From assembly GCF_005877885.1 (NCBI RefSeq), contig NZ_VCHY01000011.1:1-64000 (forward strand): a stretch of DNA of 64,000 bases. Direction: 5' to 3'. The DNA comes from Labilibacter sediminis (GTDB lineage Bacteria > Bacteroidota > Bacteroidia > Bacteroidales > Marinilabiliaceae). Both the position numbers and the translations under genes were made by a program. The notes under the pieces are model-generated. The model ran no database searches and had not been told where the DNA came from. It saw only the letters and a program-made list of their open reading frames with translations. Shown one piece after another: positions 1 through 64,000 of this stretch (positions are counted from its first letter, which is position 1; each line of letters starts with the position of its first letter).

Positions 1-33
1 CTGCATACTGTGGGAGAGTAGGTCGCCGCCGAC
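1..33 (+). rRNA. rrf: 5S ribosomal RNA, 3' end only
   Basis: The first ~33 bases match the conserved 3' part of bacterial 5S rRNA: the GGGAGAGTAGGTCGCCGCC block (loop E and helix IV side), followed by the closing bases. The rest of the gene, and presumably 16S and 23S, lie left of the window. The exact 3' end is approximate. A strong terminator follows within a few bases, consistent with the last gene of an rrn operon. Confidence 0.85.
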
Positions 34-37
34 TTTT

Positions 38-75
38 AAAAAAGGTTAGTTTTCAATAGAAGACTAACCTTTTTT
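38..75 (+). terminator. Intrinsic terminator of the rRNA operon
   Basis: A perfect 13-bp stem pairs 38-50 with 63-75 (AAAAAAGGTTAGT / ACTAACCTTTTTT), extended by a few weaker pairs, with a short loop around 54-59 and a run of six T at the end. It lies immediately after the 5S end. Confidence 0.85.
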
Positions 76-114
76 GCATTTATAGACTTTTCTTTTGAAC
101 CGGGTATATTAAAA

Positions 115-364
115 ATCTTTGCGCGAATTTGTGATCATCCTTTGTGTAACTTTGTGGTTAAAAAGTATCACATAAACATCTAACCAAGAAGGAACACGAA
201 GTACATTCACTATGTATCAAGAAGGATATAAAAACATTTCTCTTTGTGTGACTTTGTGATCATCCTTTGTGCAACTTTGTTGTTAAAAAGTATCTTACAA
301 ACATCTAACCACGAAGGAACTCGAAGTACATTCACTAAGTATCACGAAAGATATAAAAGCATTT
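115..364. repeat. Two tandem 125-bp intergenic repeat units
   Basis: Unit 1 is 115-239 and unit 2 is 240-364; they align base for base with a period of 125 and scattered substitutions. Each unit carries two similar 'arms' facing each other: CTTTGTGTAACTTTGTGGTTA at its left, and the near-reverse-complement sequence TAACCAAGAAGGAACACGAAG further right, so each can fold into an imperfect long hairpin. No reading frame runs through it. It looks like a dispersed intergenic repeat rather than a gene; the rest of 76-491 holds only this and the terminator at 432-461. Confidence 0.8.
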
Positions 365-431
365 TTTTTAGTTAATATTGGTTCGTGGCTGATTAGGGAC
401 TGCTTTGAAATTAATCAGGATAGTATATAAA

Positions 432-461
432 AAATGCCGGACGATGTTTCGTCCAGCATTT
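432..461 (-). terminator. Terminator of the M20 dipeptidase gene
   Basis: A stem of 12 pairs with one mismatch joins 432-444 to 449-461 (AAATGCCGGACGA / TCGTCCAGCATTT) around a TGTT loop. On the minus strand the stem runs into a six-T tract (plus strand A428-434), 30 bases after the stop codon of the dipeptidase gene. Confidence 0.75.
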
Positions 462-491
462 AAGATCTTTTTTAAGCCTTATTTTTGACTT

Positions 492-1862
492 TTATTTCAT
501 AAGCTTTACATAGTTCTCAAAGAAATATGGAATGGCTTCTATGCCCGTAAAAAACTGCTCTAACGGGTAATTTTCGTTAGGTGAATGAATGGCGTCAGAT
601 TCTAAACCAAATCCCATTAAAATAGTTTTTATACCAAGTATATCTTCAAAAGTAGATATGATTGGAATAGAACCACCACTGCGTACAGGAACAGGTTTAC
701 GATTGAATACTTTTTCGTAAGCCATTTCTGCAGCCTGGTAGGCTGGTAAATCAATAGGACATACATAACCTTGACCTCCGTGTAGGATTTTAACTTCTAC
801 TTTTACACTTTTAGGAGCAATGGATTCGAAATGCTCTTTAAATAATTGAGCAATTTTTTCATGATCTTGGTTCGGTACTAAACGTGATGAAATTTTCGCA
901 TAGGCTTTTGAAGGCAATACAGTTTTTGCACCTTCTCCGGTGTAACCGCCCCTTATACCACATACGTCAAATGATGGACGGATACCTGTTCTTTCACTTG
1001 TTGAATATCCTTTTTCTCCACTGAGAGCTTTCACGCTTAAAGCATCTTTATAGTTTTCTTCATCGAAAGGAGCCTGCGCCATCTTTTTACGTTCTTCAGG
1101 CGTTACTTCAATCACGTCATCATAAAAGCCGGGGATAGTAATCTTACCATCGTCATCGGTCATTTGAGCAATAAGCTTTGTGAGTACATTAATAGGGTTT
1201 GCAACTGCACCTCCAAATAGTCCTGAATGTAAGTCGCGATTAGGACCGGTTACTTCAACCTCCCAATAAGCCAAGCCTCTTAAACCTGTTGTTATGGATG
1301 GTATGCCGGGAGCAATCATTGAAGTATCTGAGACTAAAATTACATCACTTTTTAGAAGTTCTTTATGGTCTTCGCAAAACTTAGGCAAGTTAACAGATCC
1401 TACTTCTTCCTCTCCTTCTATTAAAAATTTTACATTACAAGGCAACTGATTTGTTTTTACCATGTACTCAAAAGCCTTAGCATGCATAAAGCCCTGCCCT
1501 TTATCATCATCGGCACCACGCCCGATGATCAATCCGTCTTTAATGATGGGGTCAAAAGGATCGCTATTCCAAAGTTCAATTGGATCAACCGGCATAACAT
1601 CCATGTGTGCATAAATTAAAACAGTCGGTAATTTGGGGTCGATGATTTTTTCGCCGAAGGTAATTGGGTTACCCGGTGTATCATATATTTCAGCTTTATC
1701 TGCACCTGCATCTAAAAGTATTTTTTTCCACATTTCAGCAGCTCTGTACATATCAGGTTTATGAGATTCAATACTGCTGATTGATGGAATACGAAGTAAT
1801 TCAAATAGTTCGTTTAGAAAACGTTCTTTGTTTTCGCTTATATAAGTTTTTAAACCTTCCAT
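492..1862 (-). CDS. M20 family metallodipeptidase (carnosinase/CNDP-like)
   Basis: A 456-residue cytosolic zinc peptidase expected to split dipeptides or very short peptides. Visible M20 landmarks are YAHMDV (His86 and Asp88, metal ligand and catalytic helper), GRGADDDKG (bridging Asp about 119), EGEEEVGS (catalytic Glu and adjacent ligand, about 152-153) and DLHSGLFGG, the start of the lid/dimerisation domain around 210-220 that is typical of the long carnosinase branch. The C-terminal metal His is in DAIHSPNE. There is no signal peptide, so it acts inside the cell, probably on peptides taken up as nutrients. It is a single-gene unit with its own terminator. The subfamily is clear; the exact substrate cannot be read from sequence. 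Confidence 0.9.
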   Translation of the reverse strand: MEGLKTYISENKERFLNELFELLRIPSISSIESHKPDMYRAAEMWKKILLDAGADKAEIYDTPGNPITFGEKIIDPKLPTVLIYAHMDVMPVDPIELWNSDPFDPIIKDGLIIGRGADDDKGQGFMHAKAFEYMVKTNQLPCNVKFLIEGEEEVGSVNLPKFCEDHKELLKSDVILVSDTSMIAPGIPSITTGLRGLAYWEVEVTGPNRDLHSGLFGGAVANPINVLTKLIAQMTDDDGKITIPGFYDDVIEVTPEERKKMAQAPFDEENYKDALSVKALSGEKGYSTSERTGIRPSFDVCGIRGGYTGEGAKTVLPSKAYAKISSRLVPNQDHEKIAQLFKEHFESIAPKSVKVEVKILHGGQGYVCPIDLPAYQAAEMAYEKVFNRKPVPVRSGGSIPIISTFEDILGIKTILMGFGLESDAIHSPNENYPLEQFFTGIEAIPYFFENYVKLMK

Positions 1863-2447
1863 TTCAATATTTTTAAAATTAACACCACAAGGTACAAAAG
1901 TATTCGGGGTATTGTTATGAATTTTATCACTCCTGCCACTGCAAACTTAATCCTGTCACTAGTTAAACCCTCCCTGGCAATAAAAAGAGTAATTAAAGGC
2001 AGAGAGAAAGGCTTCCTGTCAATAGGAAATAAAGCGCTGGCAGTAGAAAATTGGATTGGAGGCAGCTGGAGAACCTTCCGGGCACTCGCCCTCCTGTCCG
2101 TGCAGTAGGATACCTGTCCTGGCAAGAGTTATAATCTAATGTAAAATTAAACCGACATTACACAGCAATAAATAATAACACGGTATTTACAATTACAAAC
2201 TTCTATAAAATACTTGACTAACATACAAAAGGCTTTCTATTTTAATTTTATATTAGTCGGATGAAAATTAAATTATCCACACACCTTACCAGGCAAGGGG
2301 ATGCAATTATAATTAGAGAGGCAAAAGAACTTTATTAAAACTCCTGAAGTTGACTATATAGATAATGTAATTATGACTATGAACCTGAGAGGGTAGATTA
2401 GGAGGTTCCTAACAAGAAAAATATTCACCAACAAAGACACCTTTTAA
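1863..2447. other. 585-bp intergenic region with periodic CCTGNCA motifs and a possible gene relic
   Basis: No convincing gene. From 1932 to 2124 the motif CCTGNCA or a close variant recurs at 1932, 1952, 1973, 2015, 2036 (GCTGGCA), 2093, 2113 and 2118, mostly 20-21 bases (or twice that) apart, like a degraded ~21-bp tandem array. Further right, 2261-2338 is a 25-codon frame (ATG to TAA) whose reading appears to continue, after a one-base shift near 2331, to a TAG at about 2395; it may be the remnant of a decayed gene that I do not recognise. Just before the next gene sits a short inverted repeat, TTAGGA-GGT-TCCTAA. Confidence 0.5.
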
Positions 2448-3197
2448 ATGATGGTTAAAATAAACGCTTTTATATTATTGCTTTTAACACTATTCTCTTT
2501 TACCACAGATTCGTTTAAGAGTCATCAACTGCGGTATCCGCGGGTAAGAGAGGCATACAAAAGCAAGGAAAGTAATATGCTGAATCTTATAAACGCTAAG
2601 AATATTAACAGGGGCGAGCTACTAATTTATTTGCGTGCTTTTAAAAGCGAAAAGAAAATAGAGCTGTGGGGAAAAAACAAAAGCGATCAAACGTATCAAC
2701 TGATTAAAGCCTATGAAGTTTGCAGAACTTCAGGTAAGCTTGGTCCCAAGCGAAGACAAGGAGATTTACAAATCCCGGAAGGCTTTTATCATATTAATAT
2801 ATTTAATCCTTATAGCAATTTTTACTTGTCGATGGGCATTAATTACCCGAACAAGTCAGATAGAATACTTGGTGTTAAAAATAAACTTGGTGGAGATATA
2901 TTTATTCATGGTGCTTGTGTTACCATTGGCTGTCTTCCAATAACGAATGAAGAAATAAAAGAGCTTTATATTTTTTGTGTAGAAGCCAAAAACAATGGTC
3001 AGCAGAAAATACCTGTTAGCATTTTTCCGTGTAAACTAAACAGTAAGAAATTTGAGCAGCTAAGTTTAAGATATAAATCGGACTCGGATAAAATTGGTTT
3101 ATGGACTGACTTAAAAAAGGGGTATGATAGTTTTAATCAAAATAAGCAGTTGCCTTCCATTTCATTTTTAAATACAGGAAGGCATATTGTAAAGTAA
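2448..3197 (+). CDS. Secreted L,D-transpeptidase-like protein (YkuD/YafK type)
   Basis: 249 residues with an N-terminal signal peptide (about 1-22, hydrophobic run INAFILLLLTLF). The core is a YkuD catalytic domain: the signature HGxxxT/SxGC is present as HGACVTIGC with His154 and the nucleophile Cys162. The arrangement, with 'GxLGPKRRQGDLQIPEG' before the active site, resembles the YafK/ErfK branch, which in other bacteria makes or removes 3-3 crosslinks in peptidoglycan or attaches proteins to it. It therefore probably acts on the cell wall in the periplasm. Two ATG codons are adjacent at the start, so the first residue is uncertain by one. It stands alone, convergent with the DUF3109 gene and separated from it by a hairpin. 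Confidence 0.82.
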   Translation: MMVKINAFILLLLTLFSFTTDSFKSHQLRYPRVREAYKSKESNMLNLINAKNINRGELLIYLRAFKSEKKIELWGKNKSDQTYQLIKAYEVCRTSGKLGPKRRQGDLQIPEGFYHINIFNPYSNFYLSMGINYPNKSDRILGVKNKLGGDIFIHGACVTIGCLPITNEEIKELYIFCVEAKNNGQQKIPVSIFPCKLNSKKFEQLSLRYKSDSDKIGLWTDLKKGYDSFNQNKQLPSISFLNTGRHIVK

Positions 3198-3214
3198 AGA
3201 GATTTAGAAATCAT

Positions 3215-3243
3215 CTTTTCCAAAGTTCAAAACTTTGGAAAAG
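3215..3243. terminator. Perfect 13-bp hairpin between convergent genes
   Basis: CTTTTCCAAAGTT (3215-3227) pairs perfectly with 3231-3243 around a three-base loop. It sits between the stops of the L,D-transpeptidase (+) and DUF3109 (-) genes. A/T runs are inside the stem rather than after it, so it may stop transcription weakly in both directions. Confidence 0.55.
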
Positions 3244-3286
3244 GTTTAGATGGTCGTATAAAGAAACAAAGGTGAGTTAGTTTAAT

Positions 3287-3871
3287 TTACTCCAATATTC
3301 CTTTTTCCCTCAAGACTTTTTCAGATTCTTCCATCTCTTGAAAAAAAACTTCTCCGTATTTGCGGATGATAGGTTCTTTTAGGAATTGATATACAGGCGT
3401 TCCTTTTTTCTCGCCCAAGGCACGGGCGTCATCACATATTGGCCAAACATCATAGTTTAATGCTTCGCCCTGACTAAGTTTTTTTGTTCGGATAGGATAG
3501 ATGTGACAGGAAATTGGTTTTTGGAAATCGACCAGACCTTCTTTCCATGCAATTTCAATGGCACAATGTACAGCACCTTTGTCATCAAAGTAAGTGTAAA
3601 CACACTCTTTACCATGTATGATAGGTGTAACCAGCTCATCCTCAAAATCGATGATGGATGTACCTTCTTCTTCAATGGTTTTAATGGCTTCTGGCGATAA
3701 AAGATGTTTAATTTTAGGATAAATTTCTTCGATGATTTTAGCTTCATCCTCTTCAAGTGGCGCTCCAGAATCTCCTTCTACACAACAAACTCCGTGACAT
3801 TTAGCGTAGTTGCAAATGAATTTTTTTTCAAATAACTCTAAACTTAATATCTTATCATCAATCTGAATCAT
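3287..3871 (-). CDS. DUF3109 family cysteine-rich protein
   Basis: 194 residues, recognised as the Bacteroidota DUF3109 family. It has a cysteine pattern expected to hold a metal or Fe-S centre: CNYAKCHGVCC near residue 20-30, then single cysteines in GKECVY, VHCAI, PISCHIYPI and PICDDA. This resembles the YkgJ-type zinc/iron-chelating proteins in spacing, but no function is established that I can rely on. There is no signal peptide, so it is cytosolic. It is upstream of no close partner; the palindrome at 3910-3925 lies 40 bases before its start and could be a control site. Confidence 0.8.
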   Translation of the reverse strand: MIQIDDKILSLELFEKKFICNYAKCHGVCCVEGDSGAPLEEDEAKIIEEIYPKIKHLLSPEAIKTIEEEGTSIIDFEDELVTPIIHGKECVYTYFDDKGAVHCAIEIAWKEGLVDFQKPISCHIYPIRTKKLSQGEALNYDVWPICDDARALGEKKGTPVYQFLKEPIIRKYGEVFFQEMEESEKVLREKGILE

Positions 3872-3909
3872 TTTTTTTACTCCCTTATCTTCTTAAACTA
3901 AAACAAGCA

Positions 3910-3925
3910 TGTTAACTAATTAACA
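3910..3925. promoter_or_regulatory. Palindrome upstream of the DUF3109 gene
   Basis: TGTTAA-CTAA-TTAACA is a perfect 6-bp inverted repeat with a four-base spacer, 38-54 bases before the ATG of the leftward DUF3109 gene. It has the form of an operator for a dimeric regulator, but no protein can be assigned to it. Confidence 0.3.
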
Positions 3926-3999
3926 AGCTATGCAAAAACATTGTTCTTTTACCTGTATTTGCCAATTAGGTTACAATAACCCAATTAACTTAAAAAACA

Positions 4000-4027
4000 G
4001 AAGCAGTGATTGTACAACCACTGCTTC
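4000..4027 (-). terminator. Terminator of gpmI
   Basis: GAAGCAGTG (4000-4008) pairs with CACTGCTTC (4019-4027), 9 bp. On the minus strand it runs into TGTTTTTTAA, and it begins 22 bases after the gpmI stop. Confidence 0.75.
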
Positions 4028-4048
4028 AATAATATTATTAAAGTACTA

Positions 4049-5578
4049 TTACTTTACATCAATTAAGCACTCACCAGTCATTTCTTCTGGTTGAGTTACT
4101 CCCATAATTTTAAGAATTGAAGGAGCAACATCGGCCAATACACCATCCTTAACAGCACCTTCTCTTTCAGTTACCCAAACAAATGGTACCGGGTTAAGAG
4201 AGTGAGCAGTATTTGGAGAACCGTCATTGTTTACAGCATTGTCAGCGTTTCCGTGGTCAGCAATAATGATTACTTCATAATCGTTTGCTTTAGCTGCTTC
4301 AACAACACCTTCAACACATGAGTCAACTGTTGCTACTGCTTTTTCAATAGCCTCATAAATTCCGGTATGACCAACCATATCGCCGTTAGCAAAGTTTAAT
4401 GCGATAAAATCGTATTTTTTAGCATCTAACTCAGCAATAACTTTATCTTTTACCTCAAAGGCACTCATTTCCGGTTGTAAATCGTAAGTAGCTACTTTAG
4501 GAGAGTTTACTAAGATACGATCTTCACCTTCGAATACAGCCTCACGACCACCTGAGAAGAAGAATGTAACGTGAGCATACTTTTCAGTTTCGGCAATTCT
4601 TAATTGCTTAAGTCCTGCATTTGCCACAACCTCACCAATGGTATTTTCAACATTTGCTTTATCAAAAAGAATGTGCATTCCTTTAAAAGTAGCATCGTAT
4701 GGCGTCATGGTGCAATAATGCAACGGAATGGTTTTCATACCTTCTTCCGGCATATCTTGCTGTGTAAGTACCATAGTTAATTCTTTGGCGCGGTCGTTAC
4801 GGAAGTTGAAGAAAACAATAACGTCGCCTTCTTCAATTTTTCCAACAGGATTTCCATCCTGATCAACTTTTACAATTGGCTTAATGAACTCATCTGTTAC
4901 ATCAGCATCGTAAGAAGCCTGAATAGACGATAAGATATCTGTAGTTGATGATTCACCTAATCCTGATACCATAGCGTCGTAAGCAATTTTAATACGTTCC
5001 CAACGCTTATCTCTATCCATAGCATAGTAACGTCCGGTTACAGAAGCAACCTGACCTACAGTTTGGTCCATGTGAGCCAATAACTCAGTCATAAAACCTT
5101 TACCACTCTTAGGGTCAGTATCACGACCGTCCATAAAAGCATGAACAAAAACATCGCTTAAGCCATATTCCTGAGCTACACTAATTAACTTATGAATATG
5201 ATCCTGGCTACTGTGAACACCTCCTTTAGACATTAAACCTAAAAGGTGAACTTTTTTGTTGTTTTCTTTGGCGTAGTTATAAGCTTTTTCTAATTCCGGA
5301 TTTTTAGAAATAGAACCATCAGCACAAGCGCGGTTAATTTTTACTAAATCCTGGTATACTACTCTACCTGCACCAATATTTAAGTGCCCCACTTCTGAGT
5401 TACCCATTTGTCCGTCAGGTAAACCCACATACTCACCAGAAGCATTTAACTGAGAGTTTGGATACTTTTGAATCAACTGATCCCAATAAGGAGTATTTAC
5501 AGTTGAAATAACATCAGATTTTGATTTGTCTCCAAATCCCCATCCATCAAGAATAACAAGAATCGTTTTCTTATCCAT
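4049..5578 (-). CDS. gpmI: 2,3-bisphosphoglycerate-independent phosphoglycerate mutase
   Basis: 509 residues, the usual length of this alkaline-phosphatase superfamily enzyme. It interconverts 3- and 2-phosphoglycerate in glycolysis and gluconeogenesis in the cytosol, using two Mn ions. Visible are the N-terminal metal motif [11 protein letters not shown] (Asp11), [14 protein letters not shown] with the phosphoserine Ser61, the mobile substrate-binding domain (about 80-310, with [11 protein letters not shown] and [12 protein letters not shown]), and the C-terminal ligands in [12 protein letters not shown] and [10 protein letters not shown]. It is a single-gene unit with a clear promoter at 5634-5664 and a terminator. 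Nothing odd was seen. Confidence 0.97.
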
Positions 5579-6034
5579 GGTATATTATTTTGTTATTGTT
5601 ATAATCTATTTTGACTTAATCTAAATTGAGGCGCAAAATTATCTATTTATAAGCTAAAAACAAAGTTTATAACCTTATACTTATCTTAAACTTAACATGT
5701 AATGGTTATTTTATTTTATCGGTATAAAATGTAGAAGTTTTGAACCTTTTTGTTGCACAATTTTATTGAATTATTGGTAGTTATGATGTTTGATAGTAAT
5801 GCCTGTAAATTATAATTCAATAAACAAAAAATGACATGAAAAGTTCTAAAAGGTGAAATACGTTAAACCCGGATTATGTATTAGAACTTCGTCATGAATA
5901 TTGAAAGCACAATAAAACAACGCTTTACTGAAACGAGGCATAGCATCGTTCTGGTGAGTTGAAGTGATGCAACAAAGTGTCTTGTTTTGAAGTGATTTCA
6001 ATATGTAATAGATTTTCTAAGGGCATATTGCGGG
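5579..6034. other. 456-bp intergenic region containing a long imperfect inverted repeat
   Basis: Besides the gpmI promoter, this gap holds a repeat-like element. The ends 5900-5923 (ATTGAAAGCACAATAAAACA...) and 5979-6002 are an imperfect inverted pair about 24 bases long, enclosing about 55 bases. Left of it, AAGTTCTA (5841-5848) and TAGAACTT (5882-5889) form a second pair. No coding frame is visible. It may be a dispersed intergenic repeat or a non-autonomous element relic. Confidence 0.5.
5634..5664 (-). promoter_or_regulatory. gpmI promoter (Bacteroidota type)
   Basis: On the minus strand TTTG (plus 5661-5664), a 19-base spacer and TAATTTTG (plus 5634-5641) match the Bacteroidota housekeeping consensus TTTG-N19-TAnnTTTG. 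Transcription would begin near 5627 and give a leader of about 50 bases. Confidence 0.7.
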
Positions 6035-8233
6035 TTAAAACCAATAACCAATATTTAGGAAGGAGATAAGTCCCTTTGCCTGGTTCGATCCGGAAAGAGT
6101 TAGTCCAATAGGGCCTACAAAGCTGTTGTAGCTTAACTTTAAGCCTCCGCCAAACATGATGTTTGAATGCGTAAAGTTTTGTAGTTCCATTTCGTTTGCC
6201 CCAATATCAGCTATAGCTGTTAAATGTAGGTTGGTTAAAAAGTTATAGTTTATTTTTGCCCGTGTGATAAGCGAATAAGCACCAAATTTTTCTATAAATC
6301 GCAAACCTGCAAAGGGTTGGTGGTTTTCGATATAGTTGTTTGAGTTTAAACCTCCTGTACCAAAAAGATGTTGTACCGGTGGTTTTTTATCGTGGAGTGT
6401 AACTCCAACAAAAAAGCCGGGTTGAAAAACTAACTTATTGCTAAGGCTAAAATTATAGTCGGATTGTACGGAAGCTATGAAAACGTCATCTCCAAAACTC
6501 TTTTCTCTAAAAGGGAAAATATATTTTCCTTTAATTACAGTGTTGCTTCCCCGCGTTGGGAAATAGATATCATCACGCGTATCGCGATGGAAAGATATGT
6601 AGGTATCTGCAAAGCTGTTTATAACACCATCATCGGTAAATGTGGTGTCAATTTTAAGGTCTTGTTTATAACGAAAGGCATTATAGTGCACCCCGGCTTT
6701 TACCATAAAGTTATTGTTGATTTCGAAAGGAATAAAAGTGCCGAGTGTCAGGTTGTCAAATATCCATTTGTTGGTTCTGACTCCATTATTGTATTCGGAT
6801 AAATTAAAAGAAAAAATATCGGCTTCAATACCTAAACCAGCCTTATGGGCATTGTTAATTAAAAACAGACTTCTTAGTCGGGGGCTGTTGCCGATGATTA
6901 AATCAGTAAAGAATTTAGCGCGTTTAGGGGTTTGATTCCGCAAGGTGAAATTTACAAGAACATTGGCTTTGTAATCCGAATCGTAATGTATGCCTGCGCC
7001 CAGGTGGCCATTTTTTGGTTCATTTACGTGAAGCACGAGATCGGTTTTGTCATTGTTTTGAATAAACTGGTGATACACTTCGCCATAGCTACGACGTCCG
7101 TAAATGTATTTGATCTCTTCCTCAAGTTTTTTGATGGATATTGTGCTGGACTCTATGCCCTCTATGAACTCTGTAAAATCATCACTGTAAATTCCTTCAT
7201 CAATTTTAACTTTTATTCGATTGATATAAATAGAGTCTATGGGTTGATGCGTGAATTCGCCAATAGGTTTATATTCAATGCTGTTTAAAGAATCTGCCAG
7301 GTTTTTCAGTTCATCGTAATGCAAGCGCGACACTCTTTCGCCCAAGGCTATAATAGAATCATGTTGCGTAAAATCCAGCATGCCGTAATCCATCTCATAC
7401 CTGATGTAGAGGTCTGTATTTTCCATTCCAACTACATTTGCCTTGTTTTTATTGTATCCAATAATGTGATTATAGAGTGCCAGAATATTAGACAACTCGT
7501 CAACGTTAGTCACTCCCAAGTCCTGCACATCGCCTCCAATAATAATATCTGCACCCATATCTCTAACCTCTTTGGCAGGATAGTTATTTACTATTCCGCC
7601 ATCGATAAAACGATGATTTTGGTAGTTTACAGATGAAAAGTAACCGGGAATGGCCATGGAAGACCTGATGGCTCTGGGTAGGTTTCCATCTTTTAAAACG
7701 ATAGGTTCGCCCGTTAAAAGATCGGTGCCTATGCACAAAAACGGCGTTTGTAAATCATTAAAATTTTTGATGGGAGTTTCCTGTGTAAAATAACGGTTAA
7801 GCATTAAATCTACATGCAAACTACCATATAGAGAGGATGCGATTTTAAGTTTTCTATTTTCGAGGGGAAAGGTAACCAGGTTTTTTTCGTTAAACATTTT
7901 CTCTTCAAAAGCAATGTACTTTCTGTCCAGTTTATTGCTAATTACCTTTCGCCAATCTTCATTACGTATCATTTGGGCAATGGAGTCGGGATGATACCCC
8001 ATGGCATATAAACCTCCAACTATGGCACCAATACTTGATCCACCAATATAATCTATGGGTAAACCCACCTCATGAAATACTTTTAATAATCCTATGTAAG
8101 CAAAGCCTTTGGCACCTCCTCCGCTTAATACTAAACCTACCTTGGGGCGTTGAAGATTATCGATAGTTTTAGTTTGCGCATGCACAGTGAGTGCGAGGCA
8201 GCAGAAAAAAAGTATAAAGCATTGACGAAGCAT
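6035..8233 (-). CDS. Patatin-like phospholipase fused to a POTRA/Omp85 barrel
   Basis: 732 residues with a signal peptide ending near Ala19. The patatin domain (about 30-240) has the oxyanion motif SGGGAKG (38-43), the nucleophile elbow GSSIG with Ser67, and the second catalytic residue Asp211 in FIDGGIVNN, so it should be an active serine lipase. A POTRA-like segment follows (about 325-400; DSIYINRIKVK...), then a C-terminal bacterial surface antigen barrel ending in an aromatic residue (NIGYWF). This is the PlpD-like, type Vd autotransporter layout common in Bacteroidota: the barrel sits in the outer membrane and the lipase is exposed or retained in the periplasm. It is a lone gene, divergent from the kinase at 8446. 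Confidence 0.9.
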   Translation of the reverse strand: MLRQCFILFFCCLALTVHAQTKTIDNLQRPKVGLVLSGGGAKGFAYIGLLKVFHEVGLPIDYIGGSSIGAIVGGLYAMGYHPDSIAQMIRNEDWRKVISNKLDRKYIAFEEKMFNEKNLVTFPLENRKLKIASSLYGSLHVDLMLNRYFTQETPIKNFNDLQTPFLCIGTDLLTGEPIVLKDGNLPRAIRSSMAIPGYFSSVNYQNHRFIDGGIVNNYPAKEVRDMGADIIIGGDVQDLGVTNVDELSNILALYNHIIGYNKNKANVVGMENTDLYIRYEMDYGMLDFTQHDSIIALGERVSRLHYDELKNLADSLNSIEYKPIGEFTHQPIDSIYINRIKVKIDEGIYSDDFTEFIEGIESSTISIKKLEEEIKYIYGRRSYGEVYHQFIQNNDKTDLVLHVNEPKNGHLGAGIHYDSDYKANVLVNFTLRNQTPKRAKFFTDLIIGNSPRLRSLFLINNAHKAGLGIEADIFSFNLSEYNNGVRTNKWIFDNLTLGTFIPFEINNNFMVKAGVHYNAFRYKQDLKIDTTFTDDGVINSFADTYISFHRDTRDDIYFPTRGSNTVIKGKYIFPFREKSFGDDVFIASVQSDYNFSLSNKLVFQPGFFVGVTLHDKKPPVQHLFGTGGLNSNNYIENHQPFAGLRFIEKFGAYSLITRAKINYNFLTNLHLTAIADIGANEMELQNFTHSNIMFGGGLKLSYNSFVGPIGLTLSGSNQAKGLISFLNIGYWF

Positions 8234-8405
8234 TATTTTAATAAATTAGATAAAGGTTGTATATTATTGGAGCTATAAAATATTAGTGTGAACTTATAAA
8301 ATGGTTTTGGGTTTTATTTACCAAGATAATAAGATTATATGACCCATAGGTAGTTGATCATATAAATAAAGCATTGGCAATAGCTTTTTAAAAGTAGTTT
8401 TAGCA

Positions 8406-8421
8406 TAAGCAATGTTGCTTA
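8406..8421. promoter_or_regulatory. Perfect palindrome upstream of the PAS kinase gene
   Basis: TAAGCAA-TG-TTGCTTA is a 7+2+7 perfect palindrome 25-40 bases before the ATG of the kinase, in the 212-bp divergent gap with the patatin gene. Its form suggests an operator or short hairpin; no consensus promoter is seen next to it. Confidence 0.35.
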
Positions 8422-8445
8422 GATAAATATAAATCTACATATCTC

Positions 8446-9951
8446 ATGTGTGCTCAGGATAAATTCCGTGATAAAGAATCTCTTTTACAAGAGTTATTTG
8501 ATAGTGAAGAAAGATACAAAACGCTATCAAAAACCATTATTGATGGAATTTTTATAATGGATAATGGATATTGTATTGATGCCAATGAGCAGGGCTTAAA
8601 GATGAGTGGATATACGCATGATGAAATTATTGGTTTGCATGCTACAGATCTCGTTTGTCCTGAATATAGAGCTTTAGTGCGCGAGAAACTGGATGCGAAT
8701 TCAGATGTACCCTATGAGTTAACGGCATTACGGAAAGATAAATCTACTTTTTTTGCAGAGGTACGCTCACGAAAATACAAGTATAAAAATAAGTATGTAA
8801 AAGTTGTTGTTGTTAGCGATATATCGAGATATAAAAGGGCACAAAAACACCTTGCCGAGAGTGAAGCTAAGTATCGTGAAGTAGTTGAAAATGCCGGAGA
8901 TGGTATTTTAATTGGAAATTTAAAAGGAGAGATTATTGAGGTTAATAACAGCTTTTTAAAAATGACAGGTTTTGACAAGTTGGATATTTTAAATAAGCAT
9001 ATCTCTGTCATTTTTGATCCGGAATCCTTACGTGAGAAACCATTGCGTTTTGACCTTGTAGATATTGGTCAGGCGGTTATATTTGAAAGAAATATACTTG
9101 GGAAGAATGGAGAGACTATTCCTATTGAGATGAACTCAAAACGGTTGGCTCATGATTATTATCTGGCCATTGTAAGAGATTTAAGGGAACGGAATAAGGC
9201 GCAGGAAGAGTTAGAAAAAAGAAATATAGAACTTAGGAAAGCTAAAGAAAAAGCAGAGGAAAGTGATCTTTTAAAATCATCTTTTTTAGCCAATATGAGC
9301 CACGAAATCAGAACCCCCATGAATGGCATAATTGGTTTTGCAGAGTTACTTAAGAACCAAACCTTAAATCCGGAGCAAAGAGAAAGTTATTTGAATGTAA
9401 TTTTAACCAGCGGACAGCAATTGCTGAATATTATTAATGATGTTTTGGAGATATCCAAAATAGAAACAGGTCAGGTGGTTATTGAATCGGCGCCATTTGA
9501 TATTAAGCAACTCATAAAAGAGGTGGTTTATTTTTTTAAACCTATTGCAGATCAATCGGGCAATGAAATTATAATTAATACCCGTAAATGCGAACTCTCC
9601 ATCATGAATGGCGACCAGTCAAAAATTCAACAAATACTGACTAATTTAATCAACAATAGTTTAAAGTTTACGGATTGTGGTTTTGTTGAAGTTGGCGTAA
9701 TATCAAACAAAAACAGCACTTTATTTTACGTTAAAGATACAGGAATAGGTATTGATGAACATTTTATTGATATGGTGTTTGATCGCTTTACCCAGGCTCA
9801 GCACGATGGTATTAAAAAACAAAAAGGAACAGGGTTAGGACTATCGATATGTAAAAAGTTAACCGAAATGATGGGGGGGGAAATATGGGTAGAATCAGAA
9901 GTAGACAAAGGCTCCATCTTTTATTTTGAATTGCCTTTGAAGCAATATTGA
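8446..9951 (+). CDS. Cytosolic two-PAS sensor histidine kinase
   Basis: 501 residues without a signal peptide or membrane segment. Two PAS domains (about 15-130 and 135-255) are followed by a coiled coil (RNKAQEELEKRNIELRKA), a HisKA domain with the phospho-acceptor His286 in SHEIRTP, and a HATPase domain with N box (LINNSLKF), G1 (DTGIGI) and G2 (KGTGLGLSI). It lacks a receiver domain and no response regulator lies beside it, so it is an orphan kinase that must signal to a partner elsewhere. The PAS domains show no obvious haem or flavin motif. The signal is unknown. Confidence 0.93.
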   Translation: MCAQDKFRDKESLLQELFDSEERYKTLSKTIIDGIFIMDNGYCIDANEQGLKMSGYTHDEIIGLHATDLVCPEYRALVREKLDANSDVPYELTALRKDKSTFFAEVRSRKYKYKNKYVKVVVVSDISRYKRAQKHLAESEAKYREVVENAGDGILIGNLKGEIIEVNNSFLKMTGFDKLDILNKHISVIFDPESLREKPLRFDLVDIGQAVIFERNILGKNGETIPIEMNSKRLAHDYYLAIVRDLRERNKAQEELEKRNIELRKAKEKAEESDLLKSSFLANMSHEIRTPMNGIIGFAELLKNQTLNPEQRESYLNVILTSGQQLLNIINDVLEISKIETGQVVIESAPFDIKQLIKEVVYFFKPIADQSGNEIIINTRKCELSIMNGDQSKIQQILTNLINNSLKFTDCGFVEVGVISNKNSTLFYVKDTGIGIDEHFIDMVFDRFTQAQHDGIKKQKGTGLGLSICKKLTEMMGGEIWVESEVDKGSIFYFELPLKQY

Positions 9952-10002
9952 ATGTCTTCTGTATTAATTTTTCAATAGAAACACTTTTTAACATTTCCAT
10001 GC

Positions 10003-10033
10003 TTGTCATCCTCAAAGGCATAGCGTACTTTTG
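10003..10033 (+). promoter_or_regulatory. Promoter of the acetate transporter gene
   Basis: TTG (10003-10005), a 20-base spacer and TACTTTTG (10026-10033) fit the Bacteroidota consensus. The predicted start of transcription near 10040 places translation at the ATG at 10061. Confidence 0.65.
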
Positions 10034-10060
10034 CCGGCTAATTATAAAACTTATCATCAC

Positions 10061-10615
10061 ATGAAAAATGCAAATCCTGCAGTTGTAGGTTTAGCTGGTT
10101 TTGGCTTGACTACATTATTACTACAATTTCATAACCTTGGATTAATGGGCCACGGACCTGTTTTAGCTATGGGTTTTATTTTCGGTGGTCTGGCACAAAT
10201 GATTGCCGGGTTTCAGGAACAAAAAATGGGTAACAATTTTGGCTATAGTGCGTTTGTAGCTTATGGTGCATTTTGGATAGGATTAGGAATCATATGGATT
10301 TTAAATCATTTCGGAATTTATAAATCTACAGGTACTGATGTTGGTTTCTTCCTGATAGCATGGACGCTTTATACAATTATTATGTTTGTGGCTTCGTTTA
10401 GAGTGCATACTGCTATGACTTTTACTTTTGGTACACTAGTAGTTGGATTTATTTTATTAGATCTGGCTCATTTTGGTATGCCGGCTCTTACAAAAGTTGC
10501 AGCCATTGACTTAATTATCTGCGCCGGAGCAGCATGGTATATGATGGCAGCTATCATTATTAATGATTTAGCAGGTAAAACTGTAATTCCTGTTGGAAAA
10601 AGACTTGTTCAGTAA
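10061..10615 (+). CDS. satP: SatP/GPR1/FUN34/YaaH family acetate-succinate transporter
   Basis: 184 residues of mostly membrane helices (six predicted). The family signature near the N terminus is present as NPAVVGLAGFGL, with the second hallmark around FxxAYGAFWIGLG. Members move acetate and succinate across the inner membrane, probably with protons or as a hexameric channel. A TTG-initiated frame extends ten codons further upstream, but that TTG lies inside the -7 promoter element, so ATG 10061 is chosen. The gene is single and ends at a strong hairpin shared with the convergent aminotransferase. The exact substrate is inferred from the family. Confidence 0.9.
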   Translation: MKNANPAVVGLAGFGLTTLLLQFHNLGLMGHGPVLAMGFIFGGLAQMIAGFQEQKMGNNFGYSAFVAYGAFWIGLGIIWILNHFGIYKSTGTDVGFFLIAWTLYTIIMFVASFRVHTAMTFTFGTLVVGFILLDLAHFGMPALTKVAAIDLIICAGAAWYMMAAIIINDLAGKTVIPVGKRLVQ

Positions 10616-10631
10616 GTAAAATAATAACTAT

Positions 10632-10671
10632 AAAAAAAGCTGTTTCGTAATTTTTCGAAACAGCTTTTTTT
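10632..10671. terminator. Bidirectional terminator between satP and the aminotransferase
   Basis: A long perfect stem (AAAAAAAGCTGTTTCG at 10632-10647 with CGAAACAGCTTTTTTT at 10656-10671) with A and T tracts on both sides serves both convergent genes. Confidence 0.85.
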
Positions 10672-10696
10672 ATGCTTTATATTTTGTGATAGAATT

Positions 10697-11989
10697 CTAC
10701 ATATTACTGTAATCTTTACAAGCAGCATATATACCTTCAAAAAGCTCTTTAGCATCAGATGCTGCCATGGCAGAGAAAGCTACACGTAAAACGTTATTTA
10801 GGTTGATGATACCAATACTGTATTTGTTAATTAAGATATCACGAATGGCTTCACCATCTAATCCTTCTTTAAGCTTAATACACATAAAATAGCCGGAATT
10901 GAAAGGCAGTTCAGTAAAATACTCCTTGTATTTTTCGTCGGCCAATACATCTTTAATAGCTTGGTAGCGTGTGTGCATGATTACAAATTTAGAGTGTTTT
11001 TGCTCGTTGTAATCAGGAGCCTCGAAAGCATGTAATAAAAGAGACTGACTAAGATTTGATGAGTTGGAAATATTTCCACGTACAGCGCCTGCGGTTTTCA
11101 TTTCTAAGGCATGGTATAAATCTTCATCACCACCTTTAATTCCATAGGTGATAAATCCTACCCTGAATCCCCATACATAATCTTCTTTTGTAGCACCATC
11201 AATTTTAACAGCCAATATATTTTCATGAAGATCTGCCAGATAAGCAAAGATAGATTCTTTGGCAATGCCTTCTTCAAAGACTAATCCAAAATAAGCATCA
11301 TCGGTAATTACAACTACTTTTTTACCTGCTTCAGCTGCTTCTTTAATCACAGCAGTAATGGCATCCATTTCTTCAAAAGTAGGGGTGTAACCTGTTGGAT
11401 TATTAGGGAAGTTTAATATTAATATTTTCTTTTCTCCTTCAGCAAGAAGGCTGGCTTTTAAAGCCTCAACATCAAAACCACCATCTTTAAATAAATTAAA
11501 CTTTGAGAGTTTAACTCCGTAGGCATTGACTAAAGCCAGGTTATAATTACCCCAGAATAAATTAGGTACAATAACCTCTTCGCCTTCGTTCATAAATAAG
11601 TAACCGGCCATGCTAATACCATGTGTTAAAGCACTGGTTACTATAGGCAGACTTAATTCTTTCTCTTGTAATCTGGGATTTTTCTGATAAATCATTTCCT
11701 TCCATTTCTTGCGCAGGTCAGGTCGACCAAAGCTTGGGGCATAAGGAAATGACAATGATGGATCCAAATCAATTTTAGATGCAATTGATTCAAGGCGCAT
11801 TGGGGTACCATCATCTTCAATGGCAGCACCAATGGTAGCATTAATTCGGGTCCCTTTTGCTTCGGCTGTTTGTCCTAATATCCCCTTTTTAGGGAAGAAA
11901 ATATTTTTACCTTTTTCAGATAATAAGTCAAATACAACCTGGTTCTTCGAAACTAAAACCTCGTTTAATTCTTGAGCTTGCGGATTCAT
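10697..11989 (-). CDS. Class I/II PLP-dependent aminotransferase
   Basis: 430 residues of fold-type I aminotransferase. The PLP-binding set is visible: NFPNNPTG with Asn197, DDAYFG with Asp231 and Tyr233, and the Schiff-base lysine most likely Lys268 in DGATKEDYVWGFRVGF; the carboxylate-binding Arg would be in VLRVAF near the end. The 'HGISMAGYLFMNEGEEV' region forms the usual cofactor loop. It is cytosolic. The family contains aspartate, aromatic and other aminotransferases and the sequence does not tell me the substrate; the DGATKED form of the lysine motif is typical of a distinct Bacteroidota subgroup. It is a single gene with the terminator at 10632-10671. Confidence 0.88.
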   Translation of the reverse strand: MNPQAQELNEVLVSKNQVVFDLLSEKGKNIFFPKKGILGQTAEAKGTRINATIGAAIEDDGTPMRLESIASKIDLDPSLSFPYAPSFGRPDLRKKWKEMIYQKNPRLQEKELSLPIVTSALTHGISMAGYLFMNEGEEVIVPNLFWGNYNLALVNAYGVKLSKFNLFKDGGFDVEALKASLLAEGEKKILILNFPNNPTGYTPTFEEMDAITAVIKEAAEAGKKVVVITDDAYFGLVFEEGIAKESIFAYLADLHENILAVKIDGATKEDYVWGFRVGFITYGIKGGDEDLYHALEMKTAGAVRGNISNSSNLSQSLLLHAFEAPDYNEQKHSKFVIMHTRYQAIKDVLADEKYKEYFTELPFNSGYFMCIKLKEGLDGEAIRDILINKYSIGIINLNNVLRVAFSAMAASDAKELFEGIYAACKDYSNM

Positions 11990-12148
11990 CTATTCTATAA
12001 ACTATTAATGAGTAATATTATGTGTTGCAAAATTGCAAAAAAATGACCAATTATTTAATAATTTGATCTCTTTAAAATTAAATTCATAACAAATACGGAC
12101 TTTAAACCGTAAATTATTGCCAATTGTTCATTTGAGACTTTTTTTAAA

Positions 12149-12670
12149 TTATGACTGATTCCAATAAAATTTGATGATATTTTTGATGGAATCAGCACAT
12201 ATTAAATTCCAATCTATATTTTCTTTAGTTACAAAAACAATATCTGAAATATCGTCTTTAATGTGTAGTTTATCCCAACCCGATACTTTGCAATGGAATC
12301 CTAAATCAGATGTAAAAACGGAGTACCCTGAGAACACATATTCATTGGGGAATGATTTCAGGTAAGTCAAAGATTCGACATCCAGGTTCAATTCTTCCTT
12401 TATTTCTCGTTTGATGGCATTCTCAACAGATTCATTGGGATCGACAAAACCACCCGGTAAGTCAAGCATGCCTTTGTTAGGGTTAAAAGCTCTTACGGTT
12501 AGCATAAGTTCTCCTTTCTCGTTTTCGATAAGAGCGGCAACTGCAGCGGAAGAATTTATGAAGAAATGAAAACCACATTTATCACATAAAAATGAACGTT
12601 CTCCTTCGAAATGGAACCGACTGGAGCCACATTTAGGACAGTATTTTAGTACTTCTTCCGGTTTTGTCAT
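12149..12670 (-). CDS. NUDIX hydrolase with N-terminal zinc ribbon
   Basis: 173 residues. A zinc ribbon (CPKC at 11-14, CDKC at 29-32) precedes a Nudix domain whose box, from Gly74 to about Leu96, fits Gx5Ex7REUxEExGU with the catalytic glutamates Glu89, Glu92 and Glu93. This arrangement is found in NADH pyrophosphatase-like (NudC-type) and in ADP-ribose or nucleotide-cleaning hydrolases; the NudC-specific SQPWPFPxS motif is absent, so the substrate is open. It is cytosolic. Downstream of the nucleotidyltransferase gene on the same strand, but separated from it by a hairpin. Confidence 0.88.
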   Translation of the reverse strand: MTKPEEVLKYCPKCGSSRFHFEGERSFLCDKCGFHFFINSSAAVAALIENEKGELMLTVRAFNPNKGMLDLPGGFVDPNESVENAIKREIKEELNLDVESLTYLKSFPNEYVFSGYSVFTSDLGFHCKVSGWDKLHIKDDISDIVFVTKENIDWNLICADSIKNIIKFYWNQS

Positions 12671-12695
12671 GAGCTTGTTTTACAGGTAAATAAAA

Positions 12696-12733
12696 AGGTA
12701 TCAACAATGCTCAATTATAAGCAGTTGATACCT
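12696..12733 (-). terminator. Terminator of the nucleotidyltransferase gene
   Basis: AGGTATCAAC (12696-12705) pairs perfectly with GTTGATACCT (12724-12733) around an 18-base loop; on the minus strand it runs into TTTTTATTT. It lies 22 bases after the stop of the gene at 12756. Confidence 0.6.
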
Positions 12734-12755
12734 CTAATTTATATTTTAAAGATGA

Positions 12756-13655
12756 TTATCCCCAAAGGTTGGCCGGATAAACACCATTTTCGATTAATGT
12801 TTGAAGGCTTTTTTGCACAATCGGCTTATCTTCCTGGTAGGTTACACCAAACCATCTGGCATCGCTCGATAATACTTTTGTGGTAGCCTTATCCGCTTTA
12901 ATCATTTTATCCACTAAAGAGTTAAAATAAAACTCAGATTTTAATTCAGTACCTTTTTCTTTTAAGAATTCAAGGAAACCATCTTCAAGCGCTGTGAAAA
13001 ACGAATTTTTAAAGGCCCAAAAGTTCATTGATACAGGTTCTTTGCCGGTAAGTTCAGTTACATCATCACCTTCCCAGTAAACTACTTTACCATCCAGGTA
13101 GCCAATTTTGGTGCGTTCTATAATATTAACGAGGTTTTCATTAGCATCAGTTTCGCAAACACCTCTTGAAACAGTTCCATGTTCTGATAAGGTATTGTCC
13201 AAGGAGTATCCAACCATTGCATATTCACTATCTTCTTTGCTGGTTTCAACAAAATCAACAACAGTTTGATATGCTTCACGGCCATAAAAGTCATCGGCAT
13301 TAATAATAGCAAAAGCACCTTTAATAGAATTCTTAGCCATTAAAATAGCATGGCCTGTTCCCCAAGGTTTTTCGCGTCCTTCGGGTAATGTAAATCCTTC
13401 CGGTAAATTGTCCAGTTCCTGATAAACGTATTCTGTTTCAATTCTACCTTTAAGGTGAGGTTCAAAGCGTGCTTTAAACTGTTCGGCAAAAGACTCCCTA
13501 ATCACAAAAACTACTTTTTCAAATCCTGCCTGGATGGCATCATAAACAGAGTAGTCGATAATTGATTCGCCATTTGGTCCTAAAGTATCCAATTGCTTTA
13601 ATCCGCCATATCTACTGCCCATTCCGGCTGCTAGTACTAATAATGTTGGTTTCAT
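12756..13655 (-). CDS. Sugar-phosphate nucleotidyltransferase (RmlA/GlmU-type fold)
   Basis: 299 residues, an NTP_transferase fold. The nucleotide-binding signature LAAGMGSRYGG (8-18, with Arg15 and downstream Lys20) and the metal-binding Asp121 in INADDFYG are present, together with KPWGTGHAI, the region that contacts the base. Such enzymes join a sugar 1-phosphate to an NTP to give an activated sugar for envelope polysaccharide or lipid synthesis. The sugar and base cannot be deduced; it lacks the acyltransferase half of GlmU and is not a close RmlA match. It is cytosolic. The amidase gene lies 96 bases upstream on the same strand, possibly a loose envelope-related pair. Confidence 0.85.
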   Translation of the reverse strand: MKPTLLVLAAGMGSRYGGLKQLDTLGPNGESIIDYSVYDAIQAGFEKVVFVIRESFAEQFKARFEPHLKGRIETEYVYQELDNLPEGFTLPEGREKPWGTGHAILMAKNSIKGAFAIINADDFYGREAYQTVVDFVETSKEDSEYAMVGYSLDNTLSEHGTVSRGVCETDANENLVNIIERTKIGYLDGKVVYWEGDDVTELTGKEPVSMNFWAFKNSFFTALEDGFLEFLKEKGTELKSEFYFNSLVDKMIKADKATTKVLSSDARWFGVTYQEDKPIVQKSLQTLIENGVYPANLWG

Positions 13656-13751
13656 ACCTCTTTAATGTTTGTTTATCTCATAAACTTTAACGCCGCAATT
13701 ATTCCCCAAAAGCAAGCGTTTCATTTAATGAATTTAGAATTAAGTTATGCT

Positions 13752-14732
13752 TTATTTGTTTTGCTTATAATCATTTAGTAAACCTTCGTACATCCAGTTG
13801 GCTAATGCCTGACGATTGTTTTCAAGAATAAACCGTTGCTGGTCCCGAAAATTACGGATATTTCCCAACTCAACAAAAACTGCCGTTGGATAAGTTTTCC
13901 TTAATAAATATAAATTACGACTATTCACTACCCCTGAATATCCTCTGGAAGGTTGGTGCTTGTTATATTTATTATCGAATACATCAAGAATTGCATTAGC
14001 CGTTTTTTTACCAGATTTACTTTTGGGTGAATGATAAAAGAAAACATCAATTTCTTTTCCTTTACTCCTTGAATCAACATGAATAATCACACAACGCTGA
14101 AAAGCGGGTTTATTTTTTACGTATAATTTATTGACAGCTCTTGTGCGTTGTTTTAACCGGTCTATTTGTTCTAAAGGAATGGTGTTGCCAAGGCATGTTT
14201 CGTCCTTATCCATAGGTAAGTATGATAAATCCCGAATGCCATCGTTGGTATCCTGAATAATCATATGAATAGTAGCCCCGTTTTCTTTTAATTTTTTTGC
14301 CAGGCGTAAAGTGATGTCGTAGGCATACTCATCTTCTGCCAGGGTTTTATTACTATATTTCCCGAGTGCACCCGGATCTGGTCCACCATGACCACTAACC
14401 AAATGAAAAACGGCTCCTTTTAGATCTTGAGATTCCAGTTCAAAATCAACTCTGTCGCCCCCAAATAAAGGATCGTGAAGTATTGTTTTTGTATGAGGAA
14501 TGTAATATTCAACGCCAAGTTGCAGACTATTGTTTTTTCCCAGTTTGTTCTTGTTTAAATCAATAAATTGGGCAAGATGTTCTTTGGGATTAAGACTATT
14601 TCTAATTAAAAAGGCATTTAGTCCTTCTCCTTTTAGAGGCTTGGATACGATTTGATTTACCTTTTGTTGCCCATATGAACTAAGCCAAACAAAACATGTC
14701 AATATAATTATGACTCCTTTTATTAATTTCAT
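13752..14732 (-). CDS. Secreted N-acetylmuramoyl-L-alanine amidase (Amidase_3)
   Basis: 326 residues with a signal peptide (about 1-21). Residues about 25-80 resemble a degenerate LysM-like segment (NAFLIRNSLNPKEHLAQFIDLN). The catalytic Amidase_3 domain follows, with zinc ligands His115 (SGHGGPDPGA), a glutamate at 133 or 135 (LAEDEYAYD) and His218 (VIIHVDSRS), and the catalytic Glu288 in VFVELGNIRN. It cuts the bond between muramic acid and the stem peptide in the periplasm, as in cell separation or wall recycling. An insertion between the second and third ligands (about 155-200) is longer than in AmiC-type enzymes. No partner division gene lies beside it. Confidence 0.9.
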   Translation of the reverse strand: MKLIKGVIIILTCFVWLSSYGQQKVNQIVSKPLKGEGLNAFLIRNSLNPKEHLAQFIDLNKNKLGKNNSLQLGVEYYIPHTKTILHDPLFGGDRVDFELESQDLKGAVFHLVSGHGGPDPGALGKYSNKTLAEDEYAYDITLRLAKKLKENGATIHMIIQDTNDGIRDLSYLPMDKDETCLGNTIPLEQIDRLKQRTRAVNKLYVKNKPAFQRCVIIHVDSRSKGKEIDVFFYHSPKSKSGKKTANAILDVFDNKYNKHQPSRGYSGVVNSRNLYLLRKTYPTAVFVELGNIRNFRDQQRFILENNRQALANWMYEGLLNDYKQNK

Positions 14733-14865
14733 TTATTTCCAGAAAATCAATTGACAATTAATTTAGTTCCGACAAAAATAATTCTTTTTGCCAACTAAAA
14801 AAGCTTCTCATCATTGAGTTTCAGTATAAAACCCAACTTTATTTATAATTATTCTAAAAAAGCCA

Positions 14866-14909
14866 TTGTAAATTAATTAAGCATACTTAACTTTGTGGCA
14901 AAGTATGCT
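14866..14909 (+). promoter_or_regulatory. Promoter with overlapping operator of the metal-regulator operon
   Basis: TTG (14866-14868), a 19-base spacer and TAACTTTG (14888-14895) form a near-perfect Bacteroidota promoter. An inverted repeat, AGCATACTT (14880-14888) and AAGTATGCT (14901-14909), brackets the -7 element with a 12-base spacer. A regulator bound there would block polymerase. It is the obvious site for autoregulation by the DtxR/MntR-like protein encoded directly after it; this assignment is inference. Confidence 0.7.
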
Positions 14910-14915
14910 AAAGTT

Positions 14916-15581
14916 ATGAATTCAGTATCCGTAGAAAATTTCTTAAAAAATATCTTTACTCTTAAAGAGGATGAACAGAAAAAGGCTTCTACCAGTATTT
15001 TGGCAGAGCGCTTGGGTATTTCTGGGCCTGCTGTTACGGATATGGCTAAAAAACTCTCTTTAAGGGGATTAATTCTGTATCAACCTTATAAAGAAATTGA
15101 GTTAACAGATGAAGGACTTAAAATTGCCATTAGAATACTGAGGAGGCACAGGATTTGGGAAATGTTTTTGCATCAGGTCCTGCATATGGATTTGAGCGAG
15201 GTGCATAATGAGGCTGAGCTATTGGAGCATCAAACATCAGATGCTTTGCTTCATAAAATAGATCAGTATCTGGGTTCTCCCGAATTTGATCCGCATGGTG
15301 ATCCTATTCCAAAAGAGGATGGTTCAATCCGGAAACATACCAATGCCCAACGGATGGATAAGTTTAAAGAGGGTGAAACATGCCAGGTTGTTCGATTAAT
15401 ATATGGCAGTGGAGATATGCAGGAGTATTTTACATATTACGGTATTACACCCAATATTTCATTTCAGGTGATAAAGATCTTTTCTATAGATCAATCTATG
15501 GAAATAGAAATTGAAAATAAAACAATAACAATATCCTTAGCTGTGCAACAACGAATTTATTGTACCACTAAAACGAATTAG
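14916..15581 (+). CDS. DtxR/MntR family metal-dependent transcriptional repressor
   Basis: 221 residues: winged HTH (about 1-65, with AERLGISGPAVTDMAKKL as helix-turn-helix), dimerisation and metal domain (about 65-130), and a C-terminal FeoA/SH3-like domain (about 145-221). In the metal site HRIWEMFLHQ and VHNEAELLEHQ match DtxR His79/Glu83 and His98/Glu105/His106, but the DtxR Cys102 position is Glu, as in manganese-sensing MntR; the N-terminal ligands Asp8 and Glu11 of MntR appear as Asn and Lys. The sensed metal is thus uncertain. ATG 14916 is preferred over the GTG at 14895, which lies in the promoter. It is first in an operon with a ZIP transporter (3-base gap) and a TonB receptor. Confidence 0.92.
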   Translation: MNSVSVENFLKNIFTLKEDEQKKASTSILAERLGISGPAVTDMAKKLSLRGLILYQPYKEIELTDEGLKIAIRILRRHRIWEMFLHQVLHMDLSEVHNEAELLEHQTSDALLHKIDQYLGSPEFDPHGDPIPKEDGSIRKHTNAQRMDKFKEGETCQVVRLIYGSGDMQEYFTYYGITPNISFQVIKIFSIDQSMEIEIENKTITISLAVQQRIYCTTKTN

Positions 15582-15584
15582 AAA

Positions 15585-16409
15585 ATGGATTTTTTAGATA
15601 TAGAATTTTCGGATGTATTATTAGCCTTTGGATTAACTTTGTTTGCAGGTTTAGCTACCGGAATCGGAAGTGCCATGGCCTTTTTTACTAAACATACTAA
15701 CACTAAGTTTTTATCGCTGGCTCTTGGTTTTTCTGCTGGTGTAATGATTTATGTATCCTTTGTAGAGATCTTTTTTAAAGCTAAGGATAGTCTTGTCAAA
15801 GTATATGGAGAGATTGGCGGAACCTGGACTACCGTTTTATCTTTTTTTGGCGGAATGCTCTTAATTGCACTGATCGATAAGTTTATTCCTTCGGCAGAAA
15901 ATCCACATGAATTGGAAAGTATAGAGGACATGACTGAAGAGAAGCGCAGAAAAGAAAAGCATTTGATGAGAATGGGAATTTTTACTGCATTAGCTATTGG
16001 TATCCATAACTTCCCGGAAGGGTTGGCAACTTTTACAGCAGCATTAACCGATCCAAACCTTGGTATTGCCATTGCTGTGGCTATTGCCATTCATAATATT
16101 CCCGAGGGTATTGCTGTTTCTGTACCTATTTACTATGCAACAGGTAGCCGAAGAAAAGCTTTTAAATTAAGTTTTTTATCGGGATTGGCAGAACCAATTG
16201 GTGCTTTGGTCGGTTATCTTGTTCTTATGCCGTTTTTATCGCCAACAATGTTTGGGGTTATTTTTGCCGGAGTAGCCGGAATTATGGTGTTTATTAGTCT
16301 GGATGAATTATTACCGGCTGCACAAAAATACGGAGAGCATCACCTTTCTATTTATGGTTTGTTTGGCGGTATGGTTGTTATGGCATTTAGTCTTTTATTG
16401 TTTTTATAA
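15585..16409 (+). CDS. zupT: ZIP family metal transporter (ZupT type)
   Basis: 274 residues with eight predicted membrane helices. The two ZIP metal motifs are HNFPEG (about helix 4) and HNIPEG (helix 5), the binuclear centre of ZupT-type importers, which carry Zn and also Fe, Mn or Co into the cytosol. A charged cytosolic loop (about 105-130, [19 protein letters not shown]) separates helices 3 and 4. It starts three bases after the regulator stop and ends 30 bases before the TonB receptor, so the three are almost surely co-transcribed and share a metal. Confidence 0.93.
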
Positions 16410-16439
16410 ATCAATATGGTAAAATTTAAACCTTAAAGA

Positions 16440-18737
16440 ATGAAGCAGATTTTATATATAGCGATCCTGTTAGTTTTAGTAGGATCTGCGCAAGCTCAAA
16501 AAACAGATGCCAATATTTTTGGTGATGTACAGAGTAATGGAGAGCACTTGCCTTTTGTGAGTGTTTATTTAAAAGGTACTAACAAGGGAACAGCCACTGA
16601 TTTATCCGGTCACTATATGCTGATTAATCTTCCGGAGGGTAAACATGTTTTAGTAGCTAATAGTGTTGGTTTTAAACCGGTAGAAAAAGAAGTGATCATT
16701 GAAGCCGGAAAAACATTAGAGGTAAACTTTGAGCTTTCCGAAGAAATGATGGCCATTGATGCTATTGTGGTGACCGGAACAAAAACATTTAAGCGAAAAA
16801 CAGAATCTCCGGTTATTGTGAATGTGATGGAAGGTAAGCAGCTGGAGCGAATTCAGGCCGGAACACTTTCCGAAGGACTTAGTTTTCAGCCGGGATTACG
16901 CTTGGAAATAGACTGCCAAACTTGTAACTACACACAATTGCGCATGAATGGATTAGGTGGGGGCTACTCACAAATATTAATTAACAGTCGTCCGGTTTTT
17001 AGTCCGCTGACAGGTTTATACGGTCTGGAGCAAATTCCGACTAATATGATTGAACGCATAGAAGTAGTGCGTGGTGGAGCTTCAGCATTGTACGGAGCAG
17101 GTGCCATTGGAGGTACGGTAAATGTAATTACCAAAACGCCAGACAGAGCTTCTTTTGCGGTAAATATGAGTAGTGGTATCATTAATGGTGATGCCAACGA
17201 CTTTCAGCTGAATGCTAATACAAGTATGGTAACCGATCGCAGAAATGCTGGTTTGTCTTTGTTTGCATCGCATAGAAATAGAGATTCATATGACCACAAT
17301 GATGATGGCTTTAGCGAGATGGCGCACCTTAAAAACAATTCATTTGGATTAAATGCTTTTATATTACCATCGGCCAACCAAAAAATTGAGTTTAGCTTAT
17401 CATCTATGTATGAATACAGATACGGAGGAAACAAAGAAGACGGGCCTGCTTTTTTAGCTGACCAGAGTGAAGAGAGAACCCACAATGTCTTGATTGGAGG
17501 GATAGATTATAGCATCAATTTTAATAATAATTTGTCGTCATTTGCAGCCTTTGTGGCGGCTCAAAAAACCGACCGCGATCACTATACGGGGATTATGCCG
17601 GATGAAGATGATCAGCCTGCTTATGATGAACATTTTAAAAATCCTCCTTATGGAGATACTGACAACCAAACTTATATTGGGGGCGTTCAGGTAAATCATT
17701 TGTTAACCAATTTTATTACGGGTAAAAACAACCTGACTTTTGGAACAGAGTACACTTATGACTATGTGAATGATGAAATTGAGGCTTATGATTATTTGAT
17801 TGATCAGGAAACAAGAAATATGGGTTATTACCTTCAGAGTGATTGGGCTATTTCCCGTTCATTTACTTTGCTTACCGGTGTTAGGGCCGATTACCACAAT
17901 ATGGTAGATGATTTAATTTTTAGTCCGCGTATTTCTGCTTTATACAAACATCAAAACTGGCAATTCAGAAGTAGCTGGTCAACAGGATTCAGACCTCCTC
18001 AGGCTTTTGATGCCGATATGCATATTGCCTTTTCGGGTGGAGGAATACAAAGAACTGAATTAGATTCAAATTTAAAAGAAGAGCGATCTCGAAGTGCCAG
18101 CGCATCGATTAATTACGATTACCCAAGCGAGCACTTTATTTGGGGATTTACTCTTGAAGGATTTCACACCTATTTAAAGGATGCTTTTGTAAATGAAGAA
18201 GAGACTGATGAGCAGGGAAATTCAGTACTGATTAAACGAAATGGAGGTAATTCAACGGTTCAGGGAGGAACATTTGAAATACGTGGAAACTACGACAGGA
18301 GAGTTCAACTGGAAGCAGGATTTACTATTCAAACTAGTCGATATGACCAGGCTGTTGAATGGTCGGAAAATAATCAAGGAGAGAAAGACTATTTAAGAAC
18401 TCCCGAGGAATATGGGTATTATACTCTTTCATTCACGCCACGATCAGGTTTTAGTGCTGCACTTTCGGGTATTTATACAGGTTCTATGCTTGTTCCTCAC
18501 TACGGGCGAGACGAATTGTTTAAATCTCCTGACTTTTTTGAAAACAATATTAAGTTATCGTATGAGTTTAGCTGGTTAGAAAAGGGAGTAGGTTTTGAAT
18601 TATATGGAGGTGTGCAAAATATTTTTAATCAATATCAGGATGATTTTGATACTGGCAAAAATCGTGATAGTGGTTATATTTACGGCCCATCTCGACCTAG
18701 AACTGTATTTTTTGGTTTAAAATTGACTAGCTTATAA
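16440..18737 (+). CDS. TonB-dependent outer-membrane receptor with CxxC plug
   Basis: 765 residues with a signal peptide (about 1-19). Order: CarboxypepD_reg-like domain (about 25-105), TonB box region, plug (about 115-240, ending in VVRGGASALYGAGAIGGTVNVITK), and a 22-strand barrel to the C-terminal FFGLKLTSL. Within the plug is the motif DCQTCNYTQLRMNGLGG, a CxxC that could bind metal or form a disulphide. It imports a scarce ligand across the outer membrane with energy from TonB. Its position after the metal regulator and ZIP transporter suggests the ligand is a metal or metal chelate, with the ZIP protein taking it across the inner membrane. Confidence 0.92.
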   Translation: MKQILYIAILLVLVGSAQAQKTDANIFGDVQSNGEHLPFVSVYLKGTNKGTATDLSGHYMLINLPEGKHVLVANSVGFKPVEKEVIIEAGKTLEVNFELSEEMMAIDAIVVTGTKTFKRKTESPVIVNVMEGKQLERIQAGTLSEGLSFQPGLRLEIDCQTCNYTQLRMNGLGGGYSQILINSRPVFSPLTGLYGLEQIPTNMIERIEVVRGGASALYGAGAIGGTVNVITKTPDRASFAVNMSSGIINGDANDFQLNANTSMVTDRRNAGLSLFASHRNRDSYDHNDDGFSEMAHLKNNSFGLNAFILPSANQKIEFSLSSMYEYRYGGNKEDGPAFLADQSEERTHNVLIGGIDYSINFNNNLSSFAAFVAAQKTDRDHYTGIMPDEDDQPAYDEHFKNPPYGDTDNQTYIGGVQVNHLLTNFITGKNNLTFGTEYTYDYVNDEIEAYDYLIDQETRNMGYYLQSDWAISRSFTLLTGVRADYHNMVDDLIFSPRISALYKHQNWQFRSSWSTGFRPPQAFDADMHIAFSGGGIQRTELDSNLKEERSRSASASINYDYPSEHFIWGFTLEGFHTYLKDAFVNEEETDEQGNSVLIKRNGGNSTVQGGTFEIRGNYDRRVQLEAGFTIQTSRYDQAVEWSENNQGEKDYLRTPEEYGYYTLSFTPRSGFSAALSGIYTGSMLVPHYGRDELFKSPDFFENNIKLSYEFSWLEKGVGFELYGGVQNIFNQYQDDFDTGKNRDSGYIYGPSRPRTVFFGLKLTSL

Positions 18738-18763
18738 GTTAGACACAAGTATTAAGACAAAAC

Positions 18764-18783
18764 CTGCCAGCCGGCAGGCTGGG
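18764..18783. other. GC-rich double hairpin between the TonB receptor and nth genes
   Basis: Two stems overlap: CCTGCC (18764-18769) with GGCAGG (18774-18779), and CCAGCC (18768-18773) with GGCTGG (18778-18783). They exclude each other. There is no T tract after them, so this is a weak terminator or an attenuator-like structure. It is conspicuously GC-rich for this genome and may be a short dispersed repeat. Confidence 0.5.
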
Positions 18784-18851
18784 ACGAAAGACTGATTTAC
18801 AAGCCTTCTATAATACTAATAAGGATATAGAAGCTATAATTAAAATATACA

Positions 18852-19529
18852 ATGACTAAGAAGGAACGCTTTGAAAATATAATTGAGTGGTTTAAGGAAA
18901 GCATGCCTGTGGCAGAAACAGAACTGGACTATACTAATCCTTACGAACTTTTAGTGGCGGTTATTTTGTCTGCTCAGTGCACCGATAAAAGGGTAAATAT
19001 GATAACGCCCGAATTGTTTCAACGATACCCGTCTGCTAAGGAATTGGCGAATACCACGCCTGAAGAGGTGTTTGATTATATTCGTTCTTGTACATATCCT
19101 AATAATAAAAGTAAGCATCTGGTGGGTATGGCAAAAATGCTTATCAACGATTTTAATAATGAGGTGCCTGAAGATATTAAGGAGCTTCAGAAATTACCCG
19201 GTGTTGGACGTAAAACAGCCAATGTTATTGCCAGTGTGGTGTTTGATAAACCGGCTATGGCTGTAGATACACATGTTTTTAGAGTTTCTGAACGAATTGG
19301 CTTAACCACAAACTCCAAAACTCCGCTTGAAACGGAAAAGCAATTGGTAAAACATTTTCCTGAAGAGTTGTTGCCCATAGCACATCACTGGTTGATTTTA
19401 CATGGGCGATATGTTTGTGTGGCTCGAACACCAAAGTGTGCCAAATGTGGCTTGCAGGAGTATTGTAAGTTTTATCAGAAAAGCCAGAAGAGTCCGATGA
19501 GTCAAAAGTTGAAAGTTAAAAGTTCATAG
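18852..19529 (+). CDS. nth: Endonuclease III, Fe-S DNA glycosylase/AP lyase
   Basis: 225 residues. The helix-hairpin-helix LPGVGRKTANV carries the catalytic lysine Lys121, and VDTHVFRV carries Asp139. The C-terminal [4Fe-4S] loop has Cys189, Cys196, Cys199 and Cys205 with the standard C-x6-C-x2-C-x5-C spacing. It removes oxidised pyrimidines and nicks abasic sites in base excision repair. A short polar tail follows the cluster (SQKSPMSQKLKVKSS). It lies 114 bases after the TonB receptor on the same strand, with a hairpin between, and may be partly co-transcribed. Confidence 0.95.
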   Translation: MTKKERFENIIEWFKESMPVAETELDYTNPYELLVAVILSAQCTDKRVNMITPELFQRYPSAKELANTTPEEVFDYIRSCTYPNNKSKHLVGMAKMLINDFNNEVPEDIKELQKLPGVGRKTANVIASVVFDKPAMAVDTHVFRVSERIGLTTNSKTPLETEKQLVKHFPEELLPIAHHWLILHGRYVCVARTPKCAKCGLQEYCKFYQKSQKSPMSQKLKVKSS

Positions 19530-19568
19530 TTTAAAAAGTAAAAAATACTTATCCTCATTAAATATGTG

Positions 19569-20109
19569 CCTAAAAACAACATGAACGTTTTGAATAGGTG
19601 GATTTTATTACATAAAAATATTTTGACAAGGTAAATTCATTGATTTTGATAGATCAAAATAATTTTGTGTGCTTTTTTCATTGAATTTATCGCTAAAAAA
19701 TATTCTTTTGGGCAATTGTCGGCGCATTTGCTTGAAAAAAACAATATTAAAAGACAAACTCAGTAAATAAACTCCAAAAAATTATTTAACATGTTCTTTT
19801 TCCATGAATTTGGCTAAAAAAAATGTTTTTGTAGCCAGTTCTCAAAAAAATAGAGGTATAAACATAAAAAAAGTAAGCGCTGTCAAAAATATTTGGCGTT
19901 TCACTCAATTAAGACTTGCTTTTTGTTCGTAAGTGCATTTTCAATTGCATTTATGATTATCGTTTCACTACAATTAATTCTTGAAAACAAAAAACAAGGA
20001 AAATACATCAGGGCTGCTTAAAAAATAACCCCTAGCCCAAACAAACAATTACAAAAAGCACTTTATTAAGTATTTTCCTAAAAACAATATGAACATTTAG
20101 GACAGGTGT
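19569..20109. repeat. 33-bp direct repeat pair, 508 bp apart
   Basis: Copies at 19569-19601 and 20077-20109 share 27 of 33 bases; both read CCTAAAAACAAyATGAACrTTT and continue to AGGTG. They flank the small membrane-protein frame. Confidence 0.6.
19804..20021 (+). pseudogene. Possible small membrane protein, interrupted by one frameshift
   Basis: From ATG 19804 a frame of 42 codons runs to TAA at 19930-19932 (MNLAKKNVFVASS... ending RFTQLRLAFCS). If the reading frame slips back one base in the TTTTT at 19921-19925, it continues as FVSAFSIAFMIIVSLQ and a charged tail to TAA 20019-20021, giving about 72 residues with a basic N-terminal part and one clear membrane helix. Either a decayed gene, a programmed -1 shift, or chance. 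I do not recognise the protein. Location between direct repeats favours a relic. Confidence 0.3.
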
Positions 20110-20130
20110 GAATAGTGGGAAATATAAACA

Positions 20131-20155
20131 AGGCGCAGAGTTTTCTACTGCGCCT
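20131..20155 (-). terminator. Terminator of the LURP-one gene
   Basis: AGGCGCAG (20131-20138) pairs with CTGCGCCT (20148-20155). It lies ten bases after the stop of the leftward gene; the downstream minus-strand sequence is only moderately T-rich. Confidence 0.6.
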
Positions 20156-20164
20156 AAAATATTT

Positions 20165-20761
20165 TTAACCTCTTCTTCTTTCCAGAAGGCTCATCATCAT
20201 TAAGCTTAGCATAATGCGGCTATCGTCACCATTTAGGGTTTCTTCCAGCTTGTTTAATTCAAACCTTCTGCCAAAAAACGAAGGCATCTTTTTTAATCGA
20301 TAAATCACTTTTTCTTCATTGTTTGTCACTATATAGGCGGGATTGAATAAGTATCCGGTAAGAATTCCTAAAATAGGAATCTCGCCCAATAAGCCATCCA
20401 ATACTTTTATCCAGGCATTTTCTTCGCTAATGGTATACTGTACTCTTTGGTCTTTATCAATGATTTCGTATTTGGCTTTCCAAAGAGATTTCCATCCTTT
20501 ACGGGCTACTTTTCCTATTTCGTTTCCTTCTTTATTGTAAAAAGCATAAGCCGCCGAGAAATCTAACCATCTGTCAGCTTTAATCTTATAGTTGATTTCC
20601 GTTTTCGATTCATTGTTGTAAATGTTGATATCCTCTTTTAGCTTAAACATTTTTTGTTTTACATAGCCAATGGTTGAACCGTTGGCATCAGTAGCTGTAA
20701 AATCGTTGGATAAAGTAGAAATGTTAAACGTAAAGTTTACCGGAAATTGAATGTTGTTCAT
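20165..20761 (-). CDS. LURP-one-related (scramblase-fold) protein
   Basis: 198 residues resembling the LURP-one/tubby-like (DUF567) fold: a beta barrel around a hydrophobic helix. Supporting features are the repeated 'DANGSTIGYVKQKMFKLKEDINIY' type strands and the C-terminal half with NNEEKVIYRLKKMPSFFGRRF. There is no signal peptide. Bacterial members have no firmly known function; the fold is shared with phospholipid scramblases, and a membrane-associated role is possible because of the hydrophobic stretch ILGILTGYLF (about 140-150). The C terminus is unusual in methionine and leucine (MLSLMMMSLL). It is divergent from the M1 peptidase gene. Confidence 0.7.
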   Translation of the reverse strand: MNNIQFPVNFTFNISTLSNDFTATDANGSTIGYVKQKMFKLKEDINIYNNESKTEINYKIKADRWLDFSAAYAFYNKEGNEIGKVARKGWKSLWKAKYEIIDKDQRVQYTISEENAWIKVLDGLLGEIPILGILTGYLFNPAYIVTNNEEKVIYRLKKMPSFFGRRFELNKLEETLNGDDSRIMLSLMMMSLLERRRG

Positions 20762-20962
20762 ATTTGAAAGTTATATTGGGTAAAATTAAATTTGATTGTT
20801 TCGGTTGCGAAGAAAGTAAAATATTCGATAAAACTTTCATATTGAAAGTCGGGATGTATAACAAAATTTTATTTGAGCAAGGTATGCGTCAATACAATAG
20901 ATTACAATTCTTATATTTATCCATTAAGAGCAAATATACCTTAACCTCAAAATGTTATTTCA

Positions 20963-23527
20963 ATGAAATACTATCAGCTAATCTCTATTTTTTTATGCTT
21001 TGTATTATTAGGTTGTCAACAGCAGAAACAGCAAAAGCTTGAACCCGGAGTTTCCTATAGCCTGGCTAAAGAAAGAGCCGATGATATTTCGAATGTAGAA
21101 TATATTTTAGAGATGGATGTACCTGATTCTGCCCATATTGATATTGAGGCTAAGTCGATCATTACTTTTGACCGAAAGAGTCAGAAGAAACCGTTGATTA
21201 TGGATTTTACAGGTTCATATGAAAGCATTAAAAGTGTAACAGCTAATGGAGAGAAAGCTTTTTTTGGTGTGGAGAGTGAGCACCTTATGATACCTGCCCG
21301 TTATATCTCTTCAGGAAAAAATGTGCTGAGTATTGAGTTTACCATGGGTAATGGAGCGTTAAATAGAAACGAGGATTATTTGTACTCGCTTTTTGTGCCG
21401 GATAGGGCCCGAACAGCTGTGCCTTGCTTTGATCAGCCCGATATAAAGGCAAGAATATCATATTCCGTTAATATGCCTAAAGCTTGGACTGCAATCACTA
21501 ATGGGAAGGAAGATTTTTATGAGGAAATTGATAGTCACAGGAAGCATGTAACTTTTACTTCATCCCAACCCATAAGTACTTATTTATGGGCTTTTGCCAT
21601 TGGTGATTTTAAAAAGATAACAGAGCAAAGAAATGGTTTTGAAGTATCCATATATCATATGGAAAAAGATCTTGAAAAGATAGCGCAAAACACAAAGGCT
21701 ATCTTTGATCAGGTTTTTCATTCTATTCAATGGCTTGAGGATTATACTGAAGTTGATTTCCCATTTAAAAAATACGATTTGGTTTGTATACCGTCGTTTC
21801 AGTTTGGTGGTATGGAGCATCCGGGAGCTATTTATTATCGATCGGAGTTATTGTTTTTAGATGAAAACCCTACTCAGAAACAGGTGCTAAACAGAGCACA
21901 GCTAATTGCACATGAAACGGCTCACTTATGGTTTGGAGATTTAGTAACCATGAAATGGTTTAGCGGGGTATGGCAAAAAGAAGTGTTTGCTAATTTTATA
22001 GCCGATAAAATCGTAAAGGAACAATTCCCGGATTTAAACCATCAGCTCACTTTTTTAATCAATCATTTTCCTGCATCGTTTTCTGTGGATAGAACCATTG
22101 CAGCTAACCCTATAGGGCAGAAACTAACAAATATGAATGATGCAGGATCGATGTATGGCAGCATTATTTACCATAAAGCGCCTATCATGATGAATCAGTT
22201 GGAACATCTTACCGGAAAAGAATTGTTGAGAAAAGGATTGGGAAAATACCTGCGTGAGTATGGTTATGGCAATGCCTCGTGGAATGATTTAATGAAAATT
22301 TTAAATGATCTTTCGGAGTATGATTTAGAGTTGTGGAGTAATAATTGGGTGAACGAAGCCGGACGCCCTGTTATTCATCTTCAATACAAAGATGATCAGC
22401 TAAAAATAAAACAAAAGGCAGAGTATAGTGATAGTCCAAAAGTATGGGCACAACGTGTAAACTTTAAACTAATAAATGATTCCTCAAGCACTAATTATAT
22501 GAGCGAATTGCTAAGTGCAACAACTGTGGTTGAAGATGTGTATGCACAACCCAAATATATTTTACCTACCATTGATGAGGCAGGGTATGGATTGTTTGTG
22601 ATGGATCCGGTATCTCTTCAGTATGCCTTAAATAATATTCATATTTGGGATGAGGATTTAGTTAAAGGAACTGTGCTGATACAGCTTTACGAAAACTTTT
22701 TGGTGGGAAGTATTCATCCTAAGAAGTATTTAGAGATGCTTCAGCGTTTTATTATTCGTGAAGATAATGAACAGTTACTTTCATTAGCATGTAAACAGTT
22801 GTTTCATGTGTTTTGGAGGTTTACATCGCCTCAGTTAAGGGATGAGATTTCCATTGAGATTGAAGATGTGCTAATGGAAAAAATTAAATCAACCTCATCG
22901 GTTAGCATAGGTAAGATGTTGCTAATGTCCTGGTCAGAATTGGTTTCAACACCTCAGGGTTTGCAGAAACTTGAAAAGATTGTGCTTAAAAAGAAGAAAG
23001 TAAACGGTATCAGCTTGTCCGAGAGAGATCTGCGTGATATGGCTTTTGATATGGCTTTGAGGCATGCCGGGTATAATGAGCAATTTATCGTTTCTTTTGC
23101 CAAAGAATTAAACGATGATGAGGTAAAAAACATGATGATGTTTGTGAGTCCGGTCTTTGCCGAAGATATTGCATCTCGAGAAGCTTTTTTTAACGGACTA
23201 CAGAATATCGAAAACAGGAAAAAGGAAAACTGGGTGCTAACTGCAGTTTACTTCCTTCATCATCCTTATCATCAGGAGAAATCATTAAAATATCTGAACG
23301 GAGCGCTCGACTTAACGTTGACTTTAAAACAAACCGGAGATATCTTTTTTCCTAAAAACTGGCTGGATATGACATGCTTAGGTTATGGTTCAATAGAGGC
23401 ATTACAAATTATGGATTATTTTTTTAAAGATAATCCTCAGTATCCGGAAGATTTAAAAAGTAAGATCCTTCAATCAGCAGATAAAGTTGAGCGTAGCCGA
23501 ATGGTGAAAGAGAAGTACTTAAATTAA
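20963..23527 (+). CDS. M1 family aminopeptidase, lipoprotein
   Basis: 854 residues. The N terminus is a lipoprotein signal with lipobox LLGC (Cys18), so the enzyme is anchored to a membrane and exported. The zinc site is HETAH (His317, Glu318, His321) and Glu340 in WQKEVFANF, with exact M1 spacing. The exopeptidase motif, normally GxMEN, reads GGMEH with Glu285 conserved. The ERAP1-like C-terminal helical domain follows (about 530-850). It removes N-terminal residues from peptides in the periplasm or at the surface, probably for nutrition. Upstream of the second zinc ligand the usual WLNEGFA is changed to WQKEVFA. It is convergent with the aldo/keto reductase. Confidence 0.93.
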   Translation: MKYYQLISIFLCFVLLGCQQQKQQKLEPGVSYSLAKERADDISNVEYILEMDVPDSAHIDIEAKSIITFDRKSQKKPLIMDFTGSYESIKSVTANGEKAFFGVESEHLMIPARYISSGKNVLSIEFTMGNGALNRNEDYLYSLFVPDRARTAVPCFDQPDIKARISYSVNMPKAWTAITNGKEDFYEEIDSHRKHVTFTSSQPISTYLWAFAIGDFKKITEQRNGFEVSIYHMEKDLEKIAQNTKAIFDQVFHSIQWLEDYTEVDFPFKKYDLVCIPSFQFGGMEHPGAIYYRSELLFLDENPTQKQVLNRAQLIAHETAHLWFGDLVTMKWFSGVWQKEVFANFIADKIVKEQFPDLNHQLTFLINHFPASFSVDRTIAANPIGQKLTNMNDAGSMYGSIIYHKAPIMMNQLEHLTGKELLRKGLGKYLREYGYGNASWNDLMKILNDLSEYDLELWSNNWVNEAGRPVIHLQYKDDQLKIKQKAEYSDSPKVWAQRVNFKLINDSSSTNYMSELLSATTVVEDVYAQPKYILPTIDEAGYGLFVMDPVSLQYALNNIHIWDEDLVKGTVLIQLYENFLVGSIHPKKYLEMLQRFIIREDNEQLLSLACKQLFHVFWRFTSPQLRDEISIEIEDVLMEKIKSTSSVSIGKMLLMSWSELVSTPQGLQKLEKIVLKKKKVNGISLSERDLRDMAFDMALRHAGYNEQFIVSFAKELNDDEVKNMMMFVSPVFAEDIASREAFFNGLQNIENRKKENWVLTAVYFLHHPYHQEKSLKYLNGALDLTLTLKQTGDIFFPKNWLDMTCLGYGSIEALQIMDYFFKDNPQYPEDLKSKILQSADKVERSRMVKEKYLN

Positions 23528-23560
23528 ACGTTTGCACGGAGTAATTTACGATATAAAAGT

Positions 23561-23587
23561 AAAGCCGGAATCACAAGTTCCGGCTTT
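23561..23587. terminator. Bidirectional terminator, M1 peptidase and aldo/keto reductase
   Basis: AAAGCCGGAA (23561-23570) pairs perfectly with TTCCGGCTTT (23578-23587); T runs follow on the plus strand and A runs precede it. Confidence 0.8.
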
Positions 23588-23604
23588 TATATTTTATCAT
23601 CAGC

Positions 23605-24600
23605 TTATTTTATTGTATGTAATATGGCTTCTATCTGATCTAATTCGCCTCGGTTAAACTCAATGTTTTTAAGTGTATTGAGGTTGTCGTTTAGTTGCAT
23701 TACAGAACTTGCTCCAATCAACACAGAAGTTACTCTGCGGTCTTTGAGTAACCATGCAATGGCCATTTGAGCCAGAGACTGCCCCCGTTCTTTAGCAATG
23801 TTGTTAAGGTTTTTAATGGCCTGAAGCTTTTCGTTGGTCAGGTGTTCCTGTTTTAAAAAATGCCCTCTCGACATTCTGGATCCTTCCGGGATGCCGTGTA
23901 TATAGCGGTTGGTTAATAACCCTTGTGCCAAAGGAGAAAATGCAATTACACCAATGCCTCGCTTATCGGCTACATCAAGTAATTCGGGCTCAACCCAACG
24001 ATCGAACATGCTATATCGGGCCTGGTGAATTAAACAAGGCGTTCCCAATTCTCTAAGTATTGATTCTGCTTCCCTGGTTTTATCTGCCGGATAATTTGAT
24101 ATTCCTGCATATAAAGCTTTCCCTTGTCGAACTGCATGGTCTAGTGCCGTCATGGTTTCTTCCAAAGGTGTTTCCGGATCGTAGCGGTGCGAATAAAAAA
24201 TATCCACATACTCAACATTCATTCTTTGCAAACTTTGGTTAAGGCTGGCAATCATATTTTTTCGCGAGCCCCATTCACCATATGGTCCCTGCCACATATA
24301 ATACCCGGCTTTAGATGATATGATCATTTCATCGCGATAAGCTTTTAGGTGTTTGTTAAGGATGCTGCCAAAGTTTTCTTCAGCACTGCCAGGTACAGGG
24401 CCATAATTATTTGCTAAATCAAAGTGTGTAATACCTTTGTCAAAGGCTTCAAAAATAATGGCCTTTCCATTTTCATATATATCTTCCGATCCAAAGTTAT
24501 GCCATAAGCCTAAAGATATGGCAGGTAATTTAATGCCACTTCTTCCGCACCTTTGGTAAATCATGTCTTCGTATCTACTCTCACTAGCTTGATGTTGCAT
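23605..24600 (-). CDS. Aldo/keto reductase, YghZ-like
   Basis: 331 residues of (beta/alpha)8 NADPH-dependent reductase. The catalytic tetrad is visible: Asp61 and Tyr66 (FDLANNYG), Lys97 (SSKAGY) and His138 (YSHR). It matches the YghZ/Kv-beta-like branch (L-glyceraldehyde 3-phosphate reductase) in length and in YMWQGPYGEWGSRK and GISNYPADK. It detoxifies aldehydes such as methylglyoxal in the cytosol in relatives. The cofactor contact near the end is IGASSVMQL. It is a single gene. Confidence 0.9.
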   Translation of the reverse strand: MQHQASESRYEDMIYQRCGRSGIKLPAISLGLWHNFGSEDIYENGKAIIFEAFDKGITHFDLANNYGPVPGSAEENFGSILNKHLKAYRDEMIISSKAGYYMWQGPYGEWGSRKNMIASLNQSLQRMNVEYVDIFYSHRYDPETPLEETMTALDHAVRQGKALYAGISNYPADKTREAESILRELGTPCLIHQARYSMFDRWVEPELLDVADKRGIGVIAFSPLAQGLLTNRYIHGIPEGSRMSRGHFLKQEHLTNEKLQAIKNLNNIAKERGQSLAQMAIAWLLKDRRVTSVLIGASSVMQLNDNLNTLKNIEFNRGELDQIEAILHTIK

Positions 24601-24643
24601 ATTTTTTATTTTAGGATTTAAGAGTTGTTTATATAAGTATTAA

Positions 24644-25921
24644 TTATTCTCCGATTAAAAATAATACCATCTTTTCTATAGAATGTTGACAAACAGGGCA
24701 AAAGCCGGGAGCCTCGTTTGATTTCATTCGACAATTATAGGCAGGACGAAATATTCCTTTGGATACATATCCTCCTCCTTCAAATACTCCAACAGCATTA
24801 AAATATTCCTCACTTGCAGGTGTTGGAACTGGTATATCTTTATCCAGCATAGGTTTCCATTTGCTATCAAAATCAACCATGGTGGTTAAATTCGGTTGCC
24901 AGGGCTCTGTATTTAAATTGTAAAAATCATTATAACTGGTCTCCGAAGTGTAGTATTCATCTCCTAAACCGGCAAAAGAATGGCCAAACTCATGTATAAA
25001 AACTGTTTTTGAGCGCGGATTATCAACAGATGTCAGCGAAAAATGATTGTATATACCTCCTCCGCCATATTTTTTTGTATTGGCAATTACATATATTTGA
25101 TCATAAGGAACCAAGCCTGCATAATCTCTAATGAGATAGGTGTGGGTACTTTCTAAATATCTGTCGGAATTTAAGGTGTTAAAACTGGATCGTACAGCGG
25201 TGTTTTTCCAGCTATTTTTGCGAGGATCAGTTACGCCTGAGTGTTCAGAGATGGCATCAACAGCCCAGATATTAAACCTGTTTTTGTATTTATTGAAGGG
25301 AGTCTGGGTAAATAAGTATTCGCTTAAATCTTTAATATCGGCATGAAACTTATCTATTTCATCCATGGTGTAACCATCACCAATAAAAACAATGTCAACA
25401 CATTCGCTGGCTGATCCATTATCAATTAGTTTATGTGTAGTAACTTTATTTGTGTTTGTTTTTAAGATGGAATAACTGTTAGGATTAACCTCAGTATTGA
25501 GCAAGGATATAAATTTACCTGCTTTGTTTCTTTTTTCGATGGAAACATGAACTGTACTTTTAGGAAAGGGGCAAACTGCCGTTTGAAAAAAGCTTTTGTC
25601 CATTAACTGAGCTTCATCTGTTGTTTGCCATTCTTCGAAAAGGGTACAAAAGCCTCGCGAAAAAATGATATTTTGTTGTGTGCTGTCTTTTACCAATACC
25701 CTGAATTCTCCATATTCAAAAGCATCAATTGTATTTACGGTTGAGCCACCCCAATAAGGTTCTTGTTTTAGTTCAAAAACAGAAGCCTGAGTTTGCAAAT
25801 GATTACCAGTGAGCACAAAATCAATACGTAACGATTTTTCTGTGAAGAAATTTCTATATTGAGCTGTTGCAGATGAGCAAACAAAGGCAAAAAGGAAAAG
25901 AATAATTGTGAAGTGCTTCAT
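24644..25921 (-). CDS. Secreted M64 family (IgA peptidase-like) metallopeptidase
   Basis: 425 residues with a signal peptide (about 1-20). An N-terminal beta domain (about 25-150) is followed by the M64 catalytic domain with HEFGHSFAGLGDEY: zinc ligands His310 and His314, catalytic Glu311 and third ligand near Asp321. The family is named for the Clostridium ramosum IgA protease, but most Bacteroidota members are uncharacterised. Four cysteines near the C terminus (NCRMKSNEAPGFCPVCQ) may hold the end in place. There is no T9SS sorting domain, so it is probably periplasmic or outer-membrane associated. IgA as a substrate is not implied. Confidence 0.88.
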   Translation of the reverse strand: MKHFTIILFLFAFVCSSATAQYRNFFTEKSLRIDFVLTGNHLQTQASVFELKQEPYWGGSTVNTIDAFEYGEFRVLVKDSTQQNIIFSRGFCTLFEEWQTTDEAQLMDKSFFQTAVCPFPKSTVHVSIEKRNKAGKFISLLNTEVNPNSYSILKTNTNKVTTHKLIDNGSASECVDIVFIGDGYTMDEIDKFHADIKDLSEYLFTQTPFNKYKNRFNIWAVDAISEHSGVTDPRKNSWKNTAVRSSFNTLNSDRYLESTHTYLIRDYAGLVPYDQIYVIANTKKYGGGGIYNHFSLTSVDNPRSKTVFIHEFGHSFAGLGDEYYTSETSYNDFYNLNTEPWQPNLTTMVDFDSKWKPMLDKDIPVPTPASEEYFNAVGVFEGGGYVSKGIFRPAYNCRMKSNEAPGFCPVCQHSIEKMVLFLIGE

Positions 25922-26003
25922 GGTATGAATAATTAACTTATATTTTTGTAAAAGTAATAAAGTAAAACAGGAAATAATTCAAATACAATCAATAATCCCT
26001 AAA

Positions 26004-27296
26004 ATGTCTGAAATATCACAACAGCAAGTCGATACAAGCCAACTGGTTTCTTCCTTTGAAAATTTATTAATAAACATGGGTGTTGATGAAAAGGCAACCG
26101 TTTATATAAAGGTGGTTCTGTTTTCGGCTGTAGCCATACTTTTAGCTAAGCTGGCACATTTTGTAGTAAAACGGTATCTGGTAAAATTTGTTGAGCGTTT
26201 GGTGCATAAAACTAAATCGAGGTACGACGATTTTTTTGTGAAGAGAAAGTTAATCAGGCGTGCAGCATATATGGTTCCTGCACTGGTTATTTACTTATCG
26301 CTCGATCTAATTTTTGCTGAATTTGTTTTTATTAATGAAGTATTTCACAATTTGGTATCGGTATATTTTATTGTGGTGCTTTTGTTGGTGGTAGATTCTT
26401 TTTTTAAGTCGCTGCAGGATATTTACGATACCTTACCTTATAGCAAAGACCGACCAATTAAGGGGTATTTGCAAGGAATGCAATTGTTGTTTGTAATAAT
26501 TGGAGTTCTGGTTATCGTTTCAATTATTTTTGATATTAAACTAATTGCTGTATTTACAGGATTAGGCGCCATAGCTGCGGTTTTAATTTTAGTTTTTAAA
26601 GATACCATCCTTGGTTTTGTTGCAAGTATTCAACTGTCGGCTAACAATATGGTAAAGCCTGGCGACTGGATAGAAATGCCATCGCATAAAGCAGACGGTA
26701 CAGTGCTGGAAATGACCCTGAATACGGTGAAGGTTCAAAACTGGGATAAAACCATTTCAACCATTCCAACCTATGCTTTGGTAAGCGAAAGTTTTAAAAA
26801 CTGGAAGGGGATGGAAGAGTCAGGAGGAAGAAGAATAAAACGGTCGATTAATATTGATATGAAAACCGTAAAATTCTGTACGCCTAAAATGATTGAAAAA
26901 TATAAGGAAATTCAGTTTTTATCTGATTATGTGGAGAAGAAGGTTAAGGAGTTGAAAGAGTTTAATGGTAAGTTTGGAATTGATGATAAGGTTTTGGTGA
27001 ATGGCCGCAGACTCACAAATATTGGCGTTTTCAGAAAGTATCTGAAGAGTTATTTAAGACATCATTCTAAGATTCATAATGATATGACGTTTCTGGTTCG
27101 TCAACTTCAACCAAATGAAAAGGGAATTCCCATTGAAATATATGTTTTTAGTAATGATCAGGAATGGGGGAATTATGAAGATTTGCAAAGTGATATTTTT
27201 GATCATATTCTGGCTGTAATTCCCGAATTTGACTTAAGTGTGTTTCAATTTCCAACAGAAAGTACAATAAATACTTCATTTTTAAACGAGGTGTAG
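26004..27296 (+). CDS. MscS-like mechanosensitive channel (YbdG type)
   Basis: 430 residues. About five membrane helices (about 25-190) end in the pore helix GLGAIAAVLILVFKDTILGF, followed by the MscS beta domain (IQLSANNMVKPGDWIEMP) and a long C-terminal cytosolic domain. The insertion SFKNWKGMEESGGRRIKRSI is characteristic of YbdG, the miniconductance channel that opens on hypo-osmotic shock and protects the cell. It is an inner-membrane protein. The gene is divergent from the M64 gene across 82 bases. Confidence 0.9.
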   Translation: MSEISQQQVDTSQLVSSFENLLINMGVDEKATVYIKVVLFSAVAILLAKLAHFVVKRYLVKFVERLVHKTKSRYDDFFVKRKLIRRAAYMVPALVIYLSLDLIFAEFVFINEVFHNLVSVYFIVVLLLVVDSFFKSLQDIYDTLPYSKDRPIKGYLQGMQLLFVIIGVLVIVSIIFDIKLIAVFTGLGAIAAVLILVFKDTILGFVASIQLSANNMVKPGDWIEMPSHKADGTVLEMTLNTVKVQNWDKTISTIPTYALVSESFKNWKGMEESGGRRIKRSINIDMKTVKFCTPKMIEKYKEIQFLSDYVEKKVKELKEFNGKFGIDDKVLVNGRRLTNIGVFRKYLKSYLRHHSKIHNDMTFLVRQLQPNEKGIPIEIYVFSNDQEWGNYEDLQSDIFDHILAVIPEFDLSVFQFPTESTINTSFLNEV

Positions 27297-27413
27297 TGAA
27301 AAATAGGGGTAATGCGTTCTTATTGCTTTAATGATAGCTAATTAATGAAGTTATAAAGTAAAAGAAGATGTGCTGTTTATTAGATTAATATTTAATAAAT
27401 ATGACAAATTTTA

Positions 27414-27493
27414 TTGAAATTATTGGGTTGGTTTTATATTTTTGTGCTAAATTATTAGTAAACTAGTTCAAAATATTACAAATCATAACTTTG
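27414..27493 (+). promoter_or_regulatory. Candidate promoters of the Lrp-family gene
   Basis: TTG (27414-27416), a 20-base spacer and TATTTTTG (27437-27444) form the better promoter. A second TAACTTTG at 27486-27493 is a perfect -7 element but has no good -33 and would leave a leader of only about six bases. Confidence 0.45.
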
Positions 27494-27505
27494 TGAACAG
27501 CAAAC

Positions 27506-27970
27506 ATGGATAACAGCCAACAAATTGATAGTTTAGATAAAAAGATTTTATCTCTTATCACAAAAAATGCAAGAATACCTTTTTTAGAGGTTGCCAGAGA
27601 ATGTAAAGTTTCGGGGGCAGCGATACATCAAAGAATTCAGCGATTAATGAACCTGGGTGTTATTAAAGGATCAGAGTTTGTTATTAATCCAGCTAAAATT
27701 GGTTATCATACCTGTGCTTTTATGGGAGTTTTCTTAAAGAAGGCCAGTTTATTTGATAAGGTGGTTGAGATGTTAAAGGAAATTCCTCAGATTGTGGAGT
27801 GTCATTATACAACCGGCCAATATGCCATCTTTATTAAAATATATGCTAAAAACAATGAAGATTTAAAGCGTATGTTACACGATCGTTTACAGGCAATTAC
27901 GGGCATATCATCTACCGAAACAATTATTTCTTTAGAAGAAACATTTAAGCGTCAGTTACCCATAGATTAA
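27506..27970 (+). CDS. Lrp/AsnC family transcriptional regulator
   Basis: 154 residues. An N-terminal AsnC-type winged HTH (about 8-60; VARECKVSGAAIHQRIQRL) is followed by the RAM ligand-binding domain (about 70-150), with the typical HYTTGQYAIFIKIYAKN. Members bind amino acids and control amino-acid metabolism, often as octamers. No amino-acid gene lies immediately beside it, so it is a stand-alone regulator of unknown ligand. It ends at a strong terminator that overlaps the end of the next, convergent gene. Confidence 0.93.
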   Translation: MDNSQQIDSLDKKILSLITKNARIPFLEVARECKVSGAAIHQRIQRLMNLGVIKGSEFVINPAKIGYHTCAFMGVFLKKASLFDKVVEMLKEIPQIVECHYTTGQYAIFIKIYAKNNEDLKRMLHDRLQAITGISSTETIISLEETFKRQLPID

Positions 27971-28024
27971 AATTTATAATAACCTTAATTTATAATAAAC
28001 ATCCAATTTGGGGTTAAAAAATCT

Positions 28025-28059
28025 AAAGCTTCGATTAAGTTATTAATCGGAGCTTTTTT
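28025..28059 (+). terminator. Terminator of the Lrp gene, overlapping the next gene's 3' end
   Basis: AAAGCTTCGATTAA (28025-28038) pairs with TTAATCGGAGCTTT (28043-28056) with one G-T wobble, then TTT to 28059. The right arm covers the last codons and stop of the leftward gene that ends at 28043. Confidence 0.8.
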
Positions 28060-28624
28060 GTAGGTTCCATTCGTTGTAAATAATTTTTTTTAATGGAGCT
28101 ATATATTTTTTAAAACTCATTGTTAAAAGGTTTATGATAGGATCATTTTTTACTGCCTGAGTGTAGTTTTCTTGATTTATTTTCCATAAAACTTCTTTAT
28201 CGTACTTACTGTTTTCCGTAGAAAGAACCAGATGAGGAAGAATTGTAGAAGTTGCTTGAATGGGGATTTCATTTTCTTTAATAATTCCTTTGGAGATAAG
28301 AAGAGGATGTATTTCAAAAAAGTTGTACGTACTATCGCCTAAATACAGGTTTAAACTAAGTTTTTGAACCAGAGGAACCTGAAAATAAAAGTTGAAAGTG
28401 TTATTCGGATCTTTAATATGAATTGAAATCATGTTGCTATGCATATTGTCGGGTGAGTAAAATATTTTCCATTCTATATTCTGCTCATCCTTAAATTGTT
28501 CTTTAAGACCCAGCCATACCAACATTCTTGGCCAAACAATTAGTTTAAAATGATCGCTCCAATCATTTTTATCTCTTAATGCTAATGCATTCTCAAGTGT
28601 TAAATCAATTATTGGAATTTTCAT
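28043..28624 (-). CDS. Hypothetical protein, 193 residues
   Basis: I do not recognise it. It is a soluble acidic-to-neutral protein without a signal peptide or membrane helix, starting MKIPIIDLTLENALALRDKN. It has a mixed alpha/beta appearance with aromatic-rich strands in the middle (NTFNFYFQVPLVQKL) and no repeated Cys/His motif. Codon use looks like its neighbours. It is a single-gene unit; its 3' end is shared with the Lrp terminator stem. A 275-base gap follows its start, containing only a small CAGTATT/AATACTG hairpin at 28748-28765. Confidence 0.65.
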   Translation of the reverse strand: MKIPIIDLTLENALALRDKNDWSDHFKLIVWPRMLVWLGLKEQFKDEQNIEWKIFYSPDNMHSNMISIHIKDPNNTFNFYFQVPLVQKLSLNLYLGDSTYNFFEIHPLLISKGIIKENEIPIQATSTILPHLVLSTENSKYDKEVLWKINQENYTQAVKNDPIINLLTMSFKKYIAPLKKIIYNEWNLQKSSD

Positions 28625-28872
28625 AAGATTATAAATTTCTTGTGTTTGTCATATGGTGTTTCATGGTTGTATATTTTGATTTAGTTAAGGTTTGCTTGTT
28701 GGTTCTTCAGTTTTTGCAGAATGTATAATTCTTTTTTACTGTGTTATCAGTATTGCTAAATACTGTAGCCTGATTTTAGTGAAGCACGAAACTACAATAA
28801 TCTTATTAAATATTGGAAGGCTTGGTGTAGGAAGTATTGGTAATTATCCTAAAAGAAAGAGTAGATAAAAAA

Positions 28873-28892
28873 AGGCTCTTTTAAAAGAGCCT
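28873..28892 (-). terminator. Terminator of the 237-residue gene
   Basis: AGGCTCTT (28873-28880) pairs with AAGAGCCT (28885-28892); on the minus strand it runs into a T tract (plus A867-873 region). It lies just after the stop at 28900. Confidence 0.75.
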
Positions 28893-28899
28893 CTGTTTA

Positions 28900-29613
28900 T
28901 TATCGTATTTGTTCAAGATATTTTGCTTTGGCTTTCTTGAGTAATTCTAAATCTATTTTAGGATTATAAATTCGAATCATATCCTGTATTTCAAAATTAT
29001 GATGGAAATGTCCTAAAGCCGCATCAAAGAAACTTCCTTCCCAATTGTATTTTACTTTTTTTGTGAGTTCTTCAAACTCAGCCCATTTAACATACCTTGG
29101 AATAGTAATATACCCATGGTCTTTTTCAACGACATCAAAATACAAACCTTCTTCGACTTCCCTTAGTTTAAAAAATTTTTTTAATCTAATTATACCTACA
29201 GCGCTAATCTTCTTCGAAGGTTTCTTTTTAAATTCAAATCCTTCGTCTGCAAAACAAGCTTGTAACTCTTTTATTTGATCATAACTAGTTAAATGCCTGA
29301 TTCGAATCATGTGATAGGTTTTGTTATATAATGTAACAGTACCCGCATCAGCATGAAAATAGGAAGGATAATATTTTTTAATGTTTTGGCGAGCTCGTGT
29401 AATTTCTTCTAAAGTGTACAGTTTATCAACTACCAGATAAATGTAAAGTGGTTTTGATTCTTGCGGTGATTCACTATAGTAATTAAAAAATCCTGGAAAT
29501 GGTTCCTGAGCGGCCAAAACAAAAGTATTAGCCATTATCTTATCCTCCAAAGTAACCAGTTGCTCCGACTTTAACAGGTTACCATATCGTTCTATAATAT
29601 TACTTTCAGCCAT
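28900..29613 (-). CDS. Conserved-looking hypothetical protein, 237 residues
   Basis: I cannot name a family. It begins MAESNIIERYGNLLKSEQL and has no signal peptide or membrane segment. Residues about 25-125 could form an alpha/beta unit (TFVLAAQEPFPGFF...YIYLVVDKLYTLEEITRA). A basic segment KKKPSKKISAVGIIRLKKFFKL (about 128-150) separates it from a second half with YFDVVEKDHGYITIP and histidines in GHFHHNFE. It is soluble and cytosolic, a single gene upstream of its own terminator. Confidence 0.65.
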   Translation of the reverse strand: MAESNIIERYGNLLKSEQLVTLEDKIMANTFVLAAQEPFPGFFNYYSESPQESKPLYIYLVVDKLYTLEEITRARQNIKKYYPSYFHADAGTVTLYNKTYHMIRIRHLTSYDQIKELQACFADEGFEFKKKPSKKISAVGIIRLKKFFKLREVEEGLYFDVVEKDHGYITIPRYVKWAEFEELTKKVKYNWEGSFFDAALGHFHHNFEIQDMIRIYNPKIDLELLKKAKAKYLEQIR

Positions 29614-29743
29614 AACAAATAGATTTTGATTTAGGTTATTTTACTTGTGATAAGTTACAATAAAATTTCAATAAGTCAATAAACTATCTGAATATCTTAA
29701 ATAGGTTGGTCAGGTAATTTTAATACATTTAACTGCGTATTTA

Positions 29744-30520
29744 TTATACATGATCACGTGTGAAAACAGGTTTTAATTCAGTTGATAAATGACTGTTAAA
29801 ATAATAGCCATCTAAATCAAAAGCTTTAATTTCTTCGGGATTTTTAATGTTGTTTTGAATAATAAAGCGAGTCATCAAACCTCTGGCTTTTTTAGCATAA
29901 AAACTAATCATTTTGTACTCCCCGTTTTTTAAATCTTTAAATGCCGGGGTAATGATTGGTACCTTTATGTCTTTAGCTTGTATCGATTTAAAATATTCAT
30001 TAGAAGCTAAATTAATGAGTGCCTTATGGTTGTTTTTTGCGATATCTTCATTTAATAATTTGGTAATTTTATTTCCCCAAAACGAATAAAGGTTTTTGTG
30101 ATTTGAGAAGGATAATGCTGTTCCCATTTCCAATCTGTATGGTAATATTAAATCGAGCGGTCTCAATAAACCATATAATCCGGAAAGGATGCTTAATGTA
30201 TTTTGGCAGCTTTTAACATCTTCATCTGATAAAGAGTAAGCATCAATACCGGTATAAACGTCACCAGTAAAGGCAAAAAGAGCTTGCTTACCAAGTTTGT
30301 CATCGAATGGATATTCCCATGTTTGAAATCTGTTGTAATTTAAATCGGCCAGTTTAGTGCTTACTTTCATCAGCGTAGCAATTTTATCCGGAGTTAAAGT
30401 TTTTAACTTACTCACGATTTTTTGAGGTTCTTTAATAAACCTGTAACTACTAGAGCTTATATGTTGACCAACGCTTCTGTCAAAATCCAGTGACTTCGCT
30501 GGAGAAATTATTATTTGCAT
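29744..30520 (-). CDS. yaaA: Peroxide stress protein YaaA (DUF328/UPF0246)
   Basis: 258 residues of the YaaA family from start to end: MQIIISPAKSLDF at the N terminus, the helical region with SSSYRFIKEPQ, LSGLYGLLRPLDLILPYRLEMG in the middle and FDLDGYYFN near the C terminus. In E. coli it lowers free iron during hydrogen peroxide stress and binds DNA. It is cytosolic. A perfect -7 element TACATTTG (plus CAAATGTA, 30542-30549) is 22 bases before the ATG on the minus strand, without a clear -33. Confidence 0.93.
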   Translation of the reverse strand: MQIIISPAKSLDFDRSVGQHISSSSYRFIKEPQKIVSKLKTLTPDKIATLMKVSTKLADLNYNRFQTWEYPFDDKLGKQALFAFTGDVYTGIDAYSLSDEDVKSCQNTLSILSGLYGLLRPLDLILPYRLEMGTALSFSNHKNLYSFWGNKITKLLNEDIAKNNHKALINLASNEYFKSIQAKDIKVPIITPAFKDLKNGEYKMISFYAKKARGLMTRFIIQNNIKNPEEIKAFDLDGYYFNSHLSTELKPVFTRDHV

Positions 30521-30541
30521 GATTTTTTAATTTTAATAACG

Positions 30542-30549
30542 CAAATGTA
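30542..30549 (-). promoter_or_regulatory. -7 element of yaaA
   Basis: On the minus strand TACATTTG matches TAnnTTTG exactly. No good -33 TTTG is present at the usual distance, so the promoter is only partly supported. Confidence 0.4.
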
Positions 30550-30602
30550 AATAAATGGTTTAAGAGTTATATTGCCATGTATTATTTAAGATGAGAATAA
30601 AA

Positions 30603-30628
30603 AAGACCATCTTAATTGAGACAGTCTT
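30603..30628 (-). terminator. Terminator of the porP-ompA-ABC-secreted protein operon
   Basis: AAGAC (30603-30607) pairs with GTCTT (30624-30628), and TCT (30610-30612) with AGA (30619-30621). On the minus strand it is followed by a run of T. It lies about 65 bases after the stop at 30692. Confidence 0.55.
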
Positions 30629-30691
30629 ATTCATCTGAGCCCTAAAATTTGAGCATCAATTTATTTGGATTACCTTATTAAGAGTTAATGG

Positions 30692-31189
30692 TTAAAAACT
30701 GCCAGGAGGCTCTGTTGGAGGATCATCCTTAAGTTTTTCATTTCTATAATATCTTACCACAATACCTAAGCACCTGCTTATGCCCCTAAAGTTTTCGGGA
30801 TTTTGAGGTGTGATTTCAAGAAATATACGTTGGGAGGAACCAAAGCTAATGCTAATGCTTGTACTAAAATGGTCATCTATATTGTCCCAAAGTACTTTTT
30901 TAGTATTGAAGTCTAGGATTCTGACTCTAAAATCACCAAGAAACTCTTCTTTACAAAGGTTAATATGGTAAGCAGTTCCTCCATAAAAAACCTGAATTAG
31001 CTGGAGCTTTTGGTTAGGTTTAATCTTATAACTTCTGGCAAAAGCCTGCTTATTAAACAATTTGTTTGTGGGTGGGCAAAAGTCAAATACATCGTTGCAT
31101 GATTGTGCTTGAGCATATATAGATAAGAAGAGGAATGTAGCGCAGATAAGTGCTATGCATTTTTGTGTTGTTGTTTTTAAGAATTTCAT
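30692..31189 (-). CDS. Small secreted protein A, paralogue of the one at 43860
   Basis: 165 residues with a signal peptide (about 1-28, ending AQAQS). The mature part has four cysteines (SCNDVFDFCPP, NLCKEEF, SRCLGIV) and ends in a proline-rich tail PPTEPPGSF. It shares a pattern with the product of 43860..44303: an N-terminal Cys pair, YGGxxY, FRxxI...VLxDN, SSQxxxIEvxP and a late Cys in (R/E)C(L/A)G. It belongs to no family I know. It is the last gene of the leftward operon, 38 bases after the ABC transporter, and is probably the transporter's partner or cargo; that link is inferred only from position. Confidence 0.75.
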   Translation of the reverse strand: MKFLKTTTQKCIALICATFLFLSIYAQAQSCNDVFDFCPPTNKLFNKQAFARSYKIKPNQKLQLIQVFYGGTAYHINLCKEEFLGDFRVRILDFNTKKVLWDNIDDHFSTSISISFGSSQRIFLEITPQNPENFRGISRCLGIVVRYYRNEKLKDDPPTEPPGSF

Positions 31190-31227
31190 AAGTTTATTCT
31201 GTTTTGTAATTAACTTGTTATTGAAAA

Positions 31228-34224
31228 TCAGAATTTTCTCTTTTTAAGACTAATTAAGATAGTAAAATAAAATAATATTATAAACAGTGAAATTACGATA
31301 AGGTTAAAGTGGTATGTTTTAATCAATAAGGAACCTGCTCTTTTATATGGAGCATAATAATGTGATCTACCCATTTGATTGTCAGAAATATAGTATCCTG
31401 GCTGAAATTTACGAATCATCTCTCCATCGCTATAGATGAATTTTTGGTAGTCGTTACTTTTTAAAATAAATTCAGACAGTTTTTGATTGTAGTATAATTC
31501 TTTTTTTATGTCTTTATTTTCTTTTCTTAACCCAGTAACATTATCGTATACTTTATTGAGTTTAAGTTTGAGCCATTTTTTAACTTTTTTAATGGTTTGG
31601 CTTATTTTAGGCACATTTTCCGGAGTTATCTCATTTTTTAGTATCTCATTTTTTATTTCCGGAAAATGAGTGATTAAATTATCAATTAATAGTTTGATGT
31701 TGTTGCTTGTTCCTGTTTCCCCACTTTGTTCTTTATTCAGTTGCGATAGTAATGTTTCTATTTTCGGAATTAAGAAGTTGTTGTAATAAACCAATTTGCT
31801 TTGTTCAATAAGTTGGTCAATTACCTTAGTGCTGTATTTGTTTTTGGTAAATTGAATAACCATTAATGATTCGTATGACCATCTTGAAATATTAATGTCG
31901 GCATAAAAAGGAACATATTTTTTAGATGCCAGACTATGGTGAATTTTATCGAAATCCAGAATAGCCCCGGCCAATAAAATTTGAGGAATCAATAAAAAAG
32001 GTATAGTAATATAGATAGCCAAAATTGATTTAAATTTGGAGGATATATATAAGCCAATTAAACTTGAAGCTACTGCAGTGAGCCATAAAGTAAGAAAGTA
32101 GTCCCAGAACATTCCTTTAATTTCTAAAATCGTATTGCCAACCCAAACATAGCAAAGGATTTGTATTGCGTTTACAATGGCTACAAACAGTACTTTTGAG
32201 TTGAGATATGATACCGGACTCAAACTTAAGAATGATTCTCGCTTTAAAACTTTGAGGTCTCGAAATATTTCGCTTGAGCTTAATATTAATCCTAAAAAAA
32301 GTGCAACAACCACACTTATAAAAAGGTAGGCCGGGATGTTGTCGTTATTGATAAAGAGGTATTTATGGGTAGTGTAATCTGTTGATTTTAAAAAGAAGGC
32401 CATAACAAAAGATAATAGAGGAGCACCAAATAATACAAGCAACAGGTATTGTTTGTCGGCCATGCGTATCATCACATTTCGCTTGAAATAAATCAAAAAC
32501 TGCTTAAATAAACTTGGAATGTAGGTGTTACTTTTAGTTGAATACTTTCTTTGGGATTTCTTTGTCTGTATGCTCTTTTTCTTGTTGGTTTTGTTTGTAA
32601 GAATATTGTGCCATTCAGTATTTTTTAAAACTCTTTTGTTAATAAATTCACCTTTAGAAGATTTATCCCTGTATTCCATTAGGTCTATAATTCTTTCAGG
32701 ATTATAATGGCCGTACCTTAAGTTGTCGTCAATAGCAGAATCAACCAGCTGAAGGTGCTTTTTAAAATATGACGAAGCAGTAAAAGGATTTCCAAAGTAG
32801 GCAGAGTACCCATTTTCATCTAAAATGAGAAGTTTGTCGAATAAAAAGAAAACGTCAGAGGTGGGTTGGTGAATATTTATAATAACAATATTACCCTGTG
32901 AGGCAATCTTTTTTAATACTTTAACCACAATTAAAGCATCAGAAGAAGACAGGCCGGATGTGGGTTCGTCAACAAATAGTATTCCCGGTTTTCGAACCAC
33001 TTCAAGTGCTATGTTTAACCTTTTTCTTTGTCCTCCACTAATTATTTTATCCAGTGGATTACCGACTTTTAAGTGCTTTATTTTTAAGAGGCCAAGTTCA
33101 GCTAAGGTTTTATTTACCAGATGGATTATTTGTTTTTTAGATAAATCGTTTCTGCAAAACTGAGTGCTGTATAATAGGTTTTGGAATACGGTTAAATCTT
33201 CAATAAGTAAATCATCCTGTGGCACAACACCAATTTGTTGTTTTAATGAATCCAGATTTTCGTACAAATCGAAGCCATTGATTTTTATGTGTCCCTGATC
33301 AGTTTCTAAAGTTCCGCTAAGTAAATTAAATAAAGTGGTTTTCCCAGTACCGCTTCCTCCCATAATGGCCATAAGCTGTCCTGAGCTTACCTCAAACGAA
33401 AGCGGTTTTATTCCCTGGTTGGAGTTATTAAAGCTTTTTGATATATCAATGGCTTCAATTTCCATGTAATGGGTTGACTTTTTCTGGAATATTAAATTAA
33501 GATCTCCAAAAAATAATGGGGTAATATTCTCTCCATCTATCACACCTCCAGCCGAAAGCTGGTAAATTCTCTCCGGAAATATAATTTGATTGTTTAGTAA
33601 TAGCTCTTCAGAACCCACATATTTTACCAAGAACGACTGCATCGAACAAACGTATAGAGCAAATAACTTTCCTTTAAAATCATCGCGTTGCAGTGTATGA
33701 AACGATTGGAGTTTAATGCGTGTAAAGTTGCCAACTGCTACTATTGACTTCGAAAGGTTTGCGTATTCAAGATCATCACGGATAAAATGTGAAACACAAC
33801 TCATCTCATCTTCAGGAAGTTCAAAAGATGTCTTAATTAAATTTAGTTGTTTTAAAAGCCTGTCTAATTTTTCCTTTTTTGTGATGATAATCTCCTGGTC
33901 TATAACATAGTCCAAGAGTGTGATGTAAAGTTCTGTTTTTTGTGTTTTTGATAGCTGCGAACTAATGTTTGATACAATGCTTTGTGTCTTATTGAGATAT
34001 AAAGTCTCTGTTGGATTTTCGTTTTTGGGAGCTTTTAGTTTGTAGTCATTATAATAATCCAAAAGTTCAAGTTGAACTTTCTGAGAAAAACGGGTGACAA
34101 GGTATTGCTCAAGGTAAGATTTATCGAGAATGGCAAAATCATCTTCTTCCTTGTGTTTAAACAAGGCAAATAGTTCTACTATTTGTCGAATGGTATCTAA
34201 CTTGAATAATACTTCCATATGCAA
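31228..34224 (-). CDS. ABCG-like ABC transporter with N-terminal and periplasmic extra domains
   Basis: 998 residues. An N-terminal helical region (about 1-250) resembles no clear family. The ABC ATPase (about 255-490) has Walker A GGSGTGKTT (289-297), signature ISGGQRKR (395-402), Walker B ILFVDEP and switch His452, in the ABCG/White order with the membrane part following it. Membrane helices are near 592-612, 632-652, 678-698, 707-727, 732-754 and 974-993. Between the last two lies a charged ~215-residue segment, probably outside the cytosol. All key ATPase residues are intact. It lies 14 bases after the OmpA gene, so it is part of the PorP operon. Export of a surface component is the likely role; the substrate is unknown. 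Confidence 0.88.
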   Translation of the reverse strand: MHMEVLFKLDTIRQIVELFALFKHKEEDDFAILDKSYLEQYLVTRFSQKVQLELLDYYNDYKLKAPKNENPTETLYLNKTQSIVSNISSQLSKTQKTELYITLLDYVIDQEIIITKKEKLDRLLKQLNLIKTSFELPEDEMSCVSHFIRDDLEYANLSKSIVAVGNFTRIKLQSFHTLQRDDFKGKLFALYVCSMQSFLVKYVGSEELLLNNQIIFPERIYQLSAGGVIDGENITPLFFGDLNLIFQKKSTHYMEIEAIDISKSFNNSNQGIKPLSFEVSSGQLMAIMGGSGTGKTTLFNLLSGTLETDQGHIKINGFDLYENLDSLKQQIGVVPQDDLLIEDLTVFQNLLYSTQFCRNDLSKKQIIHLVNKTLAELGLLKIKHLKVGNPLDKIISGGQRKRLNIALEVVRKPGILFVDEPTSGLSSSDALIVVKVLKKIASQGNIVIINIHQPTSDVFFLFDKLLILDENGYSAYFGNPFTASSYFKKHLQLVDSAIDDNLRYGHYNPERIIDLMEYRDKSSKGEFINKRVLKNTEWHNILTNKTNKKKSIQTKKSQRKYSTKSNTYIPSLFKQFLIYFKRNVMIRMADKQYLLLVLFGAPLLSFVMAFFLKSTDYTTHKYLFINNDNIPAYLFISVVVALFLGLILSSSEIFRDLKVLKRESFLSLSPVSYLNSKVLFVAIVNAIQILCYVWVGNTILEIKGMFWDYFLTLWLTAVASSLIGLYISSKFKSILAIYITIPFLLIPQILLAGAILDFDKIHHSLASKKYVPFYADINISRWSYESLMVIQFTKNKYSTKVIDQLIEQSKLVYYNNFLIPKIETLLSQLNKEQSGETGTSNNIKLLIDNLITHFPEIKNEILKNEITPENVPKISQTIKKVKKWLKLKLNKVYDNVTGLRKENKDIKKELYYNQKLSEFILKSNDYQKFIYSDGEMIRKFQPGYYISDNQMGRSHYYAPYKRAGSLLIKTYHFNLIVISLFIILFYFTILISLKKRKF

Positions 34225-34238
34225 CTGGTATTTAATTC

Positions 34239-36314
34239 TTAATTTCTCATTTCATTATCGTCAATAAGTCTAAACTCAGTACGTCTGTTTAAAGCTCTGC
34301 CTTCCGGGTTGTCAGAACCATCTGGGTTTACATTATTAGCTATAGGTTGAGTTTCTCCAAACCCTCTTGCCTTAAGCCTAAATTCTTCAACACCTTCGCT
34401 TATTAAAAATGCAACCACATTGTCTGCTCTGTTTTGTGAAAGTCGCTTATTGTATCTTTCGTTTCCTTTGTTGTCGGTATGAGAACTTATTTCAACCAGA
34501 AGGTCGGTGTATTGAAGCATAAGCTTCAGTAAAGTTCCCTTGATGACAGTCTTACTTTCATCGGTAAGTTGGTCGTTGTCAAATTCGTAATAAATATTGC
34601 TTAAGATGATGGGTGCTTTGTTTATGGTTTTTACGGTGATAGGTTTGAGTTCCATATTTAACTCTTTTGAGTGCACTCTTTGAGTCGAAAATGATAGTTT
34701 TTTATTTAATACTCTGCTGTCATCTATCATTACTTCAAAATCAAAACCTTTGGGAACTAAAAAACTGAATTCTCCTTTTTCATTGGTGGTTTCATGGGCA
34801 AGAAAAATTAAATTACTGGTATCTTTTTTAAGATAAAGATTAATTCGGGCGCTATCTAGTCTAGAAATCAGGTTGTCCACATTATTTTGGTCAGATGATA
34901 TAAGATTGTTAAATGTATATTCATGGGTTTTGAGTTTTCCTTTAATCCACACTTTTTCTATTTCTGATTTTTCCCAGTGGTAAATATCATCACAACAATT
35001 CGGATGTGTAAGGGCATACCCTCCTTCTCGGTTTGATGTAAAAAAACCTTTGTTGCCTAATTTGTGTTCTGAATAATAGAGGTCATCGCATTCCGAATTT
35101 ATCGGCATACCCAAATTAACAGGTTCATTCCAGTTAAGCATATCGCCTTGTGAATAATAAACATCTAATCCGCCTAAACCTGGCAAACCATTTGAGCTGT
35201 AGTAAATACAATGCCCAAAAGTGTCATAAAACGGAGTTGTTTCATCTTCATCAGTATTCAGGTAAATACCTGCATTTATTGGCTTTTGATAGGTTTCTTT
35301 TTGGGTATCGTAAATGGTAAACCAAATGTCTGTACCCCCATAACCCCCGGGGCGGTCAGAAACAAAATAGATAACTTCGAGTTTAGGATCGTAGCAGGTG
35401 CCTATGGCAGGTTGTGTTGCGGAATAATTCGGAATGTTTATTTCTGAGCTTAATGGCTGGGGAGTCGTCCATTTATCACTGTTTTTTGAGGTTACGTATA
35501 AGTGGCACACCATCTTCTGCATCCAGTTTTTAGAGCATTGCGTAAAGTAAAACCTTTTATTATCCAAAGAAAAAATACCATCACCTGTATCAAAATCCGG
35601 ATGGTTAAAAAAAGGTTCTTCAACAATTTTTTCTCGTTTCCAAATGGTATCTGATTTATGGGCTTTATAAAATTTACGCTTTGGTTTTCGATCTTCAGAA
35701 TCGTAATATTTTACAGAATCAATATTGCTTGATGAATAAATAAAAACAGAGTCAGAAATATAAAATGGATTAAATTCTATATGTGGTTTATTGATTGAAT
35801 TATTTAATAGAGAAATATCAATGCTTATGGTGCTGTCTTTTATGTTTTTTGCAAACTCGCAACCTTGAATCTGGATTTTTACTTTTTCTTTAAAGTTTTT
35901 TGGCAACCAGTAGGTTTGTTTGGTTCTCTTAAGATCTTTAAAGATTTCGTATGCTTCATCATAATAACCCAGCGACATTGCAGTTGTAGCCGCATAGAAG
36001 CTGGCTAAAGAACTTTTCTTTTTATCCTCAATGGCCAGTTTTTTGTACTGTTCATAAGCGTTTTGGTAGTTTCGCGATTTTAAATTTAAACTGGCCAGTT
36101 CCCATGCGTATTTTTTGTTTTTAGGATATTTCTTTGCAAGATAATTGTAAAAGAATATGGCAGAATGGTAATCAGACTGTTGAATGGCACTTTTAGCATA
36201 CCCCTTAATTTGCCAAAGTTTTAACTCTTCAGGTTGATAAGGTTGTGCGTTTAAGCCAGGGTTCTTAAACGATATCAATATAAGTAATAGAAATAATACT
36301 AATATCTTATGCAT
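34239..36314 (-). CDS. TPR/PD40/OmpA-family outer-membrane protein
   Basis: 691 residues with a signal peptide (about 1-23) and no lipobox. Order: TPR-like repeats (about 30-165), a PD40-type beta-propeller (about 170-440; motifs such as PGGYGGTDIWFT, GLPGLGGLDVYYS, FTSNREGG), a carboxypeptidase-regulatory-like domain (about 455-560), and an OmpA peptidoglycan-binding domain (about 575-690; SHTDNKGNERYNKRLSQNRAD). It is the architecture of PorE and SprE-neighbour proteins that link T9SS outer-membrane parts to the wall. Its start overlaps the porP-like gene by 16 bases, a tight translational coupling. Confidence 0.92.
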   Translation of the reverse strand: MHKILVLFLLLILISFKNPGLNAQPYQPEELKLWQIKGYAKSAIQQSDYHSAIFFYNYLAKKYPKNKKYAWELASLNLKSRNYQNAYEQYKKLAIEDKKKSSLASFYAATTAMSLGYYDEAYEIFKDLKRTKQTYWLPKNFKEKVKIQIQGCEFAKNIKDSTISIDISLLNNSINKPHIEFNPFYISDSVFIYSSSNIDSVKYYDSEDRKPKRKFYKAHKSDTIWKREKIVEEPFFNHPDFDTGDGIFSLDNKRFYFTQCSKNWMQKMVCHLYVTSKNSDKWTTPQPLSSEINIPNYSATQPAIGTCYDPKLEVIYFVSDRPGGYGGTDIWFTIYDTQKETYQKPINAGIYLNTDEDETTPFYDTFGHCIYYSSNGLPGLGGLDVYYSQGDMLNWNEPVNLGMPINSECDDLYYSEHKLGNKGFFTSNREGGYALTHPNCCDDIYHWEKSEIEKVWIKGKLKTHEYTFNNLISSDQNNVDNLISRLDSARINLYLKKDTSNLIFLAHETTNEKGEFSFLVPKGFDFEVMIDDSRVLNKKLSFSTQRVHSKELNMELKPITVKTINKAPIILSNIYYEFDNDQLTDESKTVIKGTLLKLMLQYTDLLVEISSHTDNKGNERYNKRLSQNRADNVVAFLISEGVEEFRLKARGFGETQPIANNVNPDGSDNPEGRALNRRTEFRLIDDNEMRN

Positions 36315-37321
36315 GGTATGGTTGTTTTCTTTAAAATGCTTGAAGGCCTTTCGTAAACGAGTGATAACTCAACGGCATGATTAAATATCGGATTTGTTTT
36401 TAATCCGGAAACATCTACATCAAAACTTAAAAAGGTTGTCCAATTATTGTAATTCAGTCCGGTTACAAAAATTAATGATTCCAAATTATTTATAAATCCA
36501 TTTCTAAAGTAAGCACCCAGACTTATGCTTTTAAATTTATGCTCTGAAGATTCTATGTTTAAGCCGGCATTGGATCCAATAACAAATTCAGATGTTTTGT
36601 TTTGAAAAGTATAATAGGATTGAGGTAGAATAAATACTTTTGAATTAAGGTCGTATTTAAGTGAGCCATGCCAATTGGTTCTTACACTTGTCTTATTTTG
36701 AGTTTCTAAAAAATTATCTTGAGGTTGGTTTAAATGAAACGTAGCAATACCTGTAGAAATGTGGTACCTTTCGGCTTTGTGCTGCCATAAAAAGCCTGCG
36801 TTAATATCAAGGTAATTTGAGCTTAAGTATTGAAAGTTTTCAGAGAGCGGGAGGTTGGGATTATAGCTGCCTTCTGACCTGTCATATTGTTCTAAAAAGG
36901 TAAGGTGATTGTATGATAGTGATTTGTTAATCCAACCCAATTGCAATCCAATACCTAAAAATGATTTTTCAGATACTTGTATCATGTTGCCAAGAGACAA
37001 ATATGTTTTGTGAGTAGGAATAGAAATGCCCTCGGAGTAATCGTGTGAGTAAATCAATCCTGCTCCAACTTGTGAGTTATATATATTAAAGACCCTGTCG
37101 TATGATAGGCTAATAGTGTTTAATGGATCTGAGTAATAATTACCTTGAGATCTGGAATTGCTAACCACCCTCCAGTCGCCATTAATTACTCCGGTATGGG
37201 CAGGGTTTAAATTAAGCGGAGATGAGAAAAATTGAGAATAATGCACGCTCTGACATAATGTGCTATTTGACATTATAAGTAGAAGTGTAATTAGGTTGGT
37301 GGTATATGAAAGTTTTTTCAT
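36299..37321 (-). CDS. PorP/SprF family type IX secretion membrane protein
   Basis: 340 residues with a signal peptide (about 1-23). The family signature is the start of the mature part, HYSQFFSSPLNLNPAHTG, followed by a beta-barrel rich in alternating aromatic residues. In Flavobacterium johnsoniae SprF is needed to secrete SprB, a repeat protein with a type B sorting domain. Here the divergent neighbour (37394) is such a protein, so the pair probably works the same way. It is first in the leftward operon of four genes. No core T9SS gene (gldK-N, sov/sprA, porV) lies in the window. Confidence 0.93.
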   Translation of the reverse strand: MKKLSYTTNLITLLLIMSNSTLCQSVHYSQFFSSPLNLNPAHTGVINGDWRVVSNSRSQGNYYSDPLNTISLSYDRVFNIYNSQVGAGLIYSHDYSEGISIPTHKTYLSLGNMIQVSEKSFLGIGLQLGWINKSLSYNHLTFLEQYDRSEGSYNPNLPLSENFQYLSSNYLDINAGFLWQHKAERYHISTGIATFHLNQPQDNFLETQNKTSVRTNWHGSLKYDLNSKVFILPQSYYTFQNKTSEFVIGSNAGLNIESSEHKFKSISLGAYFRNGFINNLESLIFVTGLNYNNWTTFLSFDVDVSGLKTNPIFNHAVELSLVYERPSSILKKTTIPCIRY

Positions 37322-37393
37322 ATTTTTTTATTTTGCGATGAAAAGTAGTAAATTAAATTCATGTATTCAAATATTACTCTAATTAAGGAATTA

Positions 37394-40300
37394 ATGAAAT
37401 ATTATTTATGTAACATAAAATATCGTATTTATTTGAAAAGGTATACTGTTGTTTTATTGCTATTACTATTGGGTGATATTTGCCTGAAGTCGCAAATTCA
37501 GGTTAGTTTTACTTCAGATTCACAAAGCGGATGTGCACCATTTTTAGTGGCATTTACCTGCAATGTTCAAGATGGTGATAATTATTCTTATTTATGGGAT
37601 TTCGGAAATGGGAATACTTCTACCTTAAAAAATCCACAAGCAACTTATCCAAATTTTGGCTTATATAGTGTTTCTTTAACCGTTTCTGATGGAGTAAATA
37701 CCGAAATTTTAAAAAAAGAAGACTTCATATCTGTTCATGAATCACCGGTTATTGATTTTTTTCCTAAAGATTTTATAAATGATTGTGCTCCAGTAGCTGT
37801 AAATTTTACCAGTTCGGTTAATCCGGAAAGTTCGTCAGATTCATACTTATGGGACTTTGGAGATGGAAAATTGAGCACAGAAAAAGATCCGAAACACATT
37901 TATACTGATGCCGGTATTTTTAATGTAACTCTTATTGTTGAAGATGAATATGGTTGCGTTGCTAAGTTGAGCTATAAAAATATGATTAAGGCTCAAAAGC
38001 CCACTGCTATATTTCAGGTAAACGAAAACAGGTCGTGTAGTGGAGAGTTAGATGCAATTTTTACCAACCAATCGTATGGATTAGGGGAGTTATTTTATCA
38101 TTGGGATTTTGGAGACGGGTACAATTCTGAAGAGATTAATGTTACGCATAAATATGAGCAGGATGGAGAGTTTGATGTGAGCTTAAAAGTGGTTGATGAT
38201 ATTGGATGTAAAGATAGTTTAGTAATTAAAGATTATATTGAGATTAGTAGTACGATCGCTTCATTTGAAATAATAAGAGATACTGTTTGTGTTGGGGAGT
38301 TAATTGTCTTTGATAATCAATCAGTTAATAATAAAAAGAGTTTTTGGAACTTTGGAGATGGAACTGATTCTGATATGATTAGTCCTGAACATCGTTATAA
38401 TAACCCGGGCGATTATAGTATAAATTTATCAATAGAAAATTATGAATGTAGCGACCAGGTCACTCAATCCATCCATGTTGAGGATGTACAGGTAGATTTT
38501 ACAGTGTCGTCAGATTATAGTTGTCAGGTACCCGTTGAGTTAAGTTATACAGGAATCTCTGAAAATGCAGTTTATTACGACTGGAGGTTCGGGAATGGTT
38601 CTATCTCTGATAAAGAAGCATCAGTTGTTAATTTCACATTGACAGATGGTTTAAAAAATAATCATCGTGAAAGTTATAGTGACACATTAATTGTTACTAC
38701 AAAGTATGGATGCAAAGCAAAATTGATTAAAAAGGATCATGTAAATATTGTTTTGCCCGAGACTAATATAATAGCAGATAAATCAGTGTCAGGCTGTAAG
38801 CCTGTAAGTTTAGTGTTTAGCTCTTGGATTAATTATGATACTCCAAAGGATAATATAGTTGACTACAGTTGGACTTTGAATGGAAAAGAGGTATCAACTG
38901 AGAATAGCTGGCAGAATGATTTTACTGAAGTAGGTGTTTTTGATATAGGTTTAGTGGCAACCACCGAGATGGGTTGTGCGGCTGTAAGTTCAATTAATGT
39001 AGGTGTGGGGGAGGAGCAGGTGCCTGATTTTACAGTAAAGGATAAAACTATTTTCTGTGCAAGCGAAATGGTAGAGTTTGAGGACCTGTCTGAGGATAAA
39101 GCTAAAATTGATTTTGTTCTTTGGGAATATGGAGATGGCACAACCAGTGAGTTAGGAATGCCATTTCATTTTTATGTTGATACAGGTTTTATGGATGTTA
39201 CATTATGGGTGTATCAAAATGGATGTGCAAGCTCCGTAACCAAAGAAAAGGCTCTCTATATTAAAGGTCCTTTAGCACATATTGAAAGAAAGAATATTTG
39301 TGACAAACCTTATTCGCCATCTTTTGAGGTTACATTAACGGATGCCGATTCTTATAGCTGTAACTTTGGAGATGGTCAAACGATTTCAGATGAGGGAAAT
39401 AGCTTTTCTCATACTTATTTAAATAAGGGGGCATATAAAGTTATGCTTACTGCGAATAATACAGAAAACGGATGTTCATTTTCATATATCAATAATATAA
39501 ATGTGTTTGACTCAAAAGCTTTGTTTGATACCATAAGTCTCGGGCCATGTGTTAATAACAATATTGTTTTTGATCCTGAGGAGAGTAAAGATGCAGAGGA
39601 GTTTAGCTATAATAATAAGCGTAATTATTATTTATGGGATTTTGGAGATAATTCTGACAAAGATTTTACCGATGGATTGGTGACTCATGTTTACAAAGCT
39701 CCTGGAGATTATGATGTAAGCCTAATTGTTAAAGATATAAACAATTGCTCCGATACGCTTAAAAAAACTGTGAAGGTTTATAGTCCTCAGGTAGATTTTG
39801 AAACAAATTACCAAAAAGGCTGTATACCGGTTATGTTTCATTTTAAAGATTTATCAATATCAGAAAATCAAATAACAGATTGGTTGTGGAGTTTTGGAGA
39901 TGGAGAGTATTCAGAGGAGCAAAATACATATCATGAATACCAAAATTTTGGTAATTATGCCGTAAGTTTAAAAGTAACTGATGAATTGGGTTGTAGCTCT
40001 TCCAAAAAATTAAGTAATGAGATAAAAGTGGTTTTCCCGGATGTTGATTTTAAGGTTTCAGATGCAAGCTCCTGCATTAATGACACACTTACTTTTTTTG
40101 ATGAATCAGAAAGTATAATAGAATCGTTTTTATGGGATTTTGGGGATGGGGTAACCAGCGGGGTTCGAAATCCAAAGCATGTATATTCTTCTCCCGGGAT
40201 ATATGATTTGTCTTTAAAAATTATAGATAATCATGGATGTGAATCTATTCGATCAGAGACTGGTTTTATTAGTGTTCAGAAACCTCCGGTAGCAAATTTC

Positions 40301-41767
40301 ATAAGTAATAATCAGGAATCTAACTGTTATCCTTTCCCTGTTGATTTTGAAGATCAGTCCGAATCGGCTTATTTAGGAAGTTGGAAATGGTTGTTTGGAG
40401 ATAATCAAACCAGCTCAAGTTTACAAAATCCAAAGCATATATATACTCAACCTAACGATTATGATGTGACTTTAATTGCTTATTCAACCAATGGTTGTTC
40501 AGATACGATTACTAAAAATGGCTTTATAAAAGTGGGAGGGCCTTACGCTGAAATTAACCTGGTAGATTCGGCCTGCATCTATGATAACATTGCTTTTAAC
40601 CTGATTAATCAGCGAAACCTTTCTTCTGTGCTTTGGGATTTTGGAGATGGTGTTGTATCAACTCAGCTGTCCGATTATCATACATATAATCATAAAGGTA
40701 TGTCATATCCTACGCTATTGCTTAATACCAATAGTAATTTTGCCTGTACAAAAGTTATTCAGGATTCCATTTATATTGATGAAATAACGGCAGCATTTGC
40801 GTTTAAAGAAGATATGGATAAAGGTTGCGTACCATTTCAGTTAGAATTGATTAATAATTCGGTTCGATCTGATTCTTATTTTTGGGAAAGTAGTGATGGA
40901 TTTACATCTCAGCAAAAAGTACCGATACATATTTTTAATCAGCCGGATCATTATGATTTAACTTTGGCTGTAAGCAATAATTTTGGTTGTAAGGATACTG
41001 CTGTTTCTCCAATTACTGTTTTTCCATTGCCAACCATTAAAACTTCAAAAGATACCTTTATTTGCAAAGATGATAATGTGGTTCTTTATGCAGAAGGAGG
41101 AGTGGGTTACAAGTGGGCACCTTCTGAAAGTTTGGATAATTCATTTGTATCTGATCCGATTGCCTCTCCTTTGGAAACAACAAAATATATTGTTGAAGTA
41201 GTTGATGAAAATAATTGTGTTAATACAGATGAGGTTACACTTACGGTTCAGCAATATCCGTTTGTTAATTTTTCCGATTCAACAATAATTATAGGGGAAT
41301 CCATAAAATTAGACTTAAGCAAGCCGGATATTAGGGAATATATATGGAGTCCTAATATTGGAATTTCTTGCACCAATTGTCCAAATCCTGTTTTAAATCC
41401 TGTGGAGTCCATGGAGTATAGTCTTGCACTTACCGATACAAGTGATTGTTTTACTATGGACTATCCGGTAGATATAAGGGTGCAAAAAAAATATTCAGTA
41501 GATGTACCTACTGCGTTTACACCCAATAAGGATAATGTTAATGATTATGTATTGGTAAACGGATGGGGTATTCAGGAGCTCGTATATTTTAGGATTTTTA
41601 ACCGGGTAGGAGAAATGATATTTGAATCAACAGATTTATCAGAAGGATGGAATGGAACCTATAAAGGAAAACCTCAAAATGCAGATATATATAATTATGT
41701 GGTTAGAGTTAAAACCTACGGAAATGAGTATTTAAATAAGAAAGGGAATATTAAACTGATAAGGTAA
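37394..41767 (+). CDS. Giant PKD-repeat surface protein with type B T9SS sorting domain
   Basis: 1457 residues from ATG 37394. An upstream ATG at 37361 exists, but 37394 gives a standard signal peptide (hydrophobic VVLLLLLLGDICL, cleavage near residue 33). About 13-14 PKD-type repeats follow, each marked by a W-x-F/Y-G-D/N-G motif (for example YLWDFGDG, KSFWNFGDG, DWLWSFGDG); repeat six (DYSWTLNG) and the last (YFWESSDG) are degenerate. Two Ig-like stretches precede the C-terminal gliding-motility/CHU_C type B domain beginning VPTAFTPNKDNVNDYV and ending NKKGNIKLIR. It should be exported by T9SS to the cell surface as an adhesin or filament. It heads a rightward gene run, 14 bases before a response regulator. 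Confidence 0.92.
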   Translation: MKYYLCNIKYRIYLKRYTVVLLLLLLGDICLKSQIQVSFTSDSQSGCAPFLVAFTCNVQDGDNYSYLWDFGNGNTSTLKNPQATYPNFGLYSVSLTVSDGVNTEILKKEDFISVHESPVIDFFPKDFINDCAPVAVNFTSSVNPESSSDSYLWDFGDGKLSTEKDPKHIYTDAGIFNVTLIVEDEYGCVAKLSYKNMIKAQKPTAIFQVNENRSCSGELDAIFTNQSYGLGELFYHWDFGDGYNSEEINVTHKYEQDGEFDVSLKVVDDIGCKDSLVIKDYIEISSTIASFEIIRDTVCVGELIVFDNQSVNNKKSFWNFGDGTDSDMISPEHRYNNPGDYSINLSIENYECSDQVTQSIHVEDVQVDFTVSSDYSCQVPVELSYTGISENAVYYDWRFGNGSISDKEASVVNFTLTDGLKNNHRESYSDTLIVTTKYGCKAKLIKKDHVNIVLPETNIIADKSVSGCKPVSLVFSSWINYDTPKDNIVDYSWTLNGKEVSTENSWQNDFTEVGVFDIGLVATTEMGCAAVSSINVGVGEEQVPDFTVKDKTIFCASEMVEFEDLSEDKAKIDFVLWEYGDGTTSELGMPFHFYVDTGFMDVTLWVYQNGCASSVTKEKALYIKGPLAHIERKNICDKPYSPSFEVTLTDADSYSCNFGDGQTISDEGNSFSHTYLNKGAYKVMLTANNTENGCSFSYINNINVFDSKALFDTISLGPCVNNNIVFDPEESKDAEEFSYNNKRNYYLWDFGDNSDKDFTDGLVTHVYKAPGDYDVSLIVKDINNCSDTLKKTVKVYSPQVDFETNYQKGCIPVMFHFKDLSISENQITDWLWSFGDGEYSEEQNTYHEYQNFGNYAVSLKVTDELGCSSSKKLSNEIKVVFPDVDFKVSDASSCINDTLTFFDESESIIESFLWDFGDGVTSGVRNPKHVYSSPGIYDLSLKIIDNHGCESIRSETGFISVQKPPVANFISNNQESNCYPFPVDFEDQSESAYLGSWKWLFGDNQTSSSLQNPKHIYTQPNDYDVTLIAYSTNGCSDTITKNGFIKVGGPYAEINLVDSACIYDNIAFNLINQRNLSSVLWDFGDGVVSTQLSDYHTYNHKGMSYPTLLLNTNSNFACTKVIQDSIYIDEITAAFAFKEDMDKGCVPFQLELINNSVRSDSYFWESSDGFTSQQKVPIHIFNQPDHYDLTLAVSNNFGCKDTAVSPITVFPLPTIKTSKDTFICKDDNVVLYAEGGVGYKWAPSESLDNSFVSDPIASPLETTKYIVEVVDENNCVNTDEVTLTVQQYPFVNFSDSTIIIGESIKLDLSKPDIREYIWSPNIGISCTNCPNPVLNPVESMEYSLALTDTSDCFTMDYPVDIRVQKKYSVDVPTAFTPNKDNVNDYVLVNGWGIQELVYFRIFNRVGEMIFESTDLSEGWNGTYKGKPQNADIYNYVVRVKTYGNEYLNKKGNIKLIR

Positions 41768-41781
41768 ATACTAAGCTTGGT

Positions 41782-42873
41782 ATGAAAAAAGGAAGAATTT
41801 TGATTGTTGATGATAATCCTAAAAACATTCAGCTTTTAGGAAATATTTTAAACGACAGCAACTATGAAGTAGAGATAGCTTTGGGAGGGAATGAAACAAT
41901 TGAATGGTTGGAGGAAGAACCTTTTGACCTGTTGTTGTTGGATGTAATGATGCCTGAAATTAATGGTTTTGAAGTATGTAAAATTATCAGAAGTAAAGCG
42001 AAGTTCGATTTAATGCCGATAATCTACATCTCTGCGAAAACGGATAAAGAAAGTATGGTATACGGATTTGAAGTTGGAGGGCAGGATTTTATATCTAAAC
42101 CCTTTGATACTTCCGAATTGTTGGCCAGGGTGAATACCCATATTGAGTTGAAAAAGAGTAAGGAAGGGTTGATAAAGATAAATAATGAACTGGAAAAAAA
42201 AGTAGCAGAACGTACTGAGGAATTGCAGAAGTCAAATGATGAACTTAAAAGGATAACAGAAACAAAAGATAAGTTTTTGTCATTTTTGGGTAATGAGATA
42301 ACATGTCCGTTAAAGTCAATAAATCAGGTAATTCATACCATTAAGCGGTCTGCAGAATCTGCACGTCTGTCGGAGATGATTACCTTGCTGGAAAGTTCAG
42401 TTGATAAACTTGATCTTATTACTAATATGGCAAATCAGATTACTCAGATTAAAAGTAATAAGAGTGTAGCTGATGAAAGAGCTTTTAGTTTAATTAATGT
42501 TATTGAGTATACTCTGGTTCAGCTGGATGACATGTTGGATGCAAAGAATGTGAACTTAAAGTATCAAATTAATAGTGATATTGAGATTAAAGGAAATAAA
42601 GAGTTAATAAAAAATTCGTTAACAGGAGTGCTGAATGTTATACTCAAGTATATCGATATTGACGAAACCATTCATATGTTTTCATCTCAAAATGGAAGAC
42701 TTACATTATCCATTGAGAGTAAAATAAAGGACTGGAATAATAAAGAGTTTCATGAACTTCCGGAAGAAACATTGTTGTATTTTTCTTATGCAGAAATAGT
42801 GATGAGTTTTCTTCGGGGAGAATTTAGTGTAAAAGCTAATTCATCATCTTATAGTTTTGTCTGGAAATTTTAA
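41782..42873 (+). CDS. Response regulator fused to a histidine-pseudokinase
   Basis: 363 residues. A receiver domain (1-120) has the acidic pocket Asp10/Asp11, phospho-acceptor Asp54 and the conserved Lys in ISKPFD. A coiled coil (about 125-160) leads to a HisKA-like helix, where FLSFLGNEITCPL replaces the usual SHELRTPL: Asn171 stands at the phospho-His. The C-terminal ATPase-like region has no N box, no DxGxG and no GxGLG. It can be phosphorylated, but cannot act as a kinase by sequence. It is 14 bases after the PKD protein gene and aligns with 47150..48283. It probably transmits the signal by protein contact. Confidence 0.9.
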   Translation: MKKGRILIVDDNPKNIQLLGNILNDSNYEVEIALGGNETIEWLEEEPFDLLLLDVMMPEINGFEVCKIIRSKAKFDLMPIIYISAKTDKESMVYGFEVGGQDFISKPFDTSELLARVNTHIELKKSKEGLIKINNELEKKVAERTEELQKSNDELKRITETKDKFLSFLGNEITCPLKSINQVIHTIKRSAESARLSEMITLLESSVDKLDLITNMANQITQIKSNKSVADERAFSLINVIEYTLVQLDDMLDAKNVNLKYQINSDIEIKGNKELIKNSLTGVLNVILKYIDIDETIHMFSSQNGRLTLSIESKIKDWNNKEFHELPEETLLYFSYAEIVMSFLRGEFSVKANSSSYSFVWKF

Positions 42874-42924
42874 TTAAATAATATAGTTTGTAATTGTATA
42901 ATATTAAACCAAATACTTAATCAT

Positions 42925-43821
42925 ATGCTTAAAACGATCTTTTACACATCCGTGTTTTTCATGCTTGTTTTTATCACAGGATGTAATAGCTGTAGTCAAA
43001 AACAATCGGTAGAATCCAATAGTGATCTGGCCTTAGATTTTGAGTCCTTAAATGTTATTGATTCAATTGAAGCAGTGTTTTATGCACTTCCTTCACCCGA
43101 AGAAATAATCTCTTATATCAAAGATCATAATGTAGATTTTAATCCCGGGTTACTTCATAATTACAAGGAAGCAAAGTTGTATGCAGAGAATGAAAAGAAG
43201 GCTGTTGTATTAGGGGTGTATTTTGCAGACCTGGCTTATATTTCAGCTTTTCGTAAATCAGATTTTAGTCCGGAGTATATTTCAACGGTGGATTATTTGA
43301 TGAAGGAAATTAACATTAACCCGGATTTTACAAAGCAACAGCAACAAAAAATTATTGACTCTTCATTAGAGCCTGATTCTTTATATATGATTTCACGCGA
43401 ATTGTACGATAAGGTAATCAGTTATCTGCAGGAATATGATGAGGGAAAAACACTGTCACTTATTTCTGTAGGTACGCTTCTCGAAAGCCTGTATATCTCA
43501 ACTTATTTGCATAAGGATTTTGTAAACCAAAAAGAAGCAATTGATAGAATTGCTGAGCAAAAATTATTATTCGAAGATATTGTTATCATGATGAATACAT
43601 ATAAGGAAAATGCAGTAGTGAGTGAATTGATCAGAGACCTAAAGGTTTTGCAAAAATCATTTGACAATCTTGAGGTGAATACCGCAGTAAATAAGGTGGA
43701 GGAAAACAAAGACGGTTCATTACATATAAAAGGCAAGAATAGTGTACAGGTAACAGAAGAGGATTATTATATTTTTGTTGATAACGTAAATGATTTCAGA
43801 ACAAAACTAATTCGTCAGTAA
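42925..43821 (+). CDS. Hypothetical lipoprotein, 298 residues
   Basis: A lipoprotein signal ends at the lipobox ITGC with Cys20, so it is anchored to the membrane, and no LolB-like retention signal is obvious. The mature part is helical and acidic, starting CNSCSQKQSVESNSD, and has no motif I recognise; segments such as PSPEEIISYIKDHNVDF and KKAVVLGVYFADLAYIS are typical of a family seen in Bacteroidota genomes, but without assigned function. It lies 51 bases after the pseudokinase gene and 38 before a small secreted protein, in the same run. It may be part of the surface structure or its sensor. Confidence 0.75.
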   Translation: MLKTIFYTSVFFMLVFITGCNSCSQKQSVESNSDLALDFESLNVIDSIEAVFYALPSPEEIISYIKDHNVDFNPGLLHNYKEAKLYAENEKKAVVLGVYFADLAYISAFRKSDFSPEYISTVDYLMKEININPDFTKQQQQKIIDSSLEPDSLYMISRELYDKVISYLQEYDEGKTLSLISVGTLLESLYISTYLHKDFVNQKEAIDRIAEQKLLFEDIVIMMNTYKENAVVSELIRDLKVLQKSFDNLEVNTAVNKVEENKDGSLHIKGKNSVQVTEEDYYIFVDNVNDFRTKLIRQ

Positions 43822-43859
43822 TGTAAGAGTAAAAACAATAGTTCGTAAATTCTGATTCA

Positions 43860-44303
43860 ATGAAAAAGATTGCTTCATTTATAATGTTGCTGGGTTTAAT
43901 TTGCTTTACATATGCCGAACTCAATGCTAATGATTGTTCCAATATGGAGAAAAAATGCAAGGATCCTGCTCCGGATTTTCAGATAAGTGCTACATCTCGC
44001 TCTATGAAAATGCGAAAAGGCAAAAGAGTAAGGATTGTATTAAATGCATATGGTGGCAGAGAGTATTTCTTTTCTACCTATTCAAAAGCTAAGGTTGGTG
44101 CCTTGCAGTTTCGAATTATTAATTCGGCAAATAATCATGTGTTATATGATAACGCAACTGAGGGATTAGCTGATAGTAAAATATTTAAGGTAGAAAGTAG
44201 TCAGAAACTGCACATAGAGGTGCTGGCTCCCAACTGGCGAAGTAATAATTTATATGAATGCGCCGGCTTTAAAATAGCATATAAAAAAATAGACTTGTTT
44301 TAA
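43860..44303 (+). CDS. Small secreted protein B, paralogue of the one at 30692
   Basis: 147 residues with a signal peptide (about 1-23, cleaved near ELNANDCS). The mature part carries DCSNMEKKCKDP at its start and a late Cys in YECAGF. It follows the same pattern as secreted protein A: YGGREY, FRIINSANNHVLYDN and SSQKLHIEVLAP. The resemblance over about 90 residues is too ordered to be chance. It is placed between the lipoprotein and the hybrid kinase. The two paralogues bracket the whole PorP/ABC/PKD block, so they may be subunits or secreted ligands of the same system. Function unknown. Confidence 0.75.
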   Translation: MKKIASFIMLLGLICFTYAELNANDCSNMEKKCKDPAPDFQISATSRSMKMRKGKRVRIVLNAYGGREYFFSTYSKAKVGALQFRIINSANNHVLYDNATEGLADSKIFKVESSQKLHIEVLAPNWRSNNLYECAGFKIAYKKIDLF

Positions 44304-44396
44304 CAAATTGTTTTTTGATAGTGATAACATTGTTTAAGTAGCTGTCTGGGAGTGATTTGTATTGTAGGGTTAAAGTATTTTATTAGTTAGGTTGTT

Positions 44397-47057
44397 ATGT
44401 CAAGTTGTGATGGTTTAATGGGAAAGGGAAATCTGAGTTTAAGTTTTGAGTTGTTTAATGCCTCTGACTTGGGATTTGTGGCATTTAATTATGATGGTGT
44501 TATTGAGGCTGTTAATGAACGGTTTTGTAGTCTTACAGCTATTTCTCATAAACAGCAAGCGAAAGGGAGTATAATAGAGAATTTAAATTTGTATGATGCC
44601 TATTCCGGTAAAACAATTGATATTTTAAAATGGGTTCGTTCAGTAGCGATTGATACCAATAGAATTACAAATACGTTGATATTGGTTTCTGCCAACGGTA
44701 AAGAAGATAAAGTTTCAATACAGGTTAATAAAATTGAAGATGTTAAGATTGGTTTTTCTGGCTATTTATTAACCATAGAAAAATTAGTTCATCATAAAAT
44801 TTTTCAAGAAGAAGATTGGGATAAGGATTATTTGCTTTCGCAAGCAATTAATAATGGGAAAATAGCAGTATGGAAATATACGATAAGAGATCAACTGTTC
44901 AAGCTTGACCCATATTTTAAAACTATCATTGAAGATCTAAATGGTAATTGGGAATACATCAATCTTTCGGAATTAGAGACGTTGATTCATTATAAGGATA
45001 GAGAAAGTTCGTTAAAAGACTTTAATGATTTTCTTGCCGGTAATAGATCAAAGTATCATTCTACATTTCGAATTATAAAGCCTAATAATTATGAAAAGTG
45101 GATATTAAGTACAGGACTGTTCTCTGAGTGGGATTCGGATGGCATGCCAGTTTCAGTTGTTGGTTATTTTCAGGATATCACAGAGCAAAAAAATGAAGAG
45201 TTAAATCTGAACAGACATCGATCACTGTTGAGTGCAACGCTTGAATCTACCCATTCCGGAATAATTGTTTTTGATACTAAAGGCAGAATAGTTTTGCACA
45301 ATAAAAATCTTAGATTATTATGGAAGATTCCTCTGCAAGCCGCCCTTGAGGAAAAGATTCATTTTGATAGATATGCAGAGAAACTGCTGGATGAAAACAG
45401 TACATGTGAAGGCCCTCTTAGTTGTAAGGGGTGTTTTAAAAGTGGAATTTGTACTTCAGAGGTTCAATTGAGTGATGGCAGGTATCTTGAGTTTTATTCC
45501 GGTCCTCAGGTGATGAATGGAGTATCAGAAGGTAGAGTATGGAGTTTTAATGATATAACTCAACGGAAATTATCGGAAATTGAATTGCTCCAGGCAAAAG
45601 AGGTGGCGGAGTCAGCTAATAAAACCAAAAGTGCCTTCCTGGCTAATATGAGTCATGAGATAAGAACTCCCTTGAATGCTATTATTGGATTTTCCGAGAT
45701 ATTGGCCAAAAAAGTTAAAAGAGTAGATTTAGGTGAATATGTATCTTCTATTACTAAGAGTGGTAAAACATTGTTAGGATTGATAAATGAAATATTAGAT
45801 TTATCTAAAATAGAAGCAGGTAAGCTTAAATTAAACTTAACAGAGGTAAGCCTAAAACAATTATTTAATGACCTAAACCGGATTTTTTTAATTGATGCCC
45901 AAGAAAAAGATTTGGCTTTTGAGATTAAAGAAAAGAGTAAAGTTCCTGAAACTATACTTGTAGATGAGCTTAGACTTAAGCAGGTAGTAATGAATATTGT
46001 TAGTAATGCAATAAAATTTACATCAAAAGGTTTTGTTCGGGTATCTTATTCTCTTGAAGATAGTTATAATGGTAATAAGAACTTGATTGTTTCTGTTGCA
46101 GATTCCGGAATAGGCATTGAAGAAAACCAGTTGGAAAGTATTTTTGATGATTTTAAACAAAGGGAGCAGTTAGATAGCAGAAGTTATGAAGGTACGGGCT
46201 TAGGATTATCTATTAGTAAAAGATTAACAGCATTAATGGGAGGAACTATAAAAGTAGAGAGTGTTGTTGGTGAAGGAAGTATATTTACTGTTTATGTTCC
46301 GGATATTGTTATTGTTCGTACAAATAGCGAAGTACCTAAAGAAAGGTTATTAGATCCGGATGGAATAGAGTTTTTGTCTGCAAAGATATTAGTTGTAGAT
46401 GATAGAGATATGGATAGGATTGTTATTAAGGAGTTACTGGAGGAATATGATTTAGAAGTTATACAGGCTGTTAATGGGAGGCAGGCTGTTGATGTTGCAC
46501 GGAAGGTTCGCCCGGACTTAATATTAATGGATATAAGAATGCCTTTAATGGGAGGGTATGAGGCAGTGAAACTTATGAAATCTTATAAAGAGCTAGAGCA
46601 TATTCCAGTTATTGCTTTAACGGCCTCAATGGAATATAAGGATTTTACAATAAGAGAAGATGGTTTTTGTGGTATTATTCGTAAACCGATTCATTTACAG
46701 GAGCTTGTAATAATTATTTCATGGCATTTGAAGTATAAAAAAAAGAAAAAGGTTAATGCTGAGGTCAATGCTAATAAAATAGAGTTGTTTAATAAAACCG
46801 ATGCAAAAGGGATACAATCTTTATTCGATCAAAAAGTCAATCATTTGATACTGGACATAAAGAAAAGGCATTCTGTTCTTAAGCTAAAAAAGCTTGTAGA
46901 TGAAATTTTATCTATCTCAGAAGAGTTTGATAATGTTTATTTAAAAAGACTAGGTAATAAATTACATAGTAATGTTGGTATTTTTAATATAGAGGGGGTA
47001 ATTAAAAATTTGCAAGAAATAGAAACATTTAATAAAGAAATAATTAAGGCGCTTTAA
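44397..47057 (+). CDS. Hybrid sensor histidine kinase with PAS domains and receiver
   Basis: 886 residues without signal peptide or membrane segment. Order: PAS-like regions (about 15-130, 135-270 and 275-400), the middle one being PAC-like; HisKA with phospho-acceptor His420 ([10 protein letters not shown]); HATPase with DSGIGI and EGTGLGLSI; a receiver domain (about 660-780) with Asp712; and a helical C-terminal tail (about 800-886). A cysteine cluster CEGPLSCKGCFKSGIC in the third PAS region could hold a metal or Fe-S centre. ATG 44397 is used; a second ATG at 44418 is possible. It lies in the same run as the PKD protein and is followed by another REC-pseudokinase. Confidence 0.9.
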   Translation: MSSCDGLMGKGNLSLSFELFNASDLGFVAFNYDGVIEAVNERFCSLTAISHKQQAKGSIIENLNLYDAYSGKTIDILKWVRSVAIDTNRITNTLILVSANGKEDKVSIQVNKIEDVKIGFSGYLLTIEKLVHHKIFQEEDWDKDYLLSQAINNGKIAVWKYTIRDQLFKLDPYFKTIIEDLNGNWEYINLSELETLIHYKDRESSLKDFNDFLAGNRSKYHSTFRIIKPNNYEKWILSTGLFSEWDSDGMPVSVVGYFQDITEQKNEELNLNRHRSLLSATLESTHSGIIVFDTKGRIVLHNKNLRLLWKIPLQAALEEKIHFDRYAEKLLDENSTCEGPLSCKGCFKSGICTSEVQLSDGRYLEFYSGPQVMNGVSEGRVWSFNDITQRKLSEIELLQAKEVAESANKTKSAFLANMSHEIRTPLNAIIGFSEILAKKVKRVDLGEYVSSITKSGKTLLGLINEILDLSKIEAGKLKLNLTEVSLKQLFNDLNRIFLIDAQEKDLAFEIKEKSKVPETILVDELRLKQVVMNIVSNAIKFTSKGFVRVSYSLEDSYNGNKNLIVSVADSGIGIEENQLESIFDDFKQREQLDSRSYEGTGLGLSISKRLTALMGGTIKVESVVGEGSIFTVYVPDIVIVRTNSEVPKERLLDPDGIEFLSAKILVVDDRDMDRIVIKELLEEYDLEVIQAVNGRQAVDVARKVRPDLILMDIRMPLMGGYEAVKLMKSYKELEHIPVIALTASMEYKDFTIREDGFCGIIRKPIHLQELVIIISWHLKYKKKKKVNAEVNANKIELFNKTDAKGIQSLFDQKVNHLILDIKKRHSVLKLKKLVDEILSISEEFDNVYLKRLGNKLHSNVGIFNIEGVIKNLQEIETFNKEIIKAL

Positions 47058-47149
47058 AAAATATTAACCTTAAAGTAAGGCGCTGTAAGGCGTGTAGGTA
47101 TGGCGTATTGCTGTTATATCTGCATTGCGTAATAACCAAACCTAATATT

Positions 47150-48283
47150 ATGAATAAGGATAAAATATTGATTGTAGATGATAATGCCAGTAATATACAA
47201 ATATTGGCGAATAACCTGGCAAAGGCCAAATACGAGGTAGAGTATGCTTTGGATGGAGAAAGTGCCGTTGAATGGGTAGAGAGTGAGCTGTTTGATGCTA
47301 TTTTATTAGATGTAGTTATGCCGGGGATTGATGGTTTTGAAACATGCCGTCAGATAAAAAATGATAGTAAACACAAAAATACTCCTATCATTTTTTTAAC
47401 TGCAAATGATGATTTAGAAACCGTGAAAAAAGCTTTTAATGCAGGAGGTGTTGATTATTTAACCAAACCATACTCACAGGAGGAGTTGTTGGCAAGGCTT
47501 GCTACACAAATAGAGCTCAATAAAAACAGACAGAAACTAAAAAATGTAAATCAGTATCTTGAAAAGCAGGTTGAAAAAAAGAATAAAGAATTGAAGAAGG
47601 CCTACGAAGGATTAAAAGTTCTTGATGCTGCAAAAAACGAATTTTTAAGTATAATTAGTCACGAATTACGAACTCCTTTAAACGGTATAATTGGTTCTGT
47701 TAGTCTGCTAAATAATATGAAACTGGAGGGAGATATTCAGCAGGTGATGGCAATTTTAAATGATTCTGTTTCGCGCTTAGAAAGATATTCATTGTATGCC
47801 ATTAATATATCAAATACAAAATTGAGTAAAAATGCAGAAAAGTATTTTAAAGCATTTAAATGGGGAGCTGTTTTTTCAAATGCGATTCAGGTATTTCAAC
47901 GAAACAATTCAGTAGGTGTAAGTTATGGAGTTGATTTTGACAGGGATGATAGAGAGGTATTAGGTAATGAGGAGTTGGTGTTGTTGTCTGTTGTTGCTTT
48001 AATGGAGGTGTCGTTAAGTTTTGGTTGCCTGTTTAAGGAGCAGTTTTTGAGTTATTATAAGAATGGAAGCGTTTATTTTGAAATAAGCGATGCCGGAACT
48101 CCCAATGAAGTGGTGATTATCGATGAAAATTCCTTAAGCTACTCATCTAACAGCCACATGAAAAGGAGTTCATTTATTGAACTTTACTTTGTGAATCAGG
48201 TGGCCAATATTCATAAGGGAGAATTAAAATTCTCAACAAATAATGACGGTACCAAAACAACGCTTATGTTACCAGTTAATTAA
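47150..48283 (+). CDS. Response regulator fused to HisKA and a degenerate ATPase domain
   Basis: 377 residues from ATG 47150; a TTG-initiated extension to 47108 exists but has no support. It has a receiver domain with Asp10/Asp11 and Asp54, then a coiled coil and an intact HisKA motif, SHELRTPL with His171. The following ATPase domain lacks the N-box asparagine (SVVALMEVSLSF) and the G2 box, and the G1 box is only DAGTPN. So it can accept phosphate on His or Asp but probably cannot make it. It is the paralogue of 41782..42873, with the same domain spacing and His171 opposite Asn171. Its stop is 5 bases from that of the convergent kinase. Confidence 0.9.
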   Translation: MNKDKILIVDDNASNIQILANNLAKAKYEVEYALDGESAVEWVESELFDAILLDVVMPGIDGFETCRQIKNDSKHKNTPIIFLTANDDLETVKKAFNAGGVDYLTKPYSQEELLARLATQIELNKNRQKLKNVNQYLEKQVEKKNKELKKAYEGLKVLDAAKNEFLSIISHELRTPLNGIIGSVSLLNNMKLEGDIQQVMAILNDSVSRLERYSLYAINISNTKLSKNAEKYFKAFKWGAVFSNAIQVFQRNNSVGVSYGVDFDRDDREVLGNEELVLLSVVALMEVSLSFGCLFKEQFLSYYKNGSVYFEISDAGTPNEVVIIDENSLSYSSNSHMKRSSFIELYFVNQVANIHKGELKFSTNNDGTKTTLMLPVN

Positions 48284-48288
48284 GTGCT

Positions 48289-51200
48289 TTACTTAATTTC
48301 GTGTTTTTCGAGTAATTGTTTAAACAGGTTTAATAAGTGAATGACTTGGACTACATCAAAATTATCCATGCAAATAATTAATTTTTCTCCTAGGTATATC
48401 AGGAATGGTTCTTTATATTTCTGACCTATTTTTGTGATTACTCCGGAAAATTTAACCACCTCAGAATGCGATTGTCTTTTTTCAATTTTTTTCCAAATAG
48501 GTACGGCCTTTCGTGTGATTTGTTTTTTTATCTGGTCGCTTAAGGATTCTGGAAAATCTTCTTTAGCCGAAGCTTCATTGTTATTAAATTTTAAATATTC
48601 ATGAGGCAGGAATTTAATCAGTTCTTCAATGATATCTTTTATGGTATATGGTTTAAGGATATAAGATGAGAAATGATGTTCGTTGATTTTAGCAATACTT
48701 TTTTTATTGGCTAGTGCTGTAGATGCAATAATTGGGATATTCCTGTATTTTGGTGAATCGCGAAGATCTTTGCGTAAAGAAAATCCATCTTTTATAGGCA
48801 TTTTAAGATCTGTGATTATTAAATCAATCTTGTTGTCTTTTATTACCTTAAGTGCATCTTCGCCATTTTTTGCTTCAAGTATTGTAAAGTTATATTCACT
48901 TAATACATTAATTAAATATTCTCTGTTTAATGGAATGTCGTCCACCACTAAAATGGTAGCTTTATTAAAAGAAACGCTATCAAGATATGAACTTGTAGAC
49001 TGTTTTTCTGTTTTGCTTTTTTCAACATTCGAAATTTGTACCTTTTGCAAGGTAATGGTGAAAGTACTGCCTTTACCTACTTCGCTATCAACACTTATGG
49101 AACCATTCATGAGTTGAATGATTTTTAAAGAAATAGATAATCCTAAACCGGTTCCGCCATAATTATTATGATATGAATTACTTTCCTGGGTAAAAGGATC
49201 AAATATTTTATTTTTAAACTCTTCTGATATACCTATTCCGGTATCAGAAACCAGAATTTTAATTTGCGCATAGTCTTCTATAGATTCTGCATCGTCCAAA
49301 GGGTTAATAATTGCCTTAATATTTATAGATCCAATGAGTGTAAACTTAATGGCATTATTAACCAGATTAATTAATACTTGTTTTAATCTGTTCTCATCTA
49401 ATTCAAAGGTGTAGTTGTTTTTTGGGAGGTTGTTTTCAATATGGATTTTAAATAATAGTCCTTTTTTAGTAATCTTTAATTTAAATAATTGCTCTATCTG
49501 ATTAAATATAGAGTTAATATTCGATGAACTGTAGAATAAATCTAATTTACCTGCTTCAATTTTTGATAAATCCAGGGTGTCATTAATTAAAGAAAGCAGA
49601 TTTTTACCACTGACTAAAATGGATTGAAGATACTTAAGTTTGATGGGATTGGTTATTTTTTTTGAAAGTAACTCCGCAAATCCTAATATGGCATTTAAAG
49701 GTGTTCTGATTTCATGACTCATATTGGCCAAAAATTCAGATTTAGAATTGTTGGCAATGCTTAATTGGTTTGTCCTAACCTGAACGCGGGTTTCAAGTTC
49801 TTCATTCAGTTTCTGAAGTTGATGTTCTACATGCTTTCGTTTGGTGATATCTAATAATGAAACTACATAATTATTGCTTTCTTTAATTATTTGCACGTTT
49901 ATGATTACAGGTTTTTTCTGATCGAGTTTGTCTTTAAAAATGACTTCCTTTTGTTGTGATTGACTACTGGTAATAAGGTATTCGTCGGTATTAAAATTAG
50001 GAATGAAATCAGATAAACATTTGTTGGTTGATATGTTTTTTGATTGACAAGCGCAAAGTTCTTCAAATTTTTTATTGGCCAGTATGATTTTGCCCTTTTT
50101 GTTAATAATACATGTGGCTGTGCCTGTGTTTCCAAATATTGCTTTGTACAGCGCAACATTTTCTCTTAATGCTTTGTCCAGTTTATTTCTTTCAGAAACA
50201 TCACGAGCTGTACCGTGTAAACCAATTACATTTTGTTTGTTGTCGTAAAATACTTTACCCTCTATATATAAAGGAATTTCTTGTTTGTTTTTCGATATAA
50301 GTGAGGTTTCGATTTTAAATATTGGATTGGTATCAGGATTCTGCAAGGTGTAAAGTGCTATTTTGGCTAACTGAACAAAGTCAGACCAGTGCATATAGTG
50401 CGAAACTCTTGTTCCTAACCAATCAGTAGGAGCGTAACCCAGTATTCGTTCAATTGATGGAGATAAGTATTTAAATAAGAGTTTTTTGTCTACTTGCCAA
50501 ACAATATCAATTGAGTTTTCTGTAATGTATCTAAATTTTTCCTCACTTTTAATTAGCTTTTCTTCGGCGGCTTTTTGTTCTGATATGTCGGTAACTATCC
50601 CTTCCAGATATTGTTCTCCCTTCTCGTTTAGCACACATATGCCTTGTTCCCAAACATGTTTTACTTGTTTGTTTTTACATACAATTCTATATCCCAGAGT
50701 AAAAACTTCATTTAATCGTGTGTGCCAGTCTATGGAGTCGTTTACTCTGTCTCTGTCATCAGGATGAATAATATCGTTATAGCTAATGATTTTATTTAAG
50801 ACCACTTCTTCTTTGGTGTACCCTGTTAGTTTTTGTATGCCATCACTAACATAAAGCATGGTCCAGTTTTCATCAATTAAACATCGGTATACAAGTCCGT
50901 TTAAATTACCCACCAATGTAGATAAAAACCTTTCGCTTTCTCTAAGTTTTCTATCGGCCGCTATTTTTTCAGAAATATCTATTTTAGTGCCAATGTATCC
51001 TTTTACCGCATTATTATTGTCTTTCAGCTGTATTATACTTCCATATACCCATTTTTCCGGGGATTGATTGCTGTCAATCTTATACTCGCAATAAAAGGTT
51101 GATGTAACATTATTGGATAATAACCATTGAGCTTTTATAGGAGACCTGTTTTCGGAGCAAATAGCTTCGGTCCAGTGGTGATTTAATACTTCCTTTTCAT

Positions 51201-52542
51201 TTTTGTTTAATAATTCAAGCCATTTGGGGTTGGCAAAATTGCATATGCCAGATTTGTCTGTCGTAAATATGCCAACAGGAGAGTTAAAGGTAAGTTCTTT
51301 GTATTTCTGATTGCTGGCAATGAGTTTCTTTTCTGATTTTATTCTGTGAGAAATGTCTCTAACCACCCCAAGAACTGCATATTCATCAAAGTATTTTATG
51401 GTTGTTACAGAAAACTCACATTCCTTAATTTCTCCACCATTACAAATTACTCTTCCGTTATAACTATTTAATGTTGATTTGCCTTCAGCACGAGCTTTGG
51501 CATATTCCATAATTCTTGGTCGGTCTTCAGGGTGAATAATGTCCCAAAAGCTGCCTTGGGCAAAAACTTCAGGAGAATACCCTGATAGTTCAAATATTCT
51601 TTTATTCGCAAATAAAATATTATTGTCCCTATATATATATATGCCGTCGTAATTGTTATCAACAATAGCTTTATACTTTGCTTCGCTTTCAACGAGGGCA
51701 CGTTCTATTGATTTTTGTATGGTAATATCTCTAACAGAATAGAGTAAAACTGTTTTGCTTTTAAGTTTTATGATACTGATGCTTGATTCCGTATTTCTAA
51801 TGGAACCATCTTTTAATTTATGTTGGATGTTTTGTAGTTTGTTTGAGCTTTTAAGTTTTACGAAATTAATTTTGCTATGTGTATCAATGAGGTCAGTTAT
51901 ACACATATCAACTAATTCGTCAATAGGATATTTAAAAAATTCTTGGGCGGATTTATTTGCATCCAGAATCCATCCATCCTCTTCGTCAAGGATAAGGTTT
52001 ATAACCTGGCTGTCTGAAAACATGGCCCGATAGGTATTCTCATTATTAATGAGCGTTTCTTTTCTTATCCTTTCGTTGGAGATGTCTTTGGCAATTACTA
52101 AAGTTCTGTATTTACCTTTAAATTTTACTACAGAAGAATGGATGTCGGCCCAGATATGCTCCTTGTTTGGTAAGATTATTTTAATTTGGTATTCAAGATT
52201 GTCGTGATAACCATTTAAGCGTTTTGTGTTTTGTTTTTCTACTATCTCTCTATAATCAGGATGAATCATTGATAAAGGAGATTGGGTAATATGCCTGGTG
52301 TATTTCCCCATTTCACGTTCCCATGCTTTATTGTGATAAACTATTCGTCCACCTACTATATCAGAAAGAATAAAAATTGGTTCAGGCAGGTGCTCACATA
52401 TATTATAAAAGTCACTCTCTTTATTTTTTTTAAAAGGCCATAAACTGATAAGCCTTGAAAAAGGGGAGTGATTGTTTTTTGTTTTTAAAGAATTGCCATT
52501 GATAGAAATGTCGGCTATATTGTTTTTTAAACTCGATTTCAT
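48289..52542 (-). CDS. Hybrid histidine kinase with seven PAS domains
   Basis: 1417 residues with no signal peptide or membrane helix. Seven PAS/PAC units run from about 45 to 920, each closing with a D-I-(S/T)-x-R/K helix. Then HisKA with His943 ([10 protein letters not shown]), HATPase with DTGIGIS and GTGLGLSIS, a receiver with Asp1245 (ITDLKMP), and a helical C-terminal tail (about 1330-1417). It is very large for a soluble kinase and should integrate several signals. The tail resembles that of the hybrid kinase at 44397. It is convergent with the operon rather than inside it. Confidence 0.92.
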
Positions 52543-53122
52543 TGGTGCTGTTATTTTAATCGGTTTAGAATTGTCTTTTCTGGAAACACATTCTGATATA
52601 TAGTACTTTATCGGAAAATAATATACTCAAAAAAACTTAAAGTATTCATTTTTTTGTAAGATGAAAATGCTGTGTGATAATATTTGGTATTTAATAATTG
52701 GGCAATACAGATTTGTAGGTATATATTAATTAAAAGAAGAATTGTTAGAGAGAAACATGTATTTAGATGTTAATACAGTGATGGGCAGATAAATATTAAT
52801 TTTTGCTGAATTTTAGTAGAAGTTCTTTTTTGTTGGTGAAAATTATTAATAACTCGCCAGTGTTGCTTATAAATTGAAATTAAATTGAGGTTTTTATTTA
52901 TGATTTTCGGAAGGGTTTGGTTTTTTAGGTGAATGGAAAAGTGAAAAAGTTGATTTTTCATCAAAAGTCTAAAAAAAAGTGGGGGTTGTATGCGTAAAAT
53001 GTGCTTTTTATATTATAAAAAACGAATTTTAACTAAAAAGGTCAAGTTTTTTTGAAGTTTTAATTTAGAATTGCTTATTTTTGCTCCGCTAACTCGAAGA
53101 AGAATTAAAATTTTATAAGATT
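52543..53122. other. 580-bp AT-rich divergent gap with the glnN promoter
   Basis: No gene is seen. Apart from the promoter at 53051-53083, I see only A/T-rich sequence, with no clear hairpin or repeat. The length suggests regulatory sites for nitrogen control of glnN, but none can be named. Confidence 0.5.
53051..53083 (+). promoter_or_regulatory. glnN promoter (Bacteroidota type)
   Basis: TTTG (53051-53054), a 21-base spacer and TATTTTTG (53076-53083) match the consensus. Transcription would begin near 53090 and give a leader of about 33 bases before ATG 53123. Confidence 0.6.
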
Positions 53123-55312
53123 ATGGCAACATTAAGATTTCAAGCATTAAATGAGCTGCTTTCAAGAGCACCTAAAGATGTGAAGTTACCATCAAATAAG
53201 GTAACTGATTATTATGGCGACATGGTATTTAATACCGCGTCAATGAGAAAGTATCTTTCTACAGATTCTTTTGCAGCTGTTAAAGCAGCAAATGCAAAAG
53301 GGGGTACTATCGACAGGAAAATGGCTGACGGTATTGCCTCTGGTATGAAAGCTTGGGCTATCGAAAACGGGGCCACTCACTACACTCACTGGTTTCAACC
53401 ATTAACTGATGGTACTGCAGAAAAGCATGATGGTTTTATCGATTACGGTGATGACGGTAGTATTATTGAAAATTTTGCTGGTAAATTATTAGCTCAGCAA
53501 GAACCAGATGCTTCATCTTTCCCATCAGGAGGTATTCGTCAGACTTTTGAAGCTCGTGGTTATACTGCTTGGGATACTTCATCTCCAGCGTTTATAGTAG
53601 GTACAACACTTTGTATTCCTACTGTATTTATTTCTTATACAGGAGAAGCATTAGATTATAAAACACCTTTATTAAAAGCCCTTGCTGCTGTTGATGAGGC
53701 TGCTGTTGCTGTTTGTCAGTATTTCGACAAAAATGTAACAAAAGTGCACACCAACATGGGATGGGAGCAAGAATATTTCTTAATTGATGAAGCTCTTTTT
53801 CAAGCACGTCCTGATTTAGCTTTAACAGGTCGTACTTTGATGGGACATTCATCATCTAAAGATCAGCAATTAGATGACCATTACTTTGGATCTATTCCAG
53901 AGCGTGTGGCTAATTTTATGATTGATCTTGAGATTGAGGCGCATAAATTAGGTATGCCAGTTAAAACTCGTCATAACGAAGTTGCTCCATCTCAGTTTGA
54001 GTTGGCTCCAATTTATGAAGAGGCTAACTTAGGTAATGACCACAACCAGTTAATTATGGATGTGATGAAGAGAGTTGCTCGTCATCATAAGTTCCGTGTT
54101 TTATTCCATGAAAAACCATTTGCAGGAATCAATGGTTCAGGTAAACACAATAACTGGTCTTTAGGAACTGATACTGGTGTTGTATTGTATGCTCCAGGAA
54201 AGAATCCTAAAGGAAATATGCAGTTTTTAACTTTTGTGGTGAACACATTAATGGCTGTGTATAAAAATCAAGATTTATTACGTGCGTCTATTCTTACAGC
54301 TTCCAATAGTCATCGTTTAGGTGCTAACGAAGCGCCACCAGCAATCATCTCAGCATTCTTAGGAACTGAAGTTTCTGCAATGTTAGATAAAATTGTTGCT
54401 GAAGTACCAGATCACAAAATGACTCCAGATGAGAAGACTGCTCTTAAATTGGGTATTGGTCGTATTCCTGAAATTATCTTAGATAACACTGACCGTAACC
54501 GTACTTCTCCATTTGCATTTACAGGTAACCGTTTTGAATTCCGTGCAGTAGGTTCTTCTGCCAATGCGGCTTCATCAACAACTGTATTGAGTGCTGCTGT
54601 TGCAGAACAGTTAAGAGAGTTTAAAGTTAATGTTGATGCCTTAATTGAAAAAGGTGTTAAGAAAGACGAAGCGATCTTCCAGATTCTTAAGAAAATGATA
54701 ATTGAGTGTGAGCCAATTCGCTTTAACGGAGATGGTTACTCAGATGATTGGCAAAAAGAAGCTGCAAAGCGTGGTCTAACTAACATCACAAGTGTTCCTG
54801 AGTCTTTAAAAACATATCTTGATGCTCCTGCCAAAAAGGCCTTAGTAGATGGTGGTATCATGAGTGAAAAAGAACTTGAAGCTCGTGTTGAAGTAGAGTA
54901 TGAGAAATTCATCTACAAAATTCAGATTGAATCTCGTGTTCTTGCTGATTTAGCTATTAACCACATTGTGCCAACTGCAGTTAATTACCAAACTAAATTA
55001 ATTCAGAACGTACAAGGTTTAAAAGATCTATTCCCAGCTGATGAATTCAAAGGGTTGGCAGGATCTCGTTTAGATTTAATTAAAGATATTTCTGAACATA
55101 CTACTGCTATTAAGAAGATGAGAAAAGAAATGATCGAAGCTCGTAAAGTATGTAATGTAATGGAAGATGGTTTTGATAAAGCGAAAGCTTACGACGATAA
55201 AGTTCGTCCTTATCTTGACGAGATTCGTTACCATATCGATAAATTAGAATTGATCGTTGACGACGAGATTTGGCCTTTACCAAAATATCGTGAGTTATTA
55301 TTTAACTGCTAG
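53123..55312 (+). CDS. glnN: Type III glutamine synthetase
   Basis: 729 residues, the length of GSIII and about 250 longer than GSI. It joins ammonia to glutamate with ATP in the cytosol and is the main ammonia-assimilating enzyme in many Bacteroidota. Family features are the N-terminal ALNELLSRAPKDVKLPS, GGIRQTFEARGYTAWD, the glutamate and metal region NMGWEQEYFLID, KTRHNEVAPSQFELAPI, HEKPFAGINGSGKHNNWS with its nucleotide and ammonium contacts, and NDNTDRNRTSPFAFTGNRFEFR. The enzyme forms dodecamers. It is a single gene ending in a strong terminator; codon use looks optimised, suggesting high expression. Confidence 0.97.
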   Translation: MATLRFQALNELLSRAPKDVKLPSNKVTDYYGDMVFNTASMRKYLSTDSFAAVKAANAKGGTIDRKMADGIASGMKAWAIENGATHYTHWFQPLTDGTAEKHDGFIDYGDDGSIIENFAGKLLAQQEPDASSFPSGGIRQTFEARGYTAWDTSSPAFIVGTTLCIPTVFISYTGEALDYKTPLLKALAAVDEAAVAVCQYFDKNVTKVHTNMGWEQEYFLIDEALFQARPDLALTGRTLMGHSSSKDQQLDDHYFGSIPERVANFMIDLEIEAHKLGMPVKTRHNEVAPSQFELAPIYEEANLGNDHNQLIMDVMKRVARHHKFRVLFHEKPFAGINGSGKHNNWSLGTDTGVVLYAPGKNPKGNMQFLTFVVNTLMAVYKNQDLLRASILTASNSHRLGANEAPPAIISAFLGTEVSAMLDKIVAEVPDHKMTPDEKTALKLGIGRIPEIILDNTDRNRTSPFAFTGNRFEFRAVGSSANAASSTTVLSAAVAEQLREFKVNVDALIEKGVKKDEAIFQILKKMIIECEPIRFNGDGYSDDWQKEAAKRGLTNITSVPESLKTYLDAPAKKALVDGGIMSEKELEARVEVEYEKFIYKIQIESRVLADLAINHIVPTAVNYQTKLIQNVQGLKDLFPADEFKGLAGSRLDLIKDISEHTTAIKKMRKEMIEARKVCNVMEDGFDKAKAYDDKVRPYLDEIRYHIDKLELIVDDEIWPLPKYRELLFNC

Positions 55313-55332
55313 TATTCAGATACTAATATATA

Positions 55333-55364
55333 AAAAGGGTTGGCAATGTATTGCCAACCCTTTT
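55333..55364. terminator. Bidirectional terminator between glnN and the DEAD helicase gene
   Basis: AAAAGGGTTGGCAA (55333-55346) pairs perfectly with TTGCCAACCCTTTT (55351-55364), 14 bp around TGTA. A and T tracts on both sides serve the convergent genes. Confidence 0.85.
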
Positions 55365-55409
55365 GCGTTTTATAAACTTGTTGTTGAAGTAACTGATTAA
55401 AGAATACCT

Positions 55410-56531
55410 TTATTTCGTTCTTCGGATTTGTTTAAAACTGATGCCTAGCGCTTTTTCAAAGTATCTGATTTGTTTAATTTCTGTGGGTGTGATGATACTA
55501 AGAGAGATGCCTCTGTTTCCTGCACGTGCAGTTCTTCCACTTCGATGTGTATAGTATTCGTCTTTATCCGGTAGTTGGTAGTGTACAACAAAAGAAAGTC
55601 CTTCCACGTCTATTCCTCTGGCTGCTAAATCGGTTGCCACAAGTATACGAAGACTTTTGTTTTTAAAGGCTCTCATTACCTTATCCCTTTCAACCTGTTT
55701 TAAATCTCCCTGTATCGCATCTGTAGCAATATTTTTCGCAGTTAATTGCTTAGCTAAAGTTTGTGCTGCAGTTTTTGTTTTACAGAAAACAACACCTCTT
55801 GCTTGTGGGTCAGAGTTTAACATCTGAATCAATACATGAAGTTTTTCGTTTTCTTCACAAATTAAAAACTGATGATCGATGTTTCTGTTTACCTGACTCT
55901 TTTTGTTTATTTCAATACGGTGCGCCTTTTTTGAAAGATGTCTTTTAACGATGTTTCTAATGCCATCCGGCATAGTTGCTGAAAAAAGCCATTTGTTTTC
56001 AATGGCAGGAAGAGATGATAAAATTTCATTTAGCTCCTTTTTAAAACCCATGCTAAGCATTTCGTCAGCCTCGTCAAGGATTACAGTTTTTACCTTATTG
56101 AGGTTAACTGCTTTACGTTTGATTAAATCGATTAGCCTTCCAGGTGTGGCAACAATTATTTGAGTTGGCCTTTTGAGGGCGCTTATCTGAGGTTCAATTT
56201 GAGCTCCTCCAAATACTGCCTCCGTAAAAATTTTATCCGAATACTTGGTGAATTTAAATAGTTGTTTTGCAATTTGTTGTCCAAGCTCTCGGGTAGGGCA
56301 TAGAATTAACCCCTGAACATCTTTTTTCTTAGGGTCAATTTTGTGCAAAAGAGGAAGCCCATAGGCTGCTGTTTTACCTGTACCTGTTTGAGCTTGAGCA
56401 ATTAAGTCTGTTGAGTTTTGTAATAAAACAGGAATTACCTGACTTTGTATATTAGTAGGCTTAACTATATTTAGCTCTTTAATAGCCTTAATATATTGAG
56501 GTCTTACGCCTAGTTGAGTGAAATTTTCCAT
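55410..56531 (-). CDS. DEAD-box RNA helicase
   Basis: 373 residues, the minimal two-RecA core. Motif Q region (QSQVIPVLLQ), Walker A AQTGTGKT (47-54), PTRELGQQ, TPGRL, DEAD (about 152), SAT (LFSATMP), and in the second domain ATDLAARGID and HRSGRTARAG are all present. There is no RNA-specific C-terminal extension, as in RhlE or DeaD. It unwinds RNA duplexes with ATP, and here it shares an operon with the rRNA methyltransferase rlmD (11-base gap), so a role in ribosome assembly is likely. Confidence 0.93.
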   Translation of the reverse strand: MENFTQLGVRPQYIKAIKELNIVKPTNIQSQVIPVLLQNSTDLIAQAQTGTGKTAAYGLPLLHKIDPKKKDVQGLILCPTRELGQQIAKQLFKFTKYSDKIFTEAVFGGAQIEPQISALKRPTQIIVATPGRLIDLIKRKAVNLNKVKTVILDEADEMLSMGFKKELNEILSSLPAIENKWLFSATMPDGIRNIVKRHLSKKAHRIEINKKSQVNRNIDHQFLICEENEKLHVLIQMLNSDPQARGVVFCKTKTAAQTLAKQLTAKNIATDAIQGDLKQVERDKVMRAFKNKSLRILVATDLAARGIDVEGLSFVVHYQLPDKDEYYTHRSGRTARAGNRGISLSIITPTEIKQIRYFEKALGISFKQIRRTK

Positions 56532-56542
56532 GATTATCCTTG

Positions 56543-57952
56543 TTATTTTAACTCTAGTAATACCACATTTTCTACATGATGAGTATGTGGAAACATATCA
56601 ACAGGCTGTACTTTAATGACTTTATATAGTTGATCTAAAATATTTAAGTCTCTGGCTTGTGTGGCAGAATTACAACTAACATATACTATTCTAGGAGCTT
56701 TAGCTTTCAGTAATGTATTGGTTACATCTTCATGCATTCCAGCTCTTGGAGGATCAACAATAATAACATCCGGTAGTCCGTTTTCTTCAATAAAAATCGG
56801 GTTTAAGATGTCTTTCATGTCACCTGCATAAAAACATGTGTTTTCAATGTTGTTATTTACCGAGTTTATTTTAGCATCTTCAATAGCTTCAGGTACATAT
56901 TCAACACCAACTACTTTTTTAGCTTTAGAAGCAACAAAGTTAGCGATTGTACCAGTACCTGTATATAAATCATAAACTGTTTCGTTTCCGGTTAGGCCGG
57001 CAAAATCACGAGTAACTTTATATAGTTCGTATGCTTGTTCCGAGTTTGTTTGATAGAAGGATTTAGGACCAATTCTAAATTTAAGCCCTTCCATTTCCTC
57101 CACAATATAATCTCGTCCGTTAAAGCAGATGATATTTTGATCAGAAATTGTATCGTTGGCTTTTTCGTTAATCACATATAGTAGTGATGTAATTTCAGGA
57201 AATTGCTCTTTCAAGTGATTTAGTAACCCTTCTCGTTTTTCAATATCTTCATGGTAGAAAGCAACAATTACCATTACTTCACCAGTTGATGTAGTTCTGA
57301 TAATTAAGGTTCGTAAGAAACCAACATGGTTACGAATATCAAAGAAAGTTAAACCGTTTTCCAGTGCATATTTTTTAATTGCCAATCGAATACTGTTTGA
57401 AGGTTCTTCTTGTAAGTAGCACTTTTGGATGTCTATTACTTTATCAAACATTCGTGGAATATGAAAGCCTAAACCATATCTTTCAACGGAATCCTCTTCC
57501 AGTTGCATTTCTTCAGGTTCGAGCCATCTTTTATTCGAGAATGTATATTCTAATTTGTTTCTGTAATATTGGTCTTTCTTTGATCCAATGATTGTTGAAG
57601 TTTCAGGCAGTTCGATATGACCAATTCGTTTAAGGTTGTTTTCTACCTCACGCTGTTTGTATTTTAACTGCTCAGCATAAGGTAGGGCCTGCCATTTACA
57701 ACCACCACATTTACCGAAGTGACTACAAAAAGGTTCAACTCTTAAATCGGATAATTTATGGTACTGGGTGACATAGCCCTCAAAGTAGTTTTTTCTTTTT
57801 TTGTTTACCTGAACATCAACAATGTCGCCGGGAATTGCATTTTGTACAAATAATACCTTTTCATCTATTTTTGCCATGGCTTTACCTTCGGCAGCCACAT
57901 CTATAATTTCTACCTCTTCAAATAGAGGTTTTCTTTTTCTTGATCTACCCAC
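56543..57952 (-). CDS. rlmD: 23S rRNA (uracil-1939-C5)-methyltransferase RlmD
   Basis: 469 residues, starting at GTG 57952. A TRAM domain (about 10-70) is followed by the Fe-S cysteines in FCSHFGKCGGCKWQ, an RNA-binding region and the SAM fold (YDLYTGTGTIANF, DPPRAGMH). The catalytic cysteine and base are in VSCNSATQARD near residue 425, and the enzyme ends with the family motif HTHHVENVVLLE. It methylates U1939 or the equivalent of U747 using SAM. It is the first gene of the operon with the DEAD helicase. Its -7 promoter element is at 57976-57983. Confidence 0.95.
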   Translation of the reverse strand: MGRSRKRKPLFEEVEIIDVAAEGKAMAKIDEKVLFVQNAIPGDIVDVQVNKKRKNYFEGYVTQYHKLSDLRVEPFCSHFGKCGGCKWQALPYAEQLKYKQREVENNLKRIGHIELPETSTIIGSKKDQYYRNKLEYTFSNKRWLEPEEMQLEEDSVERYGLGFHIPRMFDKVIDIQKCYLQEEPSNSIRLAIKKYALENGLTFFDIRNHVGFLRTLIIRTTSTGEVMVIVAFYHEDIEKREGLLNHLKEQFPEITSLLYVINEKANDTISDQNIICFNGRDYIVEEMEGLKFRIGPKSFYQTNSEQAYELYKVTRDFAGLTGNETVYDLYTGTGTIANFVASKAKKVVGVEYVPEAIEDAKINSVNNNIENTCFYAGDMKDILNPIFIEENGLPDVIIVDPPRAGMHEDVTNTLLKAKAPRIVYVSCNSATQARDLNILDQLYKVIKVQPVDMFPHTHHVENVVLLELK

Positions 57953-57975
57953 AATGAATCTGTTTTAACGAGGTG

Positions 57976-57983
57976 CAAAGATA
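57976..57983 (-). promoter_or_regulatory. -7 element of the rlmD operon
   Basis: On the minus strand TATCTTTG is a perfect TAnnTTTG. It follows directly after the T tract of the hairpin at 57988-58017, with no -33 TTTG at 19-20 bases, so it may be weak. Confidence 0.5.
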
Positions 57984-57987
57984 AAAA

Positions 57988-58017
57988 AAAAGACCATCGG
58001 TTAGTCGATGGTCTTTT
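57988..58017 (-). terminator. Terminator of the small peptide and giant surface protein operon
   Basis: AAAAGACCATCG (57988-57999) pairs with CGATGGTCTTTT (58006-58017), followed on the minus strand by eight T. It lies eight bases after the stop of the 63-residue gene. Its T tract runs into the -7 element of rlmD. Confidence 0.85.
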
Positions 58018-58024
58018 CTATATT

Positions 58025-58216
58025 TTATTCTCCGAATGGATTGTCTTCAAAACTATTTTCCTGAGTAGGAGATGATTGTTGCGTTTCCTGAGCTCCAGGT
58101 GGAGGTGGTGGAGCTTCGGGATCTATGTATGTCATCATTACAAATGATATCTCGTTATCGATATCATGCTTGCTTAATGTTGGTTTGCTATATTTTTTTT
58201 TGTTCTCTCTGGTCAT
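58025..58216 (-). CDS. Small proline-rich peptide, 63 residues
   Basis: The sequence opens with a basic segment MTRENKKKYSKPTLSKHD, continues DNEISFVMMTYIDPEA, then APPPPPGAQ and a tail ending DNPFGE. Similar short proteins with a KPxL...NEIS...MM core and a C-terminal NPF motif are common in Bacteroidota beside T9SS genes, though I know no function. There is no signal peptide, so it is cytosolic unless processed. It begins 33 bases after the stop of the giant surface protein, on the same strand. A -7 element (TACATTTG, plus 58222-58229) lies just before the ATG and would give an almost leaderless message. Possibly a leader-type peptide. Confidence 0.6.
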   Translation of the reverse strand: MTRENKKKYSKPTLSKHDIDNEISFVMMTYIDPEAPPPPPGAQETQQSSPTQENSFEDNPFGE

Positions 58217-58221
58217 TGATG

Positions 58222-58229
58222 CAAATGTA
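58222..58229 (-). promoter_or_regulatory. -7-like element before the small peptide gene
   Basis: The minus strand reads TACATTTG, an exact TAnnTTTG, only five bases before the ATG at 58216. No convincing -33 is seen, so it may be chance. Confidence 0.3.
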
Positions 58230-58249
58230 AATCAAAGTAATAAAATTCA

Positions 58250-61200
58250 CTAATTTATGATCACTTTTTTTGATTCGGTAGTGTCTGAACTAATGACTTT
58301 TACAATATATATTCCTGTTTTGTTGATGCTAATCTGGTTTTTGGTGTTGTTAAATAATTTATCACCATCCATTAGTCTGCCTCTTATATCATATATTTCA
58401 TATCTTGGATTCTTCAAGTCGGAAATATTAATGTAAATATTTTTGTTGACAGCATAAATCTTGGTACTGCTAATATTAACAGGGGCATTATCATTAGTTG
58501 CTATCGAACCAATAAGTTCAATTTCAAAACGAGCTGCTGTATTGATAGCTTCAGAATAGAACTCGTAGCTTCCTTCTGTATTAAGATCTATTGATACATC
58601 TTGCTGCAAATCTTTAAGAATAACCTGAAGATTGTTATCGAAATTTAACGCTTCATCAAGGCGTATGGTAAACATGCCTGATGTTTTTGTTTTGTATCCA
58701 ATTGGAATAACCATATTATCTACCATTTCAGGATAAGTATTTATGGTTAGATTCTTTCCTTCAATTGTTGAGTAAAGTTCAATGGTATTTGGATTAGAGC
58801 CAAAACGTTTTTCTGAATCGAACAACTCAAAAGACTCGTCAGCATTCGTATTAAAAGCAATTACTTTTTCATCACGAGTATCTTCATGAATACCTGTTAG
58901 TCTGATGTGTGGCAGGTTAGTTGTTGGTCCTGAAGATTTTAAATATGAGTTGGTGTTGTGTTTCAGGTATGTGTCTCTAATGGTAAGTGTGCCATCAATG
59001 GTTTCTCCTGAAGTCCAGTCTGCTCTAACCCAAAAGGCGTGATTACTTGGTATTAGTGAACCGGCCTCCAGATTGGTTCCCACTCCTGTTGAACCATTCC
59101 AGGATCCATATTGGTCAGAAATAAGCCAAATCCAGAATCCATCTTGAATGTCAAACATGTCTCCCGGGACAATGTCTTCCCAGTCGATAGCTGCTGTATA
59201 AGGGTTTCCGCCTAATGTCCAGCCTGCATTTTTAGGAGTCCCTTTAACGTCTAAAGTGTAATTTCCTGAATTAAGCGTTCCGGAAAAAATAAGGTCTTGT
59301 GAGCTGGTTAGTATATAACCATATCCTGCAGACATGTCTGTATCAGACCCGAAGGCATCCCAGGCGCCATTTATGTTATTCCAAGAGTATATTAATCCAT
59401 CACCACCAATGTTATTCATAGTGGCATTTTGAACAGGAGAACTGGCAAAATTATATCTGGTTGGATTTGAAATATTTTGCTCCACCTTGATGTTAGAACT
59501 ACTAACAGAAAGGTTGCCGTTATTGATTAACGATCCGGTTCCTGTCGCATCACTTTTAAGAGTCAACTCTTCTGTTAAAGTTACATCAACTCCGTTGTTA
59601 ATGGTAACGCTTGCCAGGGGCTCAATAACCATGTTAGGGAACGAAGAGTTAGATCCTATTATAACTTCCGGAGTACCTGCAGGTACAATGCAGCTTGCTC
59701 CTGCAGTATAACCCGGATCCCAGTTTGCTGAATTGGTAAAATCATTATCTCCAGCATTACCATTCCAAGTATTAAAGGAGGCGGTTGTGAAGTTAATTGA
59801 AGCAGCGGATAATTGCTCGTTACCGTATACATCTTCAACCTGATTAACAGTAAAAGTATAGCTGGTGCTAGCTTCTAAGTATGGGTTGGGGTAAACGGTT
59901 ATCGCATCAGCATTTGCATTAATAGAGGCCGTAAATGTAACAGCAGGAGAAAAACTAATTAAAGTTTGTAAATCCAGTGTTGATATGTCTGAACCGTCCA
60001 GATTTCTTACTGACTCATCAAAACTTATTTCTAAAGGAGAGCCTACTGAGTAACTTAATTGTCCGTCGATAGGATCTACAAAAGTAGTTACCGGTGCAGT
60101 AATGTCATTAGTTGTAAATGTTGAGTTGATAACTGAATTGCTGTTTGAACTAGCGTCTTGAATTTCGTCTAAACGAATATTGTAGAGTTGTAGTTCTTTT
60201 AATGTACTTGTTGGATCAATAGTGATTATAAAGTTAACCTCATCATAAGTTATTGAAGCAGGAACCGAAGGACCTCCTGAGTAGGTCTCGTTTAATTGAA
60301 CAATGGTTGATACATTGCCATTTGTTATTATTTCACCCAAGGTGTTGTAAATCGCTTCGTTAAAGCTGATGGTGATTGTTTTGTTCACATCAACATTAAT
60401 AGCTAAATCTAATGGATCAAATGTTGCTACAGGTGCTGTAACATCTGCTGTCGTAAAAGGAACTGTCGTAGCTAATGATGTTTCAATATAGTTTTCGTTG
60501 TTATCTCTGGAGACAATATATGCTATATAATCGGTTTCTGACGTTAGTCCACTGGCTACTCCTTGCCCGGTATTGTCAGCAACTAAAGCTCCGTTACCTG
60601 AATTTGCAACTGGGTTGTCGCTGGCATCAGTACCGTTAATCACTTGTGCTATAGAAGGAGCTGCATCAGTTGATAATAGAACTACCCAATAATAATGACC
60701 ATCTTCATTTATTTGTACTTCAACAGTTGCAGAGGTACCTGTTATTAGGTTTATAGATGGATATGTTGGGTTGTATGATGGCGTCTGAGTGTCTTGTGAA
60801 GTAAATGGAAGCTGCTCAACTGATGTAAAATTACTTGAAGCATCTTCAACAACAATATATACCCAATAATTTGTTTCAGAATCAAGAGATGTAATATCTA
60901 AATTTGAGATAAATTCAGTATTAGCAGTAACAGCAGCATTTGCAGAAATCAATGCGGCAGTACCATTTTCGTCCTGACCAGCCTTAATTTGTGCTTCAGA
61001 AGGTGCTACATTACTTTGGGTAAGTACAAGGTAATAGTTTCCATTGTCATCCACCTGTCCGTATACATCCAGGGCAGTTTTGCTCAGGTTTTGTAAATTA
61101 GGATATGTTGCAGCCCATGAGGTTTGAACAGTTGTAAACGGAAGTTGCTCTACTGATGTAAAATTGTTTGAAGCATCTTCAACAACAATATATACCCAAT

Positions 61201-64000
61201 AATCTGTTTCAGAATCAAGAGATGTAATATCTAAATTTGAGATAAATTCTGTGTTAGCAGTCACAGCGGCATTTGCAGTAACCAATGCTGCTGCGCCATT
61301 TTCGTCCTGACCAGCCTTAATCTGAGCCTCTGAAGGTGCTACATTACTTTGTGTAAGTACAAGGTAATAGTTACCGTTATCATCCACCTGTCCGTATATA
61401 TCCAGAGCAGTTTTGCTCAGGTTTTGTAAATTAGGATATGTTGCAGCCCATGAGGTTTGAACAGTTGTAAAAGGAAGTTGCTCTACTGATGTAAAATTGT
61501 TTGAAGCATCTTCAACAACAATATATACCCAATAATCTGTTTCAGAATCAAGAGATGTAATATCTAAATTTGAAATAAATTCAGTGTTAGCAGTAACAGC
61601 GGCATTTGCAGTAACCAATGCTGCTGTGCCATTTTCGTCCTGACCAGCCTTAATCTGTGCCTCTGAAGGTGCTACATTACTTTGTGTAAGTACAAGGTAA
61701 TAAGTTCCGTTGTCATCTACCTGTCCGTATACATCCAGAGCAGTTTTGCTCAGATTTTGTATATTAGGATAAGCTGCTGCCCATGAGGTTTGAACAGTTG
61801 TAAACGGAAGTTGCTCAATGGTAGTGAAATTATTTAAAGCATCTTCTGCAACAATATATACCCAATAATCTGTTTCAGAAGCAAGAGAATTAATATCTAA
61901 ATTTGAAATAAATTCAGTATCGGCAGTAATGGCTGCAGTGGTTGAAATTAATGCAGCAGCTCCATTTTCGTCCTGACCTGCTTTGATTTGTGCTTCAGTT
62001 GGTGCTACATTGCTTTGGGTTACAACAAGGTAATAATCGCCATCTTTGTCCACCTGTCCGTATACATCCAAAGCAGTTTTACTTAGGTTTTGTAAGTTAG
62101 GATAGGTTGCAGCCCACATTGGAGGGGCAATTTCAGTTGTGAAGGTCCATTTAGTAAAGTTATCTAAATCGTTATAGAATACTCCATCAACATCAATGGT
62201 GTTATCATATACATAAACAGCATAATTGGTATTGTAATCCAATGTTTCACCGGATGACAAGTCTAATGTAATTGTATTTCCTGTAAAAGAGATTCTAGGG
62301 TCTTGCGGTATAAATAATCCATCTCCTGTTGCTAACTGAATGTTGTTAGTTGGATTGCCAACCTCAGCAATGGTTATATTTGTTTCGTTTTCTGTTATAA
62401 GAGCAGTTGTTGCATCATCAAAAGTCATCTGTAGAATTGGAGAAATGCTTATGTCAGAACTGCCATTTAACGGACTAAATGTGGGGTCTGAAACAGATGC
62501 TGTTACTGTAGTGAATGTCCATTTAGTGTAGTTGTCCAAGTCATTATAATAGGCAGCATCCACATTAATAGTATTGTCAACAATGTAAACAGCATAATTT
62601 GTGTTAAAATCCAGTGTTTCACCGGAAGAAAGATCTAATGTGATTGTGTTTCCGGTGAAAGAAATTCTTGAATCTTGTGGCGTAAACATTCCATCACCGG
62701 TAGCTAACTGAATGTTATTGGTTGGATTTCCAATTTCAGCGATGCTGATTTGAGTATTGTTTTCTTCAATTATAGCAGTTGTTGCAGCATCAAAGGTCAT
62801 CTGTAAAATAGGAGATACGCTGATGTCGGAACTTCCGTTTAACGGACTAAAAGTAGGGTCTGGAACAGAGGCTGTCACTGTTGTGAATGTCCATTTTGTG
62901 AAGTTATCTAAATCACCATAGTATGCTGCATCTACATTGATGGTATTGTCTTCAATATATACCGCGTAATTGGTGTTGTAATCCAGTGTTTCACCAGAAG
63001 AGAGATTTAATGTGATTGTGTTTCCGGTGAATGAAATTCTTGAATCTTGTGGTGTAAACATTCCATCTCCGGTTGCTAATTGTATGTTATTGGTTGGATT
63101 TCCAATTTCGGCGATAGTGATCTGAGTATTATTTTCTTCAATAAAAGCTGTTGTTGCTGCATCAAAGGTCATTTGTAAGATTGGAGATACACTAATATTG
63201 GAGCTTCCACTTAATGGGCTAAAAGTAGGATCGGGAACAGAACCTATTGTAGTAGTGAAAGTCCATTTTGTAAAATTGTCTAATTCATTATAATATGAAG
63301 CATCAACATTGATTGTGTTGTCATTTATATAAACTGCGTAATTGGTATTGTAGTCAAGTGATTCTCCAGAAGAAAGATCTAATGTGATTGTGTTGCCTGT
63401 ATATGAGATTCTTGGATCTTGAGGTGTAAACACTCCGTCGCCGGTAGCCAGCTGAATATTGTTGGTAGGATTTCCAACTTCAGCAATGGTGATATAAGTG
63501 TTGTTTTGCTCAATTATTGCAGTAGTGGCTGCATCAAATGTCATCTGAAGAACAGGATTTATGCTAATACTACTGCTCCCACTTAATGGATTAAATGTTG
63601 GATCAGGAACTGCAGGTGCTGCTGTAGTAAAAGTCCACTTTGTAAAATTATCTAAGTCGTTATAGTATTGGGCATCAACATCAATTGTATTATCATATAC
63701 ATATACAGCGTAGTTAGTTGAATAATCAAGACTTTCTCCAGAACTAAGATCAAAAGTAATGGCGTTTCCGGTAAATGATATTCTGGAATCCTGAGGAGTG
63801 AACAATCCATCTCCGGCAGCTAACTGAATGTTGTTGGTTGGGTTGCCGACTTCAGCAATGATTATGTTTGTTCCATTTTCCTCAATTATGGCTGTTGTAT
63901 ACCCGTCAAAGGTCATTTGAAGAACAGGGTTAATGCTAATGTCGCTTGAACCAGAACTTGGAGAAAAGTTAGGGTCGGAAACCTGCCCCCAGGTTGTTAC
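58250..64000 (-). CDS. Giant repeat surface protein with type A T9SS sorting domain, 5' end outside window
   Basis: The frame is open to the window edge (28 codons beyond the ATG at 63916, reading VTTWGQVSDPNFSP, continue the same repeat), so the N terminus and signal peptide are missing; at least 1916 residues are visible. From the N side: five Ig-like Big_5/SbsA-type repeats of 124 residues, four fibronectin-like repeats of 111 residues (WAATYPNLQNLSKTALD), one divergent copy, two further Big_5 domains (about 1150-1370), a non-repetitive region with NTWNGNAGDNDFTN, and the type A sorting domain ending GIYIVKVISSDTTESKKVIIN. It is exported by T9SS and probably an adhesin or matrix protein. 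The 63-residue gene follows. Confidence 0.92.
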   Translation of the reverse strand, partial: VTTWGQVSDPNFSPSSGSSDISINPVLQMTFDGYTTAIIEENGTNIIIAEVGNPTNNIQLAAGDGLFTPQDSRISFTGNAITFDLSSGESLDYSTNYAVYVYDNTIDVDAQYYNDLDNFTKWTFTTAAPAVPDPTFNPLSGSSSISINPVLQMTFDAATTAIIEQNNTYITIAEVGNPTNNIQLATGDGVFTPQDPRISYTGNTITLDLSSGESLDYNTNYAVYINDNTINVDASYYNELDNFTKWTFTTTIGSVPDPTFSPLSGSSNISVSPILQMTFDAATTAFIEENNTQITIAEIGNPTNNIQLATGDGMFTPQDSRISFTGNTITLNLSSGETLDYNTNYAVYIEDNTINVDAAYYGDLDNFTKWTFTTVTASVPDPTFSPLNGSSDISVSPILQMTFDAATTAIIEENNTQISIAEIGNPTNNIQLATGDGMFTPQDSRISFTGNTITLDLSSGETLDFNTNYAVYIVDNTINVDAAYYNDLDNYTKWTFTTVTASVSDPTFSPLNGSSDISISPILQMTFDDATTALITENETNITIAEVGNPTNNIQLATGDGLFIPQDPRISFTGNTITLDLSSGETLDYNTNYAVYVYDNTIDVDGVFYNDLDNFTKWTFTTEIAPPMWAATYPNLQNLSKTALDVYGQVDKDGDYYLVVTQSNVAPTEAQIKAGQDENGAAALISTTAAITADTEFISNLDINSLASETDYWVYIVAEDALNNFTTIEQLPFTTVQTSWAAAYPNIQNLSKTALDVYGQVDDNGTYYLVLTQSNVAPSEAQIKAGQDENGTAALVTANAAVTANTEFISNLDITSLDSETDYWVYIVVEDASNNFTSVEQLPFTTVQTSWAATYPNLQNLSKTALDIYGQVDDNGNYYLVLTQSNVAPSEAQIKAGQDENGAAALVTANAAVTANTEFISNLDITSLDSETDYWVYIVVEDASNNFTSVEQLPFTTVQTSWAATYPNLQNLSKTALDVYGQVDDNGNYYLVLTQSNVAPSEAQIKAGQDENGTAALISANAAVTANTEFISNLDITSLDSETNYWVYIVVEDASSNFTSVEQLPFTSQDTQTPSYNPTYPSINLITGTSATVEVQINEDGHYYWVVLLSTDAAPSIAQVINGTDASDNPVANSGNGALVADNTGQGVASGLTSETDYIAYIVSRDNNENYIETSLATTVPFTTADVTAPVATFDPLDLAINVDVNKTITISFNEAIYNTLGEIITNGNVSTIVQLNETYSGGPSVPASITYDEVNFIITIDPTSTLKELQLYNIRLDEIQDASSNSNSVINSTFTTNDITAPVTTFVDPIDGQLSYSVGSPLEISFDESVRNLDGSDISTLDLQTLISFSPAVTFTASINANADAITVYPNPYLEASTSYTFTVNQVEDVYGNEQLSAASINFTTASFNTWNGNAGDNDFTNSANWDPGYTAGASCIVPAGTPEVIIGSNSSFPNMVIEPLASVTINNGVDVTLTEELTLKSDATGTGSLINNGNLSVSSSNIKVEQNISNPTRYNFASSPVQNATMNNIGGDGLIYSWNNINGAWDAFGSDTDMSAGYGYILTSSQDLIFSGTLNSGNYTLDVKGTPKNAGWTLGGNPYTAAIDWEDIVPGDMFDIQDGFWIWLISDQYGSWNGSTGVGTNLEAGSLIPSNHAFWVRADWTSGETIDGTLTIRDTYLKHNTNSYLKSSGPTTNLPHIRLTGIHEDTRDEKVIAFNTNADESFELFDSEKRFGSNPNTIELYSTIEGKNLTINTYPEMVDNMVIPIGYKTKTSGMFTIRLDEALNFDNNLQVILKDLQQDVSIDLNTEGSYEFYSEAINTAARFEIELIGSIATNDNAPVNISSTKIYAVNKNIYINISDLKNPRYEIYDIRGRLMDGDKLFNNTKNQISINKTGIYIVKVISSDTTESKKVIIN
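60780..62112 (-). repeat. Four tandem coding repeats of 333 nt (111 residues)
   Basis: The landmark GCCCA/TGAGG recurs at 61113, 61446, 61779 and 62112, spaced exactly 333 nt. Each unit encodes ATYPNLQNLSKTALDxYGQV and ends with VEQLPFTTVQTSW. The middle copies share long identical runs at DNA level, which suggests recent tandem duplication. Confidence 0.85.
62145..64000 (-). repeat. Five tandem coding repeats of 372 nt (124 residues)
   Basis: The landmark GTCCA recurs at 62145, 62517, 62889, 63261 and 63633, exactly 372 nt apart, and the first unit reaches the window edge. Each encodes DPTFSPLxGSSxISxxPxLQMTFDA ... LDNFTKWTFTT. The DNA is very similar between copies, so unit number may vary between strains. 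Confidence 0.85.

Follow-up and report, generated by a model that had tools for sequence, protein, structure and literature searches.

Introduction

LvrB of Leptospira (PDB 8vc9), a receiver-controlled histidine kinase, is reported to autophosphorylate (D56, H161) and to phosphorylate LvrC, with phosphorylation of the receiver driving the helical core (PMC13269768). Kinase-derived proteins that have given up part of this chemistry are also described. DivL (PDB 4q20) is reported as a His-to-Tyr pseudokinase with PAS domains and no receiver; restoring the His gives autokinase activity stimulated by DivK~P (PMC4211667). ChpT of Caulobacter, for which two domains and no receiver are described (PMC3433190), and Spo0B combine a DHp His with a CA-like domain that makes no use of ATP. 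PhyT is reported as a kinase-derived phosphotransferase in which the authors suspect degeneration of the catalytic domain and which also sequesters its response regulator; it is membrane-anchored, and a fused receiver is unmentioned in the cited part of PMC5898713. PorX, a response regulator associated with type IX secretion (T9SS), is reported to bind PorL but no T9SS promoters (PMC5005315), although a contrary report has it binding the porT promoter (PMC8050853).

We analysed a 64,000-nucleotide stretch of Labilibacter sediminis DNA (the window) that encodes two response regulators, RR1 and RR2, on either side of a hybrid kinase. Both resemble LvrB in REC-DHp-CA order and in length; unlike LvrB, an active kinase with its His, neither has the ATP-site motifs, and in RR1 the His is missing as well. 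Among the open-access (PMC) literature matches listed, subscription papers being outside the scope, we recognised no description of a fusion between a receiver and a dead kinase core in such a gene context.

Sequence sets

The first tree was built with column 171; dropped from it were L053:5217 (166 aa), L073 (187 aa), the receiver fragment of L192, L105 (H-box not alignable) and two kinase cores. The second tree was set to exclude column 171; it and the linkage set further omitted L052 (frame-shifted), the short, His-bearing L218 and L220, duplicate loci and L230:8926 (aligned Gln; its H-box resembles another HisKA type). RR-like open reading frames in which no full DHp could be aligned (L256, L258, L259, L261, L271, L278, L290, L087 and L091) were uncounted. 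Eighty LIPO loci were taken from the listed, mostly high-scoring LIPO matches, blind to the presence of an RR; six listed LIPO loci fetched earlier for a known RR (G132, G232, G188, G412, G312 and G376) were counted apart. Matches of one relatives search that had no assigned locus lie mostly outside the counts, and the contig scan for relatives gave at least 80 loci, of which five (L102–L106) were taken in. In a plasmid search with RR1, the best of 5000 listed records had 29% identity. The listed matches of alignment-based second searches were taken up by receiver domains and carry no information on the DHp-CA part.

Domain structure of RR1 and RR2

The original prediction took both proteins for Asp54 receivers with kinase-derived cores, which is confirmed. 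The RR1 receiver has Asp-Asp at residues 10–11 and Asp54, and Response_reg matches with 103 bits; neither HisKA nor HATPase_c is matched at E ≤ 1. Residue 171 is Asn, within GNEITCPL, and the N box, DxGxG (G1 box) and G2 box are all missing. The residue numbers of RR2 require a start at ATG 47150, which is the likely start (the mechanical open reading frame begins at TTG 47108). With this start, RR2 has Asp-Asp at 10–11, Asp54 and His171. In Pfam at E ≤ 1, Response_reg scores 110 bits and HisKA 45.7 bits (cut-off 26.9), and HATPase_c, with 13.3 bits, stays below its cut-off of 26.4. RR2 is also without N box and G2 box but keeps the D and first G of the G1 box (ISDAG). The predicted Asn/His difference at 171, the loss of N and G2 boxes from both ATPase domains and of DxGxG from the first are thereby confirmed, and a phosphorylatable His remains in RR2 alone.

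The AlphaFold2 model of RR1 (13 sequences; mean pLDDT 85.7, pTM 0.58) consists of the receiver, long helices and a CA-like α/β sandwich. A long helix connects the receiver without a break to DHp and CA, as in the LvrB type, and a 14-residue loop (314–327) takes the place of the ATP lid. In the RR2 model (mean pLDDT 78.0, pTM 0.47), the receiver is joined to DHp and CA, with pLDDT below 50 at 291–305 and 330–339, the lid region included. An intact alternative ATP site, which would have argued against a specialised pseudokinase pair, is not seen in the RR1 model; for RR2 the model says less, given the low pLDDT of the lid region. Foldseek ranks LvrB first for RR1, followed by the RetS–GacS complex, GacS, ZraS and RetS, and DivL comes 19th; PorX is a weak match (TM about 0.3, whole chain compared).

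The two proteins thus depart from the LvrB type, with ATP site and His, to different degrees: RR1 has none of its motifs, and RR2 keeps just the His and part of G1. The His of RR2 lies in a complete H-box, as in ChpT and Spo0B. In RR1, as in DivL, the phospho-His is replaced within a DHp-CA core that is under selection, as read from two close pairs of relatives.

Residue 171 and selection among relatives

RR1 belongs to a clade of 19 proteins, group A (support 95/87 in the first tree and 95 in the second). RR2 falls in another supported clade, within group B, in both trees, and we reject the two as sister duplicates. Residue 171 in group A is N in seven proteins, R in three, K in three, H in two, and G, D, T and S in the others, so that His is lost in 17 of the 19; the five same-genus RR1 orthologues have R, K, R, R and D. 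In the RR2 clade it is His in 15/15. The original prediction proposed a pair of pseudokinases, with co-conservation of the Asn/His pair as a check; a specialised Asn/His pair is not supported, given these orthologues and the eight residue types in group A. Orthologues with His in both proteins were named beforehand as evidence against such a pair; His in RR1-type relatives occurs in two of 18 (L067 and L077). The same eight types lead us to reject Asn171 as a conserved functional residue. A sequencing error (CAT to AAT) is unlikely, because residues 174 and 175 are also changed and all five same-genus orthologues are without His.

Around this site, F165 (19/19), L166 (18/19), E172 (17/19) and G170 (16/19) are kept, and R174 and T175 are mostly lost, with Thr at 175 in two of the 19. 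The receiver keeps D10, D11, D54 and S/T84 in 18/18 (the 19th protein is without the receiver N-terminus) and K106 in 19/19. HATPase_c is still matched at E ≤ 0.01 by five group-A proteins (4/13 and 1/6 in two sets). dN/dS, scored in full for two of seven pairs, both of relatives and not of RR1 or RR2 themselves, is 0.02–0.09 in the DHp and 0.06–0.29 in the CA part. By these two pairs, the DHp and CA of group A are under purifying selection, which is more than chance decay.

Gene context

The features of the window are collected in Table 1. The hybrid kinase matches HisKA (73.5 bits), HATPase_c (95.9 bits) and Response_reg (71.3 bits). S147 has two invariant Cys across 12 aligned relatives. 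Rfam gives nothing at gathering score over 41000–49000.

Table 1. Coordinates of RR1, RR2 and neighbouring genes in the window
Feature	Position	Strand	Description
Second S147-like gene	30692..31189	-	Similar to S147 relatives (BLAST)
ABC transporter	31228..34224	-	ATPase and ABC-2 membrane domain; family adjoins LIPO-S147 in other genomes
OmpA-domain protein	34239..36314	-	PorE and CHU_0125 models match far under their cut-offs
PorP/SprF family type IX secretion membrane protein	36299..37321	-	
PKD-repeat protein	37361..41767	+	13 PKD_4 stretches and CHU_C / T9SS type B sorting domain
RR1, group A	41782..42873	+	Receiver 1–120; coiled-coil/DHp-like helices 110–224; CA-like domain ~233–362
LIPO, 298 aa	42925..43821	+	Signal and lipobox-like start by eye; no Pfam/NCBIfam match above cut-off
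S147, 147 aa	43860..44303	+	Signal-like start by eye; no Pfam/NCBIfam match
Hybrid kinase	44397..47057	+	PAS domains, intact HisKA and HATPase_c, receiver, about 90 further C-terminal residues without assigned domain
RR2, RR2 clade of group B	47150..48283	+	Receiver; DHp, H-box intact (SHELRTPL, with His171); CA-like domain, degenerate

Group A adjoins a T9SS type-B PKD protein and/or LIPO and S147, both of them conserved and exported-looking. Of 90 family members, 32 have a same-strand cassette gene no more than 2 kb away; His is absent in 25 of these and in one of the 58 others (21 of these 58 have less than 1.9 kb of sequence on one side or more). At 150 bp or less, again on one strand, the count is 25 of 27. 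An either-strand tally gives 25/34 against 1/56; the two rows that it adds are intact kinases, 24–68 bp from S147. Beyond L067 and L077, five linked proteins keep His, at 0.6–1.8 kb (two at L090, and L230, L232 and L233). The tree has five changes of linkage and four of His state, with perhaps no more than two losses in linked lineages. With two independent pairs on starred branches (five on all branches), significance is out of reach for a tree-aware association. Cassette position goes with His loss, over few independent events on the tree. Five of eight ABC-abutting proteins without His keep EIRTP beside the changed residue.

The kinase directly upstream is without a receiver match in seven of the 19 group-A loci, which makes the RR its natural target. 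At four group-A loci (L050, L182, L184 and L186), no kinase is seen within 9 kb.

Discussion

We favour, with a probability of roughly 0.6, a demoted-core origin for both proteins, with RR1 a terminal binding regulator beside the cassette and RR2 a phosphotransferase that is not its dedicated partner. Their ancestors would have been receiver-controlled histidine kinases of the LvrB type in which the kinase core was demoted. RR1 would stand at the end of a two-component system, as its terminal response regulator, beside and probably serving a cassette for surface-protein export (T9SS type-B PKD protein, PorP/SprF, OmpA protein, ABC transporter, LIPO and S147). The hybrid kinase at 44397 is the likely phosphodonor for Asp54. 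As is reported for LvrB, phosphorylation would alter the dimer formed by the receivers and the coiled coil, and the dead DHp-CA core would then be the output. Because RR1 has no ATP-site motifs and residue 171 is unable to hold phosphate, this core probably signals by binding a partner and not by handing phosphate on. Reuse of the core as a binding module recalls DivL, from which RR1 also differs in having lost the ATP-site motifs. RR2 would represent another lineage, which lost the N and G2 boxes; as it kept His and the whole H-box, it is, at most, ChpT-like, and most likely a receiver-gated histidine phosphotransferase (ChpT/Spo0B-like). RR1, without His, differs from ChpT in this respect.

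The dead DHp core could instead be a sensor of phospho-receivers or a phosphatase, docking its own or the kinase's receiver~P and stabilising or removing the phosphate. The DivL DHp-CA is reported to bind DivK~P and prolong its half-life (PMC4211667), DivL is among the RR1 matches, and several ABC-linked relatives keep the ExxT motif reported for HisKA phosphatases (PMC5727384). RR1 itself has ExxC (NEITC), and Thr175 is rare in group A. Phosphatase activity of HK853 H260A is reported to be diminished (PMC5727384), which makes a DHp without His a poor phosphatase candidate but leaves the binding version unaffected. We regard this explanation as rather unlikely.

The original prediction placed the two proteins as a pair round the 44397 kinase. 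In such a pair, RR2 would relay through His171 and RR1 would be a non-accepting scaffold or decoy, or the two would form a heterodimer. They do flank the kinase in the window, and seven of 18 group-A genomes (G000, G008, G016, G813, G815, G822 and G824) have a His-bearing relative no more than 20 kb from the group-A gene, with the order PKD-RR-LIPO-S147-HK-HK-RR in G822; outside group A, one further genome has a tandem Glu/His pair (G188; L230). Against this, five same-genus clusters have the kinase and the RR1 orthologue with no RR2 adjoining, none of the other 18 group-A genes was seen next to a gene of the RR2 clade, and other members of the RR2 clade are found beside other kinases. The His-bearing neighbours come from at least three clades; three have an intact ATPase and one, in G016, is frame-shifted. 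Eleven of the 18 genomes have no His-bearing neighbour within 25 kb among matches listed at E ≤ 1e-60, some on short contigs. The pair reading is supported in part, and we consider a pair dedicated to this kinase unlikely.

That RR1 and RR2 are in decay and on the way to becoming pseudogenes is very improbable: the RR2 branch is long (1.2) and L050 (shortened), L192 (split; both group A) and L052 (frame-shifted; group B) are damaged elsewhere, but full-length frames are open in 17 of 19 group-A genes, gene order recurs across loci and dN/dS is low in the fully scored pairs of relatives.

On the demoted-core reading, RR1 may exemplify a wider class, which we put forward tentatively, at slightly under even odds. 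Receiver-controlled kinases that serve cassettes (ABC/LIPO/S147 or T9SS type-B PKD) would have lost His in at least two, perhaps three, linked lineages. They would now be binding switches, gated by phosphorylation, for surface-protein export, in some cases kept beside a His-bearing relative. Response regulators are usually classed by their output domain; if this proposal is true, a catalytically dead kinase core as output would give phosphorylation one more way to take effect. The natural series (ATP site and His; His without ATP-site motifs; neither), together with the tie between His loss and the cassette, would make the role of a pseudo-histidine-kinase directly testable, and RR1 would be a candidate, as yet unstudied, for the regulation of type IX-linked surface proteins.

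Gene organisation and domains

Five genes lie on the plus strand of this part of the Labilibacter sediminis sequence, two of which encode a receiver joined to a degenerate kinase (RR1 and RR2). The receivers of both are intact (Asp54, Asp10, Asp11). RR2 matches Pfam HisKA and RR1 does not, and HATPase_c is above the cut-off in neither; the kinase between them is intact by Pfam. The original prediction was thus right in what it observed, including Asn171 in RR1 against His171 in RR2.

Plus-strand genes around RR1 and RR2
Gene	Position	Strand	Length	Remark
RR1	41782-42873	+	363 aa	
LIPO	42925-43821	+	298 aa	
S147	43860-44303	+	147 aa	
Hybrid kinase	44397-47057	+	886 aa	
RR2	47150 (ATG)-48283	+	377 aa	mechanical ORF from TTG 47108

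LIPO and S147 (42925-44303) form a conserved but unnamed pair; neither has a Pfam family above the cut-off, and at some loci a 1000-aa ABC transporter adjoins them. RR1 is preceded by a gene for a PKD-repeat protein that carries a T9SS type-B sorting domain; further upstream, genes on the other strand encode PorP/SprF, a protein with an OmpA domain, an ABC transporter and a second S147-like product. The 44397-47057 kinase ends, past its receiver, in about 90 residues (about 790-886) that show no Pfam family above the cut-off, and the same holds for residues about 1320-1417 at the end of a second hybrid kinase (48289-52542, minus strand). In the 6.4-Mb genome HisKA is matched 85 times at E<=0.001, in many cases by open frames of about 1330-1480 aa.

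Predicted structures

The AlphaFold2 model of RR1 (13-sequence alignment, mean pLDDT 85.7) runs from the receiver into a long helix, further helices resembling a DHp domain and an alpha/beta sandwich resembling the CA domain of kinases, in which a 14-residue loop stands where the ATP lid belongs. The model of RR2 is similar (mean pLDDT 78.0, low confidence near the lid). With RR1 as query, Foldseek put LvrB, a receiver-controlled kinase, at the top (six chains of 8vc9, E 1.1e-16 to 2.5e-15), although the whole-chain TM is just 0.33-0.34. The RetS-GacS complex, GacS, ZraS and RetS, itself non-canonical, come next. Further down are DivL (rank 19), described as a pseudokinase (PMC4211667), and PorX (rank 20).

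Two clades

Relatives were sampled non-exhaustively (61 genomes; 71 of the family; 393 of the order; one scan of titled contigs) and read with their gene context. Apart from RR1 and RR2 themselves, one protein of the same genome, on another contig (C122), matches the two well past the receiver. RR1 falls with 18 others in one clade (group A; 18 of the 71 genomes; support 95/87, second tree 95), and RR2, at the end of a long branch, belongs to a different clade with 15 members (support 100/99). Judged by sequence, RR1 and RR2 are members of two clades and not twins. At position 171 group A has N7 R3 K3 H2 G1 D1 T1 S1, and the RR2 clade has H15. In group A the active site of the receiver and several positions of the DHp are retained, but H171 is lost, and R174 and T175 mostly so. 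The RR2 clade keeps the H-box, and most members have an RNNAMELYLAK-like stretch in place of the G2 box (RSSFIELYF in RR2). At E<=0.01, HisKA is found in 1/13 group-A alignment rows (E 0.005) against 17/17 in the group-B alignment, which includes four relatives outside the RR2 clade; HATPase_c is found in 4/13 against 15/17. Among six further group-A proteins, HATPase_c appears in one, below the cut-off, and HisKA in none. Three relatives near group-A clusters are fully intact (L182, L184, L187). Taken together, the family spans a full kinase to a dead core.

The order PKD-RR-LIPO-S147-kinase recurs without RR2 in five genomes of the same genus (L046-L049, L051). The proposal that RR1 and RR2 form a pseudokinase pair, scaffold and receiver for the kinase between them, is therefore only partly supported: the Asn/His difference stands, but the separate clades and these five clusters speak against a pair. 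At seven group-A loci of other genera (L054, L063, L067, L068, L069, L077, L191), a kinase with no receiver match lies immediately upstream of the RR, and the RR would be the natural acceptor of its phosphate. In the other six group-A loci the kinases vary: L188 has two, each with a weak receiver match, L192 has a kinase on the opposite strand, and none occurs within 9 kb at L050, L182, L184 and L186. The group-A gene at L050:10157-16171 (G016) is truncated at about residue 270; past other ORFs, 687-aa and 295-aa ORFs resemble, by eye only, transposable-phage genes.

dN/dS (NG86), complete for two of seven pairs, is 0.08 for the receiver, 0.09 for DHp and 0.29 for CA in L048/L049, and 0.05, 0.02 and 0.06 in L068/L069. 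Both pairs suggest that the DHp-CA core remains under selection; RR1 and RR2 have no close enough partner in this set.

Gene position and the missing histidine

The cassette comprises the T9SS type-B PKD gene and/or LIPO and S147, in some cases with an ABC transporter gene. LIPO is present in 160/393 genomes of the order and in 5/395 drawn from the phylum, this genome counted. At 67 of 80 LIPO loci read, among the matches listed in LIPO searches, the stretch has no RR-family ORF. Four of the 80 have a full-length relative upstream of ABC-LIPO-S147 and in the same orientation; its acceptor position is N (L099), Q (L294), D (L298) or, 0.6 kb away, H (L090). Similarity search added, among the matches listed, T (L102), N (L228, L229), E (L230) and Q (L231), and His-bearing relatives at L232 and L233. 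EIRTP is kept in five of eight ABC-abutting proteins without His; within that stretch of the five, His alone is replaced.

In a set of 90 family members that takes in RR1 and RR2, 32 have a cassette gene on their own strand no more than 2 kb away. His is missing from 25 of these 32 and from 1 of the 58 others, 21 of which have short flanks. Fisher's p of 7e-15 overstates the case, since the tree, a quick one with long branches, needs 5 linkage and 4 His-state changes, and an independent-pairs test gives 2 pairs on starred branches. On either strand the counts are 25/34 and 1/56; within 150 bp on the same strand, 25/27, with His kept at L067 and L077. It is also kept at 0.6-1.8 kb at L090 (two genes), L230, L232 and L233. 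The sole unlinked loss is at L106, where a LIPO gene lies at a distance of 7.6 kb. The number of linked lineages that lost His is put at two or more, and may be no higher than two. RR1, without His, is 15 and 52 bp from its cassette neighbours, and RR2, with His, is separated from S147 by the kinase, at a distance of 2.85 kb, which fits the position rule.

At L230:5648-8067 (G188), relatives in tandem immediately precede the ABC-LIPO cassette; the acceptor position is Glu in the nearer one and His in the one beyond it. Another receiver protein, with what we take by eye to be a PP2C/SpoIIE-like motif, separates the His-bearing relative from the ABC gene at L232:7200-8402 and L233:1603-2811, and may represent another type of output that does not bind DNA at this place in the cluster. 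At L259:1547-2647 (minus strand, G358) a 366-aa receiver protein has seemingly intact N, G1 and G2 boxes and no recognisable H-box; a LIPO gene lies 5.8 kb from it on the opposite strand.

Proposed function

In LvrB, receiver phosphorylation forms the coiled coil and frees the CA domain (PMC13269768). RR1 has the LvrB layout but, unlike LvrB, neither ATP-site motifs nor an acceptor; of the outputs that this leaves, the binding of a partner is predicted as the most probable. A phosphatase role is unlikely, since the motif is ExxC and phosphatase activity is diminished in HK853 H260A (PMC5727384). A precedent for such an output is PorX, a response regulator of the T9SS for which binding to a component of the machine is reported (PMC5005315), although another paper reports that PorX binds a promoter (PMC8050853). 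RR2 would fit a receiver-gated phosphotransferase of the ChpT or PhyT kind (PMC3433190, PMC5898713). The larger finding, as the sequences indicate, is that receiver-controlled kinases appear to have been converted to dead-core regulators, and that this conversion is linked to gene position.
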